The notes under the pieces are model-generated. The model had not been told where the DNA came from and made no database searches. It was given only the letters and a program-made list of their open reading frames with translations. Shown here one piece after another: positions 1-64,000 of a DNA stretch of 64,000 bases (within the stretch, counting starts at the first letter, position 1; each line of letters starts with the position of its first letter). Source of the stretch: Oerskovia douganii (GTDB lineage Bacteria > Actinomycetota > Actinomycetes > Actinomycetales > Cellulomonadaceae); assembly GCF_015142735.1 (NCBI RefSeq), contig NZ_JACSPN010000003.1, positions 1 through 64,000 of the forward strand, given 5' to 3'. A program made the translations under genes and the position numbers.

Positions 1-144
1 GACTACTACCGGGGAGAGGTGACCGGGCCCGTGCCCGAGCAGATCGACTGGGTGCGCGAGCACCGGCCCGACGACCCGACCCTCCCGCCCGTCGAGGACC
101 CCGCGACCGCGCGGCGCCCCGAGGTCCGCAAGGTGGTCCGGTGA
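1..144 (+). CDS. nuoI: NADH-quinone oxidoreductase subunit I, C-terminal end (partial)
   Basis: The window opens inside a reading frame that ends at TGA 142-144; the last 47 residues are visible and begin DYYRGEV. NuoI is the peripheral-arm subunit of complex I that carries two 4Fe-4S clusters, but the cysteine motifs lie upstream of the window. The call rests on the conserved nuoI-nuoJ order and on the DYYRG-type C-terminal sequence, followed by a charged, Pro-rich tail. The stop overlaps the GTG start of nuoJ by four bases (GTGA), so the two are probably translationally coupled. Confidence 0.8.
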   Translation, partial: DYYRGEVTGPVPEQIDWVREHRPDDPTLPPVEDPATARRPEVRKVVR

Positions 145-1118
145 CCGTCAGCGGGGGAGAGACCGTCCTGTTCTGGGTCCTCGCCCCCCTCATGGTCCTG
201 GCCGCGCTCGGCCTGCTGTTCGCCCGCAAGGCCGTGCACGCAGCGGTTTGCGTCGTGTTCGTCATGATCAGCCTCGCGATCCTCTACATCGCGCAGGAGG
301 CGGCGTTCCTGGGCGTCGTGCAGATCGTGGTCTACACGGGCGCCGTGATGATGCTGTTCCTGTTCGTGCTCATGCTCGTGGGCGTCGACGCCTCGGACTC
401 GCTCGTCGAGACCATCCGCGGCCAGCGCATCATCGGGTGGCTGCTGGGCCTGGGCCTCGTCTCGGTGCTCGTCGGGGTGATCGCGCAGTCGACGTTCCCG
501 CCCTCGGTGGGACTGACCGCGGCCAACGCCGAGAGCAACCCCGTCGCGCTCGCCCGCATCCTGTTCGCCGACTACGTGTTCGCGCTCGAGGTCGTCGGCA
601 TCCTGCTCGTGACCGCAGCCATCGCGGCCCTGGTCCTGACGCACCGCCGCCGGCTGGTCCCGCGCGTGGGGCAGCGGCAGATCTCCGACGCCAAGGTCGC
701 CGCGCTCGCCGAGGGCGGCCTCCTCACGCCCCTCCCGGCGCCGGGCGTCTACGCGCAGAACAACGCCATGGACACCCCCGCGCTCGACCCGCAGGGGCGG
801 CCCATCGAGCACTCGGTCTCGCGCATCCTGCGCATCCGGGGCCAGGAGCGGTCCGCGGGCCGCATCCTCGCCACGGAGCGGGCCGTGCTCCTCGAGCACG
901 AGCCCGAGCTGACGAGCAGGCGGTTCCCCGAGCTCTCGGCGCCCACCGACGAGGAGGTCGCCGCGGACCTCTCGGGGCAGGCCACGACACCCGCGCCCGA
1001 GCAGGGAGCGTTCCCGACCGACACGACCGCCCGCTCGACCGGACCGGACAGGTCGGTCGGCGCCGCGGAGTCGGCAGGTCCCGCCGGACCGACGACCGAG
1101 CACGGGAAGGAGAGCTGA
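141..1118 (+). CDS. nuoJ: NADH-quinone oxidoreductase subunit J
   Basis: This is a 325-residue membrane-arm subunit of complex I, which couples NADH oxidation to quinone (here presumably menaquinone) reduction and proton translocation. About five hydrophobic helices fill residues 10-170, including the [20 protein letters not shown] stretch and the [16 protein letters not shown] helix typical of NuoJ. The C-terminal 150 residues are hydrophilic and rich in Ala, Pro, Glu and Thr. They make the protein much longer than E. coli NuoJ (about 184), as is usual in actinobacteria. The GTG start overlaps the nuoI stop, and nuoK begins one base after this stop. Confidence 0.95.
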
Positions 1119-1119
1119 C

Positions 1120-1419
1120 ATGGAGCTGACCAACTACCTGGTCCTCGCCGCGATCCTCTTCGCGATCGGCGCCACGACCGTGCTGCTGCGACGCAACGCG
1201 ATCATCGTCTTCATGGGCATCGAGCTCATGCTCAACGCCACGAACCTGACGTTCGTGACGTTCGCCCGCATGCACGGCGACCTGCACGGCCAGGTCATCG
1301 CCTTCTTCGTGATGGTGGTGGCCGCGGCCGAGGTCGTCGTGGGTCTCGCGATCATCGTGGCCATCTTCCGTACCCGCCGCTCGGCCTCGGTCGACGACGT
1401 CAACCTGCTGAAGAACTGA
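1120..1419 (+). CDS. nuoK: NADH-quinone oxidoreductase subunit K
   Basis: This 99-residue protein has three transmembrane helices and the usual NuoK length. It is homologous to MrpC/NuoK antiporter-type subunits in the complex I membrane arm. The conserved [16 protein letters not shown] segment contains the helix-2 glutamate important for proton transfer, and a second acidic residue lies in the [13 protein letters not shown] helix. The start is ATG 1120 behind an AAGGAGAG ribosome-binding site. The gene lies one base downstream of nuoJ and 10 bases upstream of nuoL in the same operon. Confidence 0.97.
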
Positions 1420-1429
1420 GAGGGCAGGC

Positions 1430-3499
1430 ATGCCAACGGTGACTCTGCTTCCTGCCCTCGCGCACGTCGGTGAGCTCGGCGCGCTGCTGCCGGCGACACT
1501 GCCGGCCGCGCTGTCGGCACAGGAGGTCGTCCCTGCCACGACCGTCGTTCCCGGGCCGTTCCTGCTGGCCCCGCTGCTGATCCTGCTGCCCCTGCTGGGG
1601 GCCGCGGTCCTGCTCCTCGTGGGGCGGCGCAGCGACCGCTGGGGCGCGTGGTTCGGGGTGCTCATGTCCGCGGCGTCGTTCGTGGTCGCGCTCGTCGTGT
1701 TCCTCTCGATGCTGAGCCTGCCGCCGGACGAGCGGGTGGTCGACCACCGGCTCTTCGACTGGATCGCGGCCGGCGGGCTCGACGTGGGCGTGGGCCTGCG
1801 GCTCGACCCGCTGTCCGTGACGTTCGTGCTGCTGGTGACGTTCGTCGGCACGCTCATCCACGTGTACGCGGTCGCGTACATGGAGCACGACAAGGACAGG
1901 CGGCGGTTCTTCGCGTACCTGAACCTGTTCGTCGCGGCCATGCTGGTCCTGGTCCTCGCGGACTCGTACCTGGTGCTCTTCGTCGGCTGGGAGGGCGTGG
2001 GCCTGGCGTCCTACCTGCTCATCGGGTTCTGGAACCACGAGCGGGAGAACGCGGTGGCCGCCAAGAAGGCGTTCATCATGAACCGCGTGGGCGACCTCGG
2101 GCTGATCGTGGCGCTCATGCTCATGTTCGCGGGCTTCGGCGCGGTCGACTTCGCGACGGTCTTCGCCGACGCGCCGGAGGCGGGCACCGCCCTGCTGACC
2201 GCGATCGGTCTGGCGCTCCTGGTCGCCGCGTGCGGCAAGTCGGCGCAGTTCCCGCTCCAGGCGTGGCTCGGTGACGCCATGGCCGGCCCCACGCCCGTCT
2301 CGGCCCTGATCCACGCGGCCACGATGGTCACCGCGGGCGTCTACCTGGTGGTCCGCTCGGCGCCCATCTACGAGGGGGCCCCGACGGCGCAGCTCGTCGT
2401 GGTCGTCGTCGGTGCGGTCACGCTCCTGTTCGGGGCGATCATCGGCTGCGCCAAGGACGACATCAAGAAGGCGCTGGCGGCCTCGACCATGTCGCAGATC
2501 GGCTACATGATCCTCGCGGCGGGCCTGGGGCCGATCGGGTACGCGTTCGCGATCTTCCACCTCGTGACGCACGGCTTCTTCAAGGCCGGGATGTTCCTCG
2601 GGGCGGGCTCGGTCATGCACGGCATGAACGACGGGGTCGACATGCGGCGCTTCGGTGCGCTGTCGCGGTACATGAAGGTCACGTGGATCACGTTCGGCCT
2701 CGGCTGGCTCGCGATCCTGGGCATCCCGCCGTTCTCCGGGTTCTGGTCGAAGGACAAGATCATCGAGGCGGCGTTCGTGCCGATCGACGGGCAGGAGTGG
2801 CGCGCTTGGGTCTTCGGCGGCGTCGCGCTGCTGGGGGCAGGGATCACGGCGTTCTACATGTCGCGCCTGTTCTTCATGACCTTCCACGGGCACAAGCGCT
2901 GGAACGACGGGTCAGGGAGCCCCACGGGGCCGCTCTCGACCGACGGACCCGTGCAGCACCCGCACGAGTCCCCCCTGCTCATGACGGCCCCCATGGTCGT
3001 CCTCGCGGTCGGGTCGGTGGCCCTCGGTGGCCTCCTGGCGTTCGGCAACGGGTTCGTCGACTGGCTCTCGCCCGTCACGGGGCACGTCGAGCACGCCGAC
3101 CCGGTGCTCCCGGTGTGGGCCCTCGTCACGCTGACCCTGGTGCTCGTCCTGCTGGGCGTGCTGCTGGCCTGGCGCCAGTTCGCGGTCTCCCGCGTGCCGA
3201 TCGTCCCGCCGCGCGGCTCGGTCCTCACGCGGGCAGCACGCAAGGACCTGTACCAGGACCAGGTCAACGAGGCCGTGTTCATGCGGCCCGGGCAGTACCT
3301 CACGCGGTCCCTCGTCTACGGGGACCGGCAGATGGTCGACGGCGGCTGGATGGGTCTGGCCGGTCTCGTCGGAGCGACGGGGGAGAAGTTGCGCGGCATG
3401 CAGAACGGATTCGTCAGGTCGTACGCGGCGACGATGCTCGCCGGTCTGATCGTGATCGTCGCGGTGGTCCTCGCCGTGACCACCGGAACAGGGAGCTGA
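1430..3499 (+). CDS. nuoL: NADH-quinone oxidoreductase subunit L
   Basis: This 689-residue polytopic membrane protein is the distal antiporter-like proton-pumping subunit of complex I. Typical motifs are visible: [19 protein letters not shown], the central lysine region [30 protein letters not shown], and the conserved SGFWSKDKI before the C-terminal helices. A hydrophobic N-terminal extension of about 40 residues ([15 protein letters not shown]...) precedes the first canonical helix. A later start is possible, but ATG 1430 follows a GAGGGCAG ribosome-binding region. nuoM starts 7 bases downstream. Confidence 0.97.
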
Positions 3500-3506
3500 G
3501 GGAACG

Positions 3507-5072
3507 ATGACCACCGAGATTCCCTGGCTGACGCTCCTGATCGCCCTGCCGCTCGTCGGTGCGGCGGCCGTCTGGGGCCTGGGCGCGACGTCCGCGCGCA
3601 AGCACCTGCGGACCGTGGCCGTGGTGTTCGGGCTCGCCGAGCTGGTGCTGCTGGGCCTGGCGATCAGCGCGTTCGACACGTCCGACGCGGGCACGGTCCA
3701 GCTGACCGAGACGCACGCCTGGATCCCGCAGCTCGGCGTGAGCTACGCGGTGGGGGCCGACGGCGTCGCGCTCCTGCTGGTCGGGCTGTCCGTCCTGCTG
3801 GTCCCGCTCGTGATCCTGGCCGCGTGGCGCGAGCAGGACGGCGACCTCGCCAAGCTCCGCCACTACCTGGGGCTCGTGCTGCTCCTGGAGGCGTTCATGG
3901 TCGCGGTCTTCGTGGCCCGCGACGTGTTCTTCTTCTACGTGCTCTTCGAGGCCATGCTGATCCCGGTCTACTTCATGATCGGCGGCTTCGGGGGTGGCGC
4001 CCAGCGGCGGTACGCGGCCGTGAAGTTCCTGCTCTTCTCGCTCGCGGGCGGGCTCGTCATGCTCGTCGCCGTGATCGCGCTGTACCTCAACGGTCCGGGG
4101 GGCGAGCAGGGCTTCCTGACCCAGAACCTGGTGGACCACTTCGCGGCGAACCCGCTGCCGGTCAGCGTGGAGCGCCTGCTGTTCCTGGGCTTCTTCCTGG
4201 CCTTCGCGATCAAGGCGCCCCTCTTCCCCGTCCACACCTGGTTGCCCGACGCCGCCGAGCACGCCCCTGCGGGCACCTCGACGCTGCTCGTGGGCGTCCT
4301 GGACAAGGTGGGGACGTTCGGGATGCTGACGCTGTGCCTGCCGCTGTTCCCGCACGCGAGCCAGTGGGCGGCGCCCGTCGTCGTGGTGCTCGCGGTGGTG
4401 TCGATCCTCTACGGCGCGCTCATGGCGATCGGCCAGAGCGACATCATGCGGCTCATCGCGTACACGTCGGTGTCGCACTTCGGGTTCATCGTCCTCGGGA
4501 TCTTCTCGTTCACGTCGCTGAGCGTGTCCGGGGCGTCGTTCTACATGTTCAACCACGGGATCTCGACGGGTGCGTTGTTCCTGCTCGCCGGGTTCCTGGT
4601 CGCGCGGCACCCGACGCGCTCGCGCCGGCTCGCGGACTACGGCGGGCTCCAGCGGGTCACGCCGGTCCTCGCGGGGACGTTCCTCGTGGCGGGTCTCTCG
4701 GCCCTGTCGCTGCCCGGGCTCTCGACCTTCGTGTCCGAGATCATGGTGCTCGTCGGGACGTTCTCCCGGAGCCACCCGGCCGCTCTCGTGGCCGTCCTCG
4801 GCGTGGTCCTCGCGGCCCTGTACGTCCTGCTGACCTACCAGAAGGTCTTCACGGGCAAGGCCCCGCACGACCTCGTGGGTACCCCGGACCTCGGGGCGCG
4901 CGAGAAGTGGGTCGTCGCGCCGCTGATCGTCGCTCTGCTGGCCCTGGGCTTCTACCCGGCTCCCGCGCTGGACCTCGTGCGCGAGCCCGCGCAGGCGACC
5001 ATGACGGCCGTGGGGCTCGAGGACCCGGCCACCACCCCCGATCTCCTCAGCGTTGAAGGGAGCGACTCGTGA
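3507..5072 (+). CDS. nuoM: NADH-quinone oxidoreductase subunit M
   Basis: This 521-residue antiporter-like proton-pumping subunit of the complex I membrane arm has about 14 predicted transmembrane helices. Family signatures include VFFFYVLFEAMLIPVYFMIG (conserved glutamate in helix 5), FAIKAPLFPVHTWLPDAAEH (central lysine) and SVSHFGFIVLGI. Its length is normal for the family. ATG 3507 follows GAGGGAACG. The stop overlaps the nuoN start by four bases. Confidence 0.97.
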   Translation: MTTEIPWLTLLIALPLVGAAAVWGLGATSARKHLRTVAVVFGLAELVLLGLAISAFDTSDAGTVQLTETHAWIPQLGVSYAVGADGVALLLVGLSVLLVPLVILAAWREQDGDLAKLRHYLGLVLLLEAFMVAVFVARDVFFFYVLFEAMLIPVYFMIGGFGGGAQRRYAAVKFLLFSLAGGLVMLVAVIALYLNGPGGEQGFLTQNLVDHFAANPLPVSVERLLFLGFFLAFAIKAPLFPVHTWLPDAAEHAPAGTSTLLVGVLDKVGTFGMLTLCLPLFPHASQWAAPVVVVLAVVSILYGALMAIGQSDIMRLIAYTSVSHFGFIVLGIFSFTSLSVSGASFYMFNHGISTGALFLLAGFLVARHPTRSRRLADYGGLQRVTPVLAGTFLVAGLSALSLPGLSTFVSEIMVLVGTFSRSHPAALVAVLGVVLAALYVLLTYQKVFTGKAPHDLVGTPDLGAREKWVVAPLIVALLALGFYPAPALDLVREPAQATMTAVGLEDPATTPDLLSVEGSDS

Positions 5073-6874
5073 CCCCCGCAGCCGCCTTCGTGGCCCCCAC
5101 GATCGAGTGGGCCTACCTGGTCCCGGTGATCGTCGTCCTGGTCGCCGGCGTGGTCGGCGTGCTCGTCGAGGCCTTCGTGCCGGACCGGGCGCGCCGGGCG
5201 GTGCAGCTCGTGCTGGCGCTCGGCGCCCTGGCCGGGGCGCTCACGTCGATCGTCCTGCTGTGGCCCGACGTGCTCGAGCGCAACGGCGTGCGGGTCCTGG
5301 GCGGTGCGCTCGTCGTCGACCCGTTCGGCCTCGCGGTGCAGGGCATCGTGGTGGTCCTCGCGCTCCTCGCGACGCTCGTGGTCGCGGACCGCACCTCGAC
5401 CAAGCAGGACGCGTTCGCCCCCACGGGGGCCGCCGTGCCCGGCTCGGCGTACGAGGACCTGGCCCGGCGCCGCGGCCTGGAGCAGACCGAGGTCTACCCG
5501 CTCGTGCTCTTCGCGGTCGGCGGCATGATGATCTTCCCGGCGACGGGCGACCTGCTCACGATGTTCGTCGCGCTCGAGGTGCTCTCGCTCCCGCTGTACG
5601 TGCTCACGGCGCTCGCGCGCCGCCGTCGGCTCCTGTCGCAGGAGGCCTCGTTCAAGTACTTCCTGCTGGGGGCGTTCGCGTCCGCGATCTTCATCTTCGG
5701 GGTCGCGCTCGTCTACGGCTTCGCGGGCTCGGTGCAGCTCGCGGAGGTCCGCGGCGCGCTGCTGGGGGGCACGGGCCTCGACGGCATGACGAGCCTCGTG
5801 CTGCTCGGCCTCGTGATGGTGCTCACCGGGCTGCTGTTCAAGGTGGGGGCGGCGCCCTTCCACTCGTGGACCCCTGACGTCTACCAGGGGGCCCCCACGC
5901 CCATCACGGGCTTCATGGCGGCCTGCACCAAGGCGGCGGCCTTCGGGGCGCTCCTGAGGGTGCTGTACGTCGTCGGGCAGGCCCTGCCGCCCGACCTCCA
6001 GGAGAAGCTCGTGGTCGCGCTGTGGGTCGTCGCGATCCTGACGATGGTCGTCGGGACCGTGATCGGCGTCGTCCAGACGGACATGAAGCGCCTGCTCGCG
6101 TACTCCTCGATCGCGCACGCGGGCTTCCTGATCGTGGCCCTCGTCGGCTTCGGCGAGCTGAGCGGGTTCGGCGTCCGGGCGCTGCTGTTCTACCTGCTCG
6201 CGTACGGCCTGGCGACGATCGGCGCGTTCGCGGTCGTGACGCTCGTGCGGGAGCGCGCACCGCAGCCGGTCGTGGTCCCCGCGGAGGCGGACCTCGCCAC
6301 GGTGGGCGCCGGGGCAGGCGCGGGGACCTCCGGCACGGCGGCGTCCGCCGGGTCGGACGTGCCCGACGCCGGAGCGGTCCTCGGCGAGGCCACGCACCTC
6401 AGCGAGTGGGCCGGGCTCGGCAGGCGCAGCCCGTGGCTCGCGGGGGCGTTCGCGCTCTTCCTCCTCTCGATGGCCGGGATCCCGCTCACGGCCGGCTTCA
6501 TCGCGAAGTTCACCGCGTTCCAGTCGGCGGTCGCGGTGGGGGCCTGGCCGCTGGCGCTGATCGGCGTGCTGGCCTCGGCCGTCGCGGTCTTCTTCTACGT
6601 GCGCATCATCGTGCTGATGTTCTTCACGCCCACGCCCACGCCCACGCCCACGCCGCAGGCTGCGGGCGGCCCGGGGACGGCGCCCGACGGTGCGTCGTCG
6701 ACGGGTGGCGGGACGAGCCCGGTCGCGGCGCTCACGAGCCGGGTCACGGTCGTGAGGTCGGAGGGATTCACCACGGTCGCCATCGCGATCTGTGTGATCG
6801 GCGTCATCCTTCTCGGCGTTTTGCCCTCCTCGGTTCTCGATCTTGCCTTCGAGGCGGCTAAGTTCAGACCGTGA
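5069..6874 (+). CDS. nuoN: NADH-quinone oxidoreductase subunit N
   Basis: This 601-residue antiporter-like subunit is the third proton-pumping module of complex I. Signatures include FVALEVLSLPLYVL, LFKVGAAPFHSWTPDVYQGAP and TDMKRLLAYSSIAHAGFL. It is longer than E. coli NuoN (485) because of two low-complexity insertions. One is an Ala/Gly-rich cytoplasmic-type loop near residues 405-440. The other is a Thr-Pro repeat encoded by five CACGCC hexamers at 6625-6654. GTG 5069 overlaps the nuoM stop. The stop in turn overlaps the GTG start of the polyprenyl synthase, tying quinone-tail synthesis to the complex that uses the quinone. Confidence 0.95.
   Translation: MTPAAAFVAPTIEWAYLVPVIVVLVAGVVGVLVEAFVPDRARRAVQLVLALGALAGALTSIVLLWPDVLERNGVRVLGGALVVDPFGLAVQGIVVVLALLATLVVADRTSTKQDAFAPTGAAVPGSAYEDLARRRGLEQTEVYPLVLFAVGGMMIFPATGDLLTMFVALEVLSLPLYVLTALARRRRLLSQEASFKYFLLGAFASAIFIFGVALVYGFAGSVQLAEVRGALLGGTGLDGMTSLVLLGLVMVLTGLLFKVGAAPFHSWTPDVYQGAPTPITGFMAACTKAAAFGALLRVLYVVGQALPPDLQEKLVVALWVVAILTMVVGTVIGVVQTDMKRLLAYSSIAHAGFLIVALVGFGELSGFGVRALLFYLLAYGLATIGAFAVVTLVRERAPQPVVVPAEADLATVGAGAGAGTSGTAASAGSDVPDAGAVLGEATHLSEWAGLGRRSPWLAGAFALFLLSMAGIPLTAGFIAKFTAFQSAVAVGAWPLALIGVLASAVAVFFYVRIIVLMFFTPTPTPTPTPQAAGGPGTAPDGASSTGGGTSPVAALTSRVTVVRSEGFTTVAIAICVIGVILLGVLPSSVLDLAFEAAKFRP
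6625..6654 (+). repeat. Hexanucleotide microsatellite (CACGCC)5 inside nuoN
   Basis: Five perfect tandem copies of CACGCC run from 6625 to 6654 and encode a Thr-Pro run in a loop after a transmembrane helix of NuoN. Each unit is two codons, so slippage would change loop length without breaking the frame. Confidence 0.9.
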
Positions 6875-7893
6875 CCACTGTGCCACCCGTCTCCACGACG
6901 GCGATCCCCCTGACCGATCCGGAGCTCGCCGCGACGCTCACCGCACGCCTCACGACTGTCGAGGCGAGGTTGAGCGACGCCGTCGCGCAGTCCGACGGGC
7001 TCGCGGACTCCGCGTCCCGCCACCTCGTGAACGCCGGCGGCAAGCGCCTGCGTCCTCTCCTCGCACTGCTGTGCGCGGAGCTGGGCGACGGCGACCGGCC
7101 CGAGGTGGTGGAGGCGGCGGTCGTCGTCGAGCTCACCCACCTGGCCTCGCTCTACCACGACGACGTCATGGACTCGGCGCCCGTGCGGCGCGGGGCTCCG
7201 TCGGCGCACGCCGTGTGGGGCAACTCCGTCGCGATCCTCATCGGCGACCTGCTGTTCGCCCGCGCGGCGTCGACGGTCGCCGCGCTGGGACCGGAGGCCG
7301 TGCTCATCCAGGCGCGGACCTTCGAGCGGCTGTGCCTGGGCCAGCTCCACGAGACGACGGGCCCCTCGGGGTCCGACGACCCCGTCGAGCACTACCTGGG
7401 CGTCCTCGCGGACAAGACCGCGTCGCTGCTCGCGACGTCGGCCCGCCTCGGCGCCATGTTCGGCGGCTGCGACGCGTCGGTGGTCGAGGTCGTCGCGGAG
7501 TACGGCGAGAAGCTGGGCGTCGCGTTCCAGCTCGCCGACGACGTGCTCGACCTCGCGTCCTCGGGGGCCGAGTCCGGCAAGACGCCGGGCACGGACCTGC
7601 GGGAGAAGGTGCCGACCATGCCGGCCCTGCTGCTGCGCGCCCGGGTCGCGGCGGGAACGGGCACCGCGGCCGACGCGGAGCTCGTCGACCTGCTCGACTC
7701 CGACCTGTCGGGGGACGAGGAGCTCGCGTCCGCGGTCTCGGCGCTCCGCGCGCACCAGGTCCTGGGCGAGACCCGGGCGCTCGCCGTCGGGTGGGCGCAG
7801 GCGGCGATCGCCGAGCTCGAGCCCCTCCCGGCAGGACCGGTCAAGGAGGCGCTCGTCTCGTTCGCCCAGGCGCTGGCGGACCGCGCGGCCTGA
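6871..7893 (+). CDS. Polyprenyl diphosphate synthase (trans-prenyltransferase, IspB/GrcC type)
   Basis: This 340-residue all-alpha isoprenyl diphosphate synthase condenses isopentenyl diphosphate units, most likely to make the menaquinone side chain. Both aspartate-rich motifs are present: D97-D98-V-M-D101 in LYHDDVMDSAPVRRG, and D223-D224-V-L-D227 in FQLADDVLDLAS. The early GGKRLRPLL substrate-binding motif is also present. Length and motif spacing are normal. The GTG start overlaps the nuoN stop (GTGA), placing the gene at the end of the nuo operon, a common actinobacterial arrangement. The exact chain length cannot be read from the sequence. Confidence 0.93.
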   Translation: MTTVPPVSTTAIPLTDPELAATLTARLTTVEARLSDAVAQSDGLADSASRHLVNAGGKRLRPLLALLCAELGDGDRPEVVEAAVVVELTHLASLYHDDVMDSAPVRRGAPSAHAVWGNSVAILIGDLLFARAASTVAALGPEAVLIQARTFERLCLGQLHETTGPSGSDDPVEHYLGVLADKTASLLATSARLGAMFGGCDASVVEVVAEYGEKLGVAFQLADDVLDLASSGAESGKTPGTDLREKVPTMPALLLRARVAAGTGTAADAELVDLLDSDLSGDEELASAVSALRAHQVLGETRALAVGWAQAAIAELEPLPAGPVKEALVSFAQALADRAA

Positions 7894-8151
7894 GCCTGCT
7901 CCACGCGCTGCGGGGCGGTGCCGGGCCCGCGGGCTCCGGCGCCGCCCCGCTCTCGTCAGCGGCCTGGGGTCCGACCGGCCGCCCTGTCGGGCAGGTGTGA
8001 CCAGGGCCCCGAGCCTCGACGGGTCGTCCGGGCTCGTCCGCCCGGCGTCTCGCCCCGTGGACCCCTCCCCGGTTCGCCCCCGGCTCTCCGGACGCACACT
8101 GCACCGCTGCGGCCTGCGGGGACGCCCGCCGACACTACTGTCAGTAACACC

Positions 8152-8169
8152 ATGGGGAGGTCTCCCCAT
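8152..8169. promoter_or_regulatory. 18-bp palindrome, copy 1 of a shared operator candidate
   Basis: Arms ATGGGGAG and CTCCCCAT flank a 2-base centre, giving a perfect inverted repeat. The same pattern recurs at 30543-30560. This copy ends 117 bases before the FN3 gene start, and 34 bases before a TATCCT -10-like element. Position and symmetry suggest a dimeric regulator site. Its function is inferred. Confidence 0.6.
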
Positions 8170-8202
8170 CTGGTGGATGACAAGGCTGTGCTCACCTGCC
8201 GC

Positions 8203-8208
8203 TATCCT
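8203..8208 (+). promoter_or_regulatory. Putative -10 element of the FN3/EssC-like operon
   Basis: TATCCT fits the TAnnnT pattern of actinobacterial housekeeping promoters, 79 bases before the GTG start at 8287. There is no good -35 hexamer 17 bases upstream, which would suit activator-dependent transcription from the palindrome at 8152-8169. Confidence 0.35.
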
Positions 8209-8286
8209 TCTACCCGCTACGGGAGAGGGGCCCGCTCAGGTCGGGCCCGGGACGCCGGTGGCACCACCCGCATCCACGGAGGATCA

Positions 8287-11200
8287 GTGACCTTCCTTTC
8301 CCGGCTCCACGGCAAGCGGCGTGCGATCGCATCGGTGAGCACCGTGTCGATCTTCTCGACCGCACTGGTGGCGTTCGCGATCACGTACGACGGCCAGGCG
8401 ACCGCCGACGTCGAGCTCAACGACTCCGGCGTGTGGGTCACGCGGACCTCGGGCGGCGTGCTGGGACGGTTCAACTCGGAGTCCCAGGCGCTCGACGGGT
8501 CGCTGCTCGCGGGATCTGCCTCGTTCGACGTCCGACAGAGCGCGGGACGGGTCCTCCTCGTCGACGACGGTTCGGGATCGGCCAGCCCGGTCGACGTGGC
8601 ACGGCTCAAGCTGGACGGCTCCGTGCGCCCGCCCGTGGGAGCGACGGTCGCGATGGGCGGCTCGACCGTCGCGATCCTCGACGGCGAGGAAGGCCTCCTG
8701 TGGGTCATGCCGTTCTCGAGCGCGCAGGGCTTCGACCCCGAGTCCACGGAACCCACCGCGGAGGTCGGTGACGACGGCGCGCTCCAGGTGGCTCAGGACG
8801 GGACGACGTACGTCGCAGTCCCCACGACCGGCAGGCTGACCAAGGTCGCCACCTCGGCGGGCGGCGAGGTCCAGGGGGTCACGACCACGGACCTGCCGAT
8901 CGACGACGGCGACGACGTCGAGATCACGACGGTCGGTGCCGACGTGGTCGTGCTCGACCGGACGGCGTCCCGCCTCGTCCTGCCGGGAGGCAAGAGCGTG
9001 CCGCTCGCCGACGGGTCTGCCGCGCGGCTCCAGCAGCCCGGCGCGGCGACGGCCGACGTCGCCGTCGCGACGTCCTCGGGACTCGTCCTCCAACCCCTGG
9101 GCGGCGGCGACGCGGTGACCCGTGCGGCGTCCGGGACGCCGTCGCCGCCCGTGCAGCTGGGTGGGTGCACGTACGGCGCGTGGTCGCAGACCGGCCAGGT
9201 GATCCGCGACTGCGAGGGGACCGACAACGACGTCGACCGCCGCCTCGACGGGGTGGACCCGCAGAACCGGCTCGAGTACCGGGTCAACCGCAAGGCCATC
9301 GTCCTCAACGACCTGTCGGCAGGGACGCTGTGGATGGCTGCGGACGAGTACGAGAAGGTCGACGACTGGGAGCTCGTCCTGCCCGAGCAGTCGGAGGGCG
9401 AGGAGTCGGACGCCGAGCTCACGACGCCCGAGCAGGTCGACCAGTTCGTCCTCGACCGCACCCAGCCCAACCAGCCCCCGCAGCCTCAGGACGACGTGTT
9501 CGGGATGCGTCCCGGTCGGACCACGCTCCTGCCCGTGCTCGGGAACGACGTGGACCCCGACGGGGACGTCATGACGGCGACGCTGGCCGGCAGGGGGCCG
9601 GGCAACGCCGAGGTCCAGTCCGTCCTCGGTGGTGCGGCCCTCCAGGCCGTGGTGCCTGCCGACGCGGTGAAGGGCCGGTCGTCGTTCCGGTACTCGGTGA
9701 GCGACGGTCGAGGCGGCACGGCGGAGGCCGGCGTGCAGCTGCAGGTCTCGCCCTGGGGCGAGAACGCCGCGCCCGTGCAGACCGGAGAGCCGGTCCTCGT
9801 CGTCGAGCAGGGCAGGTCGGCCCAGATCAAGGTGCTCCCGTACTTCCGTGACCCGGACGGGGACGACCTCTACCTCGCGGCGGCCTCGGCCACGTCGGCC
9901 GGGGACGACGTGCGGACCCGCCCCGACGGGACGGTCGAGTTCCGGGACGGCGGCACGTCGACGGGCCGCAAGACCGTCAAGGTCATGGTGGCCGACGGGC
10001 AGGGCGAGATCTACGAGGGCGTCCTCCACGTCGACGTGTCCGGTGCGGGCCAGCTGCCCCCGGTCGCGGTCGCGGACCACGTCGTGGTGCCCGCGGGGCA
10101 GCCGGTCACCGTCGAGCCGCTGCACAACGACTACGACGCCAACGGCGACGAGCTGCGACTGACCACGGTCGCCGAGTCCGCCCCCGCCCAGATCACGCCG
10201 AACTACGACGCGGGCACGTTCCAGTTCTTCTCCAACGAGCCGCGTTCGTACGACCTGACGTACCAGGTCTCGGACGGTCCGAACGCCACGACAGGCCTGG
10301 TCCGCGTCGACGTCCTGCCGGCCTCGGCCGCCGAGGGCGCGCCGATCGTGGTCTCCGACACGGCACTGCTCCCCTCGGGAGGCAGCGCGCTCGTCGACGT
10401 GCTGGCCAACGACACGGACCCTGCGGGTGGTGTCCTCGTCGTCCAGTCGGTCACGGTGCCCGACGACGCCGGCGTCTCCGTCGCGGTGCTCGCCCACCAG
10501 ATGCTCCGTATCACCGAGATCCGTCGCCTCGACGCCCCCGTGACCATCGAGTACAAGGTCTCGAACGGCACCCAGACCACGGTCGGACAGGTCCGGGTCA
10601 TCCCGGTCCCCGCCCCGGTCAAGCTGCAGCCGCCGAACGCCGCGCCCGACGAGGCGACCGTCCGGGTCGGCGACGTGGTGACGATCCCCGTCCTGAGGAA
10701 CGACACGCACCCCGACGGGCTCGAGCTGTTCCTCCAGGACGAGTTCGAGCAGGGCATCGACCCGGAGCAGGGCGAGCTCTTCGTCTCGGAGGGGAACGTC
10801 CGGCCCAAGGCCGGCTCGAAGCCCGGGACGGCCTACGCGATCTACCGTGTCCGGGACAAGAACGGCCAGGAGGACTCGGCGCAGGTCACGATCCACATCC
10901 GTGACGGCGAGGAGAACTCCGCGCCCCGCCCCCTGCCCGTCGAGATGCGGGTCCTGACCGGTGCGAGCGTCCGTACGGCCGTGCCGCTCGACGGGATCGA
11001 CCCGGACGGCGACTCGGTCCAGCTCACCGGGATCGCGTCGTCGCCGTCCAAGGGCACCGCGACGGTCGAGGACGGGTACATCGTCTACACGGCCTCGGAC
11101 CGGGCGACCGGCGCGGACTCGTTCTCGTACTCGGTGCAGGACGCGCGCGGCGAGATCGCCACGGGCGCGGTGAGGGTCGGGATCTCCCGCCCCCCGGCGA

Positions 11201-14200
11201 AGAACCAGCCGCCCGTCGCGATGGACGACACGGTCACCGTGCGTCCCGCACGCACGGTCTCGGTCGCGGCGCTCGCGAACGACACCGACCCCGACGGCGA
11301 CCAGATCGCCCTGCGGCCCGCAGGGCTGGAGGCGGACGACTCGTTCGAGGCGGAGGTCGTCGGCGACCGCGTGGTCCTCACGAGCCCCGCAGAGGCGGGC
11401 ACGTCCTCGTTCTACTACGGGATCGAGGACGCACCGGGAGCCCGGGCAGCGGCCTCGATCACCGTGAAGGTCGACCAGGAGGCGCCCCTGCTCTCGCCCG
11501 TCGCCCGTGACGACTCGGTGCAGGTGGGGTCGATCCTCGGCAGGACGAGCGTCGACGTCCCGGTCCTGGACAACGACGACGACCCCGACGGCGCCGCGAC
11601 CGAGCTCACCGTGACGACCGACGCGCCGGGCGTGCGCGTCGGCGCGGACGGTGTCCTCTCGATCGCTCTCACGCAGGAGCGCCAGGTCATCACGTACACC
11701 GTGACGGACGTCGACGGTCTGACCTCCAAGGCCTTCGTCAAGGTCCCGGGCCTGACCGAGCAGGTCCCTCAGCTCCGGCCGGGGATCGCGCCGCTGGAGG
11801 TGTACGCCGGGGAGTCGTTGCAGGTGGACATCACCGACTACGTCCTGGTCCTCGAGGGGCGTACCCCGCGGCTGACGGACGAGTCGAAGGTCTCGGCGCT
11901 CGAGGGCACGGTCGCCGTGACCGACGCCACGAACGTGACCTACACGCCCCGCGTCGACTACGCGGGCTCCGCGGCCCTGTCGTTCGAGGTGACCGACGGC
12001 TCCGGACCCGAGGACCCGGACGGGCACGAGGCGCTGCTGACGTTGCCGATCGTGGTCCGGGCCCCCAAGAACCTCCCTCCTGTGCTGTCAGCGGCCGCCG
12101 TCGACGTCGCGGCGGGCGACGAGGGCGCCGTCGACCTCGCGCGCTTCGTCGAGGACCCCGACGGCGACCCGGTGACCTTCAAGGTGTCGGGCGGCGTGCC
12201 GGCCGGGATCTCGGTCGCGATCAGTGGGACCACGGCGACCGTGCAGGCGACCCCGGAGGTACCCAAGGGTTCCGTCCTTCCCGTCCCGATCACCGCGACC
12301 GACGGCGAGCACCCGCCGGTCGAGGGGGTGCTCACGGTCACGGTCGTGGCATCGACCCGTCCGCTGGCCAAGGCCAACGAGGACACCGTCGACAAGGCCC
12401 ACCAGGGGAAGGCGGTCGAGGTCGACGTGCTCGCGAACGACTCGAACCCGTTCCCGGAGACGCCGCTCGAGGTCGTGAGCAGCTCGGTCGAGACTGGCTC
12501 GGGGACCGCGACGGTCTCGGGGGCCCGGGTGGTGGCGACGCCCGACGAGTCGTTCGTGGGCGTCATGGTCGTGCGTTACCGGGTCCAGGACGCGACGGGA
12601 GACCCCGACCGTCAGGTCGAGGGCCGCATCCAGGTCACGGTCCAGGGTCGGCCCGACACCCCGAGCGTCCCGCAGGTGGAGGAGGTGCGGTCGAAGACCG
12701 TCGTGCTGTCGTGGGCTCCTCCGGTCAACAACGGTGCGGACATCACGGGATACACGGTCCGCTCGGCCGACGGGTACGAGAAGGCGTGCGCGACCACGAC
12801 CTGCACGCTCGACGGTCTGACGAACAACGTCACCTACAACTTCTCGGTCACCGCGACCAACGAGGTCGGGGACTCGGACCCGTCGCCGCCGTCGGCCGAC
12901 GCTCGCCCCGACGAGAAGCCCGACCCCCCGGCACCGCCGACGCTCGCGTTCGGCGACCAGTCGTTGGCCATCACGTGGGTCAACGCGACGTACACGGACC
13001 GCTCCGCGATCGAGAGCGTCAACCTCGAGATCTCCCCCGCCCCGCCGGGCGGAGCAGTCCAGAAGACGGACGTCACGGGAACCCAGTACGTGTGGACCGG
13101 ACTGAAGAACGGCGTGGACTACAAGGTCCGGGTGCAGGCGGTCAACCTGGCGCCGGACCCGTCGGAGTTCGGCGGCTGGTCGGACGGCATGGTGCCTGCG
13201 GGCAAGCCTGCTGCGCCGTCGGCACCCCGCGCGCAGCGCTCGGCGGACTCCGCGATCAACGGTGGCGTCATCGACGTCACGTGGGGCGCGCTCTCGGCCG
13301 AGCAGTGGAACGGTGACGACACCGGGACCTACTGGGTCCAGCGGTTCAAGGGTGGAGCCGCCGACGGCTCGGCCCTCAAGGTCGCCGGCACGAGCCACCG
13401 GGCGACCGGTCTGGACAACGCGGCGTCGTACACGTTCACGATCACCGGGGAGAACAAGGCCGGCGTCGGTGAAGCCAGCGCGGCCTCGAACGCCCAGACG
13501 CCGTTCGCCCGGCCCGAGGCGCCCACGGACGTCCGCGCCACGGACGCCCAGGGCGTGCCCCAGGTCGCGTGGAACCCGCCCGACGACAACGGCAGCCCTG
13601 TCACCAGCTACACGGTCACGGCGAGCGGTGGCGGTGGTTCGAAGACCGTGACCGGCACCTCGGTCGCGTTCACGGGTCTCAACGCCGGGTCGTCGTACTC
13701 GTTCACGGTCACGGCGACCAACGAGGGCGGGACCTCCGACGCCAGCGCGTCGTCGGGCGAGGTGCCCGTCTACGAGGCACCGACGGCTCCGACCGTCTCG
13801 TGGTCGAGGGACGGGTCGGGCACCGACGGGTACTTCGCGGTCGGTGACCCCGGCAGCTGGCAGGGCAACGTCGGGCACGTGGAGTGGCAGCTCAGCGGCT
13901 CCGAGTCGGGGAGCGGGACCTCCGCAGGACGGGTCGACGTCGGTGGGGGCATCCGCAAGAGCTATACGGTGCAGGCTCGGGCCTGCAACGCCGCCGGCTG
14001 CTCCGGATGGGTCTCGGCCTCGGGAGCGACGTACAACCCGCAGGCGACCGTCAGCAAGGGCGAGTACGTCAGCAACAACCGGTGCAACGACGGCACGTGC
14101 TACAAGTTCGTCGTCACCACGCAGGAGTTCGTCGACACGGGCAACCAGACCTACGTGTGCAACAGCGACTCGCCGGGGAACGGGAGCTTCTCCACGGGCA

Positions 14201-14325
14201 CGGTCAGCTTCCCCACCAGCGGCAGCGTCCAGCTGTACTGCTACCTCGGGTCGGGCAACAGAGGGTATTCCGCGTGGGTCACGATCAACGGGCAGAGCTA
14301 TCAATCCAACGCCGTGCGTTGGTAG
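8287..14325 (+). CDS. Giant cell-surface protein with tandem Ig/cadherin-like and FN3 domains
   Basis: This 2012-residue protein has an N-terminal membrane segment at about residues 14-33 (IASVSTVSIFSTALVAFAI), so it is exported and probably membrane-anchored. Residues of about 40-390 form a beta-rich region with repeated short strands, possibly propeller-like. Residues of about 400-1450 carry around ten tandem Ig/cadherin-like units marked by motifs such as GNDVDPDGD, ANDTDPDGD and DNDDDPDGA, which are typical calcium-binding turns. Four FN3 domains follow at about 1455-1545, 1545-1640, 1640-1742 and 1745-1832. The C-terminal 180 residues contain six cysteines. There is no LPXTG sortase signal. 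The start is GTG 8287 behind GGAGG. It is the first gene of a ten-gene operon, 18 bases from the MoxR gene. The order resembles the bifidobacterial PFNA cluster, whose FN3 protein is implicated in host-factor binding. Confidence 0.85.
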   Translation: MTFLSRLHGKRRAIASVSTVSIFSTALVAFAITYDGQATADVELNDSGVWVTRTSGGVLGRFNSESQALDGSLLAGSASFDVRQSAGRVLLVDDGSGSASPVDVARLKLDGSVRPPVGATVAMGGSTVAILDGEEGLLWVMPFSSAQGFDPESTEPTAEVGDDGALQVAQDGTTYVAVPTTGRLTKVATSAGGEVQGVTTTDLPIDDGDDVEITTVGADVVVLDRTASRLVLPGGKSVPLADGSAARLQQPGAATADVAVATSSGLVLQPLGGGDAVTRAASGTPSPPVQLGGCTYGAWSQTGQVIRDCEGTDNDVDRRLDGVDPQNRLEYRVNRKAIVLNDLSAGTLWMAADEYEKVDDWELVLPEQSEGEESDAELTTPEQVDQFVLDRTQPNQPPQPQDDVFGMRPGRTTLLPVLGNDVDPDGDVMTATLAGRGPGNAEVQSVLGGAALQAVVPADAVKGRSSFRYSVSDGRGGTAEAGVQLQVSPWGENAAPVQTGEPVLVVEQGRSAQIKVLPYFRDPDGDDLYLAAASATSAGDDVRTRPDGTVEFRDGGTSTGRKTVKVMVADGQGEIYEGVLHVDVSGAGQLPPVAVADHVVVPAGQPVTVEPLHNDYDANGDELRLTTVAESAPAQITPNYDAGTFQFFSNEPRSYDLTYQVSDGPNATTGLVRVDVLPASAAEGAPIVVSDTALLPSGGSALVDVLANDTDPAGGVLVVQSVTVPDDAGVSVAVLAHQMLRITEIRRLDAPVTIEYKVSNGTQTTVGQVRVIPVPAPVKLQPPNAAPDEATVRVGDVVTIPVLRNDTHPDGLELFLQDEFEQGIDPEQGELFVSEGNVRPKAGSKPGTAYAIYRVRDKNGQEDSAQVTIHIRDGEENSAPRPLPVEMRVLTGASVRTAVPLDGIDPDGDSVQLTGIASSPSKGTATVEDGYIVYTASDRATGADSFSYSVQDARGEIATGAVRVGISRPPAKNQPPVAMDDTVTVRPARTVSVAALANDTDPDGDQIALRPAGLEADDSFEAEVVGDRVVLTSPAEAGTSSFYYGIEDAPGARAAASITVKVDQEAPLLSPVARDDSVQVGSILGRTSVDVPVLDNDDDPDGAATELTVTTDAPGVRVGADGVLSIALTQERQVITYTVTDVDGLTSKAFVKVPGLTEQVPQLRPGIAPLEVYAGESLQVDITDYVLVLEGRTPRLTDESKVSALEGTVAVTDATNVTYTPRVDYAGSAALSFEVTDGSGPEDPDGHEALLTLPIVVRAPKNLPPVLSAAAVDVAAGDEGAVDLARFVEDPDGDPVTFKVSGGVPAGISVAISGTTATVQATPEVPKGSVLPVPITATDGEHPPVEGVLTVTVVASTRPLAKANEDTVDKAHQGKAVEVDVLANDSNPFPETPLEVVSSSVETGSGTATVSGARVVATPDESFVGVMVVRYRVQDATGDPDRQVEGRIQVTVQGRPDTPSVPQVEEVRSKTVVLSWAPPVNNGADITGYTVRSADGYEKACATTTCTLDGLTNNVTYNFSVTATNEVGDSDPSPPSADARPDEKPDPPAPPTLAFGDQSLAITWVNATYTDRSAIESVNLEISPAPPGGAVQKTDVTGTQYVWTGLKNGVDYKVRVQAVNLAPDPSEFGGWSDGMVPAGKPAAPSAPRAQRSADSAINGGVIDVTWGALSAEQWNGDDTGTYWVQRFKGGAADGSALKVAGTSHRATGLDNAASYTFTITGENKAGVGEASAASNAQTPFARPEAPTDVRATDAQGVPQVAWNPPDDNGSPVTSYTVTASGGGGSKTVTGTSVAFTGLNAGSSYSFTVTATNEGGTSDASASSGEVPVYEAPTAPTVSWSRDGSGTDGYFAVGDPGSWQGNVGHVEWQLSGSESGSGTSAGRVDVGGGIRKSYTVQARACNAAGCSGWVSASGATYNPQATVSKGEYVSNNRCNDGTCYKFVVTTQEFVDTGNQTYVCNSDSPGNGSFSTGTVSFPTSGSVQLYCYLGSGNRGYSAWVTINGQSYQSNAVRW

Positions 14326-14343
14326 GACTGAGGACTAGGACAC

Positions 14344-15318
14344 ATGACCACCATGACCCCCGAGCAGGCCGCCTGGTTCGCTCAGACCTTCGAACGACTC
14401 GTGAGCAACGTGGGCCAGGCCGTGCTCGGCAAGGCCGGCGTGGTGCGCCTCGTGCTCACCTGCATGCTCTCCGAAGGACACATCCTGCTCGAGGACGCGC
14501 CCGGCACGGGCAAGACGTCGTTGGCCCGGGCGCTCGCCGCGAGCGTGCAGGGCACGCAGAACCGCATCCAGTTCACGCCGGACCTGCTGCCCTCCGACGT
14601 GACGGGGGTGACGATCTACGACCAGAAGACGGCGAAGTTCGAGTTCCACCAGGGGCCGATCTTCGCGTCGATCGTCCTTGCTGACGAGATCAACCGCGCC
14701 TCGCCCAAGACCCAGTCCGCGCTCCTCGAGGTCATGGAGGAGGGGCAGATCACGGTCGACGGCGTGACGCACCCGGTCGGCCGCCCGTTCATGGTCATCG
14801 CGACCCAGAACCCGATCGAGCAGGCCGGCACGTACCGGTTGCCCGAGGCCCAGCTCGACCGCTTCCTCATGAAGACCTCGCTGGGCTATCCGGACCACGC
14901 CGCGACCGTCGAGATCCTTCAGGGAGCCTCGGTGCGCGACCGCAGCTCGACCCTGCAGGCCCTCATCACGACCCAGGCCGTCGCGGAGATGGCCGACCTC
15001 GCGGCGAGCGTCCATGTCGACGGTGCCGTGCTCGAGTACGTCTCCCGGCTCGCCGAGGAGACGCGCAACGCGGCCGAGAGCCGGGTCGGCGTCTCGGTCC
15101 GTGGTGCGCTGGCCCTGGTGCGGTGCGCCAAGGTGTGGGCCGCAGCGCACGGCCGCAACTACGTGCTCCCGGACGACGTCAAGGAGCTCGCTCAGCCCGC
15201 GTGGGCGCACCGACTGGTCCTCGACCCCGAGGCCGAGTTCGCGGGAGCGACCGCCGAGGGCGTCCTCGCGCGCGTCCTCGCGGACGTCGCCGCACCGCAG
15301 GAACGCCGGTCGGCCTGA
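14344..15318 (+). CDS. MoxR-family AAA+ ATPase
   Basis: This 324-residue cytoplasmic AAA+ ATPase has Walker A in LLEDAPGTGKTSLARALA (about residues 50-66), Walker B LADEINRASPKTQSALLE (about 116-132), sensor 1 in ATQNPIEQAGTYRLPEAQ, and the C-terminal AAA lid. MoxR ATPases are chaperone-like assembly factors usually encoded next to DUF58 and transglutaminase/von Willebrand proteins, exactly as here. Two ATGs occur (14344 and 14353), and the upstream one is chosen from context. The DUF58 gene begins 4 bases after this stop. The client is unknown; the adjacent secretion and surface proteins are obvious candidates. Confidence 0.95.
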   Translation: MTTMTPEQAAWFAQTFERLVSNVGQAVLGKAGVVRLVLTCMLSEGHILLEDAPGTGKTSLARALAASVQGTQNRIQFTPDLLPSDVTGVTIYDQKTAKFEFHQGPIFASIVLADEINRASPKTQSALLEVMEEGQITVDGVTHPVGRPFMVIATQNPIEQAGTYRLPEAQLDRFLMKTSLGYPDHAATVEILQGASVRDRSSTLQALITTQAVAEMADLAASVHVDGAVLEYVSRLAEETRNAAESRVGVSVRGALALVRCAKVWAAAHGRNYVLPDDVKELAQPAWAHRLVLDPEAEFAGATAEGVLARVLADVAAPQERRSA

Positions 15319-15322
15319 CGCG

Positions 15323-16798
15323 ATGACCTCGACCGATTCTCCCGTCGCCACCCGTGGCAACCCGCCCGGAGCGGGCGACGCGGCTTCCGCACGCCGCAAC
15401 CCGCCCGGCCCGACGGCGCCGCCCCCTGGGCAGGCCCCCGCGCCTTCTCCCGTCCCCCCGGCTGGCACGGGTCAGCGCGCCGGCGCGCGTCCGCGGCTGC
15501 TCGACCGTCTCCGGCCCGCGACGGGCCCGCGCCGGGCCGGGCCCGGACGTCCCGGGTTCGTGACGCCGTCGGGCGCGGAGGGACGGGTCGAACGCCTGCG
15601 TGCGCTCGTCGCACCCCGGGTCACGGCGGTCAGGACGGGTGCGGCTGCAGCCGTCTCGGTCGTCAGCCCGTTCGGGCGGGCCGTGCTCCTGGGGGTCGTC
15701 GCGGCGTGGTGGGCCGGCCTCGTCCTGTCCTGGGTCGAGCTGCTCGCGGTCGCGACCGTCGCGACCGTCGTCACGCTCGCGGCGATCGCCTTCGTCCGTG
15801 GGACGTTCCGGTACACCGTGAACCTCGACCTGGGACAGCGGCGCGTCACGGTGGGGGACCGGGCCGTGGGCACGCTCGAGGTGAGCAACCAGTCGCAGCG
15901 CCCCCTGCTGCCCGCCGTGATGGAGCTGCCCGTGGGGGCGGGCCTGGCGACGTTCCCCGTGCCGCGCCTGCGGACAGGGGCGACCCACGAGGAGATCTTC
16001 ACGATCCCGACGCACCGGCGGTCGGTCATTCCCGTCGGGCCCGTGCGCTCGGTGCGCGCCGACCCTCTGGGACTGCTGCGTCGCCAGGTCGTGTGGACCG
16101 AGCCCGAGGAGCTGTACGTCCACCCGCGGACCAAGAACCTGACCGGGTCGTCGACGGGGTTCCTGCGCGACCTGGAGGGGCGCGTCACGCAGGACATCTC
16201 CAACTCCGACGTGTCGTTCCACGCCCTGCGGGACTACGTCCCGGGCGACGACCGCCGGCACATCCACTGGAAGACCACCGCCCGCACCGGGCAGCTCATG
16301 GTCCGCCAGTTCGAGGAGACGCGGCGCTCGCACCTCGCCGTCGTGCTCTCGACGAGGGCCGAGGACTACGGGCACCCCGACGAGTTCGAGCTCGCGGTCA
16401 GCTCGTGCGGGTCGCTCGGGCTCCAGGCGATCAAGGAGGATCGTGGCCTCACGGTCCTCGTCAACGACGGCAGCCTGCGCGGTGACAACCGGGTGCGGCT
16501 CCTCGACGACCTGGCGCGCATCGAGGCGCGCCCGCTACGGACGAACCTCATCGACCTTGCGCGCGTCGCGGCCGCGAGCGTCACGGACGCGTCGGTCGTG
16601 GCGCTCGTCGTGGGCAGCGTCGTGTCGCCCACCGAGCTGCGTGCCGCCTCGGCACGGCTGCCGCAGGACGTCCGCGTCATGGCGATCCAGTGCATCCCGG
16701 GGGCGAAGGTCAGTCGCCACCGGATCGCTGAGCTCGTCGTGCTCACCATCGGGGAGCTGGGCGACCTCCCCCTCGCGCTGCGGAGGCTGGACGACTGA
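15323..16798 (+). CDS. DUF58 domain membrane protein
   Basis: This 491-residue protein has a Pro/Ala/Arg-rich N-terminal tail of about 105 residues and two membrane helices near 115-160. A beta-rich region follows, and then the DUF58 core with its signature around DYVPGDDRRHIHWKTTART (about residues 308-326). DUF58 proteins are the usual partners of MoxR ATPases. The frame stays open upstream to 15014 inside moxR, but that is shadow sequence. ATG 15323 directly follows the moxR stop. The stop TGA shares one base with the next ATG (TGATG). The biochemical role of the family is unsettled. Confidence 0.92.
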   Translation: MTSTDSPVATRGNPPGAGDAASARRNPPGPTAPPPGQAPAPSPVPPAGTGQRAGARPRLLDRLRPATGPRRAGPGRPGFVTPSGAEGRVERLRALVAPRVTAVRTGAAAAVSVVSPFGRAVLLGVVAAWWAGLVLSWVELLAVATVATVVTLAAIAFVRGTFRYTVNLDLGQRRVTVGDRAVGTLEVSNQSQRPLLPAVMELPVGAGLATFPVPRLRTGATHEEIFTIPTHRRSVIPVGPVRSVRADPLGLLRRQVVWTEPEELYVHPRTKNLTGSSTGFLRDLEGRVTQDISNSDVSFHALRDYVPGDDRRHIHWKTTARTGQLMVRQFEETRRSHLAVVLSTRAEDYGHPDEFELAVSSCGSLGLQAIKEDRGLTVLVNDGSLRGDNRVRLLDDLARIEARPLRTNLIDLARVAAASVTDASVVALVVGSVVSPTELRAASARLPQDVRVMAIQCIPGAKVSRHRIAELVVLTIGELGDLPLALRRLDD

Positions 16799-19299
16799 TG
16801 ACCGGGAACGACACGCGGGGCCGGATGGCACCGCCCGGCGACTCCGGCAGCGCTGCAGGCCACAGCACGGCGTCGTCGACAGGGACGGGCACCCGCTCCG
16901 CCGGGACGACGGCCCGCTCGACGACCCGTCGACGCGGCGCCGACGCGCCACGCGCCCTGCGGGCGACCGGAGCGGTCGACGCGCTCGCGCTCGTCGTGAT
17001 GCTCGGTGCCGCGCTCCTCGGCTTCGGTCCCGCATGGGGGTCCTGGACGTACCTGCTGCCCGCCGTCGGTGGCGCGGTCCTCGGGCTCGCGGTCGCCTGG
17101 TGCGGCGCCTGGCGGCGATGGAACCTCCTGACCGTCACCGCCGTCGCGATCACGGTGTACGTGCTGCTGGGCGGGCCCTTCGCACTGCCTGCGACGACGG
17201 TCGGCGGGGTGCTGCCCACCCTCGAGACCGTCCGCGGCCTCCTGCTGGGGGCCGTGACCGGGTGGAAGGAGTTCGTCACGACGGCCCTGCCGCTGCAGTC
17301 CTTCCCCGAGCTCGGCGTCGTCCCGTTCCTGCTGCTGTACGTCACGGCGCTCGGCGCAGGGACCCTCGCCTGGCGGGTGCGGGACGCGCACTGGGCCCTC
17401 GTGCCCGTCACCGTCGCGTTCGTCGCGGTCATCCTCCTCGGCAGCATCCTCCCCGCGGTCCCCGTGGTGCAGGGCCTGGTGCTCGTGGTCGTCGGGCTGC
17501 TGTGGGGTGCGTGGCGCGCGACCGAGGCACGGCTGGGCGAGCGCCAGGTCGCCACCGCGGCGAGCATCGTCGCGACCCGGCGACTGCGCTGGCACCGCGC
17601 CCGCGGTGGCGCGATGATGCTGGCGCTCGGTGCCGTCGTCGCCGTCGTCCTGGTGCCCGTGGTGACGCCGGCGACCGAGCGCGTGGTCCTGCGTGAGCAG
17701 ATCGTCCCCCCGCTCGACCTGCACGAGTACGTCAGTCCGCTCGCCTCGTTCCGCAAGTACGCCAAGGAGATGACGGAGGAGGAGCTGTTCACGGTCGACG
17801 GTCTGCCCGCGGGGGCGCGCGTGCGGCTCGCGACGCTCGACGCCTACGACGGGGTCGTCTTCAACGCGTCGACCGGCGCGGGCTCGGGTGTCTTCACCCG
17901 GGCGGGGGACCAGATCGCCACGGTCGCCCAGGGCACACCGACCGATCTGACGGTCACGATCGGCGCCTACGGCGGCGTGTGGGTCCCCGCCGTCGGGGCG
18001 CTCGCGGGCGTCGAGTACGCGGGTGCGCGCACCGAGGCGCTGGGCTCGACCACGTACTACAACTCGACGACGGGGACCGGCGTCGTCACCGCCGGGCTGG
18101 GGCGGGGCGACTCGTACCGGCTCGACGCGGTCGTCGCCCCTGCGCCGTCCGAGGACGCGCTGCGATCGTCGAGGATCGAGGACGAGAAGCTGCCCGCGTG
18201 GACCCAGGTCCCGGACTCGGTGGCCGCCAAGGCCGCGCAGTTCATGGCCGAGGAGACGGATCCCGTCGTGCGGCTCGACAACCTGCGGACCGGGCTCGTC
18301 GCGAGCGGCATCTTCTCGAGCGGGCTCGAGACCCAGCTCCCGTCCCGCCCCGGCCACTCCGCGGAGCGGATCGACACCTTGCTCGCTGCGGACGAGATGG
18401 TCGGCGACGACGAGCAGTTCGCGGTGGCTCTCGCGCTCATGGCACGCTCGGCAGGGATCCCTGCACGGGTCGTGATGGGGTTCTACCCGCCCGAGGGCTG
18501 GGAGGAGGGCACACCCTTCGTCGCGACGGGGGCCGACGTGCACGCCTGGGTCGAGGTCCCGTTCGCGGGCTACGGCTGGGTCGCGGTCGACGCGATCCCG
18601 GAGGAGGACAACAAGATCAAGCCCGAGCCCAAGAGCGACCAGGTCCCCAAGCCGCCCGTGCTCGAGGACCCCGAGCCGCCCGAGGAGCCCGCCGACGCCG
18701 ACGCCGGCGAGGTCGACGAGGACGAGAAGAAGGACGACGCCGAGTCGAAGGGCTTCGACTGGGGCCTGGCGGCCGTCGTCGTCGCCTCGGTCGCGATCCC
18801 TCTGGCCCTGCTCGCCCTGCCGCTCGTGCTGATCCTGGCCCTCAAGGCGAGACGGCGCAGGAGGCGGCGCGAGGCACCGCGTCCCGTCGACCGGATCAGC
18901 GGCGGGTGGCGCGAGGTGCTCGACGTCGCCACGGACCTGGGTGCGCCGGTCACCTCGGGCGCCACGAGGCGCGAGAGCGCGAGAACCTTGACGGAGTCGT
19001 TCCCTGCGGCCGCGACGCCCACGGTCGGGCTCGCGCGCACGGCCGACGCCACGGTCTTCGGCGCGGGCGACCCGAGCCCGCAGGACGTCGACGCCTACTG
19101 GACCGGGGTCGACTCCCTCGTGCAGGGGATGCGTGCCACCTTGCCCCGTCGCCGGCGGGTCCGGGCTGCGCTGTCACTACGATCCTTGCGGGGTGCGCTC
19201 CCTGCCTGGCTCCCTGCCCGGCTGCGGCATCCCCGACCATCCGGGCGGACCGCGAGCACGCCGCCGCCCGGCCCCGTCACGAAACCAGGAGACTCCTGA
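16798..19299 (+). CDS. Transglutaminase-like membrane protein, catalytic Cys apparently replaced by Asp
   Basis: This 833-residue protein has about six N-terminal helices (residues 60-290), a periplasm-facing transglutaminase-like domain at about 430-610, an acidic Pro/Glu/Asp linker (605-650), another helix (about 658-685), and a cytoplasmic tail. The domain keeps ALMARSAGIPARVVMGF, H582 (DVHAWVEVPF) and D598 (GWVAVDAIP). The position normally occupied by Cys in the family pattern G-x-C-E-Q-F-A reads G-D-D538-E-Q-F-A, so a classical Cys-His-Asp triad is missing. It may be a structural or peptide-binding pseudoenzyme. It lies between DUF58 and the RDD/FHA gene with single-base overlaps on both sides. 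Confidence 0.88.
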   Translation: MTGNDTRGRMAPPGDSGSAAGHSTASSTGTGTRSAGTTARSTTRRRGADAPRALRATGAVDALALVVMLGAALLGFGPAWGSWTYLLPAVGGAVLGLAVAWCGAWRRWNLLTVTAVAITVYVLLGGPFALPATTVGGVLPTLETVRGLLLGAVTGWKEFVTTALPLQSFPELGVVPFLLLYVTALGAGTLAWRVRDAHWALVPVTVAFVAVILLGSILPAVPVVQGLVLVVVGLLWGAWRATEARLGERQVATAASIVATRRLRWHRARGGAMMLALGAVVAVVLVPVVTPATERVVLREQIVPPLDLHEYVSPLASFRKYAKEMTEEELFTVDGLPAGARVRLATLDAYDGVVFNASTGAGSGVFTRAGDQIATVAQGTPTDLTVTIGAYGGVWVPAVGALAGVEYAGARTEALGSTTYYNSTTGTGVVTAGLGRGDSYRLDAVVAPAPSEDALRSSRIEDEKLPAWTQVPDSVAAKAAQFMAEETDPVVRLDNLRTGLVASGIFSSGLETQLPSRPGHSAERIDTLLAADEMVGDDEQFAVALALMARSAGIPARVVMGFYPPEGWEEGTPFVATGADVHAWVEVPFAGYGWVAVDAIPEEDNKIKPEPKSDQVPKPPVLEDPEPPEEPADADAGEVDEDEKKDDAESKGFDWGLAAVVVASVAIPLALLALPLVLILALKARRRRRRREAPRPVDRISGGWREVLDVATDLGAPVTSGATRRESARTLTESFPAAATPTVGLARTADATVFGAGDPSPQDVDAYWTGVDSLVQGMRATLPRRRRVRAALSLRSLRGALPAWLPARLRHPRPSGRTASTPPPGPVTKPGDS

Positions 19300-20948
19300 T
19301 GTCCGAGGTCACGATCTGCAGCGCCTGCGGGACGTCGCAGCCGGGGGGATCCGCGTTCTGCGCGGTGTGCGGCACGAAGCTGCCGGGCACGACCCCCCTG
19401 CCCGGCGCGGGCCCTGCGGCTGCCGGACCGGTGCCGGTCCGTGAGCCGGCGATCGCGATCACGACCGAGCGAGAGGTCGCGGCCGCGACCCAGCGCGCCG
19501 GGGCGACGGTGCTCCGGGCATCCGGCGTCGCCGAGCTGCCCGGGGTGCTCGACCGCGCCCCGCTCGCGGGGACGGGGCGCCGGTTCGTGGCGTACCTCGT
19601 CGACCGCACCGCGTCCCTCCTGGTCGTGGGGGCCGCCCTGCTGGGGGGCGCGGCTGCCACCGGGCTCTCGTCCACGGACGTCGCGACCTGGACGGCGGCT
19701 CCGCAGGCGGCCCCGGTCGGCGGGCTCGTGGCAGTGTCCGCGGTGGCGGGCGGACTGGGCCTCGTCTACTGGCTCGGCTCCTGGTTCTGGGAGGGGCGGA
19801 CGGGCAGGACGCTCGGCAACCTCGTGACGGGCATCCGGACGGTGCGCGCCGGGGACCGGGCACCGCTCGGGTTCGGCCGGTCGGCGCTCCGGTGGATCCT
19901 GACGTTCCTCGGCGCGCTCGCCTTCGGTGTGGGCGAGCTGCTGGTGGTCCTGTCCCCGGCGTTCGACGGTGCGCGGCGGAACCAGGGCTGGCAGGACAAG
20001 GCGGCCGACGCCCTCGTGCTCGACGCCCGAGGGGCGCAGGGGCCGCAGCCGTCGCAGGTCGCGGCCGCGTCGGGACCCTACGGGATGCTGGCCGGCGGAA
20101 CGGCTGCCGAGACGAGGGTGAGCGCAGGGCGCGGGCCGCATCCTTCCGCGCACCCCCCGGCCCAGCCGGTGCCGCAGGGGTGGGCTCCCTCCGGCCGGGC
20201 CCCCGCGGAGCCGGTCCCGGTTCCGGGCACGTCCCCCGACCCGTGGGCCTTCCCGCAGGCGGGTGCGGACGCCACGGACGGCCCCGGTCCCTTGATCACG
20301 GGGGTGCCCGGGAGCGGACGACCAGCGGCTCCGGCGCAGGTCGACCTCGAGGTGGCCGCGCTGCCGCAGGGCGCGGCGTGGACCGAGGCCCCCGTCTTCA
20401 CCCCGGCCGCACCGGCGGAACCGCCCGCGCGCCAGGGGACCGGGGCGTCCGACGTGTCCGCGGCGTCCCCGACGGGGGTCGAGGTCGACCGGGCCGCTGC
20501 GTCCGCCGCCCTCGCAGCGACGATCGTGCCGGTCGAGGAGCCGGACTGGGACTCGACCCGGCTGAGCGCGCAGGACCTCCGGCGGGAGAGCGGTTCAGTG
20601 TCGACCGTCGCCGCCGGCGTCGAGCTCGAGCTGGAGTCGGGGCTCCGGGTCGCGGTCTCGGGGTCCGCTCTCGTGGGACGCAACCCGCAGACGCAGGACG
20701 AGGGCCCGAGCACGCTCGTCCGTGTCGACGACCCGACGCGCTCGGTCTCCAAGACGCACGCGGAGCTGGGGTTCGACGCCTCAGGACTGTGGGTCCAGGA
20801 CCGAGGGTCGACGAACGGCACGGTCCTTGCCCGGCCGGACGCCTCCCCGGTCGTGCTCGAGGCGGGCGTCCGTGTTCCCGTACCTGTGGGATCCGTGATC
20901 CAGGTCGGCGACCGGCGCATCGTCGTGCATCCTGGTCGACCCGCATGA
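19299..20948 (+). CDS. Zinc-ribbon, RDD and FHA domain membrane protein
   Basis: This 549-residue three-part protein starts with a zinc ribbon in residues 1-30 (two CxxC pairs, CSAC and CAVC). An RDD membrane domain follows at about 88-245 (GRRFVAYLVDRTASLLVVGA, then an EGRTGRTLGNLVTGIRTV segment). Next is a Pro/Ala-rich linker of about 190 residues, then a C-terminal FHA domain at about 445-549 with GRNP, SKTHAEL and DRGSTNGT motifs that form the phosphothreonine-binding loops. It is probably a membrane-tethered reader of kinase-phosphorylated partners. ATG 19299 overlaps the previous stop by one base; the upstream open frame is shadow. The stop overlaps the PP2C start by four bases (ATGA). 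Confidence 0.92.
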   Translation: MSEVTICSACGTSQPGGSAFCAVCGTKLPGTTPLPGAGPAAAGPVPVREPAIAITTEREVAAATQRAGATVLRASGVAELPGVLDRAPLAGTGRRFVAYLVDRTASLLVVGAALLGGAAATGLSSTDVATWTAAPQAAPVGGLVAVSAVAGGLGLVYWLGSWFWEGRTGRTLGNLVTGIRTVRAGDRAPLGFGRSALRWILTFLGALAFGVGELLVVLSPAFDGARRNQGWQDKAADALVLDARGAQGPQPSQVAAASGPYGMLAGGTAAETRVSAGRGPHPSAHPPAQPVPQGWAPSGRAPAEPVPVPGTSPDPWAFPQAGADATDGPGPLITGVPGSGRPAAPAQVDLEVAALPQGAAWTEAPVFTPAAPAEPPARQGTGASDVSAASPTGVEVDRAAASAALAATIVPVEEPDWDSTRLSAQDLRRESGSVSTVAAGVELELESGLRVAVSGSALVGRNPQTQDEGPSTLVRVDDPTRSVSKTHAELGFDASGLWVQDRGSTNGTVLARPDASPVVLEAGVRVPVPVGSVIQVGDRRIVVHPGRPA

Positions 20949-21787
20949 ACCGGGCGGGCACCGGGCTGCGGCTCGCGTGGGGAGCGAGCTCGCACCGTGG
21001 GGTGCGGCGGCTCCTCAACGAGGACAGCTTCCTCGCGGACCGCTCGGTGTTCTTCGTCGCCGACGGCATGGGTGGGCACGACGCCGGAGAGGTCGCGAGC
21101 GCTGCGGCGATCGACGCGCTCAGGCCCCTCGGGGAGCTGACGACCGTCTCGCCCGAGGACGTGCGCGGTCGGCTCGTCGTGGCTCAGGACGACGTCCGGG
21201 CCATCAGCACGGAGCCGGGTCGGGGCGCCGGGACGACGGTCACGGGCGTCGTCGTCGCCCAGATGGAGGGAATGCCGTACTGGCTCGTGGTCAACATCGG
21301 CGACTCCCGCACCTACCAGATGTCCCGCGGCACGCTCGAACAGCTGAGCGTGGACCACTCGGAGGTCCAGGAGATGGTCGACGCGGGCACCCTCACGGCG
21401 ACCGAGGCGGTGACCCACCCGCGGCGCCACGTCGTCACGCGCGCAGTCGGGGCGTCGCTCCCGCCCGAGCCCGACTTCTGCTGGATCCCGATCGAGTCCA
21501 GGGACCGGATGCTCGTCTGCTCCGACGGCCTGACGGGCGAGCTCTCGGACGAGCGCATCACCGAGATCCTGCTCGCTCAACCCGATCCCCAGGTCGCAGC
21601 CGACCACCTCGTCAACGAGGCGATCGTGGCCGGTGGGCGGGATAACATCACTGTCGTCGTCGTGGACGCGACCGGGGCATGGGAGGACACCAGCGACGGT
21701 TCCACGACCCCCCGGGACACCACGGGGCACACGGACGACGACACCTTGCCGCGAGAGTTGCACCTGCAGAGGAGGGACCGGTCGTGA
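20945..21787 (+). CDS. PP2C-family Ser/Thr protein phosphatase
   Basis: This 280-residue cytoplasmic phosphatase opposes the Ser/Thr kinase encoded downstream. Metal-binding motifs are complete: the VRRLLNEDSF segment, D40-G-M-G-G-H-D (residues 40-46), SDGLTGELSD, and the C-terminal GGRDNITVVVVD. The catalytic domain fills residues 8-250 with only a short hydrophilic tail, as in soluble PstP/PrpC-type enzymes without a membrane anchor. ATG 20945 overlaps the preceding stop and the stop overlaps the next GTG, both by four bases, so stoichiometric expression with the FHA proteins and kinase is likely. Confidence 0.95.
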   Translation: MNRAGTGLRLAWGASSHRGVRRLLNEDSFLADRSVFFVADGMGGHDAGEVASAAAIDALRPLGELTTVSPEDVRGRLVVAQDDVRAISTEPGRGAGTTVTGVVVAQMEGMPYWLVVNIGDSRTYQMSRGTLEQLSVDHSEVQEMVDAGTLTATEAVTHPRRHVVTRAVGASLPPEPDFCWIPIESRDRMLVCSDGLTGELSDERITEILLAQPDPQVAADHLVNEAIVAGGRDNITVVVVDATGAWEDTSDGSTTPRDTTGHTDDDTLPRELHLQRRDRS

Positions 21788-23565
21788 GACTGCGCTACGA
21801 CACCGGGAGCGCGTTCGGTTTCGTCCGGGGCGGTGCGATCGTGATCCTTCCGGAGGGCGCCTCGAACGAGCTGGTCGGCCGCCTGTGGGACGGTCTCGAC
21901 ACGGCGGGCGAGGCGGAGATCGAGGTGATCGAGGTCATCCAGCTCCTGACCGTCGTCCTGGGGGCGACGCTGCGCACCATGCCACCGTTCGCGGTGGCGG
22001 TCACGTCCGAGGGTCGCGCTCAGGTCGCCGTCCGCGGCCAGGTCTCGGTCACGCTGCGCACGTCCACAGCGAGCGTCCACGTGGACGGGGACGACGTGAG
22101 CACATGGTCCGAACGACTCGTCGAGGACGTCGAGGAGGTGTCCGTCCAGCTCGGCGTGGACGAGGCGCCGTCGCTCGAGGCGGGCCCGGGGCAGGTCGCC
22201 CTGGTCGGCCTGCCGCTCCACGAAGGGGTCGTGCTGGCCTCGCGCATCCTCCGGGATCTCGTCGGTGCACCGGTGGCGCGCCCGCCCGAGGTCGGTACGG
22301 ACGAGCTGGGCCGACCGGAGCCGGCCCCCGCAGCGGGCACCTCCACGCCCGCTCCCGTCCACCCGCACGGGGCCCTCGCGCCCGGGTCGACGACGCCGGC
22401 GCTCGTCGCGTGGTCCGAGCCGGTCGCGCTCGCGGACGGCGACCCCGCGCCCGTGCAACCCGACGCCCACGTGCCGGCCGAGGACGGTGAGCCCGCGCCG
22501 CCGCAGCCGGACCCCCGCCTGTCGACCGAGTCGTTCGGGGCGTCCTTCGGGGCGGTCGAGACGATCATCTCGCTCGACACGGCTCTCGAGCGCACGGTCG
22601 CGCCCGACGGCGCCCGCGGGGCGGCCGAGGCGGTCGAGGACGGCTACGGTCACCTGTGGGAGTCGACGGTCCTGCGGGCCGTCGAGGACGCGGCCGTGCG
22701 CATCGACGAGGACGAGGACGAGGAGCACGCGACCCCGGGCGCCCTCGCCCCCGCACCGGTGACCGAGGCGGCAGCGTCGGTCTCGCCGGCAGCGCCGGTC
22801 GAGCCGCCCGCGCAGGTCGTCGAGACGGCCGCCTCGTGCACGACCCTGATCGACGGGATCCCCCGCGAGTGGGCTGGGACGTCCGGCGATCCCGTGCCGG
22901 TCTCCGTGGGCGGCGACGTCCACGGCCCGGTCGAGAGCGACGGCGCCGCAGAGCTGCCGGTGGACGGCGTGACCGACACCGTCGACCACGACGGCCACAC
23001 CGTCTTCTCGTCCGTGATCGCCGATCTCCGGGCCCAGGTCGCCGGGGTCCCGAATCCCGTCCCGCCGCCGGTCGGTCCGACCTTCACCCCACCCCCGCCG
23101 CCAGGGGCGCAGCAGATCCTGGCCCGTGCGTGCCCGGACGATCACCCGAACCCTCCGTCGCGGGACGTCTGCGGGGTGTGCGGCGCCCCTCTCCATGGCG
23201 ACGCCCGGCTGGTGACCCGACCCTCCTTGGGGCGCATCGTGCTGTCCACCGGCCAGGTGGTCGAGCTCGACCGGCCGGTGGTGCTCGGGCGCAGACCGCG
23301 CACCACCCGAGCACAGAGCAACGACCTTCCCCGTCTGGTCGCGGTCCCCAGCCCGGAGCAGGACATCTCCCGCTCGCACCTGGAGATCCAGCTCGAGGGA
23401 TGGCACGTGCTGGTCTGCGACCTCAGCACGACCAACGGCACCACGCTGCTGCGTCCAGGCCAGCCGCCCCGGCGTCTGCACCCGGGGGAGCCCACCATGG
23501 TCGCGTCGCACGACGTCGTGGACGTCGGTGACGGCGTCACGTTCGTCCTCGAGGGGTTGCTGTGA
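21784..23565 (+). CDS. FHA-domain protein with internal zinc-binding cysteines
   Basis: This 593-residue protein has an N-terminal alpha/beta region of about 150 residues (RLRYDTGSAFGFVRGGAIVI) that I do not recognise. A long Ala/Pro/Glu-rich linker follows (about 170-430). A short cysteine cluster sits near 450-470 (ACPDDHPNP...CGVCGAPL). The C-terminal FHA domain at about 480-593 has GRRPRTT, DISRSHLEI and CDLSTTNGTTLL motifs. The layout resembles FHA adaptors in Ser/Thr-kinase operons of actinobacteria. GTG 21784 overlaps the phosphatase stop, and the stop overlaps the kinase start. No membrane segment is visible. It is likely a cytoplasmic phosphothreonine adaptor; its partner is unknown. 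Confidence 0.85.
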   Translation: MRLRYDTGSAFGFVRGGAIVILPEGASNELVGRLWDGLDTAGEAEIEVIEVIQLLTVVLGATLRTMPPFAVAVTSEGRAQVAVRGQVSVTLRTSTASVHVDGDDVSTWSERLVEDVEEVSVQLGVDEAPSLEAGPGQVALVGLPLHEGVVLASRILRDLVGAPVARPPEVGTDELGRPEPAPAAGTSTPAPVHPHGALAPGSTTPALVAWSEPVALADGDPAPVQPDAHVPAEDGEPAPPQPDPRLSTESFGASFGAVETIISLDTALERTVAPDGARGAAEAVEDGYGHLWESTVLRAVEDAAVRIDEDEDEEHATPGALAPAPVTEAAASVSPAAPVEPPAQVVETAASCTTLIDGIPREWAGTSGDPVPVSVGGDVHGPVESDGAAELPVDGVTDTVDHDGHTVFSSVIADLRAQVAGVPNPVPPPVGPTFTPPPPPGAQQILARACPDDHPNPPSRDVCGVCGAPLHGDARLVTRPSLGRIVLSTGQVVELDRPVVLGRRPRTTRAQSNDLPRLVAVPSPEQDISRSHLEIQLEGWHVLVCDLSTTNGTTLLRPGQPPRRLHPGEPTMVASHDVVDVGDGVTFVLEGLL

Positions 23566-25322
23566 GCAGCAAGCGTGCGCCGTCTGCGCCACCGCTGATC
23601 GACGGCTACGAGTACGTGTCGGTCATCGGGTCCGGGGGTTTCTCCGACGTCTTCCTCTACCAGCAGCAGCGCCCTCGACGTCGGGTCGCGGTCAAGGTCC
23701 TCCTGCACGAGTGGTCGAGCGAGTCGCAGCGCGCGGCGTTCGACGTCGAGGCGGACCTCATGGCCACGTTGTCGACCCACCCGTCGATCGTCACCATGTA
23801 CGAGGCCGACGTCGCCGAGGACGGCCGCCCGTACCTCGCGATGGAGTACTGCTCCAGGCCGAACCTCGGCGCCCGCTACCGGTCGGAGCGGCTCAGCGTC
23901 GCCGAGGCGCTGCGCATCGCGGTGCAGATCGCCGGTGCGGTCGAGACGGCGCACCGCGCCGGGATCCTGCACCGCGACATCAAGCCGGCGAACATCCTCG
24001 TGACCGAGTACGGGCACCCGGCTCTCACGGACTTCGGCATCTCCTCGACCATGGACGACGCCTCCCGTGCCGAGGGCATGTCGATCCCGTGGTCCCCCCC
24101 GGAGTCCTTCGCCGACGACCCGTGGGCGGGCAAGGAGACCGATGTCTGGGCGCTCGCGGCCACGACCTACACGCTCCTCGCGGGGCGGGCGCCGTTCGAG
24201 CTCCCCGGCGGGTCCAACTCGAGCGCGAGCCTCATCACCCGGATCGAGTCGACGCCGCTCGTCCCGACGGGCCGGACCGACGTCCCCGCCTCCCTGGAGC
24301 GGGTCCTCGGGACGGCCATGGCGAAGAGCCCGGCCTCGCGCTACCCCACCATGCTCGCCTTCGCGCGAGCGCTCCAGCAGGTCCAGAACGAGCTCTCGCT
24401 GGCGGTCACCCCGCTCGACGTCCTCGCCGACTCGGGGCTCGCGCAGGAGGAGGAGGTCGACGACGACGGAGGTACGCGGCTGCGTGCCGTCGTGTCGATC
24501 GACCCGCGCGGTCCCGGCCTCGGCGGCAGACTTCCTGCCGGCGGTGCGTCGACGACGAGCGGCACGGCCCCCGTCGTCCGCCACGACCCTGGCGTCCCCG
24601 CCGCGGCAGCGGTCCGAGGGAGCCTCGCACCCGACGCGTCCGCGGGGCCCGGGCGTCTCGCCGACGCCGCCCCGGCCGTGCTCCTCGGCCCGGCACCTGC
24701 GCACCCGACCCGTGCGGCCTCGTCGGGCACCGGGTACGCCCCGCCGCGGCCCGACGCACGGGGGTCCGGCCATGCCGGGACAGGGCTCGCGCCCGTCGCC
24801 CCGTGGGGCCCGCCCGCCGACGACACCGTGCATCGCGCCCCCGAGGCAGCACCGACCGCCGAGCCGGCCCCGCGGACGCACAGGCGCGCGCTCTGGCCTC
24901 TCCTCGGGGGGCTCGGGGTGGTGCTGCTCGTGATCGTCGGAGCCGTCGCGCTCCTCACGGGCGAGGGGGCCGGGCCCGGCGCACCAGGTACGACCGCAGT
25001 CGAGGAGCCCGACCTCGTGCCGCCCCCCAACGACAACCTCGGCGACCTGGTGCCGCTTCCCCAGGACATGCAGTCCCGCTACGACGAGGCCGCGGGCAAC
25101 GCGGTCTTCACGTGGGAGCCGCCCGAGGGAGCCGCAGCCGACCTCTCCTACGCCTGGCAACGCCTCGACGTGACCAAGGAGACCGTCCCCGTCCCCCTGC
25201 CCGCCGGCACGTCGTCGCTGGAGATCCCCGCCGGCGCGACCGAGACCGTCTGTGTCGCCGTCCGCGCCGTGCAGGACGGCAGACCGTCGGAACCCGTCCA
25301 GGAATGTGTGAACAACCCATGA
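23562..25322 (+). CDS. Transmembrane Ser/Thr protein kinase with FN3-like extracellular domain
   Basis: This 586-residue Hanks-type kinase has a glycine loop GSGGFSDVF (about residues 22-30), the VAVKVL lysine K45, catalytic loop H137-R-D139-IKPAN, DFG aspartate D157, and an SPPE activation-segment end. After the kinase domain (about 12-285) comes a disordered Pro/Ala/Gly-rich stretch, one helix at about 447-470 (LGGLGVVLLVIVGAVALL), and an external domain of about 115 residues. That domain has the strand pattern of FN3 (NAVFTWEPPEG...YAWQRL...VCVAVRAV). PASTA repeats, usual in actinobacterial PknB, are absent. It is comparable to Pkb2 of the bifidobacterial PFNA cluster. The GTG start and the stop both overlap neighbours by four bases. 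Confidence 0.94.
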   Translation: MSSKRAPSAPPLIDGYEYVSVIGSGGFSDVFLYQQQRPRRRVAVKVLLHEWSSESQRAAFDVEADLMATLSTHPSIVTMYEADVAEDGRPYLAMEYCSRPNLGARYRSERLSVAEALRIAVQIAGAVETAHRAGILHRDIKPANILVTEYGHPALTDFGISSTMDDASRAEGMSIPWSPPESFADDPWAGKETDVWALAATTYTLLAGRAPFELPGGSNSSASLITRIESTPLVPTGRTDVPASLERVLGTAMAKSPASRYPTMLAFARALQQVQNELSLAVTPLDVLADSGLAQEEEVDDDGGTRLRAVVSIDPRGPGLGGRLPAGGASTTSGTAPVVRHDPGVPAAAAVRGSLAPDASAGPGRLADAAPAVLLGPAPAHPTRAASSGTGYAPPRPDARGSGHAGTGLAPVAPWGPPADDTVHRAPEAAPTAEPAPRTHRRALWPLLGGLGVVLLVIVGAVALLTGEGAGPGAPGTTAVEEPDLVPPPNDNLGDLVPLPQDMQSRYDEAAGNAVFTWEPPEGAAADLSYAWQRLDVTKETVPVPLPAGTSSLEIPAGATETVCVAVRAVQDGRPSEPVQECVNNP

Positions 25323-26017
25323 GCGACCTTGCGATCGAGTTCTGCGGCGAGTGGTTCCGGCCCGCCAAGGGCGGGACGTTCGACATCGGGCGGGACGGTG
25401 ACCTCGAGATCGAGGACAACCCCTACCTGCACCGTCACTTCCTGCGGGTCACGCACGAGAGCGGCATCTGGTGGCTCGCGAACGTGGGCTCGCTGATCTC
25501 CGCGACGGTCTGCGACACCGGTGGTGGAGTGCAGTCGTGGCTGTCACCCGGCAACCGGCTGCCCCTCGTGTTCCCCTCGATGTCCGTCGTCTTCACCGCC
25601 GGGCCGACCACCTACGAGCTCCTGGTCCAGCTCCAGGGTGCGCCCTACCAGGAGATCCGCTCCGCGGAGACCCCGGACGGCGCCACGACGATCGGCGCCG
25701 TCGCCTTCACGACGACCCAGAAGCAGCTCGTCCTGGCACTCGCGGAGTCGGTCCTGCGCCGCGACGGGACGGGACTCTCCGAGATCCCGACCTCGGCCGA
25801 CGCGGCCCGCAGGCTCGGGTGGGCGACCACGCGCTTCAACCGCAAGCTCGACAACGTGTGCGAGAAGCTCGACCGCATGGGCGTCAAGGGCCTGCGCGGG
25901 GGAGTCGGGGCGCTCGCCACCAACCGGCGAGCACGCCTCGTCGAGTACGCGGTCGCGTCCCGCCTGGTCACCGCCCAGGACCTGCCCCTGCTCGACCTGG
26001 TCGACGAGACCGCCTGA
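25319..26017 (+). CDS. FHA protein with C-terminal winged-helix-like domain (candidate regulator)
   Basis: In this 232-residue protein, residues of about 1-105 show an FHA-type beta sandwich (FDIGRDGDLEIEDN followed by LHRHFLRV, matching the GR and S/H loop positions). Residues of about 125-232 are helical with a helix-turn-helix appearance: FTTTQKQLVLALAESVL, then TSADAARRLGWATTRFNRKL, then a wing-like VKGLRGG. It has no membrane segment. I infer a phosphopeptide-sensing DNA-binding protein or adaptor. The palindromes at 8152 and 30543 are natural candidate targets, but no binding is shown. ATG 25319 overlaps the kinase stop. The EssC-like gene starts 36 bases downstream. Confidence 0.75.
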   Translation: MSDLAIEFCGEWFRPAKGGTFDIGRDGDLEIEDNPYLHRHFLRVTHESGIWWLANVGSLISATVCDTGGGVQSWLSPGNRLPLVFPSMSVVFTAGPTTYELLVQLQGAPYQEIRSAETPDGATTIGAVAFTTTQKQLVLALAESVLRRDGTGLSEIPTSADAARRLGWATTRFNRKLDNVCEKLDRMGVKGLRGGVGALATNRRARLVEYAVASRLVTAQDLPLLDLVDETA

Positions 26018-26053
26018 CCTGCTCCACGAACCCCGCGACGAAGAAGAGGCCCT

Positions 26054-29000
26054 GTGCGTCTGAAGATGACCCTGGTGCGCCACGACGGCACGACCGACGA
26101 CATCGTCGTCACGGCCGACGCCGGGAGCTCGGTGGGCGATGTCGCCCGGGCGATCGCCGTACGGGACCCCAGGAACATGGGCTCGCTGGTGGACGTTCCC
26201 CCGCTCACGCTGCGGGCCCAGCTTCCCGGCCAGGAGCAGTCCGTCGTGCTGGAACCGGACATCCCCATCGGGGAGGCATGGCTCGGTTCGGGAGCCGTCG
26301 TGCACCTCCTCGACGCGGCTCGCGCCGCCGGGTCCACGGGCGACGTCCAGAACGTCATGGCCCGCGTCCAGGTCGTCGCTGGGCCCGACACCGGGCTGCG
26401 ACGCGATCTCGTCGCCGGCCGCTACACGGTCGGTCGGGCGGCGGGGTGCGACCTCGTGCTGTCGGACCCCCTGGTCTCGAAGAAGCACGCCAGGATCGAC
26501 GCCTCGGACCGCACGGAGGTCGTCGACCTGGGCTCCGCGAACGGCATCGTCGTCGACGGGGGCCTCGTGAACCGGTTGCGGGTCGACCGGCCGCAGACCA
26601 TGGTCCTGGGTGACTCCGTCCTCGTCGTCGAACCGCTCGGCAGCGCGGTGGGCGGCCCCGTCGCGGGCCCGGTGCCCTTCAACCGGTCGCCCAAGGTCGA
26701 GCCGCGCTATGCCGGGGAGAAGTTCGCGGCGCCGACGGCCCCGCAGGAGGAGGAGCCGCAGACCTTCCCCGTCCTCGCACTCATCGCTCCGGTCGTGCTG
26801 GGCCTCGCCATGTACTTCGTCACGCAGCGGCCGACCGCGCTGCTGTTCATCCTCATGAGCCCCCTCATGCTCATCGGCAACTACGTGACCGAGCGCAAGC
26901 GTCGCCGCCGCCGCCGGGAACGGGACGTCAAGCGGTTCGACGAGCGGCTCGACGGGTTGCGCACCGCCCTGCGCGACGAAGAGGTGGCCGAGCGTGCCGC
27001 GCGGCTCCAGGAGGCGCCGGCGACGCCGCTCACCCTGGCAGAAGGGCTGCGGCGCGGTCCGTTGCTCTGGACGCGCCGCCCGGAGCACTGGTCCTTCCTC
27101 AACGTCCGGCTCGGGCTCGGCTCGATGCCCTCGCGCAACGAGGTCGAGCTCCCCGGGCGCGGCGAGATGCTCCCCGAGTTCCAGGAGCGCCTGGACACGT
27201 TGGTCGACCAGCACCGACGCGTCGCGGGCGTCCCCGTGGTCGAGAACCTGCACGACGCGGGCGCGCTCGGGCTGGCCGGGCCGAAGAACCTGGTCGAGCC
27301 GGTCCTGAACTCGGTGCTCGTCCAGCTCACGGTGCTGCACTCGCCCGCGGACCTCGTGGTCTGCTCGCTCGTGACACCGACCTGGTCGCGGTCGCTCGAG
27401 TGGCTCAAGTGGATGCCGCACACGTCGACGACGACGAGCCCGATCGACGGCAACCACCTCGCCGACAGCGCCAGCAGCGGTGCTGTCCTCCTGGCCCAGC
27501 TCGAGGAGCTGATCCGTAGCCGGCTCGCCGAGAAGCGGGATCGGGTCACGCGGCGGGGAGCGGCCCGGACACGGGACGCGGCCCTCGAGCGCGGCGCGAG
27601 CGTCGGGGAGAGCGGGGGCGTCGCCGTCGAGGGGACGAGCTCGCCGCTCCCCGCGGTCGTGGTCCTGGTGTCCTCCGAGGCCGACGTCGACCGTGCACGG
27701 CTGGCGCAGCTCGCGGAGACGGGGCCCGACGCGGGGGTCTTTCCCGTCTGGGTCGCCGACGCCGTGCGGGGGCTTCCCGCCACGTGCCGCACCTACGTCG
27801 AGGTCGAGCCCGACCGCGCGACGGTCGGCATGGTCCGCCTCGGCTTGACGGTGGACGACGTGGAGCTCGAGACGGTCGACGCACCCTCCGCGGTCGAGTA
27901 CGGCCGCCGCATGGCGCCCGTGTTCGACGCCGGGGTGGTCGACGAGGACGCGAGCGACCTGCCGCGCACCGTCTCCCTGCTGACCCTGCTGGGTACGGAC
28001 ATGGCCGTCTCGAGCGACGCCGTGATCGACCGCTGGAACCAGAACCTCTCGATCACGGACCGCACCCCCGGAGCCGTCCCGAGGCGTCGGCGCGCCGGGG
28101 GACTCCGCGCGCTCGTCGGCTCGGCCGGGTCCGACGCGATGCAGCTCGATCTGCGCACGCACGGGCCGCACGCCCTCGTGGGCGGGACGACGGGTTCGGG
28201 CAAGAGCGAGTTCCTCCAGGCATGGGTGCTGGGGATGGCTGCCGAGTACAGCCCGGACAGGGTCACGTTCCTGTTCGTCGACTACAAGGGCGGGTCGGCG
28301 TTCGCGGACTGCGTCCAGCTCCCGCACTGCGTCGGCCTCGTGACGGACCTCTCGCAGCACCTCGTGCGGCGTGCCCTGACGAGCCTGCGAGCAGAGCTCC
28401 ACCACCGCGAGCACCTGTTCAACCGGAAGAAGGCCAAGGACATCCTCGAGCTCGAGAAGCGCGGGGACGTGGACACGCCTCCCGCCCTCGTGATCGTCAT
28501 CGACGAGTTCGCGGCGCTCGTCTCGGACGTCCCCGACTTCGTGGACGGCGTCGTGGACATCGCGCAGCGCGGGCGCTCGCTCGGCATCCACCTCATCATG
28601 GCGACCCAGCGTCCGGCCGGGGTCATCCGGGACAACCTGCGCGCCAACACGAACCTCCGGGTCGCGCTGCGCATGGCCGACGAGTCCGACTCGTCCGACG
28701 TCGTGGGGACCCCCGATGCGGCGCACTTCGATCCCGGGCTACCGGGTCGCGGGCTGGCGAAGACGGGACCCGGCCGGGTCCGTCCGTTCCAGTCGGCCTA
28801 CGCCGGGGGGTGGACCTCCGACGAGGCGCAGCCGCTGCGCATCGAGGTCGCGGCGCTCAGGTTCGGCGGGGAGATCCTCTGGGACGCCCCGCAGCCGGCG
28901 GTGGTGCCCGAGGAGAAGGACCTGGGGCCCAACGACCAGCAGCGCCTCGTGGCGTGCATCGGGGCCGCGAGCCGGCGCGCGGAGATCCCGAGCCCGCGCC

Positions 29001-30535
29001 GCCCGTGGCTCGACGAGCTCGCGACGACCTACGACCTCTCGAGGCTGCGCCAGCGGACGGACACCGAGCTCCTGATCGGGGTCGGCGACGTCCCCGAGCG
29101 CCAGGTGCAGACGCCCGTCTACTTCGAGCCCGACGTCGACGGGCACGTGGCCGTCTACGGCACCGGCGGGTCCGGCAAGAGCACGACGCTGCGGACCCTG
29201 GGGATCGCGGCCGGCATCACACCGCGCAGCGGGCCCGTGCACGTCTACGCGCTCGACTTCGCCGCGGGCGGGCTGAGGATGCTCGAGGTGCTCCCGCACG
29301 TCGGGGCGGTCGTCGGCTCCGACGACGTCGAGCGGGTCGTGCGGACGCTGCGCATGGTGCGCCACGAGCTCGACCGTCGGGGCGAGGCCTACGCCCAGGT
29401 CTCCGCCGCGTCGATCACCGAGTACCGCAAGCTGGCGAACGTCCCGGACGAGCCGCGCATCCTGCTCCTCGTCGACGGGTTCCCGACGTTCCGCGAGGAC
29501 TTCGAGGTCGGGGCCGGGCGCGCCGCCTGGTACGACGTGTTCCGGGACGTCCTCACGGACGGGCGCGGCCTCGGCATCCACGTGGCCTTCACGGCGGACC
29601 GGTCAGGAGCCGTGCCGTCGTCGGTACGGTCCAACGTGCAGCGGAACATCGTCCTGCGCCTCGCCGACGACAGCTACGGGCTGTTCGACGTCCCGGGCGA
29701 CATCCTCGGGCCGTCCTCGCCCCCCGGTCGTGCGATCGTCGATGGTTCGGAGGCTCAGGTCGCGATCATCGGGGGCAGTCGCGTGGTCGCCGACCAGTCG
29801 CTCGCGACGAAGCGGCTGGCGCGAGCGATGGTCGAGGCGGGCGTCCGTGCGGCACCGCGCATCGAGTCGCTGCCCAAGGAGTACGGGCCCGAGGTCCTGC
29901 CGGACGCGCTCCAGGGCTACCCCGTGCTGGGGCTCGGCGACGCGGACCTCGCCCCGCTCGGGTTCGAGCCCACCGGGTCCTGCCTGATCGCGGGATCTCC
30001 CGGATCGGGACGGACCAATGCTCTGGCGGCGGTCGTGAGCGCCGTCCGTCGCGCCGATCCGGGGGTGCAGACCTATCTGGTCAGCAACCCGCGGTCGCCG
30101 CTCGCAGGCGCGCCCGGCTGGACCGAGGTGGCGCTCTCGACCGACGACACCGTGGCGCTCGCGAAGCGGATCTCGGCCCGGGTCGCCGAGGGCGCCGAGG
30201 GGGAGCGGGTCGCGGTCTTCGTCGAGGGGATCAACGACTATCTCCAGTCGCCGGCCGATGCTCCGCTCGTGGAGCTCGTCAAGACGATCAAGCGGCACGG
30301 GCACCTGGTCGTCGCCGAGGCGGAGTCCTCCGGGTGGAGCTCGGCCTGGCCGCTCATGACCGAGTTCAAGAATGCGCGTCGAGGCCTCATCCTCCAGCCG
30401 GACGGCGCCGAGAGCGAGCTGCTCCTCAAGACACCCACAGCCCGGGCGCAGAGGTCCGAGTTCCCGCCCGGTCGGGGGGTCTACGTCGCTCGCGGGACCG
30501 CCGCCCGGGTCCAGCTGCCGTTGATGCCTGCATGA
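26054..30535 (+). CDS. EssC/EccC-like FtsK/SpoIIIE secretion ATPase with N-terminal FHA domain
   Basis: This 1493-residue membrane ATPase is close to EssC length (about 1480) and is the likely motor of a type VII secretion system. Residues 1-90 are beta-grasp-like. An FHA domain follows at about 115-200 (YTVGRAAGCD, SKKHARID, GSANGIVV). Two helices lie near 235-275. The remainder carries three FtsK-type domains. Domain 1 has an intact Walker A (GGTTGSGK with K717) and Walker B (VIVIDEF). Domain 2 has Walker A K1042 (GTGGSGKS) but LLLVDGF instead of an acidic pair. Domain 3 has GSPGSGR, with Arg1320 replacing the Walker lysine. GTG 26054 is preceded by an AAGAAGAGG ribosome-binding region. No EccB/D/E or EssA/B homologue is encoded in the window. 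Confidence 0.93.
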   Translation: MRLKMTLVRHDGTTDDIVVTADAGSSVGDVARAIAVRDPRNMGSLVDVPPLTLRAQLPGQEQSVVLEPDIPIGEAWLGSGAVVHLLDAARAAGSTGDVQNVMARVQVVAGPDTGLRRDLVAGRYTVGRAAGCDLVLSDPLVSKKHARIDASDRTEVVDLGSANGIVVDGGLVNRLRVDRPQTMVLGDSVLVVEPLGSAVGGPVAGPVPFNRSPKVEPRYAGEKFAAPTAPQEEEPQTFPVLALIAPVVLGLAMYFVTQRPTALLFILMSPLMLIGNYVTERKRRRRRRERDVKRFDERLDGLRTALRDEEVAERAARLQEAPATPLTLAEGLRRGPLLWTRRPEHWSFLNVRLGLGSMPSRNEVELPGRGEMLPEFQERLDTLVDQHRRVAGVPVVENLHDAGALGLAGPKNLVEPVLNSVLVQLTVLHSPADLVVCSLVTPTWSRSLEWLKWMPHTSTTTSPIDGNHLADSASSGAVLLAQLEELIRSRLAEKRDRVTRRGAARTRDAALERGASVGESGGVAVEGTSSPLPAVVVLVSSEADVDRARLAQLAETGPDAGVFPVWVADAVRGLPATCRTYVEVEPDRATVGMVRLGLTVDDVELETVDAPSAVEYGRRMAPVFDAGVVDEDASDLPRTVSLLTLLGTDMAVSSDAVIDRWNQNLSITDRTPGAVPRRRRAGGLRALVGSAGSDAMQLDLRTHGPHALVGGTTGSGKSEFLQAWVLGMAAEYSPDRVTFLFVDYKGGSAFADCVQLPHCVGLVTDLSQHLVRRALTSLRAELHHREHLFNRKKAKDILELEKRGDVDTPPALVIVIDEFAALVSDVPDFVDGVVDIAQRGRSLGIHLIMATQRPAGVIRDNLRANTNLRVALRMADESDSSDVVGTPDAAHFDPGLPGRGLAKTGPGRVRPFQSAYAGGWTSDEAQPLRIEVAALRFGGEILWDAPQPAVVPEEKDLGPNDQQRLVACIGAASRRAEIPSPRRPWLDELATTYDLSRLRQRTDTELLIGVGDVPERQVQTPVYFEPDVDGHVAVYGTGGSGKSTTLRTLGIAAGITPRSGPVHVYALDFAAGGLRMLEVLPHVGAVVGSDDVERVVRTLRMVRHELDRRGEAYAQVSAASITEYRKLANVPDEPRILLLVDGFPTFREDFEVGAGRAAWYDVFRDVLTDGRGLGIHVAFTADRSGAVPSSVRSNVQRNIVLRLADDSYGLFDVPGDILGPSSPPGRAIVDGSEAQVAIIGGSRVVADQSLATKRLARAMVEAGVRAAPRIESLPKEYGPEVLPDALQGYPVLGLGDADLAPLGFEPTGSCLIAGSPGSGRTNALAAVVSAVRRADPGVQTYLVSNPRSPLAGAPGWTEVALSTDDTVALAKRISARVAEGAEGERVAVFVEGINDYLQSPADAPLVELVKTIKRHGHLVVAEAESSGWSSAWPLMTEFKNARRGLILQPDGAESELLLKTPTARAQRSEFPPGRGVYVARGTAARVQLPLMPA

Positions 30536-30542
30536 CGGGCTG

Positions 30543-30560
30543 ATGGGGACATCTCCCCAT
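30543..30560. promoter_or_regulatory. 18-bp palindrome, copy 2 of the shared operator candidate
   Basis: ATGGGGA and TCCCCAT arms flank CATC. The sequence matches the palindrome at 8152-8169 in 16 of 18 positions. It ends 105 bases before the WXG100 gene (117 in copy 1), and 23 bases before a TAGGGT -10-like hexamer. That spacing is one helical turn (10 bp) shorter than in copy 1, so the same face of the helix would be presented. Confidence 0.6.
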
Positions 30561-30583
30561 TTCGCCCGCCCTGGGGGTCCCGC

Positions 30584-30589
30584 TAGGGT
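30584..30589 (+). promoter_or_regulatory. Putative -10 element of the WXG100 gene
   Basis: TAGGGT lies 76 bases upstream of ATG 30666. The -35 position (TTCGCC, 30561-30566) directly abuts the palindrome at 30543-30560, so a bound regulator would touch RNA polymerase. Confidence 0.4.
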
Positions 30590-30665
30590 GATGCCGCAAC
30601 GACAGGCCCGCAGGGCACGACGAGCCCGGCGGACGAGCGGGCTCCACGAACTTAAGGGGAACACC

Positions 30666-30965
30666 ATGGCCAACGTGAACGTGACGTTCGACGAGATGCG
30701 CGACGCCGCGACCCGCCTCCGCCAGGGCCAGGAGGACGCCACCCGGATCCTGCTGGTCGAGCTCAAGTCCCAGGTCGACGCCCTGGTCTCGAGCGGCTTC
30801 GTGACCGACCAGGCGTCGGGTGCCTTCCAGGCGTCCTACGAGCAGTTCGCCACGGGTGCCGCGCAGGTCCTCGAGGGCCTCGACGGGATGGCGACCTACC
30901 TGGTCACCGCTGCTGACACGCTGCAGCAGACGGACGCCCAGCTCGCGCAGGGCATCCGCGGCTGA
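30666..30965 (+). CDS. WXG100/ESAT-6-like small protein (putative type VII secretion substrate)
   Basis: This 99-residue all-helical protein has the size and hairpin layout of WXG100 substrates: a first helix MRDAATRLRQGQEDATRIL, a turn around VSSGFVTDQASGAF, and a second long helix to the C terminus. The central W-x-G tripeptide is not present; SSGF occupies the turn. The call therefore rests on length, the A-x-x-F pattern and position just after an EssC-like gene. ATG 30666 follows an AAGGGGAA ribosome-binding site. An upstream in-frame extension to 30543 overlaps the palindrome and promoter and is rejected. A strong hairpin follows at 30985-31011, so this product may be made in excess of the downstream genes. 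Confidence 0.75.
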   Translation: MANVNVTFDEMRDAATRLRQGQEDATRILLVELKSQVDALVSSGFVTDQASGAFQASYEQFATGAAQVLEGLDGMATYLVTAADTLQQTDAQLAQGIRG

Positions 30966-30984
30966 CGAACGAGCACTCCTGACG

Positions 30985-31011
30985 GGGTGGCCACGGGAAC
31001 CGTGGCCACCC
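30985..31011 (+). terminator. Hairpin after the WXG100 gene (terminator or attenuator)
   Basis: A 12-bp perfect stem (GGGTGGCCACGG paired with CCGTGGCCACCC) with a GAA loop is followed by TTTCG. It separates the WXG100-like gene from the next gene at 31046 and has only a short T tract, so partial read-through is likely. Confidence 0.75.
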
Positions 31012-31045
31012 TTTCGCTCGTCACCAACTGAACTGAGGAGCTGCG

Positions 31046-31336
31046 ATGAGCCTTTTCCTGAAGGTGGACGGCGACCTTCTCGAGAGCGCCGCGAGCGATC
31101 TGGGGACGGTCTCGCGGGAGTTCGCGCAGGCGGATGCCCGCGCCGACGGCATCGCCGATGCAGTCGGCGACGCCGGTCTGGCCGAAGCCGTCCGGGGATT
31201 CTCGACGAGTTGGAGCAACCGTCGGGAGAAGATGCGCGAGGGAATCGACGACCTGTACGAGCTGACGCGAGCCGTCGCCGACAGCTTCACCGAGGCGGAC
31301 GGCGAGCTTGCCTCAGCGTTGGAGTCCGAGTCGTGA
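31046..31336 (+). CDS. Small helical type VII-associated protein (second WXG100-like partner)
   Basis: This 96-residue acidic protein is predicted to form a helical hairpin: a first helix of about 3-38 and a second of about 50-93, joined by a turn containing FSTSWSNRREKM. The SW-S-N turn sits where W-x-G occurs in WXG100 proteins. The size is right for the partner of the protein at 30666 in an ESX-like heterodimer, or for a chaperone of the larger protein next door. ATG 31046 follows GAGGAG. The stop overlaps the next GTG by four bases (GTGA), implying translational coupling. No specific family name can be given. Confidence 0.65.
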   Translation: MSLFLKVDGDLLESAASDLGTVSREFAQADARADGIADAVGDAGLAEAVRGFSTSWSNRREKMREGIDDLYELTRAVADSFTEADGELASALESES

Positions 31337-32646
31337 GCTGGTATCCCCTGACGGACGCCGACCCGGTTCCCGGAGACCCCGACCTCGTGCGAACCGGCGG
31401 GCAACGCATGCAGCGGGTCGGCGAGGCGATGGCTGACGCGCACGCGTCGCTCGGGAAGATCGCGAGATACGACTCGCAGACCTCGGACGCCATCGACGAG
31501 CTGCGCGAGAAGGCCGAGCAGATCCGCGCCGAGGTCATCAAGGCCAAGGACAGGTATCAGGACGTGGGCGACGCGCTGGTCACGTACGCCGAGAAGCACG
31601 GTGAGGCGCAGGCGCAGGCTCGCGATCTCCTGAACCGTGCGGTGTCCGCGCAGCAGGCCGTCGACTCAAGCCGGCTGGCGCGCTTCCGGGCGAACGAGCG
31701 GCTCGACGAGGCGCGGACCACGTCCCAGCAAGGCGGTGAACCCGTCGATTCCTGGGTCGAGACCGCCGCCCGCAACGCCGACTCCGCGCACGCGGACGCG
31801 GCGGCGTCGCTGGCTACCGTCAAGGGAGAGCTCCCCGGGGTGATCGAGGCGTGGCGGGCCGCGGCGTCGGCGGCCCGGACGGTCGTGGACCGCGTCGTGG
31901 AGTCGGACGGGCTCAACGACGGCTGGTGGGAGAAGTGGGGATCGGGCGCCGCGAGCTGGCTCTCAGAGGTCTTCGGCGCGATCGCCGCCGTGCTCGGGGT
32001 GCTGGCGCTCGTGCTGGCGTGGGTGCCCGTCCTGGGACAGGTGCTCGCGATCGCAGCCGTGGTGGCGGGTGCGATCGCGTTCGTCGCGGACCTCGCCCTG
32101 TGGGCCTCCGGCGAGGGCTCGCTGGGCGCGGTCCTGCTCGGCGCTGCGGGTCTGCTGACCTTCGGAGTCGGCACTGCCCTCGCTCGGAGCGCCAGGACCC
32201 TGGCGCGCACCGGCCTCGTGCAGGGGGCCGCCCGGTCCCAGCGGATCGCGCAGCGCCTGGGCAGCCCAGCCAACCGGCGGGTGGTCCGGGGACTCTTCCC
32301 GCCGGTCTCGCCGGCGCTGCGCAGCTCGGGCGCCCGCTGGTTCGAGCCAACGTCATGGAACACCTGGTTCAACCAGGGGGCAAGGTCCTTCCGCGGACTG
32401 ACCGGCAGGTCGTGGGCGCTGAACTTCCTCGGCTTGGGCGGGGCTGCTCAGGCGTCGCAGGCGCTACGGAACGCGCAGGCCGTCGCGGCCTTCGCCAGAA
32501 ACGGGACGGCCGCCCCGCTGGCGCTCTCCGGCCTCTCGCGCGTCGGGGTGCAGTACGCCGGGGGAGCGGCCACGAGCCTGGTCGTCGGCCCCGGCGCTTG
32601 GGTGGCGAACCAGGTGAGGGCCCACGTGTCCGAGGGGCAGAAGTGA
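31333..32646 (+). CDS. Putative type VII secretion-associated protein, helical N-terminus and central membrane region
   Basis: In this 437-residue protein, residues of about 15-200 are almost entirely amphipathic helix rich in Ala, Glu and Arg, resembling the N-terminal targeting halves of LXG or WXG-type secreted proteins. Residues of about 215-285 contain two or three hydrophobic helices (AAVLGVLALVLAWVPVLGQV). The last 150 residues are basic and Gly/Ala-rich, and I see no toxin catalytic motif. It could be a secreted effector without recognisable activity or a membrane component of the system. GTG 31333 overlaps the previous stop. The next gene begins at GTG 32643, overlapping this stop. 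Confidence 0.6.
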   Translation: MSWYPLTDADPVPGDPDLVRTGGQRMQRVGEAMADAHASLGKIARYDSQTSDAIDELREKAEQIRAEVIKAKDRYQDVGDALVTYAEKHGEAQAQARDLLNRAVSAQQAVDSSRLARFRANERLDEARTTSQQGGEPVDSWVETAARNADSAHADAAASLATVKGELPGVIEAWRAAASAARTVVDRVVESDGLNDGWWEKWGSGAASWLSEVFGAIAAVLGVLALVLAWVPVLGQVLAIAAVVAGAIAFVADLALWASGEGSLGAVLLGAAGLLTFGVGTALARSARTLARTGLVQGAARSQRIAQRLGSPANRRVVRGLFPPVSPALRSSGARWFEPTSWNTWFNQGARSFRGLTGRSWALNFLGLGGAAQASQALRNAQAVAAFARNGTAAPLALSGLSRVGVQYAGGAATSLVVGPGAWVANQVRAHVSEGQK

Positions 32647-33227
32647 CGGGGCCCGTCATGTCCAGGCTCCGGATACCCGTCCTCGATGACTGGGTCCTGT
32701 GGGGCGCCGGGCTGTCCGACGCAGAGCTGGTCGAGGTGGGGCGCCAGATCCCCGGGGACGGGGGGAACAGCATCAGCGGGCTCGACGCCGTCCGATCCGT
32801 CGACGCGCAGGCGGTCGCCGCCGGCGACGTCTGGACGGCGGGACTGTGGTTCCCGCGGAGCGCGGAGCACCAGGCGCGGGCCAGCGTGGTCGTGCGGATC
32901 ATGTCGGCGGACCGACCGGCCCGCCGACTTGCTCGCCGGTTCGCCCGCGACCTCGCTGCCGTTCCCCGTCTTTCAGGTCTGACGGTGCTGGCCTACAGCG
33001 GGATCGAGGTCGACAGCGATCTCGGCCCGGCGTTCCTGCAGTGCCTCGACACCTCGTCCGGTCCGGACTTCACGGTGACCCAGACGTCGAGGTTCACGGT
33101 CTTCCCGCACCACGTCCAGGAGGTGGTGGTGCTCGACTTCGAGACCGTTCACCTCGACGTCGAGGACGAGCTGTCCGACGAGCTCGTTCAGATCGTCGGA
33201 CAGCTCACCTACGAGGGCGTCGCGTGA
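32643..33227 (+). CDS. Uncharacterised type VII cluster protein, possible LpqN-like fold
   Basis: This 194-residue soluble protein has no signal peptide or membrane helix. It has alternating strands and a central helix (VVRIMSADRPARRLARRFAR). It ends in a strand-helix unit (VVVLDFETVHLDVEDELSDE) that has the same outline as the ends of the proteins at 33224 and 35225. GTG 32643, overlapping the previous stop by four bases, is chosen because nearly every gene here uses that junction; ATG 32658 is an alternative. A chaperone-like or immunity-like role is conceivable from position only. Confidence 0.55.
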   Translation: MTGPVMSRLRIPVLDDWVLWGAGLSDAELVEVGRQIPGDGGNSISGLDAVRSVDAQAVAAGDVWTAGLWFPRSAEHQARASVVVRIMSADRPARRLARRFARDLAAVPRLSGLTVLAYSGIEVDSDLGPAFLQCLDTSSGPDFTVTQTSRFTVFPHHVQEVVVLDFETVHLDVEDELSDELVQIVGQLTYEGVA

Positions 33228-33841
33228 GCTCCACGGGACGACCACAGCCGGCCCGATGGGTCATGGTTCTCCCGGATTCCTGGTGGCGGATCCCGCTCCG
33301 GGACAAGGGGGTGCGGGAGTCGTCCGTCGCCGAGCTCGTCGATCGTCGGCTCGGTCCGTCCGACGAGCGGGCCACGGACCGTCGGAGGCTGCGGGCGGAC
33401 CTCGGGGCCGTCGCGGAACAGAGCGCGGAACTCGGCGGGTCGCTGCTCGTGGTGATCACCATGGAGGTCGCCGACATCCCCGTCACGGGGACGATGGTGG
33501 TCTATGAGATCGCGCGCGACGGCCATGACCTTCGCGCCGCCCGGAGGGCGGCGGAGGCCAGGGTCACGGTCCCGGAGGACGTCCTGGTGGTCGACGGAGC
33601 GCTCGCTCACGTCGTACGGTCGGTCACGGCATCGGACATCCACCGCACGGGGCCCGACGGTCAGCCGTTGCTCCCAGAGCTGCGGCTCGACTACTGGGTG
33701 GACCTGCACGGCCTGGGGACTCTCCTCTACATCGTGATCACCTCCCCTCTCGTTCCACTGCGGGAGGGGCTGGTGCCAGTCTTCGACGCGGTCGTCGCCT
33801 CTCTGCGATGCCTCGATCACTCCCAGGAGGAGGTCTCATGA
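33224..33841 (+). CDS. Uncharacterised type VII cluster protein, possible paralogue of the neighbouring gene
   Basis: This 205-residue soluble protein begins with a WVMVLPDSWWRIPLRD segment. It ends with LDYWVDLHGLGTLLYIVITS and a final amphipathic helix, a pattern (strand, GxG turn, long strand with TSPL, then FDAVVASL) also seen in other actinobacterial proteins encoded beside WXG100 genes. No signal peptide and no catalytic motif are visible. GTG 33224 overlaps the preceding stop. The stop overlaps the next ATG (ATGA). The function is unknown. Confidence 0.55.
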   Translation: MSSTGRPQPARWVMVLPDSWWRIPLRDKGVRESSVAELVDRRLGPSDERATDRRRLRADLGAVAEQSAELGGSLLVVITMEVADIPVTGTMVVYEIARDGHDLRAARRAAEARVTVPEDVLVVDGALAHVVRSVTASDIHRTGPDGQPLLPELRLDYWVDLHGLGTLLYIVITSPLVPLREGLVPVFDAVVASLRCLDHSQEEVS

Positions 33842-34503
33842 GTGGTGCTCGATCCCTGACCGGGGAGGTGGGCGTGGTGATGGGGGCGGTCCAGGACGTG
33901 CGCGTGCCGGCTGAGTACACGGGCACGGTTCCCGCGGCCCTGTTCCTGCTCGCCGTGGCGTCCCTCCTGGGCTACCTGGTGGTGGTGCTCTGGGGGCGAC
34001 GCTGGTTCCGGGCGATGCGTGGTCCGCGAGGACATCTGAAGGGGTCTCTCCTCGCCCTCGTCCCGGCCGTGCTGCTCGCCGGCGGCGTCCTCGCGGTGAG
34101 CGAGCTCGACGAGCGGGCTGCCCGGTCGCAGTGGTCGGCTTTCGAGAGTGACGTGGAGACCGCCTACGCGTCAGGGACGCTGGCAGCGACGGATGCCCCG
34201 TCGTACGTCCCGCCGCAGTCCGTCTGGCCAGGGCTGACCCTCGTCACGATCGTCCTGGCGGCGGTCGTGTGCCTGGTCGTGGTGACGGTTCTGGTCGGGG
34301 GCGCGCGGTGGTACGCCAGCACGGCTGACCCTCAGGGGGCGGTCCGGACGTTCGCTCTGGTCGCCGCGGGCGGACTCGGCGTCGTGATCCTCCTCGGCGG
34401 GGGTGTGAGGGTCATGACGGAACAGGTCGAGGACTCGGCGATGGCGGTCTACGACGCGCAGGTCGCCCTCTTCGAGCTCACGCGACCGGACGTCTCGTCG
34501 TGA
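33838..34503 (+). CDS. Uncharacterised membrane protein of the type VII cluster
   Basis: This 221-residue protein has about four predicted transmembrane helices near residues 30-52, 70-88, 130-155 and 172-192. A loop of about 40 residues lies between helices 2 and 3, containing DERAARSQWSAFESDVE. It is not recognisably EccB, EccE, EssA or EssB. Its position in the coupled gene string suggests a membrane partner of the secretion machinery or an immunity-type protein. ATG 33838 follows GGAGGAGG and overlaps the previous stop. The stop overlaps GTG 34500. Confidence 0.6.
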   Translation: MSGARSLTGEVGVVMGAVQDVRVPAEYTGTVPAALFLLAVASLLGYLVVVLWGRRWFRAMRGPRGHLKGSLLALVPAVLLAGGVLAVSELDERAARSQWSAFESDVETAYASGTLAATDAPSYVPPQSVWPGLTLVTIVLAAVVCLVVVTVLVGGARWYASTADPQGAVRTFALVAAGGLGVVILLGGGVRVMTEQVEDSAMAVYDAQVALFELTRPDVSS

Positions 34504-35186
34504 TCCTCGCGCGGGCCGCTGAAGAGCGTTCGGACCGGTGGGCCGGCTGGCCCCTGTTCGTCGTCGGGCTCGCGGTCTTCACGGTGCTGGCCGTCGTCCG
34601 CGTCGTGGTCCTCGTCCGAGCCGGGGAGACTGCGGGATCCGTCGTGCTGGTCGTGTCCGGAGCGGCGGGCGTTCTCGTCGGCGCCGTGCTGGTGTGGATG
34701 GTGCTGCGTGTCGGTCTGCTCAGGCGGCGCGTCGCCGCGGCGCGCCCTGGTGCGGTCGTCGTCCCGGGATGCGTCGTCGCGGTGATGGTCGCGGTCGCTC
34801 GCGACCGTGGGGTGCCCCGGAGGCCATGGGCTCTGCAGGGTGGGCAGCCTGTGGCGCTCGCCGTGACCTCGGCGGACCTCGAGGTCTGGGCGGGGAACGC
34901 CTCGAGTCCGCGGTGGACGATCCCGCTCGCCGCGGTCGGCGCGGTGGCGAACCTGTCGGGACGCTACGGGCCGCGGAAGGTCCAGGCAGTCGGGGTATGG
35001 GACCAGGACGGGGCTTTGGTCGCTGCCCTCGTCCCGGCGTACCGCTCGACGAAGGTTCTGGTGGGTGGCTCGTGGGACCAGCGCGAGCGGGCACGCCATG
35101 ACCTGCGGACGGCGATCTGGAAGGGCGGGTCCGGCGCGTTCCCGAGATCCGGGGGCTCGCCGCGGCGCGAGACACGCGCCGCCTAG
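34500..35186 (+). CDS. Uncharacterised membrane protein with C-terminal PH-like domain
   Basis: This 228-residue protein has two N-terminal helices (about 18-40 and 45-68). A soluble domain at about 85-205 follows, whose strand order (QPVALAVTSADLEVWAGN, RWTIPLAAVGAV, YRSTKVLVGG) resembles bacterial PH-like membrane domains. A basic tail rich in Arg and Ser ends the protein. GTG 34500 overlaps the previous stop; the stop TAG 35184-35186 overlaps a TAGACT -10-like element that may serve the next gene. The function is unknown. Confidence 0.55.
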   Translation: MILARAAEERSDRWAGWPLFVVGLAVFTVLAVVRVVVLVRAGETAGSVVLVVSGAAGVLVGAVLVWMVLRVGLLRRRVAAARPGAVVVPGCVVAVMVAVARDRGVPRRPWALQGGQPVALAVTSADLEVWAGNASSPRWTIPLAAVGAVANLSGRYGPRKVQAVGVWDQDGALVAALVPAYRSTKVLVGGSWDQRERARHDLRTAIWKGGSGAFPRSGGSPRRETRAA

Positions 35187-35189
35187 ACT
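35184..35189 (+). promoter_or_regulatory. Putative -10 element for the gene at 35225
   Basis: TAGACT overlaps the stop codon of the preceding gene, 36 bases before GTG 35225. No convincing -35 is seen. Confidence 0.3.
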
Positions 35190-35224
35190 GTTCTGGCCCT
35201 GTGGACCCCCGAGGAGGAGTGACC

Positions 35225-35701
35225 GTGCCGTCGATCCTGCAGTTCCCGAGCGAGCAGTTCCCTGGCTATCCCGGGGTGGGTCTCGTGCAGCCCGAGGGGT
35301 GGCAGCCCCTGCCGGAGGTGGGCCTGCCGCTCGCCCTCGCGAAGGACGCCGCCGACGGCGAGTTTCGCGCGAACGTCATCACGGTGCTCAACAGGGTCCG
35401 GGCCGAGCACTCGCTCGACCAGGCCGTCGGAGAGGTCGTCGCGCGGCTCACCGGGCTCCCGCAGTACCAGGAGCTCGGGCGGGCGGAGATCGAGGTGCAG
35501 GGGCACGGCGGGTTTCGGATCGAGGGGATCTTCGCGGAGCCCACGCTCGGCATGCTCGTCCAGGCCGTGCGGATCGTCCTCGTGGACCGGGGGCCGGTCA
35601 AGGACCTGGTGCAGGTGACGGGCTCGTGCACCGGCGCGCAGATGCAGAGCACCCTGCCGGAGATCCGTACGATCCAGGACAGCCTGAGCATCGCCGTGTG
35701 A
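35225..35701 (+). CDS. LpqN/DUF1795-like small protein without signal peptide
   Basis: This 158-residue protein shows the LpqN-type pattern. It has an early GLVQPEGWQPLPEVGLPLALA strand pair, FRANVITVLNRV near residue 50, a helix (SLDQAVGEVVARL), and a terminal strand-helix unit with IRTIQDSLSI. Mycobacterial LpqN proteins are lipoproteins, but there is no signal peptide or lipobox here, so a cytoplasmic role is more likely. GTG 35225 is preferred over GTG 35219 because the GGAGGAG site at 35212-35218 would abut the earlier codon. It is the last gene of the type VII region and may have its own promoter. Confidence 0.65.
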   Translation: MPSILQFPSEQFPGYPGVGLVQPEGWQPLPEVGLPLALAKDAADGEFRANVITVLNRVRAEHSLDQAVGEVVARLTGLPQYQELGRAEIEVQGHGGFRIEGIFAEPTLGMLVQAVRIVLVDRGPVKDLVQVTGSCTGAQMQSTLPEIRTIQDSLSIAV

Positions 35702-35836
35702 GCGCCCCACGGCACCGCCAGGAGGCGGCCGGGGCTCGGTCCGTGACTGTGCCCTCGCTCGTAACATTCGGCCGGATCCTGAGACGTGATTCCACCTGGC
35801 GAGATCCGCTGTCAGTGTGGAGATGCACCTGAGTCG

Positions 35837-35842
35837 TACAAT
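35837..35842 (+). promoter_or_regulatory. Putative -10 element of fprA
   Basis: TACAAT is a near-consensus -10 in the 248-base gap before fprA, about 108 bases before its start. The -35 is weak. Confidence 0.35.
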
Positions 35843-35949
35843 CGAGTTCTCCCGTTGGCAGCCGTGGAACTCCCGGACAGCCCCGGGCGACCGGTCCGCC
35901 CAGTCCTGCGGCTCGACCTCCCCTCCTCGACCGGAAGGCGTTCTTTCCT

Positions 35950-37389
35950 GTGAGCAGCTCTCGTCCTTTGCGTGTGGCCATCGTCGGTGCTGGTCCGGCT
36001 GGGATCTATGCGGCGGACATCCTGTCGAAGACGGGTGTCGAGGTGAGTATCGACCTGTTCGAGCGTCTTCCCGCGCCGTTCGGGCTCGTCCGGTATGGGG
36101 TGGCGCCGGACCATCCGCGTATCAAGGCGATCATCGTGGCGTTGCACAAGGTGTTGGCTCGGGGTGACGTGCGGTTGTTGGCGAACGTGGAGTACGGGGT
36201 TGATCTGAAGCTGGATGATCTGCGGCAGTTCTATGACGCGGTGATCTTCTCGACGGGGTCCATCCGGGATGCGGCTCTGCCGATCGAGGGGATCGATCTG
36301 CCGGGGTCGTTCGGGGCGGCTGATTTCGTGTCGTGGTACGACGGGCATCCGGACGTGCCACGTACGTGGCCGCTCGAGGCCCGGCAGGTCGCGGTGCTGG
36401 GGGCGGGGAACGTGGCGTTGGACGTGGCGCGGGTGCTGGCCAAGCACGCCGATGACCTGTTGCCCACGGAGATCCCGGACAACGTCTACCAGGGGTTGAA
36501 GGACTCCCCGGTCACGGATGTGCACGTGTTCGCGCGTCGTGGTCCGGCGCAGGCGAAGTTCTCGCCGTTGGAGCTGCGCGAGCTCGGTCACGTGCCCGAC
36601 GTCGACGTGATCGTGTATCCGGAGGACTTCGAGTTCGACGAGGGGTCGATGGCCGCGATCAACTCGTCGAACCAGACGAAGCAGGTCGTCAAGACGTTGA
36701 CGGACTGGACGTTGAAGGATCCGTCGCAGTTCACGGCTTCGCGCCGGTTGCACCTGCACTTCCTGCACGCGCCGGTCGCGGTGCTGGGGCAGGGCAAGGT
36801 CGAGGGGCTGCGCACCGAGCGGACCCGGTTGAACGGGGACGGGACCGTGAGTGGGACCGGCGAGTTCCACGAGTGGCCCGTGCAGGCGGTCTACCGTGCC
36901 GTGGGGTACTTCGGGTCGCCGTTGCCGGAGATCCCGTTCGATGATCTCAAGGGTGTGATCCCCAACCGGGAGGGTCGGGTGATCGACATCGATGGTGAGC
37001 AGATCCCGGGGGTGTATGCCACGGGGTGGATCAAGCGTGGCCCGGTCGGGTTGATCGGGCACACCAAGTCCGACGCGTCCGAGACCGTCCGCCACCTCGT
37101 CGAGGACGTGACCGGCGCGGTCCCGGCGAGCGAGGGTGGCGAGGCGGTCGAGGGAGACGTCGAAGCCGGTCGCGTCGCGCCGCACGGTTCGCCCGAGGCC
37201 GTGCTGGAGTTCTTGGCCGAGCGCGGTGTCGACGTGGTGCAGTGGGCCGACTGGGAGGTCCTGGACGCCCACGAGCGCACCCTGGGCGAGCCGCACGGGC
37301 GTGAGCGCATCAAGGTCGTGCCCCGCGAGGACATGCTCCGCATCGCCCGCCGTCAGACCCAGGCAGCCACGCAGGACGACACGCTCTGA
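35950..37389 (+). CDS. fprA: Ferredoxin/flavodoxin-NADP(+) reductase, FprA type
   Basis: This 479-residue adrenodoxin-reductase-like flavoenzyme transfers electrons between NADPH and ferredoxin. The FAD-binding motif is [11 protein letters not shown] (about residues 13-23), with [19 protein letters not shown] downstream, the NADP-binding [13 protein letters not shown] (about 152-164), and the C-terminal [15 protein letters not shown]. Length is normal. Codon choice is unusual over roughly 35950-37090: many TTG leucines and T-ending codons, whereas the last 90 codons match the neighbourhood. A 15-bp-stem terminator follows. GTG 35950 is taken from family alignment. Confidence 0.94.
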
Positions 37390-37417
37390 CCCCGCCCGAC
37401 TGACGCACGCACCACAC

Positions 37418-37453
37418 GACGGCGCCCCCACCTACCCGGGTGGGGGCGCCGTC
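37418..37453. terminator. Strong hairpin terminator after fprA
   Basis: A perfect 15-bp stem (GACGGCGCCCCCACC and its complement) closes a 6-base loop TACCCG. It lies 29 bases past the fprA stop and upstream of htpX. There is no T tract, which is usual in very GC-rich actinobacteria. Confidence 0.85.
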
Positions 37454-37582
37454 GTCGTGCTCGGGGCACCATGCCTCCGTCCTGGCGCCGCCGCGCGGAC
37501 GACGGGAACGCTCCGGGTGCACCGAGCGTTCTCCCGGTGGATGCTCGCACCACGGCATCCTGCGCTCGACGGAAGGACTGAG

Positions 37583-38458
37583 GTGGGTCACCAGCATTTC
37601 AACGGACTGAAGACCGCGGGGCTCTTCGGCGTCATGTGGGTCGTGATCCTTGGCCTCTGGGCCGTGTTCGGTCGGTCGGCCAGCACGTTGTGGATCTTCG
37701 TCGCGGTCGGCCTCGTGACCACGGCCTACGGCTACTGGAACTCGGACAAGATCGCGATCCGGGCCATGCACGCGCGGCCTGTGAGCGAGCTCGAGCAGCC
37801 CGCGATGTACCGGATCGTGCGCGAGCTCTCGACCGCCGCACGTCAGCCCATGCCCAAGCTGTACGTGTCGCCCACGCAGGCGCCCAACGCGTTCGCGACG
37901 GGGCGCAACCCCAAGAACGCTGCGGTGTGCTGCACCGAGGGGATCCTCACGCTGCTCGACGAGCGCGAGCTGCGGGGGGTCCTGGGCCACGAGCTCATGC
38001 ACGTGTACAACCGCGACATCCTCACCTCGTCGGTCGCGAGCGCCATGGCCGGCGTCATCACGTCGCTCGCGCAGTTCCTGCTGATCTTCGGCGGCAACCG
38101 CGACCGGGGCGGCAACCCGCTCGCGGCGATCGCGATGGCGCTGCTCGCGCCCGTCGCCGCGATGGTGATCCAGCTCGCGATCTCCCGGACGCGCGAGTAC
38201 GACGCCGACGAGGACGGCGCGAAGCTCACGGGCGACCCGCTCGCGCTCGCCTCGGCGCTGCGCAAGCTCGAGCAGGGGACCGCGCGGGCCCCGCTGCCGC
38301 AGAACAGGGACCTGGTCGACGTCTCGCACCTCATGATCGCCAACCCGTTCCGCGGGGCGGGCGTCGCGAAGATGTTCGCGACGCACCCGCCCATGGCCGA
38401 CCGCATCCAGCGCCTCGAGCGCATGGCGGGCCAGCAGGGCGGCATCACGCGGTACTGA
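37583..38458 (+). CDS. htpX: HtpX-family M48 zinc metalloprotease
   Basis: This 291-residue integral membrane protease is involved in membrane-protein quality control. Zinc motif H136-E-L-M-H140 is in [12 protein letters not shown], and the third ligand region is [19 protein letters not shown]. Four hydrophobic segments lie near residues 12-30, 35-52, 150-170 and 185-205. The C-terminal [15 protein letters not shown] is typical. GTG 37583 follows GGAAGGACTGAG; the open frame upstream to 37136 is shadow over the fprA end and terminator. It converges on the lipoprotein gene with only 54 bases between stops. Confidence 0.94.
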
Positions 38459-38512
38459 CGACCGGGAGCCCCGCGGTCGATGCCGAGGTTCCCCCGCCTC
38501 GACCCCTCGCGC

Positions 38513-39562
38513 CTACGTCGCCGGGGCGCTCGGCGAGATCCCGCGGTCGGCCAGCCAGCCGCGCACCGTGGCCCACGAGGCCGAGCGGGGGTTCTGGGGC
38601 GACAGGTGGTCGTCGCCGGGGACGACGGCGAGGGTCGCGTCGTCACCGGCTGCCTGCGCCGCCGCGGCGTAGTCCGTGGCCACCGACGGGAGGACCACGG
38701 CGTCCAGGTCGCCGGTCAGCACGAGCGTCGGGACCCCGAGCGGGAGCCGGGCCGTGGGGGAGGCGAGGTCGTACCGGTCGTCGGAGACCTCGCTCGTCGT
38801 CCCTCCCATGAGGGCCTCGACCGCCCCTCGGTTCCCGCTCGCCGCCCCGGCCGCCACCAGGTCGTTGACCCCGGCCTGGGTGACCACGAGGTCCGGTCGG
38901 ACGACCGGGCTCGCGCCCGGGGCGCCGTCGGGCAGGGTGTGCCGGGCGGCGAGCCACAGGGCCAGGGTCCCGCCGGCGGAGTGCCCGACGACGGCCACGC
39001 GCCCGGGCGTCAGGCCCACGCTCCCGAGCGCCTCGGGGAGCAGGTCGAGGCCGGCGGCGACGTCCTCGAACGTCCCGGGCCAGCCCCCGTCGTCGGCGGG
39101 GTCGGGCGCTCCCACGCCGCGGTAGTCGAGGTTCCACACCACGACGCCGTCGTCGGTCAGGTCCCGGGCGACGGCCGTCTCGGAGAAGCGGTCGTACGAG
39201 GCGTCCCAGCCGCCGCCGTGGACCAGGACGACGACGTCGACGACCTGACCACCACCGTCCGGCGGCGGCGCGGGCGCGACATCGGACGGCGTACGCCGTT
39301 CCTCGAACGCTCCGGCGAGAGCGGCAGGCAGGATCAGGTCGGCCGCCTGGGCGGGACGTGGTCCGTAGGCGAAGGTGGTGAGCGTCGCGTCGTCGGGCTC
39401 GACCGGTCGGGGTGACGCGCCGGGCCGGGTCGACGTGCCTGAGTCGGGGGGCGTGGGGGCTGTGCACCCCGCGGAGGCCACGGTGAGGGACATCGCCAGC
39501 GCGACCCCCACGAGGCGGCGACGGGAGCGGGGGACCTGCCCGGCCGTCCGGTGCGAGCGCAT
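38513..39562 (-). CDS. Alpha/beta-hydrolase lipoprotein
   Basis: This 349-residue secreted protein has an N-terminal Arg-rich signal peptide ending at AGC (SLTVASAGC, a relaxed lipobox with cysteine near residue 33). The hydrolase core has VVVLVHGGGWDASY as the oxyanion-hole HGG motif, VVGHSAGGTLALWLA as the nucleophile elbow, and a C-terminal DDHLSP carrying the catalytic histidine, with an aspartate in VLTGDLDAVV. It fits the esterase/arylformamidase-type (BD-FAE) group. The substrate is unknown. The start shares one base with the stop of the HAD gene (TGATG), so the two are cotranscribed. Confidence 0.88.
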   Translation of the reverse strand: MRSHRTAGQVPRSRRRLVGVALAMSLTVASAGCTAPTPPDSGTSTRPGASPRPVEPDDATLTTFAYGPRPAQAADLILPAALAGAFEERRTPSDVAPAPPPDGGGQVVDVVVLVHGGGWDASYDRFSETAVARDLTDDGVVVWNLDYRGVGAPDPADDGGWPGTFEDVAAGLDLLPEALGSVGLTPGRVAVVGHSAGGTLALWLAARHTLPDGAPGASPVVRPDLVVTQAGVNDLVAAGAASGNRGAVEALMGGTTSEVSDDRYDLASPTARLPLGVPTLVLTGDLDAVVLPSVATDYAAAAQAAGDDATLAVVPGDDHLSPQNPRSASWATVRGWLADRGISPSAPAT

Positions 39563-40398
39563 CACCGTTCGCGACCGTCCATCGGCGGGGCCGGACGCGG
39601 TGCCGCCCCGTCGAGCAGCCGCTCCAGGGCGACCGCGACCCCGTCGTCGTCGTTCGACGCCGTCACGTGGGTCGCGGCCGCGAGGACCTCGGGGTGCGCG
39701 TTGGCTACGGCGTACGAGGTTCCTGCCCAGGCGAGCATCGGCAGATCGTTCGGCATGTCGCCGAACGCCCACACCTCGTCGGCGTCGATGCCGTGCGAGG
39801 CGCACCAGGCAGCCAGCGCGCCCGCCTTGGTGACGTCCGGGGGCAGCAGCTCCGCGAGCCCCTCGGCCCCCGAGAACGCGAGCAGGGCCCGGTCGTCCAC
39901 GGTGTCGAGCACCTGCTCGAAGAACGCGTCCTGGCCCAGGTCGTCGGTGCGCGCGAGCAGCTTGGCGACCGGGGCGTCGAGAGCGCGCTCGACCGGCCCG
40001 CGCCACGAGTCCGGCATGTCCTCGTCGTGACGGAACTCCGGGTCGAACACCGGGCCCTCGACCTGCTCGACGGCGAGCGCGACCCCCTGGACCGCCGCAC
40101 GCAGGTCACGGACCACGTCGCGCAGGGCGAGGGGCGCGAACCCCCTCGACTCGACGACCTGGCGCGTGCCGACGTCGTACACGCACGCCCCGCCCAGGCA
40201 GATGATGACGCCGTGCCCACCGACCAGGCGCCCGACCTCCCCGAGCCAGCGCGGCGGGCGGGCCGTGACGAACACGACGTGCGTCCCGCCCTCGTCCAGG
40301 GCCCTGAGGACGTCACGCGTCCGGTCCGAGACCGTGCCGTCGGAGCGCAGGAGCGTCCCGTCCAGGTCGGTCGCGACCACACGGGGGGAGGCGGTCAT
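39562..40398 (-). CDS. HAD-superfamily phosphatase, Cof-type
   Basis: This 278-residue cytosolic phosphatase acts on a sugar phosphate or nucleotide cofactor; the substrate cannot be assigned. HAD motifs are complete: motif I ATDLDGTLLRSDG (nucleophile Asp near residue 11), motif II VFVTARPP, a lysine in DVTKAGALAAW, and motif IV FGDMPNDLPML. The C2-type cap between motifs II and III is of normal size. ATG 40398 follows AAGGAG; an in-frame start at 40428 is less likely. It overlaps the lipoprotein gene by one base. Confidence 0.92.
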   Translation of the reverse strand: MTASPRVVATDLDGTLLRSDGTVSDRTRDVLRALDEGGTHVVFVTARPPRWLGEVGRLVGGHGVIICLGGACVYDVGTRQVVESRGFAPLALRDVVRDLRAAVQGVALAVEQVEGPVFDPEFRHDEDMPDSWRGPVERALDAPVAKLLARTDDLGQDAFFEQVLDTVDDRALLAFSGAEGLAELLPPDVTKAGALAAWCASHGIDADEVWAFGDMPNDLPMLAWAGTSYAVANAHPEVLAAATHVTASNDDDGVAVALERLLDGAAPRPAPPMDGRER

Positions 40399-40602
40399 GC
40401 AGAGGCTCCTTGCCCGCGCCCGGCCCACGCAAGAGCGTCGGGCGACGGGAGCCGGTGAGTGTCCACGCCGTGAGTGTAGGTCGGGCGGGCGGGCGACACG
40501 CCCACCCGCGGGCGGGGCCGACGCCAGACCTGCCCGAGAACGCCGACGGGCGCGCCGCCGTCGGGCAGGAGCCCGGCCGGCGACGCGCCCGTCAGGAGCT
40601 GG

Positions 40603-41097
40603 TCAGCGGTAGTTCGTGAACTGCACCGCGAAGTCCAGGTCCGCTCCCTTGAGCAGCGCCTGGACCGCCTGGAGGTCGTCGCGCGACTTGCTCGTCGCGC
40701 GGACCTCGTCGCCCGTGATCTGGGTCTTGACGCCCTTGGGGCCTTCCTCACGGATGATCTTGGTGACCTTCTTGGCGTTCTCGCCCGCGAGGCCCTCCTT
40801 GAGCACGCCCTCGAGGCGGTACTCCTTGCCCGACAGCTTGGGCTCGTTGTCCCCCGTGTCGAACGCCTTGAGCGAGATGCCGCGCTTGATGAGCTTGGTC
40901 TGGAACACGTCGAGGATCGCGAGCACGCGCTCCTCGGAGTTCGCGACCATCACGATCTTCTCGCCGCTCCAGGCGATCGACGCGCCGATGTTCTTGAAGT
41001 CGTAGCGGGTCGCGATCTCCTTGACGGCCTGGTTGAGGGCGTTGTCGACCTCCTGGCGGTCGACCTTGCTGACGATGTCCATCGATGAATCGGCCAC
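40603..41097 (-). CDS. yajQ: YajQ-family (DUF520) nucleotide-binding protein
   Basis: This 164-residue cytosolic protein has the conserved YajQ start ([20 protein letters not shown]), the [11 protein letters not shown] motif, and the C-terminal [28 protein letters not shown] pattern (given in part). YajQ proteins bind cyclic di-GMP in some bacteria; that property is not testable here. GTG 41097 has an AGGAGA ribosome-binding site, and upstream residues do not align. A 204-base gap separates its stop from the HAD gene start. Confidence 0.93.
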
Positions 41098-41239
41098 GGT
41101 GCTCTCCTGACGCGGTAGGTGGGGGTGGTCTGGGGTCCACGGTAGTGCGCGGGCGCCCGGGGCGTCGCCTCGGGTCGTGGTCGGGTGCGCCGCGCGGACG
41201 GGCGCTGCCGCACGCGGCCCGCCCGCCACGGGTCCGCCG

Positions 41240-42229
41240 TCAGCGGGCCGCGAGCCGGGACACGCGCATCGACCGCAGGGCGTCGACGCTGAGCACGATC
41301 AGCGCGAGCCACACGAGCGAGAAGCCGGCCCACCGGGCGGGCGGCATGGTCTCGTGGAACACGAGCAGGCCGACGAGGAACTGCAGCACGGGCGCGAGGT
41401 ACTGGAGCATGCCCACGAGGCTCAGCGGCAGGCGGCGGGCCGCGGAGCCGAACAGCAGCAGGGGCAGGGCCGTGACGACGCCGCTCGACGCGAGCAGGAG
41501 CGCGTGCCCGGGGCCCTCGGTGGCGAACGTGCCGACGCCCGTGACCCCCAGGTAGACCAGGTAGCCGAGCGCCACGGGGAACAGCAGGGTGGTCTCGACC
41601 GCGAGGCCGGGCAGGGCCTCGACGTCGCGGCCGACCCGGTTCTTGACGAGCCCGTACAGCCCGAACGAGGTCGCGAGGGTCAGCGCGATCCACGGCAGCC
41701 GGCCGACGCCGAACGTGAGGACGACCACGGCCGCGGTCCCGATCCCGAGCGCGACCCACTGCGCGGGGCGCAGGCGCTCCTTGAGGACGACCACCGCGAG
41801 CAGCACCGTGACGAGCGGGTTGATGAAGTAGCCCAGTGCGGCGTCGAGCACGTGCCCGGAGAGCACGCCGTACACGTAGACCGTCCAGTTCGTGGCGACG
41901 AGCACCGAGGCGATGGCGAGCAGACCGACCGTCCGGCGCGAGCGGAACGCCGCGCGGTAGGCGGGGAGCTGGCGCATCACGACGAGCAGGAGCAGGCAGA
42001 AGAGCAGGCTCCAGACCACGCGGTGCCCGATGATCTCGAGCGGACCGGCGGGCTTGAGCAGGGGGAAGAAGAGGGGCATGGCGCCCCACAGGACGTAGGC
42101 GCTCGCGCCGAGGGTCAGGCCCAGGCGGTCGACCGGGGCGGGGCCGCCGGGGGTGTCCGGGGCGGTGGGGCTCGGGGCGCCGGTGGCCGCGGAGAGGTCG
42201 TCCGTGGAGGGTCGAGGGGAGTGGCTCAC
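41240..42229 (-). CDS. rarD: EamA/RarD-family drug/metabolite transporter
   Basis: This 329-residue inner-membrane protein has about ten transmembrane helices after a hydrophilic N-terminus of about 30 residues. The RarD pattern begins [20 protein letters not shown] and continues with [23 protein letters not shown] and ALGYFINPL. RarD transporters were named from chloramphenicol resistance, but physiological substrates are unclear. The start is GTG 42229. It is a separate transcription unit, 142 bases upstream (in its own direction) of yajQ. Confidence 0.92.
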
Positions 42230-42391
42230 GGTTCACTGTAGGCGTCCGAGGGCGATCAGGGAGGGGTCGATTTTCCACCGGAGCCCGATCGGTTGTACTG
42301 TTGCCACGCTCCCGCAGTTCGGAAGCGTCCTGCGGTTGCGCCTCGGCGCAGCCTGGGTGCGGACGTCCGACGAGAGTGAACAACAGAACAT

Positions 42392-42473
42392 GGCAGGTTG
42401 CCCGAGCGGCCAAAGGGATCTGACTGTAAATCAGACGGCATAGCCTTCGTGGGTTCGAATCCCTCACCTGCCA
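42392..42473 (+). tRNA. tRNA-Tyr (GTA)
   Basis: An 82-base class II tRNA with acceptor GGCAGGT pairing to ACCTGCC and discriminator A. The anticodon loop CTGTAAA gives anticodon GTA. It has a long variable arm (GGCATAGCCTTCG region) and T-loop TTCGAAT. CCA is not encoded. Confidence 0.95.
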
Positions 42474-42482
42474 CGCACCTCG

Positions 42483-42514
42483 ACGAGGCGCCACCCCCCG
42501 GGGTGGCGCCTCGT
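42483..42514. terminator. Hairpin terminator after tRNA-Tyr
   Basis: A 15-base arm ACGAGGCGCCACCCC pairs perfectly with GGGGTGGCGCCTCGT. It lies 10 bases after the tRNA end and is followed by TCGCG. Confidence 0.85.
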
Positions 42515-42814
42515 TCGCGTGGTGCGACCGGGTCGAGCCGGTGCCCGGTGCACGCGCCCTCGTGTTGCTGCTCGCCCCGACCCGACGCCGGAGCTCGCCG
42601 CGGTCCGCTCGAGGGCGCCACGGGCTCGTCCGGGGCTCGCGAGCCGACAGGGGACGAGCCGGCAGGGCGACCCGGGTGTGACATGCACCCGCTTCACGAC
42701 ATGTCGGGCGCTCCCGGCGTCCTGCGCGGGGGTCGACACGCTCGCGGGGCCCAGCGCGGCGAGGGGGCAGGATCGGCCTGATCACTGGGGTTTCGGGTGG
42801 TCGCAGGAGTCGAT
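42515..42814. other. Intergenic stretch between tRNA-Tyr terminator and tRNA-Thr promoter
   Basis: About 300 bases without a supportable gene. Short open frames on both strands have no ribosome-binding site or family character. I see no conserved RNA structure. Confidence 0.5.
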
Positions 42815-42843
42815 TTCGCACGAGGCCGGAACCCGTGTAATCT
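42815..42843 (+). promoter_or_regulatory. Promoter of tRNA-Thr
   Basis: A -35 TTCGCA (42815-42820) and -10 TAATCT (42838-42843) with 17-base spacing end 10 bases before tRNA-Thr. Confidence 0.6.
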
Positions 42844-42853
42844 TTTCACCGCT

Positions 42854-42926
42854 GCCCCGATAGCTCAGTCGGCAGAGCGTCTCCATGGTAAGGAGAAGGT
42901 CAAGGGTTCGATTCCCTTTCGGGGCT
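42854..42926 (+). tRNA. tRNA-Thr (GGT)
   Basis: A 73-base tRNA with acceptor GCCCCGA pairing to TCGGGGC and discriminator T. Anticodon stem CTCC/GGAG encloses the loop ATGGTAA, giving anticodon GGT. T-loop is TTCGATT. CCA is not encoded. Confidence 0.95.
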
Positions 42927-42953
42927 CTGTGAAGTGACGTGGGGTCGTCTCGC

Positions 42954-42959
42954 TACAAT
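42954..42959 (+). promoter_or_regulatory. -10 element of tRNA-Met
   Basis: TACAAT lies 30 bases before tRNA-Met in the 63-base gap after tRNA-Thr. The -35 is not clear. Confidence 0.45.
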
Positions 42960-42989
42960 GTTGGCGACACGACCCCGCGTTCATCACGC

Positions 42990-43066
42990 GGCGGGGTAGC
43001 TCAGCTGGTCAGAGCGCACGGCTCATAATCGTGAGGTCGCGGGTTCGAGCCCCGCCCCCGCTACCA
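42990..43066 (+). tRNA. tRNA-Met (CAT), elongator type
   Basis: The acceptor starts GGCGGGG, with T8-A9 and D-stem GCTC/GAGC. Anticodon stem CACGG/TCGTG carries the loop CTCATAA, giving anticodon CAT. The stem lacks the three consecutive G-C pairs of an initiator, so elongator Met is preferred; an Ile2 tRNA with lysidine is the alternative. The terminal CCA (43064-43066) is genomically encoded, unlike the other tRNAs here. Confidence 0.9.
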
Positions 43067-43154
43067 CTTCCTGACAACACACCGTACGGCGGCCGGCGCC
43101 GTGCGGCCTAGCAAGCACGTAGCGCCCTCCGGAGGCGCGAGAGGTGGCACTACC

Positions 43155-43325
43155 GTGGCAAGCAAGAGCTCAGACGTTCGCCCGAAGATCACGCTCGCAT
43201 GCGTGGACTGCAAGGAGCGGAACTACATCACCAAGAAGAACCGCCGCAACGACCCCGACCGTCTCGAGCTGGCGAAGTTCTGCCCGCGTTGCGGCAAGCA
43301 CACCGCTCACCGCGAGACCCGCTGA
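43155..43325 (+). CDS. rpmG: 50S ribosomal protein L33
   Basis: This 56-residue large-subunit ribosomal protein is of the zinc-binding type, with CxxC pairs at CVDC and CPRC. The family core [18 protein letters not shown] is present, ending in [12 protein letters not shown] 43155 gives the standard length; the open frame upstream to 43101 adds unrelated residues. It stands upstream of the two MaoC-like genes, a common actinobacterial order. Confidence 0.97.
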
Positions 43326-43357
43326 TCCAGCGGCTCTGCTGAGCAGCTCCCGTACGC

Positions 43358-43825
43358 ATGGCGATCAACGCTGACTACGCCGGTCGCGAGTACCCGGCGA
43401 CCGCCCCGTACTCGGTCGGCCGCGAGAAGATCCGCGAGTTCGCCTCTGCTGTCGGTTCGTCCCACCCCGCGCACCACGATGTGGCCACTGCGCGGGGTTT
43501 GGGCTATCCGGACCTGATTGCACCGCCCACGTTCGCGGTGATCGTCGCGCAGCGTGCGGAGGCCCCGTTCGTCCAGGACCCCGCGGCCGGGATCGACTTC
43601 ACGCGAGTCGTCCACGCCGACGAGCGGTTCGTGCACCGCCGTCCGATCGTCGCCGGCGACGAGCTCGTGACGGTGCTGCACGTCGACTCGGTCACGCAGC
43701 GGGCGGGCATCTCGATGGTCACGACCCGCGCCGAGATCGGCGCCCTGGCGGCTGACGGCTCCGGAGCCGTCGAGCCCGTCGCGACCGTCACGTCGAGCCT
43801 CGTCGTCCGCGGGGAGGACGCATGA
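43358..43825 (+). CDS. MaoC-like hot-dog dehydratase subunit, HadA/UPF0336 type
   Basis: This 155-residue hot-dog-fold protein is related to the HadA and N-terminal MaoC dehydratase family. The start GREYPATAPYSVGREKIREFA and the segment LIAPPTFAVI are typical of the structural (non-catalytic) subunit. In mycobacteria such subunits pair with HadB to dehydrate 3-hydroxyacyl-ACP; here the acyl substrate is unknown. ATG 43358 lies 32 bases after rpmG. The stop overlaps the next start by four bases (ATGA), as expected for obligate partners. Confidence 0.85.
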   Translation: MAINADYAGREYPATAPYSVGREKIREFASAVGSSHPAHHDVATARGLGYPDLIAPPTFAVIVAQRAEAPFVQDPAAGIDFTRVVHADERFVHRRPIVAGDELVTVLHVDSVTQRAGISMVTTRAEIGALAADGSGAVEPVATVTSSLVVRGEDA

Positions 43826-44274
43826 CCGAGCACGCAGCGCCCACGGTGAGCACCCCGCGCCCGGACCTCGCCGCGCTCGCGGTGGGCGATGTCGTCGGGA
43901 CCCGTGAGGTCCTCGTGGACCGGGCCCGCCTGGTCCGCTACGCCGGCGCGAGCGGCGACTTCAACCCGATCCACTGGAACGACGTCTTCGCGCAGAGCGT
44001 GGACCTGCCGGGCGTGATCGCGCACGGCATGTTCACCATGGGTGCGGCCGTCGCGCTGGTCGAGGACTGGGCCGGGGACCCCGGCGCGGTCGTGGACTAC
44101 CAGACGCGCTTCACGCGCCCCGTCCCCGTGCCGAACCCGGGCGAGGCCGTGATCTCGGTGTCGGGGGCGATCGGCGCGATCGACCTCGAGGCCCGGACGG
44201 TCCGCGTCGACCTCACGGTCACGTTCGAGGGCGCGAAGGTCCTCATGAAGGCGCAGGCGGTCGTCCGCCTCTAG
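43822..44274 (+). CDS. MaoC-family hydratase, HadB type
   Basis: This 150-residue hot-dog-fold hydratase is the catalytic partner of the preceding protein. The hydratase motif YAGASGDFNPIHWND (Asp and His of the catalytic pair) and the following GVIAHGMFTMG are intact. It presumably acts on (3R)-hydroxyacyl-ACP or -CoA. In related genomes murB commonly follows directly; here about 4.1 kb of LacI/MFS genes separate them. A hairpin terminator lies 22 bases downstream. Confidence 0.88.
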   Translation: MTEHAAPTVSTPRPDLAALAVGDVVGTREVLVDRARLVRYAGASGDFNPIHWNDVFAQSVDLPGVIAHGMFTMGAAVALVEDWAGDPGAVVDYQTRFTRPVPVPNPGEAVISVSGAIGAIDLEARTVRVDLTVTFEGAKVLMKAQAVVRL

Positions 44275-44296
44275 GGCCTTCCGTCCCACGGTGCGT

Positions 44297-44332
44297 CGAA
44301 GGGCGCCTCTCCCGCCGGAGCGGCGCCCTTCG
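44297..44332. terminator. Terminator between the MaoC hydratase and the LacI gene
   Basis: An 11-bp stem (CGAAGGGCGCC with GGCGCCCTTCG) around a 14-base loop. Because the flanking genes converge (hydratase plus, LacI minus), it may act in both directions. Confidence 0.75.
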
Positions 44333-44363
44333 TGCGTCCGTGCCCTCCCGAGGGAGGTCCCGG

Positions 44364-45464
44364 TCAGGCGCCGGGCGCGGGGCCGGTCGTGGTGCCGATC
44401 ACGAGCTCCACGTCGAGCATGACGGTCTCCGGCTCCTTGCCCGCGAGGAGGCCGACGACGGCGTCCCCGAGCTGGGACCCCTTCTCGGCGAGGGGCTGGT
44501 GGACGCTCGTGAGGGTGTCGGGGCTGAGCCAGGGCAGGTCGAGCCCGTCGAACCCGGCGACCGACAGGTCCTCGGGCACGCGCAGCCCGAGCTCCTTGGC
44601 GCCCAGGACCGCTCCCGCGGCGAGCAGGTCGGAGTGGGCGATGATCGCCGTCGGGCGCTCGTCCGCCGGGACCCAGGTCCCGAGGATCTGGACCGCGGCG
44701 GCGTGCCCGTGCTCGACGAGCGAGGCCTCGGTCTCCCAGGAGATGAGGGGCTCGACGACGTCGCGCACCCCGGCGAGCCGGTTGAGCGTGGGGGTGCGGT
44801 CGGCCTGGGCGAGGCGCTCGGCGTCGATGATGCCGCTGCGGCGCGAGTTGTCGAGGGGGAGCGTGATCTCGGCGATGCGCGTGTGGCCGAGACCGACGAG
44901 GTGGCGGACGGCGTCCGCCGTGCCGCGTCGGTCCTCGATGCCGACGAGGGGCGTGCCGGGGACGGGGTGCCCCTCGCCGATCACCACGGGGACGCCGCGG
45001 CGCTGCAGGGCAGCGAGGGTCGCGTCGTCGGTCCCGACGCCCCAGACGAGCACCGCGACGTCCATCGCGGCGCTCTCGATGAGCGGGTCGACCGCGCGGG
45101 ACGGGTCGTCCGAGGGGATGCCGGGGATGAGGAGCACGCCGAGCCCGCTGGTCCCGAGCGTGGAGACCAGCCCGTCGAGCACCTGGACGGCCACGGGGTC
45201 GCGGAACGCGCGCTTGAGCTGGTCGCCGATCACGACGCCGACGATCCCGGACTTCCCGGAGCGCAGCTGGCGCCCGAGGGGGTTGGGTCCGGTGTAGCCG
45301 AGCTCGTCGGCCGCGGCCATGACGCGGTCGCGCGTCTCGGGGGTGATGGGCCCGGCGCCCGAGAAGGCGAGGGACGCGGTGGACACCGAGACCCCGGCGA
45401 GCGCAGCCACGCGGGCGAGGGTCGGGCGGCCTGGCGGCCTGGGTGCCTGCTCGGTCTCGGTCAT
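44364..45464 (-). CDS. LacI-family transcriptional regulator
   Basis: This 366-residue repressor-type regulator has an N-terminal helix-turn-helix (TLARVAALAGVSVSTASLAFSG, about residues 15-36) with the LacI hinge region, then a periplasmic-binding-protein-like effector domain (GIVGVVIGDQL to EKGSQLGDAVVGLLAG). The effector is unknown. It is divergent from the first MFS gene with 98 bases between the two starts. Two LacI-type operator sequences lie just inside that MFS gene, so local control is likely. Confidence 0.92.
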   Translation of the reverse strand: MTETEQAPRPPGRPTLARVAALAGVSVSTASLAFSGAGPITPETRDRVMAAADELGYTGPNPLGRQLRSGKSGIVGVVIGDQLKRAFRDPVAVQVLDGLVSTLGTSGLGVLLIPGIPSDDPSRAVDPLIESAAMDVAVLVWGVGTDDATLAALQRRGVPVVIGEGHPVPGTPLVGIEDRRGTADAVRHLVGLGHTRIAEITLPLDNSRRSGIIDAERLAQADRTPTLNRLAGVRDVVEPLISWETEASLVEHGHAAAVQILGTWVPADERPTAIIAHSDLLAAGAVLGAKELGLRVPEDLSVAGFDGLDLPWLSPDTLTSVHQPLAEKGSQLGDAVVGLLAGKEPETVMLDVELVIGTTTGPAPGA

Positions 45465-45525
45465 CGTTGCCCCTCTGCCGGTCTGGTCGACGTTCTCGGT
45501 CCCGGCGTGGCGCGCGGAACGGTTG

Positions 45526-45555
45526 TTGACGGCGCGGCCAGACTACCCGCAGAAT
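45526..45555 (+). promoter_or_regulatory. Promoter of the MFS pair
   Basis: A -35 TTGACG (45526-45531) and -10 CAGAAT (45550-45555) with 18-base spacing. The predicted transcription start is near 45562-45563, practically on ATG 45563, so the transcript may be leaderless. Confidence 0.5.
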
Positions 45556-45562
45556 TGTGCCC

Positions 45563-47116
45563 ATGTCTCGAATCGTTTCGAAGGCCACCCCCGACGCAGG
45601 AATCGAATCGATTCGACCCGTGCTCGACCCCGGCCTCTCCCGCGCCCGCTGGTCCCTCCTCGGGATCTTCCTCCTCAACGGCATCGCCATGTCGAGCTGG
45701 CTCGCCCGCATCCCGTCGATCCGCGACGCGCTCGGCATGACCCCCAAGGACCTGGGCTTCGTGCTCCTCGCGGGCGCGGTCGGGGCTCTGCTGACCGTGA
45801 CGCTCGCGGGTCCCGTCGTCAACCGGTTCGGTGGCAAGGTCACGATGCTCGCCTCGACCGCGTTCTTCGCCGCGGCCTTCGTGCTCCTCGGGGTGGGCCC
45901 GGCGACGGGCTCGGTCGCCCTGCTGGCCGCGGGCATCTTCCTCAACGGAGTGGCCTTCTCGCTCGCCAACGTCCCCATGAACGTCGAGAGCGCGAGCGTC
46001 GAGCGTCGCACCGGGCGCACGATCCTGCCGCAGTTCCACGCGGCGTTCAGCGTCGGTGCCGTGGTCGGCTCGCTCGTCGGTGCCGCCTGCGCGGCGGGCG
46101 ACGTCCCGGTCCTGGTCCAGTTCGCGGGCACCGCGGTCGTCGCGACGGTCTGGCGGCTCGTGAGCATCCCGATGTTCATCCACGCCACACCCCCGCGCCC
46201 TCGCGTCGAAGGTCACCTGGGCGAGGCGACCGTCGAGGGGGTCGAGGCCGCGGCGGTCCTGCACCCGCGTTCGCGCCGTGTGCGCCTCGGGGCAGCGCTG
46301 AGCGCCTGGCGCGAGCCGCGGACGCTGCTGATCGGCCTGGTCATCATGGCGGCCGCGCTGTCCGAGGGCTCGGCCAACGACTGGCTCTCGCTCGCGGTGG
46401 TCGACGGGTTCGAGCAGACCGAGGCCGTCGGGGCCGTGGTCTTCGGTGCGTTCGTCGGAGCCATGACGGTCATGCGCCTGCTGGGCACGCGCCTCATCGA
46501 CCGCTACGGCCGCGTCGCGGTGCTGCGGGTCTCGGGGGTCGCGTCGATCGGCGGTCTCCTGCTGTTCGGCTTCGCGCCCAACCTGCCGCTCGCAGGGGTC
46601 GGTGTGCTCGCCTGGGGCATGGGAGCGGCTCTCGCGGTGCCCATCGGCATCGCGGCCGCGTCGGACGAGCCGCTGCAGGCGGCGAGCCGCGTCTCGGTCG
46701 TCTCGGCGTTCTCGTCGATGGCCTCGCTCGCCGCGCCGCCGCTGCTCGGGATCGCGGCCGAGGCCATGGGGGCGCGGCACGCGCTCGTGCTCATCGTGGT
46801 CGCGATGGTCGTGAGCGTGCTGCTGTCCGCGAAGGTCGCGCCGCTCGCCGCGGCGCCCGTCGCGCGTCCCCTGCCCGACGGCGGAGCCCCCGCGGGTGCG
46901 GCGGGCCGCGTCGTGCGGACGGTCGGGGAGGGCGACGGGGCCCCGGGTGTCCAGCACGAAGAGGCTGACCGCCTGGTAAGCAATCAGCCGGTACCGTCGT
47001 CTGTGCGCACCCGTCGCCGCCGGTCTGCCCGTCGGCGCACCGCGGACACCGCACCGCCGGTCCTGCCGGCACCCACCAGCTCCACCTCCCACCGACGCGA
47101 GGAGACCTCCGCATGA
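45563..47116 (+). CDS. MFS transporter (first of a tandem pair)
   Basis: This protein of about 517 residues has twelve predicted helices. Its first helix region is LLGIFLLNGIAMSSWLARIPSIRDALG, of the fucose-permease/YbjJ-like type. Start choice is uncertain: ATG 45563 coincides with the predicted transcription start, whereas GTG 45620 lies just beyond both operators and would remove 19 poorly conserved residues. After the last helix (about residue 430) comes an unusual hydrophilic tail of about 90 residues rich in Arg, Ala and Thr. The DNA for that tail includes an AT-richer stretch near 46965-46995. The stop overlaps the second MFS start (ATGA). The substrate is unknown. Confidence 0.85.
   Translation: MSRIVSKATPDAGIESIRPVLDPGLSRARWSLLGIFLLNGIAMSSWLARIPSIRDALGMTPKDLGFVLLAGAVGALLTVTLAGPVVNRFGGKVTMLASTAFFAAAFVLLGVGPATGSVALLAAGIFLNGVAFSLANVPMNVESASVERRTGRTILPQFHAAFSVGAVVGSLVGAACAAGDVPVLVQFAGTAVVATVWRLVSIPMFIHATPPRPRVEGHLGEATVEGVEAAAVLHPRSRRVRLGAALSAWREPRTLLIGLVIMAAALSEGSANDWLSLAVVDGFEQTEAVGAVVFGAFVGAMTVMRLLGTRLIDRYGRVAVLRVSGVASIGGLLLFGFAPNLPLAGVGVLAWGMGAALAVPIGIAAASDEPLQAASRVSVVSAFSSMASLAAPPLLGIAAEAMGARHALVLIVVAMVVSVLLSAKVAPLAAAPVARPLPDGGAPAGAAGRVVRTVGEGDGAPGVQHEEADRLVSNQPVPSSVRTRRRRSARRRTADTAPPVLPAPTSSTSHRREETSA
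45568..45581. promoter_or_regulatory. LacI-type operator candidate 1
   Basis: TCGAATCGTTTCGA is a near-perfect palindrome with the central CG typical of LacI-family operators. It begins 5 bases after ATG 45563. Confidence 0.65.
45603..45616. promoter_or_regulatory. LacI-type operator candidate 2
   Basis: TCGAATCGATTCGA is a perfect 14-bp palindrome. It is 35 bp downstream of candidate 1 and differs from it at one base. GTG 45620 follows immediately. Confidence 0.7.
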
Positions 47117-48417
47117 CCACCCCGCCCCCGACCCCTCGCGGCCCGGGCGCCGTGAGCGCCTCCCGAGCCCTCCAGGTCGCGACCTGGTCCGTGTTCGCGG
47201 TGTTCTTCCTCAACGGGTTCAACTTCGCGAGCTGGGCCTCACGCCTGCCCGCGGTGCGCGACGCGCTCGGGCTCAGCGAGGGCAGCATGGGGTTCCTCCT
47301 CCTCTTCGCCGCGGTCGGGTCCCTCCTCGCGCTCCCGCTCTCCGGCATGGTCGTCCAGCGCATCGGAGCCGCGCGCGCGGTCCTGCTCTTCGCCGCCGTC
47401 AACGTGACCGGCCTCGTGGTCGCCGTCACGGGGGTCGCCCAGGGCTCGGTCGACGTCGTGCGCGTCGGCCTGTTCCTGTTCGGGATCGGCACCGGCGTCT
47501 GGGACGCGGCGATGAACATCGAGGGGGCAGCGGTCGAGCAGAGGCTCGGCAAGGCGATCATGCCGCGCTTCCACGCGGGCTTCTCGTTCGGGACCATGGC
47601 CGGTGCAGGCGTCGGGGCCCTCGCCGCGCTCGCGGCCGTCCCCGTCCAGTGGCACCTCGCGGTCGCGCTCGCGCTCAGCCTCCTGGGCGTGGTGTGGTGC
47701 GTGCGGTCCTTCCTCCCCGCGGGCGCGGTCGACGACCGGACCGGTGCGACGCCGTCGGGCGGTGCCGAGGACCCCGCGGGGGAGGACCCCGCGACCGCCG
47801 TGCACGGGAACAAGGGCGCGCGCGGCGCGCTCGCCGCGTGGAAGGAGCCCAGGACGCTGCTGATCGGCCTCGTGGTCCTCGCCGCGGCGCTGACCGAGGG
47901 CGCGGCCAACGACTGGGTCGGGCTCGCGGTCGTCGACGGGTTCGGGACGTCCGACGCGATGGGGGCCGTGGGCCTGGGGATCTTCCTCACCGCGATGACC
48001 GGGATGCGCCTGCTGGGGACGGGCCTGCTCGACCGGTTCGGGCGCGTCGCCGTGCTGCGGATCTCGGCGGGGCTCGCGTTCGTGGGGCTGCTCGTCTTCA
48101 CGCTCGTGCCCAACCTGTGGGTCGCGCTCGTCGGCGTCGTCCTGTGGGGCATGGGCGCAGCGCTCGGCTTCCCCGTCGGGATGAGCGCAGCCTCGGACGA
48201 CCCGGCACACGCCGCGGTCCGGGTCAGCGTCGTGTCGACCATCGGGTACTCGGCGTTCTTCGTCGGGCCCCCGCTCATCGGGTTCCTCGCCGAGCACATC
48301 GGCGGGTACCGTCCCGCGCTGCTCGTCATCGCGGTGCCGCTCGTGATCGGGCTCCTCGTGGTCGACGCGGCCAGGCCGCTGCCGACCGCAGCCGGTACGG
48401 GCGGCCCCACCCGCTGA
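47113..48417 (+). CDS. MFS transporter (second of a tandem pair)
   Basis: This 434-residue protein has twelve predicted helices and is clearly paralogous to its upstream neighbour: FFLNGFNFASWASRLPAVRDAL matches FLLNGIAMSSWLARIPSIRDAL (given in part), and both share a helix 7 segment LTEGAANDWVGLAVVDGF / LSEGSANDWLSLAVVDGF. ATG 47113 follows CGAGGAGAC and overlaps the first MFS stop. The pair is probably coexpressed under the LacI regulator, either as two exporters with different substrates or as partners. Confidence 0.9.
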   Translation: MTTPPPTPRGPGAVSASRALQVATWSVFAVFFLNGFNFASWASRLPAVRDALGLSEGSMGFLLLFAAVGSLLALPLSGMVVQRIGAARAVLLFAAVNVTGLVVAVTGVAQGSVDVVRVGLFLFGIGTGVWDAAMNIEGAAVEQRLGKAIMPRFHAGFSFGTMAGAGVGALAALAAVPVQWHLAVALALSLLGVVWCVRSFLPAGAVDDRTGATPSGGAEDPAGEDPATAVHGNKGARGALAAWKEPRTLLIGLVVLAAALTEGAANDWVGLAVVDGFGTSDAMGAVGLGIFLTAMTGMRLLGTGLLDRFGRVAVLRISAGLAFVGLLVFTLVPNLWVALVGVVLWGMGAALGFPVGMSAASDDPAHAAVRVSVVSTIGYSAFFVGPPLIGFLAEHIGGYRPALLVIAVPLVIGLLVVDAARPLPTAAGTGGPTR

Positions 48418-48447
48418 GCAGACCGGCCCGCGAACTAGGCTGGACCC

Positions 48448-49662
48448 ATGACCGCCACCCCTTCACGCCGCGTGTCCGCCGTCGACGTCACCGAGGCCGC
48501 CGCGCCCGGACCGGACGGGCCGCTCGAGCAGCCCACCCTCGCCGAGCTCACGACGCTGCGTGTCGGCGGTCCGGCGGACGCCTACGTCGAGGCCACGACC
48601 GAGGCCGAGCTCGTCGACGCCGTCCGTGCGGCCGACGACGCGGGGGAACCCCTCCTCGTGCTCGGCGGCGGGTCCAACCTGCTCGTGAGCGACGAGGGCT
48701 TCGGCGGCGTCGTGGTGCGCGACGTGCGCGCCGAGATCCGGATCGACGCCGAGGACACGTGCGGCGGCGGCAGCATGACCGTGACCGCGGGGCAGGACTG
48801 GGACCGGCTCGTCGAGCAGGCCGTGGCCCAGGAGTGGGTCGGCGTCGAGGCGCTGTCGGGCATCCCCGGCACCGTCGGCGCGGCCCCCGTCCAGAACATC
48901 GGCGCCTACGGCCAGGAGGTCGCCGGAGCCGTCGCCTCGGTGCGCGTGTGGGACCGCGAGCAGGCCCGCATCCGCACCCTGGCCCTGATCGACCTCCAGT
49001 TCGGCTACCGCACCTCGCTCCTCAAGCGGAGCATGCACGCGTCGCCCGACGGCGGCGACATCTGGTACCCGTCACCGCGCTACGTCGTGCTCGAGGTCAG
49101 CTTCCAGATGCGGCTCGGGACCCTGTCCGCGCCCGTCGCCTACCCCGAGCTCGCCCGCCGCCTCGGTGTGCAGGTCGGGGACCGCGCACCGAGCACCGAC
49201 GTCCGGGCCGCGGTCCTCGAGCTGCGGGGCGGCAAGGGCATGCTGCTCGACGACCCCGCCGCCCCCGACCACGACCGCTGGAGCGCCGGGTCCTTCTTCA
49301 CGAACCCGGTCGTCGCCGCGGACCAGGCCGACCTGCTGCCGCCCGACGCACCGCGCTTCCCCGTCCGCTCCCCGCTCCCGTCCCGCACCACGGGCCCCAG
49401 CCTGGGCGAGATCGACCCGACGCTGGTCAAGACGTCGGCCGCCTGGCTCATCGAGCACGCGGGCTTCACCAAGGGCTACGGGGTGCACGGGCCGTCGAGC
49501 GCCGCGACGCTCTCGACCAAGCACACGCTCGCGCTCACCAACCGAGGTGGCGCCAGCGCGGCGGAGATCGTCGAGCTCGCCCGCACGGTGCGCGACGGCG
49601 TGCTCGACGCCTACGGGATCGAGCTCGTGCCCGAGCCCGTGCTGGTGGGCGTCGCGCTCTGA
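48448..49662 (+). CDS. murB: UDP-N-acetylenolpyruvoylglucosamine reductase
   Basis: This 404-residue cytosolic FAD enzyme reduces UDP-GlcNAc-enolpyruvate to UDP-MurNAc with NADPH in peptidoglycan precursor synthesis. Motifs: FAD-binding VLGGGSNLLVSDEGF and GIPGTVGAAPVQNIGAYGQEV; catalytic AGSFFTNPVV (the family Ser general acid region); and C-terminal GFTKGYGVHG near SAAWLIEHAG. It is a type I MurB with about 25 extra N-terminal residues. A -10-like TAGGCT at 48436 precedes ATG 48448 by few bases, so a leaderless start is possible. Confidence 0.96.
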   Translation: MTATPSRRVSAVDVTEAAAPGPDGPLEQPTLAELTTLRVGGPADAYVEATTEAELVDAVRAADDAGEPLLVLGGGSNLLVSDEGFGGVVVRDVRAEIRIDAEDTCGGGSMTVTAGQDWDRLVEQAVAQEWVGVEALSGIPGTVGAAPVQNIGAYGQEVAGAVASVRVWDREQARIRTLALIDLQFGYRTSLLKRSMHASPDGGDIWYPSPRYVVLEVSFQMRLGTLSAPVAYPELARRLGVQVGDRAPSTDVRAAVLELRGGKGMLLDDPAAPDHDRWSAGSFFTNPVVAADQADLLPPDAPRFPVRSPLPSRTTGPSLGEIDPTLVKTSAAWLIEHAGFTKGYGVHGPSSAATLSTKHTLALTNRGGASAAEIVELARTVRDGVLDAYGIELVPEPVLVGVAL

Positions 49663-49722
49663 GGGCGCCCGCGCGCGGGTGCGGCGGCCCGGCAGGCCCC
49701 ACCGTGCGGGCGGCCGGACGCG

Positions 49723-50637
49723 TCAGTACACGAGCACGGTCGTCCCCGCAGGGGCACCCCACACGTCCCAGATCCAGTTCATCGCGGCATTCGTCACGCG
49801 CACGCACCCGTGCGACGCGGGGCTCGGCGGCACCGAGCCGGAACCGTGCAGGGCGATCCCGCCCGTGAAGAACTTGGGGCGCCACATGCTGCCCAGCTCG
49901 AGCGACGACTCGTAGTTCGCATCGACCTGTCGGCCCACCTGGAACGAGCCGCGCGGCGTCCGGGCGACGTACGTCCTGCCCTTGGCCTCGTACCGTTCGC
50001 CGTTGCCCGACGAGGCGTTGAAGATCTTGGTGACCTGCCCGTCGTCGACGGCCACGACCAGCTGTCGGTCGATGTCGATCTCGATCACGTGCCCCGACGT
50101 GCTCCGGGCGGCAGGCCGGACCCCCTGGTCCAGGGCGGCCTGGGTCAGAGGGCCGACGCGGCCGTCGCGGCTGAGGCCCGCGGCCTTCTGGAGCGCCCAG
50201 ACGGCCTGCTGCGTGCCCGGGCCGAACACGCCGTCGGGGGACGCACCCCAGTACCCGAGGTCGACGAGCCGCTGCTGGAGCGCGACGACGCGGTCGCCCG
50301 TGCTCCCGCGGGCCAGCTCGACGGTCGCCGGGTCCGGGGTGGGTGCGGGCGGCTCGACGGGCAGGGGCTCGGCCGGAGGCACGGGCGTCGGGGCAGGGGG
50401 TTCCGGGGTCGGAGCGGGGGGTTCGGGGGTCGGGGAAGGGGGCGGTGTCTGTGCCGGCGTGGGTGTGGGCGACGTGGAGGGGCTCGGCGTCGCGCGCGGG
50501 GAGCTCTCCGCTGACGCCGAGCCCCCCGGACCGCTGCCGGCCTGGGGGTCGGGTGCGTCGCAGCCCGCCACGAGGACGAACGAGAGCAGGGCGGCCGTCG
50601 CGGCCGCCAGGACCCGTCGGTTCGGTCGATCGGTCAT
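49723..50637 (-). CDS. L,D-transpeptidase lipoprotein with peptidoglycan-binding domain
   Basis: This 304-residue exported cell-wall enzyme has a signal peptide with lipobox LVAGC (cysteine near residue 26), a Pro/Thr/Glu linker (about 30-95), and a PG_binding_1 domain (about 100-165, VVALQQRLVDLGYWGASPDG). The YkuD domain follows (about 180-304) with HGSGSVPPSPASHGCVRV, catalytic Cys278. It forms 3-3 peptidoglycan cross-links or attaches wall proteins. ATG 50637 is preferred over an upstream in-frame GTG at 50712 because the signal peptide begins there. It converges on murB with 60 bases between. Confidence 0.94.
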   Translation of the reverse strand: MTDRPNRRVLAAATAALLSFVLVAGCDAPDPQAGSGPGGSASAESSPRATPSPSTSPTPTPAQTPPPSPTPEPPAPTPEPPAPTPVPPAEPLPVEPPAPTPDPATVELARGSTGDRVVALQQRLVDLGYWGASPDGVFGPGTQQAVWALQKAAGLSRDGRVGPLTQAALDQGVRPAARSTSGHVIEIDIDRQLVVAVDDGQVTKIFNASSGNGERYEAKGRTYVARTPRGSFQVGRQVDANYESSLELGSMWRPKFFTGGIALHGSGSVPPSPASHGCVRVTNAAMNWIWDVWGAPAGTTVLVY

Positions 50638-50796
50638 GCACGCGCCCCTCGCCGTCGGGTTCCTCGGTGGAACCCCGTCGTCCCACCGTCCCACGCCGGC
50701 CCGGTGCACCACACACCGGGTGGCGACAGGTTGCGCAATCGTTGTGAAGCGTGCGGAGGTCCGGGGTCCGGGCGGACACCGACGGGCCTGCTGCGG

Positions 50797-51201
50797 TCAG
50801 CCGTCGTGCCGGCGCAGGAGCTCTCCGCGGACGAGGTCGAGGATCGCTTCGTCGTCGAGGCCCGCCTCGCGCACGGACGCGACGAACGCGCTCGCCGCCT
50901 GCCGGGCGACGACGTCGGCCGGGGCCACGCCGTCGGACACGACCGTGCCCGCCCGCCGGTTCGTCGTGGTGACCCCCGCGGCCTCGAGCTCGCGGTAGGC
51001 GCGCGCGACGGTGCCGGCCGCGAGGCCGAGGTCGGCCGCGAGCGCGCGGATCGTCGGGAGCCGGTCGCCGACCAGGAGGCGCTCGGACGCGACGTGCGCC
51101 ACGACCTGGGAGCGGATCTGCTCGTAGGGAGGGACGCCCGACGAGAGGTCGATCTCGAGGTGCAGGCCCCCGCCCACGGGGGGCCGCTCTGTCCCGGCCA
51201 C
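50797..51201 (-). CDS. GntR-family regulator, YtrA type
   Basis: This 134-residue short GntR protein has an N-terminal winged helix (PPYEQIRSQVVAHVASERLL, then RLPTIRALAADLGLAAGTVARAYREL) and only a small C-terminal helical tail. This is the YtrA subfamily layout, usually controlling transporter or membrane-protein operons. GTG 51201 starts 1 base after the membrane-protein stop, so it is cotranscribed with that gene and probably represses the shared promoter through the inverted repeat at 52244-52265. Confidence 0.9.
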   Translation of the reverse strand: MAGTERPPVGGGLHLEIDLSSGVPPYEQIRSQVVAHVASERLLVGDRLPTIRALAADLGLAAGTVARAYRELEAAGVTTTNRRAGTVVSDGVAPADVVARQAASAFVASVREAGLDDEAILDLVRGELLRRHDG

Positions 51202-51202
51202 C

Positions 51203-52222
51203 TCAGGCCCTCCGAGGAGCGGTGACCGGCTCCACCGCGGGGGCGACGTCCGGCCCGACGAGCGGCAGCAGGCGCCCGGGCACGACCGCGAGGACGAGCG
51301 CGACCAGGCCCGCCGCGGACCCCAGCGCGACGAGCACCCACCCGGTCACGGGCTCCTCGACGGTCAGGAACGAGCGCCCGATCCAGACGAGGACGACGCA
51401 GAGCGTCAGCCCGGCGAGGAGCTGCGGCAGACGCAGGACGCGGCGTGCGGTCAGGCGGCGCAGCGCCATGTCCCAGGCGGGGTCGACCGCGTCGATCACG
51501 GGCCTGTTCGTGACGCGGCGCAGGACGAGCTCGACCGCGATCACCAGGACCAGAGCGCCGACGGCGAGGGGGACGGCCGCCTCCCAGGACGGGTAGGGCG
51601 TCGCGGTGACCAGCTCGACGAGGTTCTCCCGCCCGGGCCGGGAGGAGACCGTGCTGCGCTGGAGCGTCCCCGTGCGGGTCGCCGTGAGTCCTCCGAACAG
51701 GGCTGCGACGACGAGGAGTGCTGACCAGGCCCAGGTGGCCCTGCGCAGGGACCTCGGTGCGATGAGGTCCGTGCTGCGGGCCGCGAGCCCTGCTCGGCGG
51801 ACCGTCCCGTCGGCGGCGCGCCAGGTGGCCTCGCCGACGAGGAGGACGGCGAGGTAGGCGATGGTGATCCCGACCGGGGCGACGGCCAGCGGCACGGGGT
51901 TCCACGTGGTCATCCAGTAGTCGGTGTCGGGGGCGTAGTCCGCGAAGCGGGGCGCGAGGTGGGCGCCGGAGGCGATCGCTCCGACGGACAGGAGCACCGG
52001 GGTGACCAGGAGCGCGACGACCCAGGCGGCGACGTGCGTCGTCGTGGCGCGCGCTCGGGCCACGACCGTCGCCGCCGCGACCGGCGTCGCGGACTCCGCG
52101 GCCCGACGGCGGGTCGCGCCCCTCGTGAGCGCGAGGGTCACGGCGGCGGTCGCACCGATCACGACGAGCAGCGGGGCGAGCAGGAAGACGACCGACCAGG
52201 CGAGGTCGTAGAGAGGGGGCAT
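51203..52222 (-). CDS. Integral membrane protein, DUF1648-like arrangement with GntR partner
   Basis: This 339-residue protein has about eight predicted helices (for example LAWSVVFLLAPLLVVIGATA, HVAAWVVALLVTPVLLSVGA, and a C-terminal WVLVALGSAAGLVALVLAVV). There is no recognised catalytic motif. ATG 52222 has a GGAG site 7 bases upstream and lies outside the operator. The upstream ATG 52255 falls within the palindrome and probable transcription start, so it is rejected. The gene heads a two-gene unit with the GntR regulator. The DUF1648 comparison rests on layout only. Confidence 0.75.
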   Translation of the reverse strand: MPPLYDLAWSVVFLLAPLLVVIGATAAVTLALTRGATRRRAAESATPVAAATVVARARATTTHVAAWVVALLVTPVLLSVGAIASGAHLAPRFADYAPDTDYWMTTWNPVPLAVAPVGITIAYLAVLLVGEATWRAADGTVRRAGLAARSTDLIAPRSLRRATWAWSALLVVAALFGGLTATRTGTLQRSTVSSRPGRENLVELVTATPYPSWEAAVPLAVGALVLVIAVELVLRRVTNRPVIDAVDPAWDMALRRLTARRVLRLPQLLAGLTLCVVLVWIGRSFLTVEEPVTGWVLVALGSAAGLVALVLAVVPGRLLPLVGPDVAPAVEPVTAPRRA

Positions 52223-52243
52223 GAACAGCTCCGTGCGGAGACT

Positions 52244-52265
52244 TTGTATCGCCATGTCGATACAA
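52244..52265. promoter_or_regulatory. GntR-type operator
   Basis: An inverted repeat with arms TTGTATCG and CGATACAA around a 6-base spacer. On the minus strand it follows a TTGACA -35 (52290-52285) and covers the -10/+1 region, an ideal autorepression site for the GntR protein. Confidence 0.7.
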
Positions 52266-52284
52266 TGGCAGGGGCGGGGCGGGC

Positions 52285-52290
52285 TGTCAA
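52285..52290 (-). promoter_or_regulatory. -35 element of the membrane protein/GntR operon
   Basis: A consensus TTGACA on the minus strand. With 17-base spacing the -10 would be CATTGT (52267-52262), overlapping the operator. Confidence 0.5.
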
Positions 52291-52291
52291 C

Positions 52292-52319
52292 GACTGCGTG
52301 AGAGGACTCTCACGCAGTC
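52292..52319. promoter_or_regulatory. 28-bp inverted repeat upstream of the APH-like gene
   Basis: Perfect 13-base arms GACTGCGTGAGAG and CTCTCACGCAGTC enclose GA. On the plus strand CTCTCAC-N4-TCCTCAT (52307-52324) also forms an 11-bp-period repeat. The site lies 38 bases before ATG 52358 and immediately upstream of the divergent promoter at 52285. The core TGAGAG-NN-CTCTCACGC recurs at 53619-53635. Confidence 0.6.
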
Positions 52320-52357
52320 CTCATGTGCACGTCACGACCGGACGGTTCCCTCTGGCC

Positions 52358-53710
52358 ATGGACACCGCCACGCAGCTCCTCACCGGACCACGGGCGGGCG
52401 ACCTCCTCGAGGCGGCGCTCGCGGTGGACCACGTCGCCCTCGGGTCGTGGCGCGTGCACCAGGTGCACGCCCGCCCCGGCGCCGAGGTCAGCGTCGGGTA
52501 CGAGGTCACGGTCCGCAGCGGTCCCGGCGGCGCCCGGACGCCGACCGGACGGCCCGAGTACCTCGTGGCCACGACCGCGGACCTCCCGGCGGACGTCGTC
52601 GAACGACGCGGGATCCTGCGGCTCGGCGACGGTGAGCAGACCGTGCACGTCTGGCGCCACCCCGTCGACCCCCTGCTGCCCGGGCTGGCCACGGCCTGCG
52701 ACGCCGCGGCCCTCACCGACCGGTGGCGCTCGCTCGACCCGCACGCCCCGCTCGTCCTGGGGCTCGACCTCGTGACCTACCGGCCCCTGCGACGTGCCGT
52801 CCTGCGCGCGCGGACCACGGACGGCGACGTCTACCTCAAGGTCGTCCGGCCCGACCGCGTCACGGACCTCCGCATCCGCCACGACCTCTTCCGCGTCGCG
52901 GAGGCGGCTCCCATGGGCTATGCGCTCACGGCCCCGCCGGCCGCGCCCCGCGTGCTCGCCTCCCTCGGCGAGGGCATCCTCGTGCTCGCGGCCCGGCCGG
53001 AGGAGACGCTGGCCTCCGCGATCGCCTCGACGCCCCGGCACGAGCAGCCCCTGACGATCGACCCGCGCGAGCTGCTCAGGGCGTTGTGCGCGCTCCCGCA
53101 GGACGCCGTCCTGCTCGACCACCGGGCCGCCTGGGCCGACCGCTCGGAGCACTACGCGCGCGCCGCCGTCGGGCGCCTGCCGGGCCGTGCGGACCGGATC
53201 GTTGCCCTCGAGCGCTCGGTCCGCAGGATCGTGGCCGTCCGCGACCCGGGGCCCGTCGTCGCGACGCACGGCGACTTCTACGAGGCCAACGTCCTCCTGG
53301 TGGGCGGGGCGGGCTGCCGACGGGTGGCCGCGGTCCTCGACGTCGACACCCTGGGCCCAGGTCACCGCATCGACGACCTGGCCTGCATGACCGGGCACCT
53401 CGCGGTGCTGGAGACGCTCGCCCCCCAGGTCTACCCGGGCGTCGCCGGCCTGGTCGACCGCTGCCTCGCGGCCTTCGGCGAAGCCACCGACCCGGTGGGC
53501 CTGCGCGCGCGCAGCGCCGCCGTCGTGCTCTCCCTGCTGCCCGGGGCCCCGCGCGACGCCCTCGCAGAGGCCTGGCTCTCCGTCGCCGAGGAACTCCTCG
53601 CCGGGGCCGAGGCCCGTCTGAGAGTCCTCTCACGCCAGGCTCCTGCTGCTCTCATCCGGCGCGACGAGGCTCGGGTCGACGGGGCGGCGAACGTGCCGCC
53701 CACCGTCTGA
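52358..53710 (+). CDS. Aminoglycoside-phosphotransferase-like kinase
   Basis: This 450-residue cytosolic protein has the APH/choline-kinase fold. It has VYLKVVRP as the ATP-binding lysine strand (about residue 165), catalytic-loop HGDFYEANVLL (about 304-314), and metal-binding DVDTLGPGHRIDDLA (about 327-341). The N-terminal 140 residues form an extra beta-rich region (VHQVHARPGAEVSVGYEV) found in some actinobacterial APH-like and maltokinase-related proteins. The substrate is unknown; drug resistance should not be assumed. ATG 52358 is chosen because the upstream open frame is shadow over the promoter region. The small gene at 53722 follows after 11 bases. Confidence 0.8.
   Translation: MDTATQLLTGPRAGDLLEAALAVDHVALGSWRVHQVHARPGAEVSVGYEVTVRSGPGGARTPTGRPEYLVATTADLPADVVERRGILRLGDGEQTVHVWRHPVDPLLPGLATACDAAALTDRWRSLDPHAPLVLGLDLVTYRPLRRAVLRARTTDGDVYLKVVRPDRVTDLRIRHDLFRVAEAAPMGYALTAPPAAPRVLASLGEGILVLAARPEETLASAIASTPRHEQPLTIDPRELLRALCALPQDAVLLDHRAAWADRSEHYARAAVGRLPGRADRIVALERSVRRIVAVRDPGPVVATHGDFYEANVLLVGGAGCRRVAAVLDVDTLGPGHRIDDLACMTGHLAVLETLAPQVYPGVAGLVDRCLAAFGEATDPVGLRARSAAVVLSLLPGAPRDALAEAWLSVAEELLAGAEARLRVLSRQAPAALIRRDEARVDGAANVPPTV
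53619..53635. promoter_or_regulatory. Second TGAGAG-NN-CTCTCACGC element, inside the APH-like gene
   Basis: This element matches 15 of 17 bases of the core of the inverted repeat at 52292-52319. It lies 86 bases before ATG 53722, so it may control the small secreted protein gene although it sits within coding sequence. Confidence 0.4.
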
Positions 53711-53721
53711 GGAGGCAGGAC

Positions 53722-54024
53722 ATGGACGCACGGAGGATCTGGATCGCCACGGGCACGCTCGGCGTGCTCGGCGCCGGGCTCGGCGCGACGGTGGCCACAG
53801 CGCACGTCCGCGCGGGCGCCGAAGGCCCGACCGTCGTGACCGTCGACGAGCGCTCGGCGGCGTCGACCGCACGGGGGGCGGGCGTCGTGCCGAGCCCGTC
53901 GGACGTCGACCCGACGACCTCCACGACGACGGTCTCCACGAACACCGCCCGGACCGCGGCAAGCTCGGTGAGCCCGCTGAGCCCGGTCTCGGCGCAGACG
54001 TCCCCGTCGGCAGCCACCCCCTAG
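53722..54024 (+). CDS. Small secreted or membrane-anchored Ser/Thr-rich protein
   Basis: This 100-residue protein has one N-terminal hydrophobic segment (about residues 6-27, WIATGTLGVLGAGLGATVAT) and no cysteine lipobox. The rest is an extracytoplasmic tail dominated by Ser, Thr, Ala and Val. The composition suggests disorder and possible O-glycosylation. No family is recognised. ATG 53722 has a strong GGAGG site. A perfect hairpin terminator lies 53 bases past the stop. Its layout parallels the protein at 56498-56926. Confidence 0.7.
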   Translation: MDARRIWIATGTLGVLGAGLGATVATAHVRAGAEGPTVVTVDERSAASTARGAGVVPSPSDVDPTTSTTTVSTNTARTAASSVSPLSPVSAQTSPSAATP

Positions 54025-54077
54025 GGGGCGGGTGCCCTGACGGGGCGACTCGGCGGTCGGCGCGTCACCGGCCGCAC

Positions 54078-54111
54078 GGAGAGGGCGGAGGCACACGGGC
54101 CTCCGCCCTCT
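54078..54111. terminator. Hairpin terminator
   Basis: A perfect 14-bp stem (GAGAGGGCGGAGGC with GCCTCCGCCCTCTC) and a 6-base loop. It lies between the small secreted protein gene (plus) and the response-regulator stop (minus) and can serve both. Confidence 0.85.
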
Positions 54112-54228
54112 CGTCGAGCCGTCGAGCCCCGCCGCACGGGCCGTGCCGGACCATGCCCGAGGTTGTCGACACTCCGGGACCGCACCCGTCGTACGTCGTA
54201 CGACGTGGGGTCGGCCCTGCCGACCGGC

Positions 54229-54897
54229 TCAGGCCGCGGGGTCCGCCAGCCGGTACCCCATGCCGCGGACGGTGACCACGCGCTCGGGGCCGAGCTTGTT
54301 GCGCAGGTAGCGCACGTACACGTCCACGACGTTGGAACCCGGGTCGAAGTCGTACCCCCACACCCGGGAGAGCAGCTGCTCGCGGCTCAGCACCTGGCCC
54401 GGGTTGCGCAGGAACGTCTCGGCGAGCGCGAACTCCCGGGCCGAGAGATCGACCTCCCGGTCCTGCGTGCGGGCCCTGCGGGTGCGCAGGTCGAGGCTCA
54501 GGGAGCCGTGCGTGAGGACCGTGACCTCCCCGGCGGGCTCCGTCCGCAGGCGCAGCCGGATCCGGGCCAGGAGCTCCTCGAACCGGAACGGCTTGATCAT
54601 GTAGTCGTCGGCGCCCCCCTCGAGGCCGGCGACCGTGTCCGTCACGGACGAGCGGGCCGTGAGGATGATGACCGGGATGGTGCTGCGGGCCGAGCGCAGG
54701 CGCCGCAGGACGGTGAACCCGTCCTGGTCGGGCAGCCCCAGGTCGAGGACCATCAGGTCGTAGTCGCCGGTCTGGGCCAGGTCGTAGCCCTCCCTCCCGG
54801 TGGTCACGGCGACGCTCGCATAGCCTGCGGCGCGCAGCCCCTTGGTCACGAACGACGAGATGCGGGTCTCGTCCTCGACGACGAGGATCTGGCTCAC
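54229..54897 (-). CDS. OmpR/PhoB-family response regulator
   Basis: This 222-residue two-component regulator has a receiver domain in residues 1-118, with the acidic pair EDE at the start, phospho-acceptor D52 (MVLDLGLP), T/A in ILTARS and K in MIKPF. The C-terminal winged helix (about 125-220) has FALAETFLRNPGQVLSREQLL and the recognition-helix region NVVDVYVRYLRNKL. GTG 54897 overlaps the kinase stop by four bases. It is probably regulated from the promoter ahead of 56926. Candidate targets with CTCTCA repeats lie upstream of 52358, 53722 and 56926. Confidence 0.95.
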   Translation of the reverse strand: MSQILVVEDETRISSFVTKGLRAAGYASVAVTTGREGYDLAQTGDYDLMVLDLGLPDQDGFTVLRRLRSARSTIPVIILTARSSVTDTVAGLEGGADDYMIKPFRFEELLARIRLRLRTEPAGEVTVLTHGSLSLDLRTRRARTQDREVDLSAREFALAETFLRNPGQVLSREQLLSRVWGYDFDPGSNVVDVYVRYLRNKLGPERVVTVRGMGYRLADPAA

Positions 54898-56498
54898 GAC
54901 GACGTCCTTTCACCCAGGCGCGCCCGAGAGTCGACAGGTATCTCCATGGTGAGCGGGGTCTCCGCCACGACGCCCGGGGAGGACCTGGGCGCGAGCGGGC
55001 TGCCGCTCGCGCCCGACAGGTCGTCGGGTTCGTGGGCGGGAGGGTTCGGGCCGGGCTCGAGCGGGAGGTCCAGGGTGAAGGTCGAACCGAAGCCCCGGGT
55101 CGAGGAGACCTCGACCCGGCCCTCGTGACCGCCCGCGATCGCGCTGACGATCGCGAGGCCGAGCCCCGCTCCGTCCCGGAAGGCGGGGTCCCGCTCGGCC
55201 TGGGCGAAGCGGACGAAGATGCGTTCGAGCTGGTCGGGGGAGACGCCGATGCCCTCGTCGCGGACCCAGAGGCGGATCCGCCCGTCGCGGACCGCGGACC
55301 CCAGCGTGATCTTCGAGCCCGGGGCGGAGAACTTCACCGCGTTGGACGCGAGCTGCAACCACGCCTGCGTCAGTCGTTGCTCGTCGACGTTCGCCGTGGC
55401 CCCGGTCCTGGCGTCCACGGTCCACCGACGGTCGCCCAGGAGGCGGGCCTTGTCGAGGATGTCGTCGGTGAGCCGGCCGAGGTCCGTCTCCTCGAGCCGG
55501 ACGAACCCCGGGCTGCCGGCCGTCGCGAGCGTCATGAGGTCGTCGACGAGCCGGTGCATCCGGTCGAGCTCGTCCAGCGCGAGGTCGCGCGTGCTCCCGG
55601 CGTCCTCGGGGTCCTCCGGGTCCATGAGCTCGAGGTGCCCCCGCACGATCGTGAGGGGGGTGCGCAGCTCGTGGCCGACGTCGTCGAGGAGCTCGTGCTC
55701 GGCGTCGAACGCCGCCGCGAGACGGTCCAGCATCTCGTTGAACGCGTGCGTGAGGTCCGAGACGTCGTCGTTGCCGGTGACGGGGAGCCGCTCGGACGTG
55801 TGGGTGTCGCTGATGCGCCGGGCGGTCTGGCCGAGGAGGCGGACCGGGCGCAGGAGCCGACCGGCGACCAGCCAGCCCACCGCCGCGATCAGGAGGAGCG
55901 CGACCACGGCGATGATCGCGTAGGTCCGGAACACCTGGTCGAACTCGGCGTGCTCCGCGCTGCGGTCGAAGGCCAGCACGAGCGCGGAGGGGACGTCGCC
56001 GTCGGTCACGGGGATGACGAGGACCCGGTAGCTCGTCTCGGGGGTCGTGATCTGGCGGAGCACGACCACCCGCCCCGTCGTGTAGGGCTCGAGCTCCTCC
56101 ATGAGGGCCTCGTCGTCCTCGAGGCGCAGCGGCACGGGCGTGGCCGCGATCCACTGGGTGCGGCCTCCACGGAAGCCGACCATGCCCTCGTGCGGTGCGG
56201 GCACGGTCTGCCGCATGGCGGTGTTGACGAGGTCGTCCGACGAGGTGAACCGCTCCCCGGTCGAGGGGTGCACTCCGTCGTGGGCGAGGGCCTCGAACTC
56301 CTCGAGCGAGCGCGTGAGGGACTGGTCCATCCGGTCGTCGACGTGCGCGCGCTGAGCGGTGTAGGCGACGCCGCCCGCGATGATCAGGCCGAGGGCGGCG
56401 AGGGCGAGGACGGCCCCGAGGATCCGGGCCCGGACGGTCTGGAGGCGGGAGGGGGCGCGACGGGGGGCGGCACCGGTCCCCTGGCCGTGGTGAGCCAT
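54894..56498 (-). CDS. Sensor histidine kinase (HAMP, HisKA, HATPase)
   Basis: This 534-residue membrane kinase has transmembrane helix 1 near 26-48 and an extracytoplasmic sensor of about 145 residues, with no recognised ligand fold. Helix 2 lies near 190-212, followed by HAMP and the phospho-acceptor His276 in LDDVGHELRTPLTIVRGH. The ATPase domain has N-box LQLASNAVKFS, G1 RDEGIGV and G2 GAGLGLAIV. It partners the response regulator downstream. ATG 56498 shares one base with the upstream gene's stop (TGATG), so the accessory protein, kinase and regulator are translated together. Confidence 0.95.
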   Translation of the reverse strand: MAHHGQGTGAAPRRAPSRLQTVRARILGAVLALAALGLIIAGGVAYTAQRAHVDDRMDQSLTRSLEEFEALAHDGVHPSTGERFTSSDDLVNTAMRQTVPAPHEGMVGFRGGRTQWIAATPVPLRLEDDEALMEELEPYTTGRVVVLRQITTPETSYRVLVIPVTDGDVPSALVLAFDRSAEHAEFDQVFRTYAIIAVVALLLIAAVGWLVAGRLLRPVRLLGQTARRISDTHTSERLPVTGNDDVSDLTHAFNEMLDRLAAAFDAEHELLDDVGHELRTPLTIVRGHLELMDPEDPEDAGSTRDLALDELDRMHRLVDDLMTLATAGSPGFVRLEETDLGRLTDDILDKARLLGDRRWTVDARTGATANVDEQRLTQAWLQLASNAVKFSAPGSKITLGSAVRDGRIRLWVRDEGIGVSPDQLERIFVRFAQAERDPAFRDGAGLGLAIVSAIAGGHEGRVEVSSTRGFGSTFTLDLPLEPGPNPPAHEPDDLSGASGSPLAPRSSPGVVAETPLTMEIPVDSRARLGERTSS

Positions 56499-56926
56499 CA
56501 GCCGTTCCCCGTGTCCGGCGTCCACATGCCGTCGTCGTACTCGTCGGACGGCCGGTACATGCCGTCGTCGTACTCGTCCCCGGGGTGGTACATGCCGTCG
56601 TCGTACGGCGGCTCGGGGGTCTTGTCCACCGTGTCGCTCCCGATCCGCGGCGGGGCGGGCTGCACGGGCACCAGGGGTGCGCTCGGCGTGTCCTGCTCGC
56701 CGTCGTCCGACGGCGCCCCGGGCTCCTCGTCGGTCTCCTGGTCGGAGGGCAGCGTGGGCACCGGCGGCGTCGAGGTGGTCTCCTCGGGGGTCGGGGCGGG
56801 GGTCAGCACGACGAGCCCCCGCAGGTCACGGTCGGGCGGGCTCGCCGAGACCAGTGCCACGGCGCCGGCGCCCGCGCCGAGTGCGACCACCACGAGCGCG
56901 ATCACCCACATCGTCGTCCGTCGCAT
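56498..56926 (-). CDS. Membrane-anchored accessory protein with YDDGM repeats
   Basis: This 142-residue protein has one N-terminal helix (about residues 6-29). A Pro/Thr/Glu/Asp-rich extracellular stretch follows. The C-terminal 35 residues hold three near-repeats: YDDGMYHPGDE, YDDGMYRPSDE and YDDGMWTPDT. No family is recognised. Because it heads the operon of a two-component system it may be a sensory or feedback partner of the kinase. Its acidic, Met/Tyr-rich repeats could bind metal or another protein, but that is inference. ATG 56926 begins 7 bases after GATACT, consistent with a leaderless transcript; ATG 56950 is an alternative. Confidence 0.75.
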   Translation of the reverse strand: MRRTTMWVIALVVVALGAGAGAVALVSASPPDRDLRGLVVLTPAPTPEETTSTPPVPTLPSDQETDEEPGAPSDDGEQDTPSAPLVPVQPAPPRIGSDTVDKTPEPPYDDGMYHPGDEYDDGMYRPSDEYDDGMWTPDTGNG

Positions 56927-56932
56927 GGCGCG

Positions 56933-56938
56933 AGTATC
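56933..56938 (-). promoter_or_regulatory. -10 element of the two-component operon
   Basis: GATACT on the minus strand, six bases before ATG 56926, places the transcription start on the start codon. Confidence 0.5.
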
Positions 56939-56948
56939 ACGGGCGCGC

Positions 56949-56966
56949 ATGAGAGGGGAATGAGAG
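56949..56966 (-). promoter_or_regulatory. Direct repeat CTCTCAT-N4-CTCTCAT (11-bp period)
   Basis: Read on the minus strand, two identical 7-mers are spaced 11 bp apart and cover the -35 position. This is the usual geometry for OmpR/PhoB-type regulators, so autoregulation by the product of 54229-54897 is plausible. Confidence 0.55.
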
Positions 56967-57003
56967 CGTGTGTCACCCGTTCCGTGGTCGTGGTCGCCCG
57001 ACG

Positions 57004-58032
57004 TCACGGGGCGGGATCCTGCGCGAGCCAGTCGTCGACACCCCCGAGCAGGCGGGCCCGCGTGCTCGCGCCCGCGCGGCTCGCGCGGATCGAGGACCGG
57101 GCGAGGTCGGCGAGCTCCTCGTCGGAGAACCCGTGCTCGGTCCGCGCCGACTCGTACTGCGCGACGAGGCGTGACCCGAACAGCAGCGGGTCGTCGGCGC
57201 CGAGCGCGACCTGGGCCCCCGCGTCGACGAGGGCCCCGAGCGGGACCTGGGCGCCGTCGTCGTACACCCCGAGCGACACGTTCGACGCCGGGCACACCTC
57301 GAGCGCGACCCCGCGCGCGACGACCTCCTCGAGGACCCGAGGGTCCTCGACCGAGCGCACCCCGTGCCCGATCCGGTCGGGGTCCAGGTCCGTCAGGACC
57401 TCGGTCACGTGGTCGGGGCCGAGGAGCTCGCCGCCGTGCGGGACGAGCGCGAGGCCTGCACGGCGTGCGATCGCGAAGGCCGGGGCGAACGCCGCGGTGT
57501 CCCCGCGGCGCTCGTCGTTGCTCAGCCCGAAGCCCAGCACCTCGCCCGGGCCGTCGCCCACGTACTGCGCGGCGAGGCGCGCGAGCGTGCGGGCGTCGAG
57601 CGGGTGGCGCATGCGGGACGCGGCCACGATCACGCCGACCTCGGTGCCCGTCGCGGCGCTCGCCTCCCTGGCGGCGTCGAGCACGATCTCCACCGCGGGC
57701 GAGATGCCTCCCACGAACGGCGCGTACGACGTCGGGTCGACCTGGATCTCGAGGCGGCCCGAGCCCTCGGCCGCGTCGTCCTCGGCGGCCTCGTGCACGA
57801 TGCGGCGCATGTCCGCCTCCGAGCGCACGCACGCCCGCGCGGCGTCGTACAGGCGCTGGAAGCGGAACCACCCGCGCTCGGTCGCGGGCAGCCGCAGCGG
57901 GTCGCCGTCGAGCAGGGCCGCCGGCAGCCGCACGCCGTACTGCGCCGCGAGGTCGTGCAGCGTCTCCGGCCGCATGGAGCCGGTGAAGTGCAGGTGGAGG
58001 TGGGCCTTGGGGAGCTTCGCCAGATCACGCAC
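57004..58032 (-). CDS. Adenosine deaminase family protein
   Basis: This 342-residue zinc hydrolase has the amidohydrolase TIM barrel. Motifs: metal-binding HLHLHFTGSMRP near the start, FGLSNDER, VPHGGE (family HAGE; catalytic Glu kept, Ala changed to Gly), DRIGHGV, EVCPASN, and ALGADDPLLF, where classical adenosine deaminase has a serine/asparagine-containing variant before DDP. It deaminates adenosine, or possibly another aminopurine. GTG 58032 gives the standard start; upstream residues to 58110 are unrelated. It lies 74 bases after the response regulator gene and may be a separate unit. Confidence 0.9.
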   Translation of the reverse strand: MRDLAKLPKAHLHLHFTGSMRPETLHDLAAQYGVRLPAALLDGDPLRLPATERGWFRFQRLYDAARACVRSEADMRRIVHEAAEDDAAEGSGRLEIQVDPTSYAPFVGGISPAVEIVLDAAREASAATGTEVGVIVAASRMRHPLDARTLARLAAQYVGDGPGEVLGFGLSNDERRGDTAAFAPAFAIARRAGLALVPHGGELLGPDHVTEVLTDLDPDRIGHGVRSVEDPRVLEEVVARGVALEVCPASNVSLGVYDDGAQVPLGALVDAGAQVALGADDPLLFGSRLVAQYESARTEHGFSDEELADLARSSIRASRAGASTRARLLGGVDDWLAQDPAP

Positions 58033-58106
58033 AGGGGCAGTCTTGCACCCCGCCCGTCCCGCGCGGACCCGCGGCCCGCTCCCCGGTCTCCCGGGATGCG
58101 AGACCT

Positions 58107-58844
58107 TCACACCCCGGGCAGGATGCCCCGCTCGATCGCGACCGTCACGGCACGCGTGCGGTCGTCGACGCCCAGCTTGGCGAACGCCCGCAGCAGGTGC
58201 GTCTTGACCGTGGCCTCGGAGATGAACAGCTCGCGCCCGATCGCGGGGTTGCTGAGCCCGCGCGCGACGAGCGCGAGGACCTGGGCCTCGCGCGCGGTCA
58301 GGCGCTCGCCCGCGCCGCGGACGCTCGTCACGAGCCGGGTCGCGACCGTGGGGGCCAGGACCGTCTCGCCCCGGGCCGCGGCCCGGATGCCCGCGACGAG
58401 CACGTCGCGCGGGGTGTCCTTGAGCAGGTAGCCCGTCGCGCCCGCCTCGACCGCGCGCAGGATGTCGGTGTCGGTCTCGTACGTCGTGAGCACCACGACG
58501 CGTGGTCTCGTCGCGCCGGGGGCAGCGAGGATCTCGGTCGTCGCGCCCACGCCGTCGAGCACAGGCATGCGCAGGTCCATGAGCACGACGTCGGGGGCCA
58601 GGTCGCGCGCGAGAGCGACGCCCTCGCGGCCGTCGCCCGCCTCACCCACCACGACGAGGTCCGGCTCGGCGGTGAGCATCCCGACCAGCCCCGAGCGCAC
58701 GACCGGGTGGTCGTCGATCACGAGGACCCGCACCACGGGGGCCGACGACGGCCCTCCCGCCCCGGTCGCCGCCCCCCGCCCGCGGGTGGGAGGCGCCGTC
58801 CGGCGGTCGGGCAGGGGTGGCGGGTGGTCGGCGGGCAGGGTCAC
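58107..58844 (-). CDS. NarL/LuxR-family response regulator
   Basis: In this 245-residue protein an atypical Pro/Arg/Gly-rich N-terminal stretch of about 37 residues precedes the receiver (VRVLVIDDHPVVRSGL). The phospho-acceptor is D90 (LMDLRMP). The C-terminal LuxR-type helix-turn-helix includes LTAREAQVLALVARGLSN and SEATVKTHL. GTG 58844 is favoured by the four-base overlap with the kinase stop; an internal GTG at the receiver start is possible. It probably controls the ABC exporter operon it closes, perhaps through the palindromes at 62130-62173. Confidence 0.94.
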   Translation of the reverse strand: MTLPADHPPPLPDRRTAPPTRGRGAATGAGGPSSAPVVRVLVIDDHPVVRSGLVGMLTAEPDLVVVGEAGDGREGVALARDLAPDVVLMDLRMPVLDGVGATTEILAAPGATRPRVVVLTTYETDTDILRAVEAGATGYLLKDTPRDVLVAGIRAAARGETVLAPTVATRLVTSVRGAGERLTAREAQVLALVARGLSNPAIGRELFISEATVKTHLLRAFAKLGVDDRTRAVTVAIERGILPGV

Positions 58845-60229
58845 GGGTGGCTCCGGGGGTCGACGGCAGGCAGGGAAGGGGAGTCGGTGGGGAGGGGCGC
58901 GGGGACGGGCAGCTCGACGCGGACGGTCGTCCCGTCGGCGGGCGGGGACTCGACGGTCACGACGCCGTCGCCCGCTGCCACGCGTTCCCGCATGCCGCGC
59001 AGGCCGAAGCCCTCGACGGCGCCCGGACCCAGCCCGCGACCGTCGTCGGCGACCTCGAGGACGACCGTGGCGCCGTCGGGCCGGGCGGCCCCCGGGGGAG
59101 AGATGCCCGCGCCCCCCGGGCCCAGCGACACGACGACGGCGCTCGCCTCCGCGTGTCGGCGCACGTTCGCCAGGGCCTCCTGCGCCGCACGCAGCAGGAC
59201 CACGTCCTCGGCGCTGCCCAGCCCCGGCACGGCCGACAGCCGGAGCGTGACCGAGACCCCGGACTCGTCCTCGAAGCGGGCCGCGAGCCGCTCGAGCGCC
59301 TCGACGAGCGTCGCGCCCTGCAGGGGGAGGGGAGCGAACGCCGTCACGAGCGACCGGGCCTCCGCGAGGTTGTCGCGGGCCGTGGCCTCGACGAGCGCGA
59401 GCCGGTCCCGGGCCGCGGACGTGTCCGCACGGTCCAGGTCGGCGCTCGCGGCCTGCGCGAGCATGACGACGCTCGTGAAGCCCTGTGCCAGGGTGTCGTG
59501 GATCTCGCGGGCCATGCGCTCGCGCTCGGCCGCGACCCCGGCCGCGTGGTGCACCGTCCCGAGCTCGGCCTGGGCGGCCTTCAGCTCGTCGACGAGCTGG
59601 GCGTGCCGGACGGTCTGGAGCATCGTCTGGCCCACCCACGTCCCGAGCAGGACCGAGAAGACGAGCGCGACCCCCATCTGCGGGGCCGCCTCGGCCAGCG
59701 CCGCGCGAGAGAACCCGTACGGAGCCGTGAGCGCGAGCGTCGTGCCCACCGCGAGGAGCGTCGAGAGGGTCAGGCTGACCCAGCGGTGCTCGGACAGCAT
59801 CCAGATCTGGGTGAACGCGACGAACAGCAGGAACGTCCCGAGCTGGTTCTGGATCACGGCGACGTCGGTCGCGACGATCATGATCACCAGGTAGCTCACG
59901 GCCAGCCGCTGGTCGCGGTTCCGTGCGGCCCGGCGTCCCAGGAACGTGTACGCCAGCAGGATCACGCCGATCGCGCCGAGCGCCCGGGCGAGGCGGTCCG
60001 GCTCGACCCCGGCCAGGAGCAGCGCGACCGCGCTCAGGACCACGACGACGTAGAAGCCGACGTCCCACCACACGACGACCCGGTCCCACGACGACTCGAA
60101 CCGGTCCACGGCCGGTCCGGCCGCCGGGTCGCGACCGGCGACCGGGTGCACGGGCGAGGTGCCGGAGCGCACCCCGTCCTCCGCGCGCTCGCCCGCAGGA
60201 CGGTCCACCGGGCTCTCAGCCGTCGTCAC
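58841..60229 (-). CDS. NarL-type sensor histidine kinase
   Basis: This 462-residue kinase has six or so helices between residues 50 and 200 with no large external loop, suggesting sensing within the membrane. A coiled-coil segment follows (ELKAAQAELGTVHH). HisKA_3 carries His244 in MAREIHDTLAQGF, and HATPase_c has ALANVRRHAEAS and VADDGRGLG. This intramembrane-sensing layout is common for kinases encoded next to drug-export ABC transporters. The start (GTG 60229) overlaps the permease end by 14 bases. Confidence 0.94.
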   Translation of the reverse strand: MTTAESPVDRPAGERAEDGVRSGTSPVHPVAGRDPAAGPAVDRFESSWDRVVVWWDVGFYVVVVLSAVALLLAGVEPDRLARALGAIGVILLAYTFLGRRAARNRDQRLAVSYLVIMIVATDVAVIQNQLGTFLLFVAFTQIWMLSEHRWVSLTLSTLLAVGTTLALTAPYGFSRAALAEAAPQMGVALVFSVLLGTWVGQTMLQTVRHAQLVDELKAAQAELGTVHHAAGVAAERERMAREIHDTLAQGFTSVVMLAQAASADLDRADTSAARDRLALVEATARDNLAEARSLVTAFAPLPLQGATLVEALERLAARFEDESGVSVTLRLSAVPGLGSAEDVVLLRAAQEALANVRRHAEASAVVVSLGPGGAGISPPGAARPDGATVVLEVADDGRGLGPGAVEGFGLRGMRERVAAGDGVVTVESPPADGTTVRVELPVPAPLPTDSPSLPAVDPRSHP

Positions 60230-61067
60230 GCCGCCTCCACCTGAACGTCCGGACCCCCACCACGAGGCCCACGACGAGCCACGCCCCCAGTACAGCAGCC
60301 GTCGCGCCGTGCTGCCACGACCCGCCCACCTCGAGGACCACGGCCTCGGGCGGCAGGAACACCGAGCGCATGCCCTGCGCGAGCCACTTGAGCGGGAACA
60401 GGGACGCGACCTGCTGCATCCACGACGGGAGGGCGAAGAACGCGAAGAACACGCCCGAGATGAACTGCAGGACCAGGACGATCGGGGTCACGACCGCGGT
60501 CACGGACTTGCCCGACCGGGGGACCGAGGAGAACGCGACGCCCAGGACGGAGCCGGTGGCGGTGCCGAGCACGAACACCCAGGCGAACGTCGCCCAGGCC
60601 GACGCGGTCGAGGGCATCGGGACGTCGAACGCCGTGGCGGAGAGCACCAGCAGCGCCGCGGTCTGGACCGTCGTGACGATCAGGACCTGCCCGACCTTCC
60701 CCAGGAAGTAGGACGTCGCGGGCAGGGGCGTGGCGCGCAGGCGCTTGAGCGTCCCGTCGTCGCGCTCGACCGTGATCGAGATCGCGAGGTTCTGGAAGCT
60801 CGTGAGCATGACGCCCGTGGCGACCATGCCCGGGAGGAAGTACTGCGCGTAGGGCACCGAGCCCGCGGCGCTGCCCTGCTCCTCCTGGCCGAACACGGTC
60901 GAGAAGATCGCCATCATGATCAGCGGGTACGCCAGGATGAAGATCACGGCCTCGCGCTCGCGCAGGAACGCGAGGAGCTCGATCCAGGTGCGCCGCAGCG
61001 CGAGGTTCGCGGTGCTGGGCAGGGAGCGGCCGGCGGGCTGGGCCCGGGTGGCGGTCTGGGCGCTCAT
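60216..61067 (-). CDS. ABC-2 type transporter permease
   Basis: This 283-residue integral membrane subunit has six predicted helices and ABC-2 signatures (FLREREAVIFILAYPLIMMA, YFLPGMVATGVMLTSFQNLA, and the FISGVFFAFFALPSWMQ loop). It exports an unknown compound, probably a drug or lipid, using the ATPase encoded just upstream. ATG 61067 overlaps the ATPase stop by four bases (ATGA). Confidence 0.94.
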   Translation of the reverse strand: MSAQTATRAQPAGRSLPSTANLALRRTWIELLAFLREREAVIFILAYPLIMMAIFSTVFGQEEQGSAAGSVPYAQYFLPGMVATGVMLTSFQNLAISITVERDDGTLKRLRATPLPATSYFLGKVGQVLIVTTVQTAALLVLSATAFDVPMPSTASAWATFAWVFVLGTATGSVLGVAFSSVPRSGKSVTAVVTPIVLVLQFISGVFFAFFALPSWMQQVASLFPLKWLAQGMRSVFLPPEAVVLEVGGSWQHGATAAVLGAWLVVGLVVGVRTFRWRRRDDG

Positions 61068-62074
61068 CGGGAGGCCTCCTCGGTGACGGCCGCGTCGGCG
61101 GCGTGGTGCGACGGGTCGGTGGGAGCGGGCAGGTCCGGCAGGTCCGGTGCCCCCGCCCCGAGGGACGGGGTCGTCGGGGTGGCACCGATGAGCCCCAGGT
61201 ACACGTCCTCGAGGCTCGGCTGGAGCACCCGCAGGCCGGGCACCTCGCCGTCGGGCCCGGCCAGGCGCGCCGCGAGCGAGGAGACCAGCGCGGTCGGGTG
61301 GTCGGTGCGCTCGGCGTGCGTGACGCCGTCGGACACCCACTGCACGACGGGGCGCAGCGCGTCGGGCCCGCCCAGGTCCGCGGGCGCGCCGAGCGCCACG
61401 ATCCTGCCGTCCCGCACGACGGCGGCACGGTCGGCCAGGTGCGCGGCCTCGTCGAGGTAGTGGGTCGTCAGGAGGATCGTGGTGCCGCCCTCGCGCAGCG
61501 CGAGCACGAGGTCCCAGAAGCTGCGGCGGGCCTGCGGGTCGAACCCGGTCGTGGGTTCGTCGAGGAACAGCAGCTCGGGGTCGCCCACGATCCCGAGCGC
61601 CACGTCGAGGCGGCGGCGCTGGCCGCCCGAGAGCTGGCGGGAGCGGGTCGTGGCCTTCTCCAGGAGCCCGACGGCGGCGATCACCTCGTCGGGGTCGCGC
61701 GCGGCCGGGTAGAAGGTCGCGAAGTGGTGCACGAGCTCGCGCACCGTGAGCTCGGCCTGGTCGCGCGAGTCCTGCAGGACGACGCCGATCCTGCTGCGCC
61801 ACGCACGGCCCGCGAGGGCGGGGTCCTCGCCGAGGACCTGGACCTGTCCGCCGTCGCGCCGGCGGAAGCCCTCGAGGATCTCGACCGTCGTGGTCTTGCC
61901 CGCGCCGTTGGGCCCGAGGACCGCGAAGATCTCGCCGCGCTCGACCGTGAGGTCCAGGCCGTCGACCGCCTGCTTCACGGTGTCGCCGCCCTGCGTGTAG
62001 CGCTTCGTGAGGCCGCGGACCTCGATCGCCGGGGCGTCCGTTCCTGCTCGGGGAGGTGTCCTGTGTGGGCTCAT
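61064..62074 (-). CDS. ABC transporter ATP-binding protein, DrrA-like
   Basis: This 336-residue cytosolic ATPase subunit has Walker A GPNGAGKTTT (about residues 52-61), a Q-loop in GVVLQDSRDQAELTV, signature LSGGQRRRLDVAL, Walker B LLFLDEPTTGFD, and the switch histidine in LLTTHYLDEA. A C-terminal extension of about 90 residues ends Pro/Ala-rich, as in daunorubicin-type exporters. ATG 62074 is chosen; the open frame upstream to 62347 is shadow over the promoter region. It is first of the four-gene ATPase-permease-kinase-regulator operon. Confidence 0.94.
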   Translation of the reverse strand: MSPHRTPPRAGTDAPAIEVRGLTKRYTQGGDTVKQAVDGLDLTVERGEIFAVLGPNGAGKTTTVEILEGFRRRDGGQVQVLGEDPALAGRAWRSRIGVVLQDSRDQAELTVRELVHHFATFYPAARDPDEVIAAVGLLEKATTRSRQLSGGQRRRLDVALGIVGDPELLFLDEPTTGFDPQARRSFWDLVLALREGGTTILLTTHYLDEAAHLADRAAVVRDGRIVALGAPADLGGPDALRPVVQWVSDGVTHAERTDHPTALVSSLAARLAGPDGEVPGLRVLQPSLEDVYLGLIGATPTTPSLGAGAPDLPDLPAPTDPSHHAADAAVTEEASR

Positions 62075-62129
62075 GGCTCCAGCGTGGCCGTGGCGGGTGG
62101 TGCGGCGCGACGACCGGTCGGGGGGACCT

Positions 62130-62153
62130 GGCGTCCACCGACCGGTGGACGCC
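62130..62153. promoter_or_regulatory. 24-bp palindrome upstream of the ABC exporter operon
   Basis: Arms GGCGTCCACC and GGTGGACGCC with a GACC centre. It lies 55 bases upstream of the ABC start on the minus strand, so it is a candidate site for the NarL-type regulator or another dimeric factor. Confidence 0.55.
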
Positions 62154-62159
62154 GGGACC

Positions 62160-62173
62160 GGTCCGTACGGACC
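62160..62173. promoter_or_regulatory. 14-bp palindrome adjacent to the previous one
   Basis: GGTCCGTACGGACC is perfectly symmetric. Its centre is 25 bp from that of the 24-bp palindrome. Confidence 0.45.
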
Positions 62174-62293
62174 TCCGCTACTGTGGAGTCGAGGGAATCT
62201 GGTCCGCGGACCGCTCCGGTGCCACGGTGTGACAGGCCGTGGGGTCGCGAAGGGGCTGGTCGGATCGCCGTCCGGGACCGCTGAGAGGTCGAG

Positions 62294-62323
62294 TTCGACC
62301 ACGGCGCTCCGGTCGCGTACAGT
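62294..62323 (+). promoter_or_regulatory. Promoter of tRNA-Trp (and possibly secE-nusG)
   Basis: A -35-like TTCGAC (62294-62299) and -10 TACAGT (62318-62323) with 18-base spacing, 73 bases before the tRNA. Confidence 0.45.
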
Positions 62324-62396
62324 ATTCCTTCGGTGGCAGGTGTCCACCCGATGTTCTCTGCCTTCACGGAGGGTCGTGGGGTGGTGTCCATCACGA

Positions 62397-62469
62397 AGGG
62401 CAGTGGCGCAATTGGTAGCGCAGCGGTCTCCAAAACCGCAGGTTGCAGGTTCGAGCCCTGTCTGCCCTG
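62397..62469 (+). tRNA. tRNA-Trp (CCA)
   Basis: A 73-base tRNA with acceptor AGGGCAG pairing to CTGCCCT and discriminator G. Anticodon loop CTCCAAA gives anticodon CCA. T-loop is TTCGAGC. The 3' CCA is not encoded. It stands directly upstream of secE, the usual bacterial order. Confidence 0.96.
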
Positions 62470-62574
62470 CAAGGCGTCACCCCTCCCGGGGTGTGCGCGT
62501 AGTCCGGTAACGGGTTACACCACGAGAGGTCCAGCATCGGTTTCGGTTTCAACGTCACGTAGTGGGGATGAACA

Positions 62575-62850
62575 GTGAGCGAATCGCCATCAGAGGCGTT
62601 GGGTGCTGAAGGCGTGCGCGCCGGCGGTGACAAGAAGAAGGGCGACGCGAAGAAGGGCAACATCTTCTCGCGCATCGCGCTCTTCGTCCGCCAGGTCATC
62701 GCGGAGCTCAAGAAGGTCGTCACCCCCACCCGTTCCGAGCTGATCACCTACACCACCGTCGTCCTGGTCTTCGTGGCCGTGGTCATGGCGTTCGTGACGG
62801 TGCTCGACTACGGGATCGGCCAGGCCGTCCTGTGGGTCTTCGGAGGCTGA
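62575..62850 (+). CDS. secE: Preprotein translocase subunit SecE
   Basis: This 91-residue single-span subunit of the SecYEG channel has a hydrophilic lysine-rich N-terminus, the conserved amphipathic segment FVRQVIAELKKVVTPTRSEL, and one transmembrane helix (about 63-86). Length is typical for actinobacteria. GTG 62575 follows a GGGGA site. nusG lies 119 bases downstream, with a small CCGCGAG/CTCGCGG hairpin in the gap that may tune read-through. Confidence 0.96.
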   Translation: MSESPSEALGAEGVRAGGDKKKGDAKKGNIFSRIALFVRQVIAELKKVVTPTRSELITYTTVVLVFVAVVMAFVTVLDYGIGQAVLWVFGG

Positions 62851-62969
62851 TCCCCGGAGGGCGCCCCGTGCCGCGAGGATCTCGCGGTGCCGGAGGAGTT
62901 CGCGCCCGGAGCGTACGGACCGGTCCCGTCAGTTGCATGTTCGCGTAGTCAAGGAAAGCAGGTTCGTTC

Positions 62970-63806
62970 GTGTCCCAGGAGTCGCTGGACCAGGCGGAGA
63001 ACGTCGATCCCACCGAGCCCGTCGCCGAAGGCGCCGAGGCCGAGCTCGACGCGCCTGAGGCTGCCATCGACGAGGTCGACGCAGAGGCGCAGGACGCCCC
63101 GGACGCCGAGGCAGAGGAGTCGGCCGAGGCCGACGACGAGCAGCCCGCCGACGACGAGCCCTCTGACGACGAGCCCCGTGTCGACGAGGACGGCGACGTC
63201 CTCGAGGACCTCGACCCGCTCGAGGAGTTCAAGAAGGACCTGCGCACCAAGCCGGGCGACTGGTTCGTCATCCACTCCTACGCGGGCTACGAGAACCGTG
63301 TGAAGGCCAACCTGGAGAACCGCATCCAGAGCCTGAACATGGAGGACTACATCTTCCAGATCGAAGTCCCCATGGAAGAGGTCGCGGAGATCAAGAACGC
63401 GCAGAAGAAGATCGTGCGTCGCGTCCGCATCCCCGGCTACGTCCTGGTGCGCATGGACCTGACCGACGAGTCGTGGGGCGCCGTGCGCCACACGCCCGGC
63501 GTCACGGGCTTCGTGGGTCACACCCACCAGCCGGTTCCGCTGACGCTCGACGAGGTCTTCTCGATGCTCGCCCCGACGATCGAGCCCAAGGCCGAGGCGG
63601 GCAAGCCCGCCCAGTCCGCCAAGGCGCCGTTCGAGGTCGACTTCCAGGTCGGCGAGTCGGTCACCGTCACGGACGGCCCGTTCGACACCCTGCCCGCGAC
63701 GATCTCCGAGATCAACGCCGAGGGCCAGAAGCTCAAGGTCCTCGTCTCCATCTTCGGCCGGGAGACCCCGGTCGAGCTGTCGTTCAGCCAGGTCGCCAAG
63801 ATCTGA
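62970..63806 (+). CDS. nusG: Transcription elongation/termination factor NusG
   Basis: In this 278-residue protein an acidic Glu/Asp/Ala-rich extension of about 90 residues, characteristic of actinobacterial NusG, precedes the NGN domain ([19 protein letters not shown], about 97-115, through [21 protein letters not shown], given in part). The C-terminal KOW domain has [19 protein letters not shown]. It binds RNA polymerase and Rho, or ribosomal S10. GTG 62970 is the family start. rplK begins 73 bases downstream. Confidence 0.96.
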
Positions 63807-63879
63807 CGCTGCTCGACAGCACCTGCAACCGGGTCATCGCCCACGGCGTCGGCCCAGACACAGAAAGCACGGAACACTC

Positions 63880-64000
63880 ATGCCTCCCAAGAAGAAGGTC
63901 TCTGGGCTGATCAAGCTCCAGATCCAGGCCGGTGCTGCAACTCCCGCCCCGCCGATCGGCCCCGCGCTCGGTCAGCACGGCGTCAACATCATGGAGTTCT
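63880..64000 (+). CDS. rplK: 50S ribosomal protein L11 (5' end, partial)
   Basis: The first 40 residues run to the window edge: [20 protein letters not shown], then [20 protein letters not shown]. The thiostrepton-region proline motif [11 protein letters not shown] is intact. L11 is part of the L7/L12 stalk base and follows nusG in most bacteria. No obvious GGAGG precedes ATG 63880. Confidence 0.97.

What the first reader, a model, noticed from the sequence alone, without database searches (positions are those of the whole stretch)
25319..26017. FHA domain fused to a winged-helix-like domain: a candidate phospho-controlled transcription factor for the cluster
The protein combines an FHA-like sandwich (IGRDGD and LHRHF loops) with a C-terminal helix-turn-helix-like region (TSADAARRLGWATTRFNRKL). 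It is encoded between the kinase and the secretion ATPase with a 4-base overlap to the kinase. It is the only cluster product with an apparent DNA-binding fold, making it the best candidate for the palindromes.
Basis: inference. Interest (0 to 1): 0.65.

Follow-up and report, generated by a model that had tools for sequence, protein, structure and literature searches.

The report
Kinase-linked switch for secretion genes
A small unannotated protein, encoded beside a protein kinase, very probably switches on a type VII-like secretion gene cluster by binding one strongly conserved DNA palindrome, which gives a concrete, testable route from Ser/Thr kinase signalling to gene expression.

Summary
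Window 25319-26017 encodes 232 residues: a confident FHA sandwich, a disordered linker and a predicted helix-turn-helix, overlapping the kinase gene by 4 bases. No Pfam or NCBIfam model matches it.

ATGGGGA-N4-TCCCCAT occurs perfectly only twice in this 4.25-Mb genome, both in this cluster. Of 396 genomes of the order, 109 have a perfect copy and 107 of those carry the protein. Of 52 genomes with a cluster-type transglutaminase but without the protein, none has a perfect copy. In another class a perfect copy sits just before a lone FHA-HTH/kinase pair.

A -10-like hexamer starts 22-23 bases past the palindrome at 39 of 71 perfect sites (0.6 expected) with no -35 consensus between: activator geometry. 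WXG100 genes are the commonest targets (27 of 71 ORFs).

Best reading: transcription activator of a T7SSd/PFNA-like regulon. Phospho-control is plausible, not shown: the FHA pocket is non-canonical (Gly-Arg kept, Ser to His, Asn lost), but an invariant linker Thr (T124) is a good GarA/OdhI-like candidate acceptor. It is neither EspM nor EmbR. DNA binding was not measured.

The parts
25319..26017 (+). FHA-HTH gene, 232 aa
25325..25636 (+). FHA domain, residues 3-106
25664..25711 (+). linker, residues 116-131, disordered in its first ten residues
25688..25690 (+). codon of Thr124, invariant in 58 of 58 (proposed phospho-acceptor)
25712..25957 (+). HTH-like domain, residues 132-213
25826..25876 (+). 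helix 170-186, proposed recognition helix
8152..8169 (.). box 1, ATGGGGA-GGTC-TCCCCAT
8203..8208 (+). -10-like TATCCT, 33 bases past box 1
30543..30560 (.). box 2, ATGGGGA-CATC-TCCCCAT
30584..30589 (+). -10-like TAGGGT, 23 bases past box 2
8287..14325 (+). large Ig/cadherin/fn3 protein (start chosen by own ORF script)
14344..15318 (+). MoxR-type AAA ATPase
15560..16798 (+). DUF58 protein (start uncertain)
16798..19299 (+). TgpA-like transglutaminase
19299..20948 (+). RDD/FHA protein with weak zinc-ribbon match
20945..21787 (+). PP2C phosphatase
21784..23565 (+). FHA protein
23562..25322 (+). Ser/Thr kinase
26054..30535 (+). EccC/EssC-type ATPase with N-terminal FHA domain
30666..30965 (+). WXG100 protein

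Best explanation
The 25319-26017 product is a sequence-specific transcription activator dedicated to its own kinase/phosphatase/secretion cluster. A dimer (inferred from the two-fold symmetry of the site) binds ATGGGGA-N4-TCCCCAT through the C-terminal helix-turn-helix. The box centre lies about 43 bases before the presumed start of transcription, in place of a -35 element, so the protein would recruit RNA polymerase (inferred from spacing). It would turn on the fn3/MoxR/DUF58/TGM/PP2C/kinase/FHA-HTH/ATPase run, itself included, and WXG100 genes. The overlapping kinase gene and the PP2C gene suggest how it is set: phosphorylation, most simply of the invariant linker Thr124, is read by the FHA domain within the protein or between subunits and changes DNA binding. 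Shown by comparison: protein and box occur together, where the boxes lie, the promoter spacing. Inferred: direct binding, activation. Only proposed: phospho-control and T124.
For: Box: 45 perfect copies in 37 of 81 records, 74 with up to one mismatch in 55 of 81, against 0 and 0.22 on average for 60 scrambled palindromes; the only two perfect copies of the own genome are in this cluster. Co-occurrence: 107 of 109 genomes with a perfect box carry the protein, n = 396; within six families 66 of 102 carriers have a perfect box and 0 of 101 non-carriers. Of the 57 strong carriers without a perfect box 44 have one with one mismatch, reversed control 5 of 57. Not the cluster as such: of 52 genomes with a strong transglutaminase match but no FHA-HTH, 0 have a perfect box and 6 one with one mismatch, control 2; 0 of 20 such loci has a box with up to two mismatches. 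Other class: perfect box about 40 bases before a FHA-HTH/kinase pair in G528; core box before PP2C/FHA-HTH/kinase in G448. Promoter: TANNNT starts 22-23 bases past the box at 34 of 62 cluster sites and on one side at 39 of 71 perfect sites, 0.6 expected; no -35 consensus between. Phospho: T124 in 58 of 58, kinase and PP2C in the same gene run.
Against: No binding, transcription or phosphorylation was measured. The HTH fold has only sub-threshold profile matches and no fold match. 13 of 57 carriers without a perfect box have none with one mismatch either, and G549 has only the core. 32 of 71 sites lack the 22/23 spacing. Many sites precede other genes, e.g. flagellar rod, TetR, MraZ. A WXG100 gene of the own genome, C22:289242, has no box. 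Canonical FHA residues are partly lost. Of the 20 loci without FHA-HTH only 3 showed a kinase match and 7 a PP2C match within the 20 kb fetched, so most are not the identical cluster minus one gene.
Confidence: 0.75

Rival explanations
1. The protein binds the box but as a repressor, or with different sign at different promoters, and is released when the kinase signals.
For: Boxes abut the place of a -35 element, where a repressor could also sit. Box 1 and box 2 of the window differ in spacing to the -10-like hexamer, 33 and 23. At G528 the box lies directly before the FHA-HTH gene itself, as in many autorepressors.
Against: Fixed spacing with no -35 consensus in between points to promoters that need help. 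The second peak is one helical turn further upstream.
Confidence: 0.17
2. Another DNA-binding protein binds the box, and FHA-HTH is only a partner or adaptor that is always inherited with it.
For: Co-occurrence does not prove contact; 2 of 109 genomes have a perfect box without the protein. Two cluster proteins next to it were not excluded as nucleic-acid binders: a weak zinc-ribbon match lies in 19299-20948.
Against: The sites of the two exceptions lie inside predicted ORFs. In G528 and G448 the box lies beside FHA-HTH and kinase, with or without PP2C, and no other cluster gene was found there. FHA-HTH is the only cluster product with an HTH-like region.
Confidence: 0.08
3. FHA-HTH is a structural or assembly part of the secretion system and does not bind DNA; the helical domain binds protein.
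For: Encoded between kinase and ATPase. FHA proteins act after transcription in other secretion systems (passage in PMC7002343).
Against: Present without the ATPase nearby in G448 and G528; tied to a DNA element.
Confidence: 0.04

Closest known systems
EspM, ESX-1 transcription factor of mycobacteria (passages of PMC7002343 and PMC11005418)
   Same: N-terminal FHA, C-terminal DNA-binding half, control of a type VII secretion system
   Different: EspM has two HTH domains with a helical bundle and 363 residues (passages); P0001 does not match NF052403 and the family profile does not align to an EspM-like protein beyond the FHA (that protein, L206, itself scored below the family cut-off)
EmbR of mycobacteria (recalled; paper listing; FHA match 2fez)
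   Same: transcription factor with an FHA domain and a cognate Ser/Thr kinase
   Different: EmbR has its winged helix at the N-terminus, a BTAD domain and the FHA at the C-terminus (recalled); here the order is reversed and there is no middle domain
GarA/OdhI phospho-switch (passages of PMC5448819)
   Same: FHA protein with a conserved Thr pair in a disordered segment; ETT in 14 of 58 members
   Different: GarA acts on enzymes and its motif is N-terminal (passages); here the Thr lies between FHA and HTH and the FHA pocket is altered
T7SSd secretion system (PMC11217815, section 9 and passages)
   Same: FHA-bearing ATPase, WXG100 protein, membrane kinase, large Ig-like protein
   Different: no FHA-HTH protein is among its five named components; here PP2C, MoxR, DUF58 and TGM are added
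PFNA operon of bifidobacteria (passages of PMC8430577)
   Same: kinase, fn3, AAA-ATPase, DUF58, TGM, phosphatase, FHA genes
   Different: the passages name no FHA-HTH protein; bifidobacteria-like genomes (family f4, my guess) had neither protein nor perfect box among those searched
ArnA, archaeal FHA repressor (abstract start in listing only)
   Same: FHA protein in transcription control
   Different: other architecture and domain of life; not compared here

Membership tests
FHA domain | FHA beta-sandwich fold | tested here: met
FHA domain | Gly-Arg at the start of the phosphopeptide site | tested here: met
   G24 and R25 in 58 of 58
FHA domain | canonical Ser, His and Asn of the site | tested here: not met
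   His38 58 of 58, Phe41 57 of 58, Asn absent (positions matched by eye)
FHA domain | match to Pfam PF00498 | tested here: not met
   P0001 none; not among the families matched by the 58 members
FHA domain | binds phosphothreonine | not testable with these tools
   needs binding assay
HTH/winged-helix DNA-binding domain | tri-helical core with strand before helix 2 | tested here: inconclusive
   predicted, sub-threshold profile matches, no fold match
EspM | match to NF052403 | tested here: not met
EspM | homologous C-terminal half | tested here: not met
   hhalign probability 0.4 over 37 FHA columns, with L206 as stand-in
EmbR | winged helix, BTAD, FHA in that order (recalled) | tested here: not met
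   FHA first, no middle domain
T7SSd (for the cluster) | ATPase with N-terminal FHA, WXG100, kinase, large Ig-like protein | tested here: met
T7SSd (for the cluster) | ATPase in the TsdC clade; TsdH present; no ubiquitin-like protein | not tested
   no tree built, TsdH not sought
[quoted passage not shown]
   domain content only
GarA/OdhI-type phospho-switch | conserved Thr pair in a disordered segment | tested here: met
   T124 58 of 58, T123 55 of 58; pLDDT under 50 at 116-125
GarA/OdhI-type phospho-switch | that Thr is phosphorylated and bound by the own FHA | not testable with these tools
   needs kinase assay

The most novel reading that the evidence does not exclude
A self-contained Ser/Thr counterpart of a two-component system: membrane kinase, PP2C phosphatase and a dedicated FHA-HTH response factor whose linker Thr is phosphorylated and captured by its own or its partner's divergent FHA domain, switching the dimer on its box. 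Secretion and surface modules are the cargo that different lineages hang on this core; the minimal cassettes of G448 (PP2C-FHA-HTH-kinase) and G528 (FHA-HTH-kinase, box directly in front) are the core itself.
Probability: 0.35. Interest if true: 0.88.

Novelty: new variant of a known kind. Interest (0 to 1): 0.72.

Why it matters
In the parts of the T7SSd and PFNA papers that I read, how these clusters are turned on and what their kinases do for transcription is open. Here an unannotated family, its DNA site, a promoter geometry and many candidate targets are tied together across an order and into other classes. One mobility-shift assay and one deletion would test it, and the box alone nominates type VII substrates by sequence search.

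Tried and rejected
Membership of EspM: rejected. The box as a general tag of the MoxR/DUF58/TGM backbone: rejected, since backbones without the protein lack it; one of these 20 loci, L269, does hold an exact 10-base core more than 3 kb before MoxR. Pfam/NCBIfam on P0001: nothing. PDB by sequence: no match for the protein; 5 profile matches at E 0.45-1.3 that look like chance. Fold of the C-terminal part alone: single-sequence model, mean pLDDT 71, a helix layout unlike the alignment-based model; its fold matches are not used. Absence of an HTH fold match for the whole model is no evidence, as the FHA part fills the list. NF052403 in the own genome at 26369-26614 is the FHA of the ATPase. A window-only shuffle control with up to 3 mismatches is not significant (2 found, 1.36 expected). 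In the own genome matches with up to 2 mismatches are 9 against 4 for the control, so weak sites there are not trusted. Five paper searches with FHA, HTH, kinase, T7SSd, WXG100, Micrococcales or Microbacteriaceae terms listed no title that points to this protein or box; I opened passages or sections of one of the listed papers (PMC11217815). Subscription papers are not held.

Full report
WHAT IS THERE. The ORF 25319-26017 (+) encodes 232 residues and overlaps the kinase ORF 23562-25322 by the four bases ATGA. No Pfam or NCBIfam model matches it at E up to 1. The closest named records are Oerskovia, about 90% identical, so the window is Oerskovia-like. An AlphaFold2 model on 58 homologues (alignment A1) has mean pLDDT 85.6: an FHA sandwich (strands between 3 and 106), a linker (lowest at 116-125) and a helical domain in the order helix 132-147, strand 152-155, helix 159-166, helix 170-186, a loop of lower confidence, helix 203-213. 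Solved FHA domains match the first part. For the second part the support is weaker: sub-threshold HTH_8 matches in 18 of 58 members and sub-threshold HrcA winged-helix matches in 5 of 9 distant relatives; one of these relatives, L194, aligns to the family profile over 209 columns with hhalign probability 98.

THE CLUSTER. From 8287 to 30535 the genes run in one direction with short gaps or overlaps: Ig/cadherin/fn3 protein, MoxR-type ATPase, DUF58, TgpA-like transglutaminase, RDD/FHA protein, PP2C, FHA protein, kinase, FHA-HTH, EccC/EssC ATPase; then a WXG100 gene at 30666. Whether this is one transcript is not known. The make-up resembles T7SSd (PMC11217815, section 9 read) joined to the bifidobacterial PFNA operon (PMC8430577, passages). 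The parts read name no FHA-HTH protein. Pfam found no other DNA-binding domain among the cluster proteins.

THE PALINDROME. The two sites are ATGGGGA-GGTC-TCCCCAT (8152-8169) and ATGGGGA-CATC-TCCCCAT (30543-30560). They are the only perfect matches in the 4.25-Mb genome. In the window plus 80 named homologous loci there are 45 perfect copies in 37 of 81 records and 74 with up to one mismatch in 55 of 81; 60 scrambled palindromes gave no perfect copy and on average 0.22 with one mismatch. Many sites lie between the ATPase and WXG100 genes or about 100 bases before WXG100 genes; where the gene order differs they lie 14-116 bases past the end of the FHA-HTH match (in some loci overlapping the gene's 3' end) or 142-177 bases before the PP2C match. 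The box thus follows the cluster through rearrangements. 26 of the 81 records have no copy with up to one mismatch; not all of these loci reach every cluster promoter.

WHO BINDS IT. In 396 genomes of the order 171 have the protein (7 weakly) and 109 a perfect box; 107 of the 109 have the protein, and 343 of 346 sites lie in such genomes. In the two exceptions the sites lie inside predicted ORFs. The pattern read backwards occurs in 1 of 396. Fisher p is 3e-48, which ignores relatedness; in each of six families tested the split is the same: 11 of 12 against 0 of 23, 16 of 26 against 0 of 7, 3 of 7 against 0 of 27, 8 of 16 against 0 of 18, 13 of 19 against 0 of 15, 15 of 22 against 0 of 11. Of 57 strong carriers without a perfect box 44 have one with one mismatch (reversed control 5 of 57). 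The harder test is clusters that lack the protein. Of 80 protein-negative genomes 71 have a transglutaminase match; 52 of these have E of 1e-45 or better: 0 of 52 has a perfect box and 6 of 52 one with one mismatch (control 2 of 52). In 20 such loci fetched none has a box with up to two mismatches. In these 20, MoxR was found in 19, DUF58 and TGM in 20, PP2C in 7, the FHA protein in 6, an ATPase match in 5 and a kinase in 3; only L264 keeps MoxR, DUF58, TGM, PP2C, FHA and kinase together. Conversely, of 246 genomes across the phylum, 4 from outside the class carry full-length orthologues, 47-55% identical. G528 has a perfect box about 40 bases before a FHA-HTH/kinase pair; G448 has the core 85 bases before PP2C in PP2C-FHA-HTH-kinase; G622 has boxes with one mismatch after the FHA-HTH gene and about 100 bases before PP2C; G549 has only the core, right after the ATPase gene. 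Beside G528 and G448 no ATPase, WXG100, DUF58, MoxR or transglutaminase match was found in the stretches fetched. So the box goes with FHA-HTH and its kinase rather than with the secretion genes.

WHAT IT DOES TO PROMOTERS. At 34 of 62 de-duplicated cluster sites a TANNNT hexamer starts 22 or 23 bases past the box (background 0.0007 per offset); 9 more have it at 32-34, one helical turn on. In 71 de-duplicated perfect sites taken by listed position alone, 39 have it at 22/23 on one side, 0.6 expected; 32 do not. Bases between show no -35 consensus. In the window box 2 is followed by TAGGGT at 23 and box 1 by TATCCT at 33. If the hexamer is the -10 element, the box centre is near -43, the place of activators that overlap the -35 region (recalled rule).

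TARGETS. For 76 perfect sites (in L122-L193) 71 neighbouring ORFs were picked, 9 of them corrected by hand; Pfam finds WXG100 in 27, WXG100_2 in 7 and EspC in 5 (overlapping counts; 25 of 43 families shown), but also flagellar rod protein in 4, TetR in 2, and single MraZ, transporter and other genes. In the own genome a one-mismatch site, C29:22806, lies 97 bases before an ORF with a calpain-type protease domain and a sub-threshold WXG100 match at its N-terminus. Another WXG100 gene of the own genome, C22:289242, has no box.

PHOSPHO-CONTROL. The kinase gene overlaps FHA-HTH and PP2C is in the same run. The FHA pocket keeps Gly24-Arg25 in 58 of 58, but the Ser position is His38 in 58 of 58, the His position Phe41 in 57 of 58, and the Asn is missing (canonical positions assigned by eye). 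The linker holds Thr124 in 58 of 58 and Thr123 in 55 of 58, ETT in 14 of 58; a Thr aligns with T124 also in the four other-class orthologues and in the six distant relatives aligned. GarA carries its phosphorylation sites in an ETTS motif in an unstructured extension and binds it with its own FHA (PMC5448819, passages). I propose the same principle with DNA binding as the output. This is a hypothesis.

VERDICT. My judgement: direct DNA binding by the protein about 0.85 likely, activation about 0.7, phospho-control by the cluster kinase about 0.5, T124 as the site about 0.35. It works like EspM or EmbR but is a member of neither; it is a new variant of a known kind with an unusually sharp and testable regulon.

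Noticed in passing
L124, L143-L145 (G168, G253, G302, G401); L139, L165 (G344, G023): Perfect boxes 134 bases before flgB in the first group, and near flagellin/FlgN genes in the second: the regulon may include motility in some lineages.
   Followed up: partly
G018:C1:131633-132599: FHA half and HTH half of the protein match at two separate places about 310 bases apart; split gene or frameshift. The genome keeps three one-mismatch boxes.
   Followed up: no
L202, L204 (family f15): Distant FHA-HTH relatives lie beside another kinase-like ORF, so kinase plus FHA-HTH pairing may be wider than this cluster.
   Followed up: partly
L227:7301-7318 (G528): A second box-like site, CGGGGGAAGTCTCCCCAT, 44 bases before an ORF of 469 aa without Pfam match.
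   Followed up: partly
G000:C22:289242-289493 (L241): WXG100 gene of the own genome without a box: perhaps a second system under other control.
   Followed up: no
L130, L173, L178, L185: Perfect boxes before small predicted membrane proteins with a KTKW/KADxxxATANKY-like look (by eye); possible surface targets.
   Followed up: no
NZ_AP024648.1:1113416-1114093: A 65% identical copy on a 1.35-Mb Arthrobacter replicon filed as a plasmid, the only hit among 72,556 plasmid records.
   Followed up: no
window 26054-26320: The first 90 or so residues of the ATPase look ubiquitin-like by eye, before its FHA domain; T7SSd is said to lack a ubiquitin-like protein. Not tested.
   Followed up: no
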